IMG/VR virus record: IMGVR_UViG_3300044642_000928
Location: 1 to 21,041 of that record
Direction: 5' to 3' (one strand)
From: a virus
Length of the DNA: 21,041 bases
The notes under the pieces were generated by a model. It saw only the letters and a list, made by a program, of their open reading frames with translations. It was not told the origin of the DNA and did not search any database. This document shows positions 1-21,041 of the stretch, in pieces; within the stretch, counting starts at the first letter, position 1; every line of letters begins with the position of its first letter. Both the position numbers and the translations under genes were made by a program.

Positions 1-1603
1 CATTACCAACTGATCCGATTCCTAACCCAGCTGCAACTCCAGTTACAGCAGCTACTGGTTGCTCTACATATGTTTTTAAGTAGTTATTATATACCATATA
101 CAACGCCGGCATGATAACTCCTTGTGGATTATCTTCTGTGTCCCATCCAATTTTTTCTGCGAAATCTTCTAATTCATTGTATACAATATCAACGTTCTTT
201 GGATTTGACAATCGATATGAATCTAATTTAATTATTTTAGAAAACATTTCAGGCATTCCCGCAGTAGCTACTGCCCCAGGTCGAAATATGTTAGATGCTT
301 GTGAAAATGTATTTTCAACATATGTTTTATACAATTTATTATCAGTGGATGTTCTGGCAATATAATCTGATATCTTTTTCCATTTTAATGGATCGGTCTG
401 TTTAACATTATCCATCCAATCTCTAATTTGAGAAAAAGATTTTACTTGAAGCCACGGAGGTATTCCAAATGATGCCGCTTCCGCAGCTGAATACTTTTTA
501 TTGCTTTTAAATATAAGTGCAGTTTTATCTGGACTATTTATTAGTTGCTTTGCCCATCGAACATCCATCGCATCCTTAAGCAATTTTAATTCTCTTGTAC
601 CTACTCCATATTTTTTTAAGATATTTTTAGCAGTGCTATATACACCAACAGATCCAATAGTTAACACTTTATTTAAAACATTACCACCAGTTTTAGCAGC
701 TTTTGATGCTTTAGCTGCCGCAACAACTTTTGATGCAAAAGATTGTCTAATAGGCCTAGTTACTGTGTTGTTTAATGAACCAATAACTCGATCTATTTGT
801 CTGTCAACCCCAGGTCCGAAGTATTTCTTTCCCTTTAAAAGAATGTTAGCCACAGCATCGCCTTTATCAGCTACTAGTTTTAAATGAGACTTGCTAAGTT
901 TACCAGACGCAACTGCTTCTTGATAAAATTTAGTTAACTGTGTAATACTACTGCTAGATCCACCTGCAGCTTGTTTCCAAATTTTAGATGCCGAACTCAT
1001 TCCGCCTAAAGTTTGTATAGCACCTTTAAAACCTAATTTTATACCAGATCCTACAACTGGTATGATTGCAACTAAAGATAAAGTACCTTCTAAATATTTA
1101 CCTCTAGAAAAATATATTATAGCATTAACAGCATCTATTATATCACCATATCCTGGAATCAATCCAAGCCAATCCATTGCAGTTTGAATAGTATCAATGG
1201 TAGATGGAGCTTTGTCGCGAGCTTGTTTTGCTGTAATTGCTTGTTGTTTTTGTTTGCTTTGTTTCTGTTTTCTTAACGACGAAACTTTAATTACTTCTAA
1301 TTCGTTGCCATCAACTGATAATTTAGGTGTACCGCCGGTTTCTGAATAGTTCCACGTTGTTTCGGTGTTTGATGATTGAATATATGCAGTACCATCACTA
1401 AATAATTGTACCATGCCTATTTCAGGATCATCAAATGAATATGTTCTTAACCCAGAAAAGTTTCCTGGTGTTTCACCAGACGATCGAAATAGTTGATCAA
1501 CTTTAGTCCATTTGGGTGAAGTTTGTTCTTGTATTAGTTGTTCCGTAAGAACAGATTCAACTTCTTCCTGTATAATTGTATTTATTACTTTAAATTTTGA
1601 CAT
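1..1603 (-). CDS. Large phage protein with pretoxin-like hydrophobic module (C-terminus cut off by window edge)
   Basis: The frame is open from an ATG at 1603 to the left edge, so about 534 residues are visible and the C-terminus is missing. The N-terminus (VINTIIQEEVESVL) is a short amphipathic helix of the kind often seen at the start of proteins from marine T4-like phages. A Lys/Gln-rich stretch lies near residues 110-130. Residues about 140-195 form a hydrophobic module with WLGLIPGYGDIIDAINA followed by a second IPVVGSG turn. This resembles the segment preceding toxin domains in polymorphic toxins and some virion proteins. An Ala/Lys-rich helical region follows (about 290-310), and the visible end is again hydrophobic (VAAVTGVAAGLGIGSVG). 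No enzymatic domain is recognised. A structural, ejected or toxin-like virion protein is an inference from this layout. No Shine-Dalgarno precedes the ATG. Confidence 0.7.
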   Translation of the reverse strand, partial: MSKFKVINTIIQEEVESVLTEQLIQEQTSPKWTKVDQLFRSSGETPGNFSGLRTYSFDDPEIGMVQLFSDGTAYIQSSNTETTWNYSETGGTPKLSVDGNELEVIKVSSLRKQKQSKQKQQAITAKQARDKAPSTIDTIQTAMDWLGLIPGYGDIIDAVNAIIYFSRGKYLEGTLSLVAIIPVVGSGIKLGFKGAIQTLGGMSSASKIWKQAAGGSSSSITQLTKFYQEAVASGKLSKSHLKLVADKGDAVANILLKGKKYFGPGVDRQIDRVIGSLNNTVTRPIRQSFASKVVAAAKASKAAKTGGNVLNKVLTIGSVGVYSTAKNILKKYGVGTRELKLLKDAMDVRWAKQLINSPDKTALIFKSNKKYSAAEAASFGIPPWLQVKSFSQIRDWMDNVKQTDPLKWKKISDYIARTSTDNKLYKTYVENTFSQASNIFRPGAVATAGMPEMFSKIIKLDSYRLSNPKNVDIVYNELEDFAEKIGWDTEDNPQGVIMPALYMVYNNYLKTYVEQPVAAVTGVAAGLGIGSVGN

Positions 1604-1612
1604 GATACATCG

Positions 1613-1628
1613 TATTTATTAATAAATA
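1613..1628. repeat. 16-bp perfect palindrome in the gap upstream of the large protein gene
   Basis: TATTTATTAATAAATA equals its own reverse complement. It fills most of the 25-nt gap between the four-helix membrane protein gene and the ATG at 1603. Read on the minus strand it contains AATAAATA, one base from the T4 late-promoter core TATAAATA, 9 nt before the ATG. It could be a late promoter or an A/T-rich initiation region, or it could be chance in AT-rich DNA. It has no GC stem, so it does not look like an intrinsic terminator. Confidence 0.35.
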
Positions 1629-1979
1629 TCACGTTTTCCAAAAGAGCTGTACTAATATTAGTGCAAATGCTAATAATAAAGATATTGCAGTTTTTGCATT
1701 AATTGCCTCATCACGAAAAATATATGTCATTAGTGTGAATATGAATATACCAGCACAAAATGAAATAAAACGTCCGGGCCAAAATAACCCACCGAATCCA
1801 TACACAACATAACTAGTTGCTTCCATAAACAACCACGTGATAGGAACTCCTAGTAACATTAAAGCCCATCGCCATTCTTTTGCCCATGGCCAAATTAATG
1901 GACCATTAACTTGTATCCAAACTATAATTTGACCTAAAATAAATAGTAAAAATGATAATAGTATGTAACGATAATTCAT
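1629..1979 (-). CDS. Small four-helix membrane protein of unknown function, lysis-cassette neighbour
   Basis: This 116-residue protein is almost entirely hydrophobic, with about four membrane segments: residues about 5-25, 38-58, 66-86 and 93-113. It is rich in Trp (WIQVNGPLIWPWAKEWRW between helices 1 and 2) and ends in a short basic tail, FWKT. I do not recognise the family. It lies 52 nt downstream of the holin-like gene and just ahead of the large virion-type protein, so an accessory lysis or membrane role is possible, but this rests only on position and topology. No Shine-Dalgarno is visible. The gap upstream is AT-rich and contains TAATTTTG (minus strand, 2017-2010), which fits the Bacteroidota -7 element TAnnTTTG but has no convincing -33 partner. 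Confidence 0.6.
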   Translation of the reverse strand: MNYRYILLSFLLFILGQIIVWIQVNGPLIWPWAKEWRWALMLLGVPITWLFMEATSYVVYGFGGLFWPGRFISFCAGIFIFTLMTYIFRDEAINAKTAISLLLAFALILVQLFWKT

Positions 1980-2031
1980 ATACTATAATATGAACTTATT
2001 ACATGTATTCAAAATTATATTAATACGATTA

Positions 2032-2448
2032 TTATCGTTCGCCTTTATGTGTATCAAATTTATCTAGAATTTGATTCAAAAGGTTTGCTTGAATGAATCC
2101 AGCCATGGATGCATTTTTTAATGCACTTAATAATTCAAAAACAATAAATGGCACCAATATTGTTTCACTTAACCAACCGGTGCCAGGAAATCCTTTTTCC
2201 ACTAGCAATAACACTGTTAAAATTACAATCCATGTTACTGTGGTTCGCAATACTTTTAGTGCTTTAAATGTTTGGAAGCCTTCTCGTTTAACGCCAGCAA
2301 CTATTCCAAAAAACCCGTCGAACAATACCACAGCAATTAATGCCAAATATTGTTCGACGTGATCTAAGGTTAGATTGTAAAAATATGTACTAATAAATGT
2401 CATGGTTGTTGTTAGTACAAGTGATATTGCTAATGGGATTGATTTCAT
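2032..2448 (-). CDS. Holin-like protein (phage_holin_4_1/TcdE-type family)
   Basis: This 138-residue protein has three to four membrane segments (about 5-25, 34-52, 69-86, 93-113) and a charged C-terminal tail rich in Asp, Lys, Glu and Arg. The pattern LFDGFFGIVAGVKREGFQTFKALKVLR followed by a helix, then FELLSALKNASMAGF near residues 104-118, matches the layout of the phage_holin_4_1 (TcdE/Bhl) family: an Asp-Gly in the second helix, a basic loop, and a Glu-(Leu/Ile)-Ser-x-x-x-Asn motif. Holins of this type permeabilise the inner membrane and release the endolysin. The start codon shares one base with the stop of the endolysin gene upstream (TAATG), so the two are probably translationally coupled, which supports the lysis role. 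Confidence 0.75.
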   Translation of the reverse strand: MKSIPLAISLVLTTTMTFISTYFYNLTLDHVEQYLALIAVVLFDGFFGIVAGVKREGFQTFKALKVLRTTVTWIVILTVLLLVEKGFPGTGWLSETILVPFIVFELLSALKNASMAGFIQANLLNQILDKFDTHKGER

Positions 2449-3266
2449 TATTTTATATCATTGGATTCAATTAATGTGTATGAAAATTTATTTCCGTTTG
2501 CTGCACGAGCTATACGACAAATTGCCATAAACTCTTCGAAGTCTTTAGAACGTTTAAATACTTGGCATCCTTCTGACCAATTCTCTACAAATGTTGAGTC
2601 TGCACCAGCTTTATGAATATTGATTCCAAATACACCTTCTTGAATTTTATTTTCATCATATGTCATATCCTTGTTCGGATCACGGAATACTTTAACTGCT
2701 TTATTTTGTCCTAAGGCTTCATATTTCCCAGCATGTAATCGCATAATATGAGAATCAATATATTGTCCTTCTACTAATCGTGCTACACCCGCTTTGTTTC
2801 CATATTTCATAACGCCCTTTGTTCCAGGATCTGTTGTTGCTGGCCAGCAATGGAATTTTTCTTCACCACCAACTGTGTAAGATAATGTGATATGGTCGTC
2901 AAACAAATTTGTTACTTTGTGACCTGTGTCGGAATTTCGAGCTCCTACAATGTTTAATAGATAATCTTTACCTTCAAACCATTTGTATCCTTTTGCAATA
3001 ACTGCATTCTTAACTTGCTCTAATGTATATTTAGGAGCAGCAGTTGTTTTAGAAGCTGGTTTTGCTGCAGTTTTTGATTCTACAACTATTCCCATTTTAG
3101 CTAATGTAGCAGGTCCTACTACTCCATCTGCTTTTAAACCATTCTTAGTTTGCCAAGCTTTTACTGCTTCTTCTGTCTTAGGGCCAAAGTTTCCTACTGG
3201 ATCTACACCTAATACTACTTGAATTTTCTTTACAACTTCGTTGTTGTCACCTCTTTTAAGTACCAT
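2448..3266 (-). CDS. Endolysin: peptidoglycan-binding domain plus YkuD-like catalytic domain
   Basis: This protein has 272 residues. Residues about 1-58 are a PG_binding_1 domain (LKRGDNNEVVKKIQ, FGPKTEEAVKAWQ, ADGVVGPATLAKMG). An Ala/Lys/Thr linker spans about 63-78. The rest resembles a domain common in Bacteroidota and their phages: CWPATTDPGTKGVM near 140-153, then GINIHKAG with His218, then WSEGCQVF with Ser231, Gly233 and Cys234. The H-x12-SxGC spacing mirrors the catalytic His/Cys of L,D-transpeptidases (YkuD fold), with Gln where they usually have Arg. It has no signal peptide, so export would depend on the holin. The start at 3266 has a weak purine site (AAGAG) 6 nt upstream. An endolysin role is well supported by the neighbours; which bond it cuts or exchanges is not shown. 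Confidence 0.8.
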   Translation of the reverse strand: MVLKRGDNNEVVKKIQVVLGVDPVGNFGPKTEEAVKAWQTKNGLKADGVVGPATLAKMGIVVESKTAAKPASKTTAAPKYTLEQVKNAVIAKGYKWFEGKDYLLNIVGARNSDTGHKVTNLFDDHITLSYTVGGEEKFHCWPATTDPGTKGVMKYGNKAGVARLVEGQYIDSHIMRLHAGKYEALGQNKAVKVFRDPNKDMTYDENKIQEGVFGINIHKAGADSTFVENWSEGCQVFKRSKDFEEFMAICRIARAANGNKFSYTLIESNDIK

Positions 3267-3302
3267 AATTAACTCTTTTTTTTTTTGTTATTACTATGTT
3301 TT

Positions 3303-4418
3303 TTATTTTTTTTCTTTACTGCCTTCTTGTGTAGCATACTTGATACCCATGATTGTACCAACTATTGAAAAGGCATTTGTTAATAATACACTAAACATAT
3401 TACTCCATGTAGAGCCTATTATTTGTGTGTCTTGGTTTGTTATAATAGCCATCCAGTATAATGTTGTTGTTACAACTCCTACTCCTACTATAACAGCTAA
3501 TGCAACTTTAACAATTATTTTTATTAGCTCACTTTGGCTTTTTTTCATCATGACATCTAAGTCATTTAGTGCTGCATCTTTTTCTATCTCAATTGCATTC
3601 TTAAGCTTTTGTGAGTTATCAAGTTCTACCTGTAAATTTGTTGTTAAGTCGTCGATTTTCTTCTTATTGTTTACAGCCTCAGTGACATCGGTTGCAATTT
3701 TAACTACATCAGTGATATTTCCTTTACTGTCTAAAACAGGATTGTAAGATGCTTGTAAATAAACAGTAGATCCATCTACTTTTCTTCTTTCAAATATTCC
3801 ATCAAAATACTTACCTTTTCTTAAACTATCCCAAAACTTAGTATAGTCATCAGATTTAGAATACTCATAGCTAACAAAAATGCTGTGATGTTTTCCAATG
3901 ACTTTAGCTTTTTCATTAGCTTTATAACCCATGGTTTCTAAGAATATAGAATTTGCATCTGTTATAAATCCATCAATGTTAAAACTAATAAGAGCTGTAC
4001 TTCTGTTGATGGCATCTATCTGTTTCTTGCTATTGACAATTGCACTAATGTCAGTAGCAACTTTCATTATCTTGGTAATCTTGTTGTCTTCATCAAAAAT
4101 AGGGTTATAAGTTGCTTGAAGATTGATAAGACTTCCATCTTTTCTTCGTCTTTCAAACTCACCTTGATAATACTTACCACTTCTTAAGATATCCCAAAAC
4201 TTTTCATACTCATATGACTTTGCGTAATCTTCACATACAAACATGCTATGGTGTTTACCGATAAGATCTTCGTGTTTACCTATACCATAACCCATTGCTT
4301 CCAAAAAAATGTCATTAACGCCTAATATGATACCATTAAGATCGAAATAAATAAGAGCATTACTCCTATTAATTGCTTCTATCCTGCTTAATAACTCTTC
4401 TTTTGATAGGTTTTTCAT
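3303..4418 (-). CDS. Tandem-PAS sensor with coiled coil and two C-terminal membrane helices
   Basis: This 371-residue protein has two PAS domains in tandem, about 13-126 and 135-247, roughly half identical to each other. Paired motifs include AINRSNALIYFDLNG / AINRSTALISFNIDG, IGKHHSMFV / IGKHHSIFV, GEFERRRKDGS / GIFERRKVDGS and ATYNPIFD / ASYNPVLD, and each PAS ends with ATD(I/V). This is the PAS type usually found ahead of chemotaxis receptors and known there to bind FAD or heme. A helical, probably coiled-coil, stretch (250-300) leads to TM1 (about 300-325) and TM2 (about 336-359), ending in a basic tail, EGSKEKK. There is no chemoreceptor signalling domain, kinase or GGDEF domain. The sensor part should be cytoplasmic. 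It sits between a two-helix membrane protein and the endolysin, so control of lysis is an inference from position. No clear Shine-Dalgarno is seen. Confidence 0.85.
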   Translation of the reverse strand: MKNLSKEELLSRIEAINRSNALIYFDLNGIILGVNDIFLEAMGYGIGKHEDLIGKHHSMFVCEDYAKSYEYEKFWDILRSGKYYQGEFERRRKDGSLINLQATYNPIFDEDNKITKIMKVATDISAIVNSKKQIDAINRSTALISFNIDGFITDANSIFLETMGYKANEKAKVIGKHHSIFVSYEYSKSDDYTKFWDSLRKGKYFDGIFERRKVDGSTVYLQASYNPVLDSKGNITDVVKIATDVTEAVNNKKKIDDLTTNLQVELDNSQKLKNAIEIEKDAALNDLDVMMKKSQSELIKIIVKVALAVIVGVGVVTTTLYWMAIITNQDTQIIGSTWSNMFSVLLTNAFSIVGTIMGIKYATQEGSKEKK

Positions 4419-4471
4419 TCGAATATTCTTTCAGTTTTACGTCAAAATTAAATTTGATAGTGACAACTAAA

Positions 4472-4732
4472 TTAACCTAGTTCTTCTTCGTTATTATTTT
4501 GATTGTTGTTATTTTTACCTGCAAATTTTTCTAAACCTGCAATACCCAAACTACCTAAAGTAACAATAACAAATGAATTGTAAATGTATTCGTTAAGTTT
4601 CAACTCATTACCAAAGTAACCAGTTACTAAATCAACTATCATTGCCAATGTCATTACTGCGAAAGACATAAATCCAATGATTGTTTTTTCATTGTAATCG
4701 TTTGAGTTTTTAAAAATTTCATTAAACCTCAT
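4472..4732 (-). CDS. Small two-helix membrane protein, holin/antiholin candidate
   Basis: This 86-residue protein has a short charged N-terminus (FNEIFKNSNDYNEKT), TM1 at about 18-40 and TM2 at about 49-68. It ends in a hydrophilic Asn/Glu-rich tail (NNNNQNNNEEELG). Size and topology fit class II holins or antiholins, and it is the first gene of the block leading into the PAS protein and endolysin. I recognise no named family. It has the clearest ribosome-binding site in the window: AAGGA, 6 nt before the ATG. The 72 nt upstream, back to the end of the glycan operon, are AT-rich with no convincing terminator or promoter. Confidence 0.65.
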   Translation of the reverse strand: MRFNEIFKNSNDYNEKTIIGFMSFAVMTLAMIVDLVTGYFGNELKLNEYIYNSFVIVTLGSLGIAGLEKFAGKNNNNQNNNEEELG

Positions 4733-4738
4733 AGCATT

Positions 4739-4743
4739 TCCTT
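4739..4743 (-). promoter_or_regulatory. Shine-Dalgarno of the two-helix membrane protein
   Basis: AAGGA lies 6 nt before the ATG at 4732. It is notable because nearly all other genes here lack a recognisable site and rely on overlapping stop/start codons. This gene is the first after the glycan operon and must initiate independently. Confidence 0.55.
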
Positions 4744-4804
4744 GTTTTTATTTGTTTAAAACAATAACCTATTCAATTTAAAGTAACTTTTTAATAAATA
4801 TGTA

Positions 4805-5947
4805 TTAGATTATATTAATAAGATTTTTTTCGTATGTTTCTAATGAATATACAGATATTTTGAGATTGCCTAATTGAAAGTCACCAATTTCACCTGAATC
4901 CTGTATAATAGATGCTAATTGTTGAATATACATGAAATCCTGGTTTGTTAATTGTAGTTTATCAAATTCTACTACAATATCATTTTCACCATGCGGATCA
5001 TTGTAGCCGGTATGAAGTACTCGTTTTGTTAGATCGAATTTAGTATTCGGTTGTTCTCGATCAATGTAATGAGTTGTTATAACCTGCATATTATCTTCAA
5101 TATATATTCTATCACACCACGGTTCTAATAGTTCTAATACATCTGATGTGCAATTTTTTACTATGAATGCAATGTTATATTTTGGAGCTTCGGATCTACT
5201 TCCCCATTTTCTAACGTAGTTTCGATTGGATGTCAATTCTATTTGTTGAGTTCTGGTTTGATATTCTTCTGAAAATCTAGATGTCTTACTTACAAAATGA
5301 TAACATATCGCATCCAATGCCGTAAAACATTTCATTCCTAACATTTTCCAACGACAAATTAAATCATCATCTTCACAAAACATTGGATTGAATAAATTAT
5401 CCATACCTCCAATTTCTAACAACTTGATTCTAGGCATACACATAAAAAACGTAATACCAGATTCGGTTTTATCAGCATATTGTTTTTGTTTGATTTGTAC
5501 AAACTCATATAAAGCATCTTTATCGAACGCCTCTATAGATGTACCTAAATCATATATCAATTTACCAGGACGTTCATGATCTGCGAATATAGGCGGCTCT
5601 ATTGTGGTATATGACACTATATTTTCAGAGTTTACATGTTTTTCTAAATTTTCAATGAATCCCGGGGCTAAAACGATATCGTTATGCAAATATGCTACAT
5701 AATCTTTAGTTGCTAATTCAGCAGCTTTATTAAACGTATCGGAAAATGTTTTAGATTCATCCGAATAAAAATACTTAACATTATTATCCGTTAATGTTTC
5801 TAACCATTCGTGAGTCCCATCTGTTGATCCGTAACTTACAAAACATAATTCTGTATCTGGATAAAGTTCTCGAGTTGTTTCATAAAAATGTTTGTTGTAG
5901 TCTAAATTATTCTTTAATCCTACTAATAATGATATGTTATTTTTCAT
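4805..5947 (-). CDS. Glycosyltransferase family 2 protein
   Basis: This 380-residue protein has a GT-A fold N-terminal domain. ISLLVGLKNN opens the Rossmann-like core, and FVSYGSTDGTHEWLE (36-50) is the classic GT2 nucleotide-binding turn. AYLHNDIVLAPGF (85-97) holds His88-Asn89-Asp90 where most GT2 enzymes have DxD. FCEDDDLICRW (190-200) supplies the acidic acceptor/catalytic motif (Glu192, Asp193-195). The last 120 residues are an extra domain I do not recognise. It transfers a sugar from a nucleotide donor; donor and acceptor cannot be read. It is the last gene of the glycan run, and its start overlaps the previous stop by 4 nt (ATGA). Confidence 0.8.
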   Translation of the reverse strand: MKNNISLLVGLKNNLDYNKHFYETTRELYPDTELCFVSYGSTDGTHEWLETLTDNNVKYFYSDESKTFSDTFNKAAELATKDYVAYLHNDIVLAPGFIENLEKHVNSENIVSYTTIEPPIFADHERPGKLIYDLGTSIEAFDKDALYEFVQIKQKQYADKTESGITFFMCMPRIKLLEIGGMDNLFNPMFCEDDDLICRWKMLGMKCFTALDAICYHFVSKTSRFSEEYQTRTQQIELTSNRNYVRKWGSRSEAPKYNIAFIVKNCTSDVLELLEPWCDRIYIEDNMQVITTHYIDREQPNTKFDLTKRVLHTGYNDPHGENDIVVEFDKLQLTNQDFMYIQQLASIIQDSGEIGDFQLGNLKISVYSLETYEKNLINII

Positions 5948-6843
5948 AATTCTTGTATTCTTTTTTGTATGTAAAAATCAATATTTTGATTAAAATTAGT
6001 TCGTTGTTCTGATACATCAGTCTTAACGATATTATTTCTATAATAACTAGAAAATTCTTTTCCAACTAACGGTCCGGTTCCATATTCAAATATAATTTGA
6101 TTATCTAGTCGATATTGTTGAAAATCATATCCATGTTGTTTGGCAATTGTACTAACTACAAGTCCATAATAATCCCATCCTCCATACCCAACCCAATCTT
6201 CTTGAACTGGTGCTAATTTTTCGTAATATGATTTACTATATAAATCGAACCATCCTGCCCATTTTTCTTGATTAATTGGTGTTAATTTAACCGGATCTGA
6301 TGTTGTTTTAATAAAATAATCTACATCAAATATATCGGTGGTGTGTTCCCAACCATAATGCGGGCCAATTGCAAATTTGGGATGCGTTAATATTTCCCAA
6401 CTTTCATCCCACATTCTACATATTTGCGGAGTAATTACGAAATATTCATTTTTTATTGTAGTCGCCGCTTGTATGATATATTCTAATAAATGTTCATGAA
6501 AATACATATCTGGACAAATTGTTATATAATAATCTACCGTTTCATGCATAGCAGATTTTTGTAAATCCAAATGTCCGTATAAAATATCTCCTTCAATAAT
6601 TTTTGGATTATGAATATAATCATTCAATAAAATAGAAATATTTTCATACTTTTGTATAAAAAAATCTTTTGGAAGTTTTGTTTGTTCCCAATCGATTAGT
6701 TTGTCAGATAAATTTAAAACGGAATCAATAATTATTGTATGTTCATTTGATAAAAAATACTTAGATTTTTTTAATTGTATAAATGAAAGTAATGCATAGT
6801 CAATTTCCCATGGCATTATATGATACATTATTTTTATATTCAT
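5944..6843 (-). CDS. Probable glycosyltransferase, GT-A-like
   Basis: This 299-residue protein has no membrane segment. An acidic motif, ITICPDMYFHEHLLEYI (about 107-123), lies where GT-A enzymes keep their metal-binding DxD. It is followed by YFVITPQICRMWDESW and a late WVGYGGWDYYGLV stretch reminiscent of the (E/W)GG(W/E)D acceptor-binding motif of GT2-like enzymes. Similarity to named families is weak, so glycosyltransferase is inferred from these motifs and from position among seven such genes. It overlaps both neighbours by 4 nt. Aromatic content (Tyr, Trp) is high. Confidence 0.55.
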   Translation of the reverse strand: MNIKIMYHIMPWEIDYALLSFIQLKKSKYFLSNEHTIIIDSVLNLSDKLIDWEQTKLPKDFFIQKYENISILLNDYIHNPKIIEGDILYGHLDLQKSAMHETVDYYITICPDMYFHEHLLEYIIQAATTIKNEYFVITPQICRMWDESWEILTHPKFAIGPHYGWEHTTDIFDVDYFIKTTSDPVKLTPINQEKWAGWFDLYSKSYYEKLAPVQEDWVGYGGWDYYGLVVSTIAKQHGYDFQQYRLDNQIIFEYGTGPLVGKEFSSYYRNNIVKTDVSEQRTNFNQNIDFYIQKRIQEL

Positions 6844-7610
6844 AGCATTTCTTTTAACTTATTATACGTTTCTTCTATTCCGCGTTTTAATCCAATAAAA
6901 TTTACATCTAAAGGATAATATTGACCTACATAGCCAGATATATTATTTCCTACTGATATCGGAACTTCATATGTATCTAAAGTATTAATAATTTTAGCAA
7001 TATTATAAAGATATAATTTCAGACCTGAATATATACAATCTAAAGTTTTTGGTAAATTATTATTATTAATATAATATTCTATTAAAGTAACCAAATCTTT
7101 CATATAAATAAAATCCATTAATTTATTTTCGTATATTTGGATCGTTTCTTTGTTAATATAACGTTTAATATTTGATTTAATAAATCTGGTATCTAATTCA
7201 TTTTCATCGAACACTCCAAATATTCTTAAATTATAAAAATTTGGTTTATCGTTAATCGATTGACTAATAATAAATTTGCTTAAACCGTACGGAGTCGAAT
7301 GAGTTAGTTCAGCACCAGATCCTAAATTTATAAATTTATTATAATTAGTTTGGTGATTTAAAAGATTATAGTATAATTTTATATTTTGATCTATAATTGA
7401 ACTGTCTTCTAGTTTGTTTCTGTGACCGCCAACGATTGCAGTATGAATTACTACATCAAAATATTTTCCGGAAAACCAATTATTTGTAGCTATCGAATCG
7501 GTTAAATCGAAATCATCTCTTCCAATGCAAGTAACCTCATATTTAGAATGTAAATATGAATACAAACTTCGTCCTATGTAACCATTTTTACCTGTAATTA
7601 ATATTTTCAT
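6840..7610 (-). CDS. NAD(P)-dependent sugar epimerase/reductase (extended SDR)
   Basis: This 256-residue protein belongs to the extended short-chain dehydrogenase family. The dinucleotide-binding GKNGYIG (7-13) opens the Rossmann fold, VVIHTAIVGG follows (53-62), Ser98 lies in LGSGAE, and Tyr108-x3-Lys112 (TPYGLSK) completes the catalytic triad. It is shorter than typical 4,6-dehydratases (about 320) and closer to reductases such as RmlD, GDP-fucose synthase or YerF. It therefore probably reduces or epimerises a 4-keto sugar. It lies immediately downstream of the aldolase/dehydrogenase/thiamine-enzyme trio with a 4-nt overlap, so it may reduce the product they make. The substrate is unknown. 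Confidence 0.75.
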   Translation of the reverse strand: MKILITGKNGYIGRSLYSYLHSKYEVTCIGRDDFDLTDSIATNNWFSGKYFDVVIHTAIVGGHRNKLEDSSIIDQNIKLYYNLLNHQTNYNKFINLGSGAELTHSTPYGLSKFIISQSINDKPNFYNLRIFGVFDENELDTRFIKSNIKRYINKETIQIYENKLMDFIYMKDLVTLIEYYINNNNLPKTLDCIYSGLKLYLYNIAKIINTLDTYEVPISVGNNISGYVGQYYPLDVNFIGLKRGIEETYNKLKEML

Positions 7611-8605
7611 TTATTCTTCAGCTTTTGTGCTACTTCTAAAATAAGATCTTCTTGTCCTGCAACTAATTTTCTATTTCCTAACTCAAAAATAAGAGATGAA
7701 TATTCAATTCCATATAATTTAGATGCTTTAATTATCGGCTTCTCAAATCCGGAAAATAATTTTGTTAATCCAGTTAAAACATTAATGGGCGTGGATACGG
7801 GATGTGTTGGAACTAAATAATCCATTACACGATCTGCTTCTTTAATCGTTTCTTCAAAACTAATTCCGGTAGAAAAATTACTACGTTCAAACACAGGTAA
7901 TAATAATTCTAAAGGTGCATTACCAGCTCCAGCCCCAAATCCTCGAATACACGCATCAATCAATTCAGCTCCATTTTCGGCAGCTACTAATGAATTAGCT
8001 ACAGCACATCCTAAATTATTATGCGCATGAAACCCAACTTTAATATTTAATTGTGATTTTAACAAACTAATACGTTCTTTTACGTCAGCAGGTAAATAAG
8101 TGCCTGTCGAATCCATAATGATAACAGCTTGGGCGCCATATTCTTCCATGATCTTAGCTTGTTCTGCTAACTCAGCTGGTGTGATTAAAGCAGACATCAT
8201 TAATACCCCATATACCGTTTTACCGGTCTTTGCTAAATATTCTATGTGGGATTTTGATAAAGTTGCTTCAGTACAATGTGTTGCGACACGAAATACATCG
8301 ACTCCATAATCGATAGCTAACATTGCGTCATCAATAGTAGATAAGCCTGGAATCGTATGAACTCCTAATTTTGATGATTTAAGATTTTTTCTAGCAATAG
8401 TTAACATTTCTTTGTCGGTATTAGGAGATTTTCCTATCAATAACGACGATGCTGCTAAACCATTACCGTGCCCTACTTCTACAACAGGTATTCCAGCTTT
8501 ATCCGCAAATTGACAATATCTTTCGATGCTGTCTAAACTAATAGTATGCTTAACGCTATGATTTCCGTCTCTAAGACTAGAATCCGTAATGATTATATTT
8601 TTCAT
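7607..8605 (-). CDS. 4-hydroxy-2-oxovalerate aldolase (DmpG/MhpE/BphI-like)
   Basis: This 332-residue protein has the family's usual length. It has a TIM barrel with LRDG (11-14; Arg12 and metal ligand Asp13), catalytic His20 (SVKH), VEVGHG near 42-47, VFRVATHC (104-111), IIMDSTG (162-168), metal-binding FHAHNNLG (His193, His195) and DACIRGFGAGAGNAPLE. A C-terminal communication domain (VPTHPVSTP onward) is the part that contacts the dehydrogenase in known complexes. The family cleaves 4-hydroxy-2-oxopentanoate to pyruvate and acetaldehyde, or runs in reverse. All key residues are present. In catabolic operons it degrades aromatics; here no aromatic-degradation genes exist and it sits in a glycan operon, so the physiological substrate is probably different. 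Confidence 0.92.
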   Translation of the reverse strand: MKNIIITDSSLRDGNHSVKHTISLDSIERYCQFADKAGIPVVEVGHGNGLAASSLLIGKSPNTDKEMLTIARKNLKSSKLGVHTIPGLSTIDDAMLAIDYGVDVFRVATHCTEATLSKSHIEYLAKTGKTVYGVLMMSALITPAELAEQAKIMEEYGAQAVIIMDSTGTYLPADVKERISLLKSQLNIKVGFHAHNNLGCAVANSLVAAENGAELIDACIRGFGAGAGNAPLELLLPVFERSNFSTGISFEETIKEADRVMDYLVPTHPVSTPINVLTGLTKLFSGFEKPIIKASKLYGIEYSSLIFELGNRKLVAGQEDLILEVAQKLKNK

Positions 8606-8607
8606 AG

Positions 8608-9465
8608 TTAATGTTTTAATTTTTCTGTAATCTTAATTGCCGCACAGTTAATAATATCTAAGTTACCGGCATATTCTGGCAGATACTCTCCAGTTCCCTT
8701 TACCCTAATACTTAATACAACTACTCCGTTTTCATTTAGTGTAGGCGGTAATACTAGTTCGTAATATGGTATATAAGTTTTTAATTCTTCTATTTTTTCT
8801 GCAATCTTTTCTGTTAAATTATTAAAATCAATTTCTTTAGTTTTAATAAAAATAGTAGTTTGCATATCAACGCATGGTTCTGCGGGATTCAAATTAAGAA
8901 TAACTTTAGTTTTTCTACATCCGGTGAACTTAGTTATTGCATTTTTTGTAGTTTTAATGTAATTGTCAACATTGATTCTCGTAGCCATTCCGGCACTTTT
9001 AGATGCAATTTGAGACACAATTTCTACGTATTCTAATCCTTTACAATGTTTTGATATTAAATGTAACATTGGCATTGATGCTTGTCCCCCACACGTAATC
9101 ATGTTAACATTATCATCCGTTAATATAATATCTCCATTAACATCAGGTACGCACATATCCCCAACTTTTGCTGGAGTTAAATCAATTACTTTGATTCCTT
9201 GTTCTTTAAAGATTTTAGCATGTTCTTTAGCATCTGTAGCATTAGTACAATCATATACCACTTCGCAACAATTAGGATTATTTTTGAAATAATCAATTCC
9301 TTGATCTGATATTTTAATTCCTTTTGATTTAGCAATACTCATCGTGCCAGAATCCAATCTTCTTCCTACGAATGCTACTACATCAATAAAGTCAGTTTTA
9401 ATTGACTTTAACATGAGATCGGTACCGATATTACCTGTACCTAAAATTGCTACTTTTATTTTCAT
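8608..9465 (-). CDS. Acetaldehyde dehydrogenase, acylating (DmpF/MhpF/BphJ-like)
   Basis: This 285-residue protein has an NAD-binding GTGNIGT (9-15) and FVGRR, then CTNATDAKEHAKIF (73-86) and the catalytic Cys125 in NMITCGGQASMP. A conserved SAGMATRINVDNYI stretch follows, and the C-terminus re-enters the dimer/complex fold (AGNLDIINCAA). The family oxidises acetaldehyde with NAD and CoA to acetyl-CoA and works as a channelling complex with the aldolase, whose gene starts 2 nt downstream. It is slightly shorter than catabolic homologues (about 300-315). Its own start overlaps the stop of the thiamine-enzyme gene by 4 nt, suggesting the three are made together. Confidence 0.92.
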   Translation of the reverse strand: MKIKVAILGTGNIGTDLMLKSIKTDFIDVVAFVGRRLDSGTMSIAKSKGIKISDQGIDYFKNNPNCCEVVYDCTNATDAKEHAKIFKEQGIKVIDLTPAKVGDMCVPDVNGDIILTDDNVNMITCGGQASMPMLHLISKHCKGLEYVEIVSQIASKSAGMATRINVDNYIKTTKNAITKFTGCRKTKVILNLNPAEPCVDMQTTIFIKTKEIDFNNLTEKIAEKIEELKTYIPYYELVLPPTLNENGVVVLSIRVKGTGEYLPEYAGNLDIINCAAIKITEKLKH

Positions 9466-11213
9466 CTCGTTATACTATTACTTCGTTCATTAATTCCGGA
9501 AACCATCGCCGCTTTAATATCTTCTAAAGGCAACAATGGCGACATTTCTTCTAGTAATCCAGCTTGAATTGTATTGTCATTATTTTTGATACCTTTTACT
9601 TTAGGTATAAATTCTTGATTCGGATCCATAAATACTTCTAAAATACTTTGATTGGTAGCTGCTAAAAAATCATCAACATTATCTAATGTATAATAATCAT
9701 ATCCAAATGCATCTGCTACTTTTTTATATTCTGGAAGTTCTACGCCTGTTGATTTATCAACGCAAGTTTTCGTTCCACCAAATAACATGTTTTGCGTATG
9801 CTTGATCATTAAGTAGCCATCATTGTTAAAGATAACAATTTTAACTGGCAAATTATGAGTTTTAATTGTTTGAAGTTCTTGTAAATTCATCATCATACCT
9901 CCATCACAATTCAAACATAATACTGACTTATTACCAAATCCAGCGCCAACCGCCGCGGCAAGACCATATCCCATTTCGCCTAAACCTAATGATGTAAACA
10001 TCTTTTGATTTGGTTTGATATTAAATCCATAAAAGCCACTTAATAAAGCAGTTCCCATGTCCGTAACAATTGTATAGTTATCGGGTACTTTGTTTGAGAA
10101 CCAATCTATAAATGTATATGAATTAGTAGGATCAACTAAATGTTCAGGCATTACTCTAGGATATTTGTTTCGAATGTTATCGCAATATAATTTCCAATCC
10201 GTAGTGTCTACTTTAATTAAATCAACTGAAATTAAATCATATAAGATGTTTCCGATATCTTCATTAATTGGTAATCCATCAAATTTATTTGTTTCTGTTG
10301 AGTCTATATCAATATGAACTATTGTTGCATTAGGTGCAAAATCTTTTCTAGAATATCCTGTTTGTAATAGAGATAATCTACTTCCCATTACAATTAATAA
10401 ATCGCAATTTTGTACTATAAAATTGGATGAACGTTGTCCTTGAACACCTGAACGACCGTAGTTATTTGAATGAGTTTCTTCAAGTAAATCTACTGCTGAC
10501 CAAGTTAATATTGTGGGTAAATTATGTTGCTCAATAAATTGTTTAAATAATTTTTCTGATTGAGATAATTTAACTCCATGTCCTCCAATTACAACTGGTC
10601 TTTTACTTTGGTTAAGTAAATCTATTAAGTCTAATGTTTTTGGACTTAACATTGGAGTGTTTAATTTTTTAAATGGGGTGATAGGTTGTTCTTCAACCAT
10701 TTGTCCTTGAATATCAAATGGTATTTCTAAAAATACAGGACCTGGTCTATTGATTTGTGTTGTTTCAAATGCCTTTTCAAATGTTTCGTATACATTTTCT
10801 TTAGTGATTCGAACAGACATTTTTGTATGTTTTGAAAATGTATCTACTGAATCATATCCTTGAATACCGTACATTCTCATATCTGAATATTCATTAATAT
10901 AATATGATTGTTCTTGTCCCGATATAATAATTCCAGGAATTGAATCTGCCCAATTGGATAAAATACCAGTAAATGAATTCGAAGATCCTCCGCCGGCTGT
11001 AACTAGTGATGCAGCCAGTTTTCCAGTAGATCTATAATATGCTCCCATTGCCATAACGGCAGCTTGTTCATGATGTACAGCGATTAATTTAATATTAGAT
11101 TTGTTATTTATGGAATTGTATATATGAGAATTAGCAGACCCGATAATACCAAATACAACTTCGATATTATTCTTTTCTAAAAATTCTGCTATAACATCAC
11201 TAACTTTTACCAT
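9462..11213 (-). CDS. Thiamine-diphosphate-dependent enzyme, acetolactate synthase/YerE-like
   Basis: This 583-residue protein has the three-domain layout of the pyruvate decarboxylase/acetolactate synthase superfamily. The N-terminal Pyr domain has the catalytic Glu49 in VHHEQAA. A central domain (about 190-340) carries VVIGGHGV and LLIVMGSRL. The C-terminal PP domain has the Mg/ThDP motif running from Cys436-Asp437-Gly438 to Asn463-Asn464 (FNNDGY). The first Gly of the usual GDG is Cys here. Relatives include YerE, which adds an acetyl group from pyruvate to a 4-keto-3,6-dideoxy sugar. Because it is coupled to the acylating dehydrogenase and aldolase and shares the operon with an E1-type 3-dehydrase, a role in building a branched sugar is more likely than branched-chain amino-acid synthesis. 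FAD use cannot be judged from sequence. Confidence 0.88.
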   Translation of the reverse strand: MVKVSDVIAEFLEKNNIEVVFGIIGSANSHIYNSINNKSNIKLIAVHHEQAAVMAMGAYYRSTGKLAASLVTAGGGSSNSFTGILSNWADSIPGIIISGQEQSYYINEYSDMRMYGIQGYDSVDTFSKHTKMSVRITKENVYETFEKAFETTQINRPGPVFLEIPFDIQGQMVEEQPITPFKKLNTPMLSPKTLDLIDLLNQSKRPVVIGGHGVKLSQSEKLFKQFIEQHNLPTILTWSAVDLLEETHSNNYGRSGVQGQRSSNFIVQNCDLLIVMGSRLSLLQTGYSRKDFAPNATIVHIDIDSTETNKFDGLPINEDIGNILYDLISVDLIKVDTTDWKLYCDNIRNKYPRVMPEHLVDPTNSYTFIDWFSNKVPDNYTIVTDMGTALLSGFYGFNIKPNQKMFTSLGLGEMGYGLAAAVGAGFGNKSVLCLNCDGGMMMNLQELQTIKTHNLPVKIVIFNNDGYLMIKHTQNMLFGGTKTCVDKSTGVELPEYKKVADAFGYDYYTLDNVDDFLAATNQSILEVFMDPNQEFIPKVKGIKNNDNTIQAGLLEEMSPLLPLEDIKAAMVSGINERSNSITR

Positions 11214-12157
11214 ATAAATTTATTTCTATAATATTTTACAATTTCTTTTAACTCAACATCAAATTGTTTCCTCGGTTCCCAGCCTAGAGATCTTAGTTTA
11301 GAATCATTTAATGAATATCTAACATCCATACCTGGCCTATTATATGATAAATCAATATATTTTTCAATATCATTTATATCAATATTATTTATAATAAGAA
11401 GTTTTTTAACAGTTTCCAAGTTGCTTTGTTCAAACCCACCACATATATTAAAAATTTCATTTTCGACGCCAGATTCTATGATTGTAATTATAGAATTTGC
11501 AGTATCTTGTGCATGTAGCCAATTTCTAACGGGAGTACCACCATTATGTAATGGTATTTTTTTTCCCAATGTTAATAATTTGCACGCTTTAGGAATTAGT
11601 TTTTCTACATACTGACCAATGCCGTAATTATTTGTAGGACGAACAATTACATACGGTACATTATGAGTACGTTGCCAAGCTAATATTAACATATCGGCTG
11701 CAGCTTTTGTTGCTGAATAAGGATTAGAAGGTTTTAATAGATGTTCTTCTGTATGTTCGCCAGATTCAATATCTCCATATACTTCGTCTGTACTAAAATG
11801 TAATAATATTGGTTTTTTAGAATGTTCCCCTCGATGATTCTTTATAAGTTCTAATAAATTATGAACACCATCGATATTTGATTTAATGAATTCAGAACTG
11901 CTAACAATTGAATTTCCAACATGTGTTTCTGCTGCAGTATTAATCACATAATCACAATCATATAAAAATTTTAAATCATTGATATCGCAATGCACAAAAG
12001 AAAAATTTGGATATATTTTAAATTCATTTAATACATCTTTATTTGCAGCATATGTAATTTTATCAACGCCTTTAACATACCAACCTTTTTCTAAACACGT
12101 ACGTGTCACATAGGATCCTATAAATCCTAAACATCCGGTCACATAAACTACTTTCAT
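11207..12157 (-). CDS. dTDP-glucose 4,6-dehydratase-like SDR (RmlB family)
   Basis: This 316-residue extended SDR has the cofactor loop TGCLGFIG (7-14) and NTAAETHVGNSI (73-84), which is the RmlB signature. The catalytic Thr123-Asp124-Glu125 lies in FSTDEVYGD, with Tyr147-x3-Lys151 in NPYSATK. RPTNNYGIGQYVEKLIP, GTPVRNWLHAQD and a C-terminal RPGMDVRYSLN also match RmlB. The family makes dTDP-4-keto-6-deoxyglucose, the branch point for many deoxysugars. RmlA, RmlC and RmlD are not in the window, so donor supply and later steps must come from elsewhere. It overlaps the thiamine-enzyme gene by 7 nt and the upstream gene by 4 nt. Confidence 0.88.
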   Translation of the reverse strand: MKVVYVTGCLGFIGSYVTRTCLEKGWYVKGVDKITYAANKDVLNEFKIYPNFSFVHCDINDLKFLYDCDYVINTAAETHVGNSIVSSSEFIKSNIDGVHNLLELIKNHRGEHSKKPILLHFSTDEVYGDIESGEHTEEHLLKPSNPYSATKAAADMLILAWQRTHNVPYVIVRPTNNYGIGQYVEKLIPKACKLLTLGKKIPLHNGGTPVRNWLHAQDTANSIITIIESGVENEIFNICGGFEQSNLETVKKLLIINNIDINDIEKYIDLSYNRPGMDVRYSLNDSKLRSLGWEPRKQFDVELKEIVKYYRNKFIW

Positions 12158-12987
12158 ACAAATCTTTCTTTACATCGTTCTACAAACTTATTAACTTGTT
12201 TAATCATATCTTCTTCAGCTATTTCAATTTCTTTATATAACAATGGCAATGTTTCTATTGCTCTGTCGATATCGGTTTCGCCGAAAGCTACCCCATATGG
12301 ATTAAACCTAGATCCCATTAACCATTCTTCTTTTGTTTTTGTTCCGTCTGGGATTACTATACTTATACAACCACACATTGCTGCTTGTATAGATAAAAAA
12401 GTATAATTATCATAACAATAAAATTTTTTAGTTGCATTAAATATACTTGATATATTTGATAAATTTCCAGCATCATGAAATTTAATTTCAATCGAGTCAG
12501 CTGGGTGTACTAATGATTTTGGATTTCCTTTTCGTATAGAATAGCAACTTCCGTTTCTAGATACATTTTTATTTTGAAATATATTCGAATGAAATTCTGT
12601 TATCATTAATTGATTTTCGCGCGATCCTAATTCGTCAGTATAATAATAATCCATATACCAATATATTAAATCCGTATCTGAATATGTATTATAATCTGTT
12701 TGATTTGCTGGGCCTAATATCCATCTTACCACATTTTTTGAATTCAATGGATTATAATGAATTCCTTCCGGATATATTACAATTGCATCAGAAATGTTAT
12801 CAAATATTTCTTGAGTTATTAACGGCGTATTGTAATCGGAACATACATTAAATGTATCTCGTACATGGATTGGCATTAAATAACAAGGATAACCAATTTG
12901 GTTTAGTAAATGACATAATTTATGCATTACTTTGATTCCGCCAACACCCGGATCATAATCATATGTGTAAATTACAAAAGGTTTCAT
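12154..12987 (-). CDS. Probable GT-B glycosyltransferase (GT4-like)
   Basis: This 277-residue soluble protein starts YTYDYDPGVGGIKVMHKLCHLL, the usual Gly-rich N-terminal loop of GT-B enzymes. Its C-terminal half has FYCYDNYTFLSIQAAMCGCISIVIPDG (about 206-232), the donor-side pattern in which a conserved acidic/Tyr-rich stretch leads into Ala-x-x-x-Gly-(C/T)-x-x-(I/V)-(V/I)-x-(P/D). An N-terminal receptor-domain strand (AIVIYPEGI) is also visible. Donor and acceptor are unknown. It is shorter than typical GT4 enzymes (350-400), so part of the acceptor domain may be reduced. Confidence 0.6.
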   Translation of the reverse strand: MKPFVIYTYDYDPGVGGIKVMHKLCHLLNQIGYPCYLMPIHVRDTFNVCSDYNTPLITQEIFDNISDAIVIYPEGIHYNPLNSKNVVRWILGPANQTDYNTYSDTDLIYWYMDYYYTDELGSRENQLMITEFHSNIFQNKNVSRNGSCYSIRKGNPKSLVHPADSIEIKFHDAGNLSNISSIFNATKKFYCYDNYTFLSIQAAMCGCISIVIPDGTKTKEEWLMGSRFNPYGVAFGETDIDRAIETLPLLYKEIEIAEEDMIKQVNKFVERCKERFV

Positions 12988-13730
12988 ACTAAATTGTGCG
13001 TATTTTCATTTAAAAACCAATAAACATTATCAGAATATCGTTCTTCTCCAATACAATGCATAAAATCTATTTGATTTGGTAATTCAATAATTCTTTTTTT
13101 GTCTAATGCATGTCCTATAGCGGCTGGGGCTGATAAATTTGCGATTAACATGTTACATGAATTAATAGAAGTAAACCATTCATCTAAAGTTGTTACCTTG
13201 TAAAATTCAACTAAATGTTTATACGGAAATTCATTATAATCATTAATGGTAGACGAAATAAATAATACGTTGTCTTTACCATAATGATCAATTAATCGTT
13301 CATATGGAAAATCTGGATTACGCATTACATTAGCTTTACGTTGTATTAATATTTTGTTTTGTAAAATGGTATCGAGTTTATTATACGTTAACCATTTATA
13401 GTCGCCATTTATCGTAAATTTAAACATGTTTTGATAAATATTTGACCAACACGTTTGATATAATAGTTCTGAGTCAATATATCGTCCTAAATCAATATAT
13501 TCCGCCGGAACTTCATGTTTAACGTAATTATCATATATTCCGAAACTTTTAATATATGGCTGTTGCATAATTATATCATACAACTCTTGATATGTATTTT
13601 CAATTCCAAATTCCCATCCTATGTCGTACATGTATAAATCAGCCGGCTCATTATGAAGTTCGCATAAATTTTTTACAGCAAATAATGAATGAACAAAATC
13701 ACCTAATTTGCCTCCCATTAAAAACTTCAT
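12984..13730 (-). CDS. GT9/heptosyltransferase-like glycosyltransferase
   Basis: This 248-residue protein begins FLMGGKLGDFVHSLFAVKNL, the G-G-x-(L/I)-GD-x-(V/I) signature of the ADP-heptose:LPS heptosyltransferase superfamily (Gly6, Gly7, Gly10, Asp11). The C-terminal part has VTTLDEWFTSINSCNMLIAN followed by LSAPAAIGHALDKKRIIEL, which matches the donor-binding end of GT9 (Ser/Asp-(T/S)-x-x-x-H-x-A-x-A). At 248 residues it is about 100 shorter than true heptosyltransferases, so it may use another sugar. Both ends overlap neighbouring genes by 4 nt. Confidence 0.65.
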   Translation of the reverse strand: MKFLMGGKLGDFVHSLFAVKNLCELHNEPADLYMYDIGWEFGIENTYQELYDIIMQQPYIKSFGIYDNYVKHEVPAEYIDLGRYIDSELLYQTCWSNIYQNMFKFTINGDYKWLTYNKLDTILQNKILIQRKANVMRNPDFPYERLIDHYGKDNVLFISSTINDYNEFPYKHLVEFYKVTTLDEWFTSINSCNMLIANLSAPAAIGHALDKKRIIELPNQIDFMHCIGEERYSDNVYWFLNENTHNLV

Positions 13731-14077
13731 AATTTTATCTCAGTATATTCAGTTTCGAAAAATTTTTCTTGTATTGCTATTTTTTTTAAATACCGGTCGT
13801 AATTTGCTTTAGCAGTTATAGTAGATAATTCAGATTCATGTGCTCTGTCGACTAATTCAAACACTAATGCATTGGTATTTCGTAACATTTCATATTCGAT
13901 GCTAGTTTTTATTTGATTAAATTTATCGATTCCTATTTGATTTATTATTTCATCACTTAATAACTGATATGAAGTGTTTAATTTTTTATTGACAATGCCG
14001 GTACTGTTTTCTAATTTTACTTCATAAATTGATAGTAAATCAAATACATACGATTCATCTAAACTAATCTTTAACAT
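13727..14077 (-). CDS. Small helical protein of unknown function in the glycan operon
   Basis: This protein has 116 residues, soluble and predicted largely helical. It has an N-terminal DESYVFDLLSIYEVKLENS segment, a middle helix (IGIDKFNQIKTSIEYEMLRN), NALVFELVDRAHESE (69-83), and NYDRYLKKIAIQEKFF near the end. The general spacing (a short N-terminal strand, an Ile/Leu-Lys helix, Asn-(L/V)-F-x-x-(V/I)-D-R-A, a closing RY-x-x-K-x-x-I-Q helix) faintly recalls the DUF6165 family, which occurs in sugar-gene clusters, but I cannot confirm membership. It is translationally coupled to the GT9-like gene (4-nt overlap). A partner or regulatory role for an adjacent transferase is speculation. Confidence 0.55.
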   Translation of the reverse strand: MLKISLDESYVFDLLSIYEVKLENSTGIVNKKLNTSYQLLSDEIINQIGIDKFNQIKTSIEYEMLRNTNALVFELVDRAHESELSTITAKANYDRYLKKIAIQEKFFETEYTEIKL

Positions 14078-14083
14078 ATAACG

Positions 14084-14704
14084 TTATTTATTTTTAATAT
14101 TTTCTATAATATGAAGTCCAGTGCATTTTTCAAAGTAATTATTCGATATAAATTCATTTGAAAAATATTTTGGATTAATCCACCAATCTTCGAAGTAATT
14201 AGTATCATCCCATAATCCTAAACTACCATTTGGTGCTTTAACATCGTCGCATAATCGAATATATCCTTTTGATGATAAAATATCATATGATTTTGTTTTA
14301 GACTCATTGCCGCCAGCATAAAAATCATGTTCAAATGTCATTATTTTAAATTCATACGAATCAAATGGAAAATTTTCTAATCCAACGATTGATGTTGGAT
14401 CGATATCTAATGATATGTAATCAATTACGGTTGGCACTTCATAAAAATTAAAAATATCTCGTAATTCCGTTTGAGGTATAAGAACAGTTAATACATCCGA
14501 ATTTATACTTACATTACGACGATTTGTTGCTGATGCTGGGTCTCCGTCAATACATACGCCTTTCCAACCAGCTTCTTCTAGAAGCAATGTATTACTATTG
14601 ATTCCAGTGTGATCAAATCCGGCGCCAATATCTACAAAAAACCCGGCGTTCCCAATAAGTTTTAGTGCAAATTGATCTTGGTATACTTGTGAATATGTTT
14701 TCAT
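14084..14704 (-). CDS. FkbM-family SAM-dependent methyltransferase
   Basis: This protein has 206 residues. SQVYQDQFALKL opens the protein as in FkbM-type methyltransferases. FFVDIGAGFDHTGINSNTLLLEE (22-44) is SAM motif I, and WKGVCIDGDP (about 47-56) is motif II with the ribose-binding acidic residue. DYISLDIDPTSI (about 95-106) is the post-motif strand with its Asp pair, and KIMTFEHDFY gives the usual (T)-(I/F)-E-x-(D) stretch. The family O-methylates sugars and polyketides, so methylation of a glycan hydroxyl is likely, though the target is unknown. The minus-strand sequence around its stop codon contains AATAAATA. Confidence 0.78.
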   Translation of the reverse strand: MKTYSQVYQDQFALKLIGNAGFFVDIGAGFDHTGINSNTLLLEEAGWKGVCIDGDPASATNRRNVSINSDVLTVLIPQTELRDIFNFYEVPTVIDYISLDIDPTSIVGLENFPFDSYEFKIMTFEHDFYAGGNESKTKSYDILSSKGYIRLCDDVKAPNGSLGLWDDTNYFEDWWINPKYFSNEFISNNYFEKCTGLHIIENIKNK

Positions 14705-15621
14705 GCTGTTACGAATTCTATTAAACGTTTAAATGTATCAATTAAATTTTCCTGAGACCATTCTTTCCGCAATTTTTCTACATAGTTAGTTGTTTTATTA
14801 AATTCTAATATTTCTGGTAATGTATGTAATGCCATATCTATATTAGGATCGTACACCGGATTAAACATACCTACATTGGTAATTGCTAATGGCGTATTAG
14901 TAGATATTACATAATCAGGAACTCCAGAAATGTCGCGGCCATATCGATATGCAAATGCCATTAAATCATTGTTATAACAAAAATCTAAAATTTCTTCATT
15001 TGAAAGAAACTCAGTAGTAATATTTAATTTAATTCCAGGTTTTAACAGTACCGATCTCATTCTTTCAATATCTGCATTTTGACCGATACCGTCATTATCG
15101 CCATAATATGCTCTAGTAATATGAATATTAATTTGTGCATTTTCAAATTGATCGTTTACTAATTTTACTAAGTCATCAAAACCTTTACGTTCTCCAGCAA
15201 ACCCAAATGAGCCAATATGTACAACATCGTGTTTTGGTTTAGGTTTACTAAGATCGTATTTATATAATGGTCTCGTAAAACCATTTTTTAATGGATCTTG
15301 ATCAATATAATAATCAAACGTAGCAGTATGAAAATCTGGCGTATGCATTATTGTTACTGTATTTAAATCCGGAAAATTATTTTTTACATGTTGAAGAAGT
15401 CCATGATTTAACCAACCATATGGCCCAGTAGGACCACCTTCAATCCAATTAAACAACAATACGTTAACTTGAGATAAATTTAACTGATTAAAATCTTGCA
15501 ACGTTTCTATTTCAAAATACTCAATATCCAAATCGCAATGTTGCAGGGTATCCCAGATACGTAACCCGTATTGATACACCCCGCAATTTTTTTGTTTACT
15601 ATTTATGTAGTATATTTTCAT
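14701..15621 (-). CDS. GT-B glycosyltransferase (GT1/GT4 type)
   Basis: This protein has 306 residues and a GT-B fold. The N-terminal half has MKIYYINSKQKNCGVYQYGLRI and a loop near FNWIEGGPTGPYGWL. VHIGSFGFAGERKGFDDLVKL (about 135-155) is the inter-domain donor-site start seen in GT4 (G-(S/R)-(F/L)-x-x-x-K-G). INIHITRAYYG and FLSNEEILDFCYNNDLMAFAYRYGRDISG correspond to the region in which GT4 enzymes bind the donor sugar; the usual EX7E is not obvious. VISTNTPLAITNVGMF follows. A transferase activity is well supported; specificity is not. It overlaps the next gene by 4 nt. Confidence 0.75.
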   Translation of the reverse strand: MKIYYINSKQKNCGVYQYGLRIWDTLQHCDLDIEYFEIETLQDFNQLNLSQVNVLLFNWIEGGPTGPYGWLNHGLLQHVKNNFPDLNTVTIMHTPDFHTATFDYYIDQDPLKNGFTRPLYKYDLSKPKPKHDVVHIGSFGFAGERKGFDDLVKLVNDQFENAQINIHITRAYYGDNDGIGQNADIERMRSVLLKPGIKLNITTEFLSNEEILDFCYNNDLMAFAYRYGRDISGVPDYVISTNTPLAITNVGMFNPVYDPNIDMALHTLPEILEFNKTTNYVEKLRKEWSQENLIDTFKRLIEFVTA

Positions 15622-16853
15622 TATTTTCCAATTATCTCAAACTTAGGACATGGAACGATAAATTTACCACCATTTGACAAATATTCATCTTCTCTTTGTA
15701 CAAATTCAGATATAAAATGCCACGGAAGTACTAACATATAATCTGGCTTCATTGCTCTAACTTCTTCTTCCGATAAAATAGGAATATTAGTTCCAATTGT
15801 TTTTAATCCAAATTTATATGGGGAACGTTCTGCAATTGCATCTATCATTGTATGATCCAATCCAAACCATTGTAATAATGTATTTCCTTTTGTCGATGCG
15901 CCATATCCGCAAATTACTTTACCTTTAGCTTTTTCTTGTTTAATAAAGTTTACGGTTTGTTCTTTAAGTTCTTCAATATCCGACTGAAACTTTTTCCATA
16001 TATTTAAATCATTCATATTATAGAATGTAGTTTCATATTCTAGTAACGAATCTACTCTAAATTTACATACATCTCTTAATGGACTAGTACCAAATGATGT
16101 AACGTCAGCTGTTTCTTTTTGTACATAAACTCGGAAACTACCTCCATTAACATCATTTAAACTGCAGTCGACTATTTTTAATCCGTGACTCTCAAATAAT
16201 TTTTTAAATGAACCAATTGAATGATAATATGCGTGTTCGTGACAAATATTATCAAATGCCAATTGTTTAATCATTAATGGAGTATATGACAATTGTAATA
16301 CCCATATTCCATTATCATCTAATATTTTACAAACATCATTAATAAAAGGATGCGGATCTAATAGATCGTAAAACATAGCAATCGTCGTTATAACTTTGAC
16401 TTTTTTATCGCCATACCCCGTACGTTGATATGCGTCGTAACTAAAATAATCTTGTACAATCGTAGCTACTTTAGATGATTCGTTAACAAAAGTATCATCT
16501 GCAGGATCGATACCTATTTTACTATAAGTATCAGGTACTTGCTTTAATAAAGTTCCATCATTACATGCAATATCTAACCATATGTCACCTGATTGATGTT
16601 TTACTCGAGATGTTATTTCATCTACAATGTTTCCTAATTCTTTAGTCATAGTAGCATTAATTCCGGAACGATACCAATACTTACCCCACATCGTTTCATT
16701 TGGTGGCATTCCCGTTAATCTAGCAGCGCCAATTTCAGTGTTTAATACTAAATCTAAACTATATTTTTCTCGGCCGGTATAGTCGGATTCTGATTTAATA
16801 AAATCCGAAACATAATGTTCGCCTAAATTTACAACTTTGATGTTATTTTCCAT
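15621..16853 (-). CDS. Sugar C-methyltransferase-like protein (NovU/TylC3/TcaB9 type), lacking the N-terminal zinc site
   Basis: This protein has 410 residues in the three-part layout of nucleotide-sugar C-methyltransferases. The N-terminal domain (VVNLGEHYVSDFI, SLDLVLNTEIGAARL, WYRSGINATM at 60-69) aligns with the family's zinc-binding module, but the Cys pairs are replaced, for example NTEIG where VCxxCG is usual. SAM motif I is IWLDIACNDGTLL (91-103). The catalytic stretch FDNICHEHAYYHS carries Glu206-His207, matching the Glu-His pair of TcaB9. The C-terminal domain starts at ICGYGASTKGNTLLQ with the second Rossmann-like region. The family methylates carbon 3 of 4-keto deoxysugars, which would fit the 4,6-dehydratases in this operon. 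Its start is 4 nt from the Gmd stop. Confidence 0.82.
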   Translation of the reverse strand: MENNIKVVNLGEHYVSDFIKSESDYTGREKYSLDLVLNTEIGAARLTGMPPNETMWGKYWYRSGINATMTKELGNIVDEITSRVKHQSGDIWLDIACNDGTLLKQVPDTYSKIGIDPADDTFVNESSKVATIVQDYFSYDAYQRTGYGDKKVKVITTIAMFYDLLDPHPFINDVCKILDDNGIWVLQLSYTPLMIKQLAFDNICHEHAYYHSIGSFKKLFESHGLKIVDCSLNDVNGGSFRVYVQKETADVTSFGTSPLRDVCKFRVDSLLEYETTFYNMNDLNIWKKFQSDIEELKEQTVNFIKQEKAKGKVICGYGASTKGNTLLQWFGLDHTMIDAIAERSPYKFGLKTIGTNIPILSEEEVRAMKPDYMLVLPWHFISEFVQREDEYLSNGGKFIVPCPKFEIIGK

Positions 16854-16857
16854 ATAT

Positions 16858-17835
16858 TTACTTTATATTATTTTTTAATAAATTAATATCATTAGTTACC
16901 ATTATATTAACCATTTGTTCCAAACTGGTTTTAGGTTCCCATCCTAATTTTTCTTTTGCTTTTGATGCATCGCCTAATAAACACATCGGATCTACTGGAC
17001 GTAATAATTTACTGTCAAATTTAACAAATTTACTCCAATTATCAATTCCAATACACGCAAATGAATAATCTAAAAATTCTTTAATTGAATATGTTTTACC
17101 AGTTGCTAAAACAAAATCTTCCGGAGTATCTTGTTGAAGCATCATCCACATTCCTTCTACGTAATCAGGCGCATATCCCCAATCTCTTTTAGATTCGATA
17201 TTTCCTAATGTTATATGATCTGCTAATCCTAAATGTATACGAGCAACTCCATCAGTAATTTTTCGTGTTACAAATTCTACACCCCTACGTTCTGATTCAT
17301 GATTGAATAAAATTCCATTTACTGCAAACATACCATAACTTTCTCGATAGTTTTTAGTAATCCAATACGCATATAATTTTGCTACACCGTATGGCGAACA
17401 TGGATGAAAATCTGTTAATTCATTAGCAGTTCCACCTTTTTTACCAAACATTTCAGATGACGATGCTTGATAAAATTTAGTGTTTTTATTTCCATATTCG
17501 CGAATAGCTTCTAAAACGCGTAATGCACCTAAACCGGTTATATCTGAAGTTTGTTCCGGTGTTCCCCAACTTTCTCCAGCAAAGGATTGTGCTCCTAAAT
17601 TATAAACTTCATGCGGTTCGCTATCTTTAACTGCGCGAACTAATGAATTTTGATCCGATAAATCTCCTTTCAACATATGAATTTGATCGGATACTTTGAA
17701 TAAATTCGGAGTATATGGTGTACTTTTTCTTCGTTCTAATCCAAATACTTCATAATCTTTTGATAATAAAAATTCGGCTAAATGAGATCCATCCATCCCG
17801 CCGATACCTGTAATTAATGCTCGTTTCTTTTTCAT
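16858..17835 (-). CDS. gmd: GDP-mannose 4,6-dehydratase
   Basis: This protein has 325 residues. The cofactor loop TGIGGMDGSHLAE (9-21) is a variant of the family's TGITGQDGSYLAE. YNLGAQSFAGESW (78-90), ASSSEMFGK (124-132) with Glu128 and a Ser where most have Thr, and SPYGVAKLYAYW with Tyr149 and Lys153 complete the active site. FNHESERRG (177-185), ESKRDWGYAPDYVEGMW and RPVDPMCLLGDASKA are further Gmd hallmarks. It makes GDP-4-keto-6-deoxymannose, the precursor of fucose, colitose, perosamine and rhamnose. No GDP-mannose supply genes are in the window. The start shares one base with the stop of the E1-type gene upstream. Confidence 0.92.
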   Translation of the reverse strand: MKKKRALITGIGGMDGSHLAEFLLSKDYEVFGLERRKSTPYTPNLFKVSDQIHMLKGDLSDQNSLVRAVKDSEPHEVYNLGAQSFAGESWGTPEQTSDITGLGALRVLEAIREYGNKNTKFYQASSSEMFGKKGGTANELTDFHPCSPYGVAKLYAYWITKNYRESYGMFAVNGILFNHESERRGVEFVTRKITDGVARIHLGLADHITLGNIESKRDWGYAPDYVEGMWMMLQQDTPEDFVLATGKTYSIKEFLDYSFACIGIDNWSKFVKFDSKLLRPVDPMCLLGDASKAKEKLGWEPKTSLEQMVNIMVTNDINLLKNNIK

Positions 17836-19220
17836 TATTTATTCTTAAAATTAAAATTAAAAAATTTATCTACAATTGTTTTAATATATGCAATTTGTTC
17901 TTCTGTAATAACTGGACTACAACCTAAAAAGAATGTATCGGTTGTAACTTTTCTGGCTATTGGAAAATCATTGATTACTTGTTCAGGATCCATTAATCCT
18001 TGATATGCTGGCTGTAACATAATATTACCAGCAAAATATGGCCGTGTTTGTATTTTGTGTGATTCTAAAAATTGACAAAATTCGGCTCTCGTAAATCCAG
18101 CACCATCTTTTACCGTTAATGCTACAGCAAACCAATCTGGATCTGCGTGTTCTGTTGCTTTTGGTAAATAAAAGAATTGTTCATATGATTTAAAAATATC
18201 AACAATTAATGCGTGATTTTTTCTTCGAATTTGACCTATTTCTTCTAATTTTTGCATTTGCACAAATGCCATAGCAGCTTGCATTTCTATTGGTTTTAAA
18301 TTATAACCAATTTCTTCGTAAACATATTTATGGTCAAATACGTCATTTGGCAGAGCTGGTAACCAATTATTAAATCGTTGATTACACATTCCGCATTCTA
18401 ACTGATTTTGTTTTCCTACACAATAACAGCCTCGACCCCAATCTCTAAAACTTCTTAAAATTCGCTCCGTTTCTAAATCATTACATGCAACAAAACCGCC
18501 TTCACCCATAGTAATATGATGTGCTGGATAAAATGAACAACTGGCCATTTTGCCATATGTTCCTAATGGCTGATCTTTGTATTTTGAACCTAATGCATCG
18601 CAGCAATCTTCTAATAAAATTAAATTGTATTTTTCAACCAATTCCATTAAACGATCCATATTAGGAGGATTTCCTAAAACATGTGCAAATGTTATAACTT
18701 TAATATCCGGATCTTCTTTTAATTTTTGTTCTACTTGATCTAAATTTAAATTTAAAGATTCTAATTCAATATCCACAAATACCGGAGTAAATCCTAACTG
18801 CAAAATAGGATTAATTGTTGTAGGAAATCCAGCAATTGGAGTTAATACTTTAGTTCCTTTTGGCAAATTCATACCTCGTTTTGAGGTTAATGCTGCTAAC
18901 ATTAATAAATTTGCACTAGATCCACTGTTCGTTAAAATTCCTAATTTTTTACCTAACCGTTTAGGAAATCTGGATTCGAAACGTATACCTTCTTGTCCTA
19001 AAACTAACCATCCTCCTAGTAATGTTTTAACTGCTGCTATATATTCTTTTTCATCAAAATAATTTCCAGCATATTGAACTAAATCTTTACCAGCTTCCCA
19101 TGTTTTAGATGATTCTTTATGTTTGATGAACTTTTCTACTAGATTTAAAATATCTTCTACTTTTAAATCTTTAGAATCTATGAATTCTCGTTCTAAATCA
19201 GTGTACGTTTTATTAATCAT
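17835..19220 (-). CDS. rfbH: E1-type NDP-4-keto-6-deoxyhexose 3-dehydrase (RfbH/DdhC), PLP and [2Fe-2S]
   Basis: This 461-residue protein belongs to the DegT/DnrJ/EryC1 fold but has the E1 features. The PLP site reads SFYPAHHITMGEGG, with His234 where aminotransferases have Lys, so it should dehydrate rather than transaminate. RDWGRGCYC (Cys265, Cys267), Cys276 and Cys279 in ECGMCNQRF, and Cys207 in LEDCCDAL fit the [2Fe-2S] spacing C-x57-C-x-C-x7-C except for one extra residue before the last Cys. ILTNSGSSANLL (95-106) and TPIAGFPTTINPI complete the cofactor pocket. Characterised E1 acts on CDP-4-keto-6-deoxyglucose with an E3 reductase to give 3,6-dideoxy sugars; neither E3 nor CDP-glucose genes are here. 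ColD is less likely because it lacks the cysteines. Confidence 0.9.
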   Translation of the reverse strand: MINKTYTDLEREFIDSKDLKVEDILNLVEKFIKHKESSKTWEAGKDLVQYAGNYFDEKEYIAAVKTLLGGWLVLGQEGIRFESRFPKRLGKKLGILTNSGSSANLLMLAALTSKRGMNLPKGTKVLTPIAGFPTTINPILQLGFTPVFVDIELESLNLNLDQVEQKLKEDPDIKVITFAHVLGNPPNMDRLMELVEKYNLILLEDCCDALGSKYKDQPLGTYGKMASCSFYPAHHITMGEGGFVACNDLETERILRSFRDWGRGCYCVGKQNQLECGMCNQRFNNWLPALPNDVFDHKYVYEEIGYNLKPIEMQAAMAFVQMQKLEEIGQIRRKNHALIVDIFKSYEQFFYLPKATEHADPDWFAVALTVKDGAGFTRAEFCQFLESHKIQTRPYFAGNIMLQPAYQGLMDPEQVINDFPIARKVTTDTFFLGCSPVITEEQIAYIKTIVDKFFNFNFKNK

Positions 19221-19864
19221 AATGTATTGTAAAAATTATTTTGTTTTTCTTGTCGGTCAATTGTTTTTGGGTGATATAAAGCAAAATATTCTACATCTGG
19301 TAGAATAGTATATGTTTTGAACCCATCCAACCGCTCATGTACTTTATTTATCCATTTAATTTCAGGTACATTTCTCCAAATACGCCATTGAAAATCAGGC
19401 CAATTAACCCAACCTTTTTCGTTTACTTTCCAGCCCCATTGTTGAATATGTTCAGGTGTTAAACCCTCAACTGTGTTTACTCGTGGTACTAAGAAAATAT
19501 CCATTTCAGGATTTAATTCTAAAAGCTCATGTAAATGTTTAATTAAATCCTCTGATGGGTATTCATCAGCATCAATTTGGAAGATATAATCTCCGGTACA
19601 TTGTTGGGTTAAATGATTTTTAAATGCTGAGAAATCGCTATTTAATGGGTTAAATATAACTCGGCAATGCCCTTGTTCATTATGTTTCATGATATACTGC
19701 CAAACTAATTTTTTAGCTTCTGACATACTATTAAGATCAGCTACAGACAAATCCATTTGAATAACGATTTCGTCATGAGGTTGTTTATGTTCTAACAAAA
19801 ACGCTAACAATCGTTGAATTTCTATAAATTCATCACAAACGGTTACAGCATAACTTATTTTCAT
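19217..19864 (-). CDS. Glycosyltransferase family 2 (WaaE/KdtX-like)
   Basis: This 215-residue protein is a compact GT-A fold. ISYAVTVCDEFIEIQRLL opens the domain. DEIVIQMDLS and DFSAFKNHLTQQCTGDYIFQIDADEYP lead to Asp98-x-Asp100, the metal-binding DxD. WPDFQWRIWRNVPEIKWINKVHERL near 154-174 is the acceptor-side pattern shared with LPS-core WaaE-type glucosyltransferases, where a conserved His-Glu follows Trp-x-x-x-(V/I). It probably adds a hexose early in a glycan chain. The start overlaps the downstream gene's region by 4 nt on its other side, and 23 nt separate it from the upstream transferase. Confidence 0.8.
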   Translation of the reverse strand: MKISYAVTVCDEFIEIQRLLAFLLEHKQPHDEIVIQMDLSVADLNSMSEAKKLVWQYIMKHNEQGHCRVIFNPLNSDFSAFKNHLTQQCTGDYIFQIDADEYPSEDLIKHLHELLELNPEMDIFLVPRVNTVEGLTPEHIQQWGWKVNEKGWVNWPDFQWRIWRNVPEIKWINKVHERLDGFKTYTILPDVEYFALYHPKTIDRQEKQNNFYNTL

Positions 19865-19887
19865 AATATATAATACGTTATTTTAAA

Positions 19888-21041
19888 TTATTCTCCAACC
19901 TTTTGTAACTTAGGCAATTCTATCTTTTTTAGCTGCGGTAACTTAAGTTCTACTGGCTTTGGTATCTTTGCTACCATTTCTTCTATGTGCTGTAATACGT
20001 TCTTATAGATATCTGATACAGCAGTTTTAGTAAATGTGCTATTAACAAAGTATCTTTGTCGTTTTGCTAAATCACACCATTTCTTGTAGTTTTTACGAAC
20101 ATCCTGCAACATCTTGCCGGCGTATGTATAATCAGGAGTAAACCATTTTGCATCTCCAATTAAAAATGGATTTTGTGCAGATGCATGAATTGGTGTTAAT
20201 CCGCCTGGCAATTCACATATAAAATCTTTTTTCAAGAAATCAGCTTGTCCAGAATAATGCGGTGCTATAATAGGTTTACCGGTTGTAGAAAATTCTAATA
20301 ATGGTCGACCAAATCCTTCAGATTTAGTAAATGTTACCATTGCTTTTACTTTGCTATGATTATACAATGCATTCATTTCAGCATCTGTCAACTCACCATG
20401 CAATACATATACATTTGGAAGTTTTGCGTTACCGAACATATCTCGTATCTGTAATACTTTGGATTCAATATCCATTCGATCCATTATACTATAAGTAGCC
20501 CCACTCGTTTTTAATATTAAGGCCGGCATATCTTTTGTATTTTTGAATGTATTGAAAAAACAATGCACAAGTCCAGAAATATTTTTTCGATCCTCACCGA
20601 TTTGTCCTTGCAACCAATGACCAACTGATAAATACGCCCAAGACTCTTTAATGTCATCCAATGCAGGTACTGATGCTACAACATCTTTATTATTATAAAC
20701 CGTCTCAACAAAATATTCTGGAATTACCTCTATTTTAACAGTTAATGGTTTGTTATGCTTTTTAGAAGTTTCAATAAACACTGTTTTAGTAAATTCACTC
20801 GGAACAATAATTAATTGCATGGCATTTAATTTATCAATCCAATCCTCCGGGCAAATATCTCCTTCGGTTCCTGCAGTTACTCCGATATTGTATTTACCTA
20901 CTGGTTGTAATTCATTAGGAACAGAAATTTGAATCCATATGTCAGGTTGCTGTGTTAGTGGCAACGGAATGATTCTTCGTTGCAAATCAGGTACCAATGG
21001 ATATGACATTGGAGTCGCTCCCCATGGCAATGATACTAATT
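19888..21041 (-). CDS. GT4-family glycosyltransferase (N-terminus beyond window edge)
   Basis: The frame stays open through the right edge (codons for L-V-S-L-P-W-G-A-T-P), so the true start lies outside. A TTG at 21030 is an internal codon, not a credible start. Visible motifs are ISVPNELQPVGKYNIGVTAG near the visible N-terminus (a loop common in phage glycosyltransferases), LIIVPSEFTKTVF, SVGHWLQGQIGEDRKN at the domain hinge and VLHGELTDAEMNALYNHSKV. FTKSEGFGRPLLEFSTTGKPIIAPHYSG carries the GT4 E-x7-E donor site. The C-terminal 30 residues form an odd Pro/Lys/Leu tail with repeated LPxLKK/LPKLQK units. It transfers a sugar to an unknown acceptor. Confidence 0.85.
   Translation of the reverse strand, partial: LVSLPWGATPMSYPLVPDLQRRIIPLPLTQQPDIWIQISVPNELQPVGKYNIGVTAGTEGDICPEDWIDKLNAMQLIIVPSEFTKTVFIETSKKHNKPLTVKIEVIPEYFVETVYNNKDVVASVPALDDIKESWAYLSVGHWLQGQIGEDRKNISGLVHCFFNTFKNTKDMPALILKTSGATYSIMDRMDIESKVLQIRDMFGNAKLPNVYVLHGELTDAEMNALYNHSKVKAMVTFTKSEGFGRPLLEFSTTGKPIIAPHYSGQADFLKKDFICELPGGLTPIHASAQNPFLIGDAKWFTPDYTYAGKMLQDVRKNYKKWCDLAKRQRYFVNSTFTKTAVSDIYKNVLQHIEEMVAKIPKPVELKLPQLKKIELPKLQKVGE

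Follow-up and report, generated by a model that had tools for sequence, protein, structure and literature searches.

A gene on the minus strand of the phage DNA analysed here (the window, a stretch of 21,041 nucleotides from an IMG/VR virus record) encodes a PAS-PAS-coiled coil-two-helix membrane protein of 371 aa (3303..4418, ATG start), and belongs to a family in which a membrane hairpin is wired to sensory inputs. The finding is thus one of a modular signalling family and not of the single odd gene of the sequence-only reading. We favour, with a probability of roughly 0.58, a reading in which the window gene encodes a one-component sensor whose membrane part serves as the output and tunes lysis (its timing or its licence). 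Lysis timing is a central decision of a virulent phage, the best-known sensing input being superinfection (T4, ICP1). Hundreds of uncultured phages carry what appear to be signalling pathways of the bacterial kind, some of them with a complete kinase-receiver pair, and these pathways end in one near-frozen membrane hairpin which, in its PAS-fused form, stands at the endolysin. Such a sensor-wired hairpin suggests that these phages monitor the condition of the infected cell and thereby decide whether, and at what moment, it is lysed. If lysis control is true, the reading of host physiology or environment by a phage to time lysis becomes testable, and the module would be a natural sensor-gated lysis switch.

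The window protein comprises PAS domain 1 (residues about 21-125; 4044..4358, minus strand; Pfam PAS_3/PAS_9 and model) and PAS domain 2 (residues about 140-250; 3669..4001, minus strand; PAS_3/PAS_4 and model), which self-matches show to be about half identical. Pfam recognised these two PAS stretches clearly (PAS_3 E=3e-25, 88.7 bits against a curated cut-off of 25.6; PAS_9 8e-21), and matched neither an output domain nor a HAMP or methyl-accepting signalling domain of the Aer/MCP type in the 371 aa. In the AlphaFold model (mean pLDDT 84), two PAS folds, at residues about 21-123 and about 142-244, are followed by a continuous helix at residues 246-326 (3441..3683, minus strand), in which the coiled coil runs unbroken into membrane helix 1 (about 301-326; mean hydrophobicity 0.75), then by a five-residue turn and by helix 2 at 332-364. 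The architecture proposed in the sequence-only reading (two PAS domains, a coiled coil and two C-terminal membrane helices, with no known output domain) was therefore confirmed by Pfam and the model, and the model contains a plausible membrane hairpin. Membrane helix 2 coincides with a near-invariant segment, TQIIGSTWSNMFSVLLTNAFSIVGTIMGIKYAT (residues 331-363; 3330..3428, minus strand), and is amphipathic (moment 0.28 versus 0.12 for shuffled sequences; p=0.008), one face carrying the Asn, Thr, Ser and Gly residues N340, T347, S351, G354/T355 and G358. Charged stretches flank the hairpin, KKSQSELIK ahead of helix 1 and KYATQEGSKEKK past helix 2, from which, by the positive-inside rule, we infer membrane insertion with an N-in, C-in topology. 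No Pfam or PHROG profile of a known holin family matched the window protein, the 44 PAS-less members scanned gave scattered weak Pfam matches only for the hairpin, and Foldseek of a PAS-less model against the PDB returned no fold match for it at E<0.001. A match to phrog_1544 (E=1e-3) was put down to chance, because PAS-less members did not share it.

The gene (hereafter PAS-TM) lies in a minus-strand cassette with the order mem86, PAS-TM, endolysin-like gene and Phage_holin_4_1 gene. The first (4472..4732) encodes an 86-aa two-helix membrane protein, a holin or antiholin candidate with 58% identity to gp192 of Flavobacterium phage immuto. The endolysin-like protein (2448..3266) combines PG_binding_1 with a phrog_3000 domain (Pfam/PHROG matches), the latter with relatives in crAss-like/Bacteroides phages, and by eye displays an H-x(n)-S-x-G-C motif like that of L,D-transpeptidases. 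The last gene (2032..2448) encodes a 138-aa holin (PF05105, E=3.9e-7; phrog_199 holin) with 60% identity to immuto gp190, a 'holin'. Hence the placement of PAS-TM between a two-helix holin/antiholin candidate and the endolysin, noted from the sequence, is borne out, with the Phage_holin_4_1 gene coming after the endolysin. Beside the cassette, positions 6840-21030 hold a run of sugar and small-molecule genes (epimerases, an aldolase/dehydrogenase pair, a thiamine-diphosphate enzyme, an aminotransferase, methyltransferases and glycosyltransferases), identities that, except for the aminotransferase, are judgements from sequence only.

Over the matched genes, the window is identical to two IMG/VR contigs (L002 and L003; 51 and 160 kb). 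The major capsid protein of the 160-kb relative is of the T4 type and, along its entire length, shares 57.5% identity with its counterpart in immuto, a cultured Flavobacterium phage of 160 kb in which gp192, a GH19-like endolysin and gp190 are adjacent. PAS-TM is absent from this matching immuto cassette, which argues for an accessory gene, an added regulator and not a core holin. This is a context of the antiholin type, with the gene beside holin and endolysin and the immuto cassette working without it. The carriers are many uncultured phages of fresh and marine waters that probably infect Flavobacteria and relatives, and Bacteroidota are the probable hosts of the family at large, as judged mostly from the immuto relative and from the relatives that the endolysin has in crAss-like/Bacteroides phages.

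Searches of IMG/VR revealed relatives of the whole 371-aa protein at at least 202 viral loci and, in one search, of its C-terminal part at at least 554 loci, in three forms (two PAS domains, one PAS domain, or PAS-less). A search of 50,697 phage records with the C-terminal part and a PAS-less member as queries yielded no match to the module, which isolate-based surveys would therefore have missed; the only sizeable INPHARED match (MT836939.1; L149) was rejected by eye as a bacterial chemoreceptor and GGDEF/EAL contig labelled Bacteriophage sp. A scan of genome contigs with coiled-coil patterns gave no match, and a further pattern scan recovered one phage contig (L333; CAJQGZ010000002.1), which carries kinase, receiver and hairpin together with terminase-like and PhoH-like phage genes, as judged by eye, and is assigned to a bacterial metagenome bin. 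A relaxed helix-2 pattern found solely members of the hairpin family among the matches listed.

Conservation within the protein is highest in the hairpin. The PAS domains and the coiled coil vary, but helix 2 is near-invariant: all 33 of its residues are the same in 136 of the 137 distinct proteins of an early set, and PAS-less proteins retain its Asn, Thr, Ser and Gly at the corresponding positions. Synonymous codons of helix 2 vary as in the rest of the gene, which rules out constraint at the DNA level. For pairs with 75-85% protein identity, fourfold-degenerate sites were 0.47-0.55 identical, against 0.385 expected at saturation; such protein identity while fourfold sites approach saturation indicates strong purifying selection and rules out recent horizontal spread as the source of the high identity. 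The neighbouring holins are variable (59-75% identical), and a near-invariant helix 2 beside them suggests that the partner of the hairpin is the hairpin itself, through self-association, or a conserved host protein, and not a phage holin.

These data bear on the possibility that PAS-TM is itself the holin, a sensor-gated pore former whose firing would be set by the PAS or kinase-receiver state. Its two-helix hairpin, its amphipathic, polar-faced helix 2 and its position beside endolysins fit such a role, as does the fact that at many loci no family holin is recognised (holin_4_1 in 7 of 46 two-PAS loci). However, a Phage_holin_4_1 gene already adjoins the endolysin in the window, cultured immuto possesses holin and endolysin without PAS-TM, helix 2 is almost frozen while holins usually evolve fast, and a match to a holin family (PF23809), weak and below cut-off, was seen in only 3 of 44 PAS-less members. 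We consider a pore-forming PAS-TM unlikely.

Homologues scattered without lysis neighbours, named in the sequence-only reading as evidence that would speak against it, were not what we observed for the PAS-fused form: 107 of 118 loci (67/77 two-PAS and 40/41 one-PAS) have an endolysin no more than 1 kb away, although these counts are not independent since the loci share ancestry. In a survey of neighbour classes across 96 non-redundant loci, a mem86-like protein and endolysins were the commonest neighbours, the former being found within 3 kb in 66/75 loci. The endolysins belong to four unrelated classes (M15 peptidase, GH24 lysozyme, GH19 and phrog_3000 type), which indicates that the lysis link is not one inherited block. 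As a whole-contig background, 13 PAS-fused contigs (91-272 kb, two of which, G016 and G017, are apparently the same phage) yielded 17 matches in all to the four endolysin families; 15 of these fall within about 1.3 kb of the module and cover 12 of the 13 contigs, the exception being G006 with its nearest endolysin about 10 kb away. Near PAS-fused cassettes we also observed a lipoprotein with a C-terminal membrane helix, in a one-protein spanin layout (cluster 24, e.g. L094:4506-4982).

The PAS-less proteins (180-228 aa) consist of a short N-terminal domain (..LEGNI.KLID..), a coiled coil and the hairpin. Among those genes with sufficient upstream sequence, (i) a receiver gene precedes the PAS-less gene in 43/43, mostly with a 1-4 base overlap, (ii) a histidine kinase is present in 27/27 loci, and (iii) the order is kinase-receiver-hairpin, with the hairpin last. 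Pfam identified PAS, GAF and HATPase_c in these operons, and Response_reg above cut-off; the kinases have intact H, N, G1 and G2 boxes in addition to HATPase_c, and D9, D10, D61 and K114 are invariant in the eight receivers compared, as expected of a two-component system. No such kinase occurs upstream of PAS-fused genes (0/97 loci), the window gene is accompanied by no kinase-receiver pair of its own, and a receiver of the operon family was found in none of the 13 long PAS-fused contigs and once in each of two PAS-less contigs. All 15 contigs (13 PAS-fused and two PAS-less) carry one hairpin each. The assumption that the membrane part is the output is strongly supported, both by the conservation of the hairpin, higher than that of any other part, and by its reappearance in PAS-less proteins encoded after a kinase and a receiver.

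Kinase-receiver operons are tied less closely to lysis genes than PAS-fused genes are: an endolysin was located within 1 kb in only 7/35 loci and at up to 3 kb in 8/15, with clear lysis contexts in L243, L244, L283, L295, L320 and L325. Some of these operons sit among other genes, so that the module could serve something else. It could accordingly regulate the host or the envelope and have no bearing on lysis timing (acting, for instance, in superinfection exclusion, or in the control of host respiration or energy state), being placed in a late operon for the timing of its expression; the lysis genes may be merely the late-expressed landing place of an accessory gene. The looser tie of the kinase-receiver forms to lysis genes and the near-invariant helix 2, with its hint of a conserved and perhaps host partner, agree with such a role, to which we nonetheless give slightly less credence than to a holin, because the PAS-fused form stays at the endolysin despite changes in endolysin class and gene order, more than a mere late-operon passenger would need. 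That the gene has no function of its own and survives as a degenerate or selfish relic of some chemoreceptor or kinase, as the lack of a catalytic output domain might indicate, is hardly credible given the strong purifying selection and the more than 550 loci.

In the phylogenies, the hairpins of the PAS-fused forms make up one clan (support 0.935), and the fused PAS domains likewise group together (0.98), closest to the last PAS domains of the phage kinases, in a tree with two bacterial PAS only as outgroup. Most likely, a kinase-type PAS was fused once to the hairpin, the kinase and receiver being replaced by a PAS in cis; this single-fusion history is the simplest account of the trees and of the operon pattern.

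Under the lysis-tuning sensor that we favour, the cytoplasmic PAS pair would read a ligand or the cofactor state of the infected cell, and the resulting change would travel via the coiled coil to the two-helix hairpin. There, the polar-faced helix 2 may pack into an oligomer or onto a membrane partner, and the packed hairpin would tune, with a sign that could be either, the lysis set by the adjoining holin, mem86 and endolysin. In the two-component form of related phages, the signal would pass from histidine kinase to receiver and on to the PAS-less hairpin protein, possibly by phosphorelay onto its N-terminal domain. It is about an even bet that these phages represent a signalling class in which one conserved membrane lysis-control effector is served by interchangeable inputs (one or two PAS domains, or a kinase-receiver pair with PAS, GAF or, in a single operon, a microbial rhodopsin) responding to redox, metabolic or light cues.

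Lysis inhibition by the T4 antiholin RI (PMC8385771) and by ICP1 ArrA, which is non-essential (PMC7182436), shows that phages sense lysis conditions. T4 RI/RIII and ArrA resemble the proposed role in that they read a condition, superinfection, and shift lysis time via the holin, but they do so with small periplasmic or cytoplasmic sensing domains and have no PAS, kinase or receiver, and Pfam/PHROG scans disclosed no sequence link between them and the PAS-TM family. The closest solved PAS sequences are the redox/FAD sensors MmoS, Aer (8dik) and NifL, the MmoS/NifL type being nearest both by sequence (3ewk, E=8.7e-13) and by fold (rank 1); in an alignment judged by eye, however, Tyr/Phe and Glu/Arg stand in the fused PAS where those proteins have their FAD-contacting Trp and Asn. 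Aer-type aerotaxis receptors and BdlA-like PAS chemoreceptors share with PAS-TM the PAS sub-type and the combination of PAS and membrane anchor, whereas PAS-TM has no HAMP or chemoreceptor signalling domain and the C-terminal hairpin is its apparent output. The PAS-less relatives, like bacterial two-component systems, have a full histidine kinase and receiver, but here the output is apparently a separate membrane hairpin protein, neither DNA-binding nor enzymatic, and all components are phage-encoded. Outside preprints, the only relevant literature found on phage two-component systems or PAS proteins in lysis concerned the histidine kinases in pelagiphage curli (T8SS) clusters (PMC9599517), the nearest phage-kinase precedent that we found; these likewise lie in a phage envelope-function cluster, but a different one, and no mention of a membrane hairpin of the PAS-TM family was found in that paper.

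Several kinase-receiver operons depart from the three-gene layout. In L253 and L290, a tandem pair of histidine kinase genes lies upstream of a single receiver and hairpin, and in L250, L271, L283 and L305 an extra gene is inserted between the receiver and hairpin genes, encoding a protein of 162-167 aa that has several membrane helices and begins with a conserved LTYHDSEPTEVLQGLIW. In L305, a microbial rhodopsin (L305:4290-4868; PF01036, E=3.8e-12; motifs RYFDW..T.P and D..AK), with proteorhodopsin as its nearest solved relative, is encoded between the receiver and hairpin genes, next to a phrog_3000 endolysin, and may possibly provide a light input to the kinase-receiver operon.
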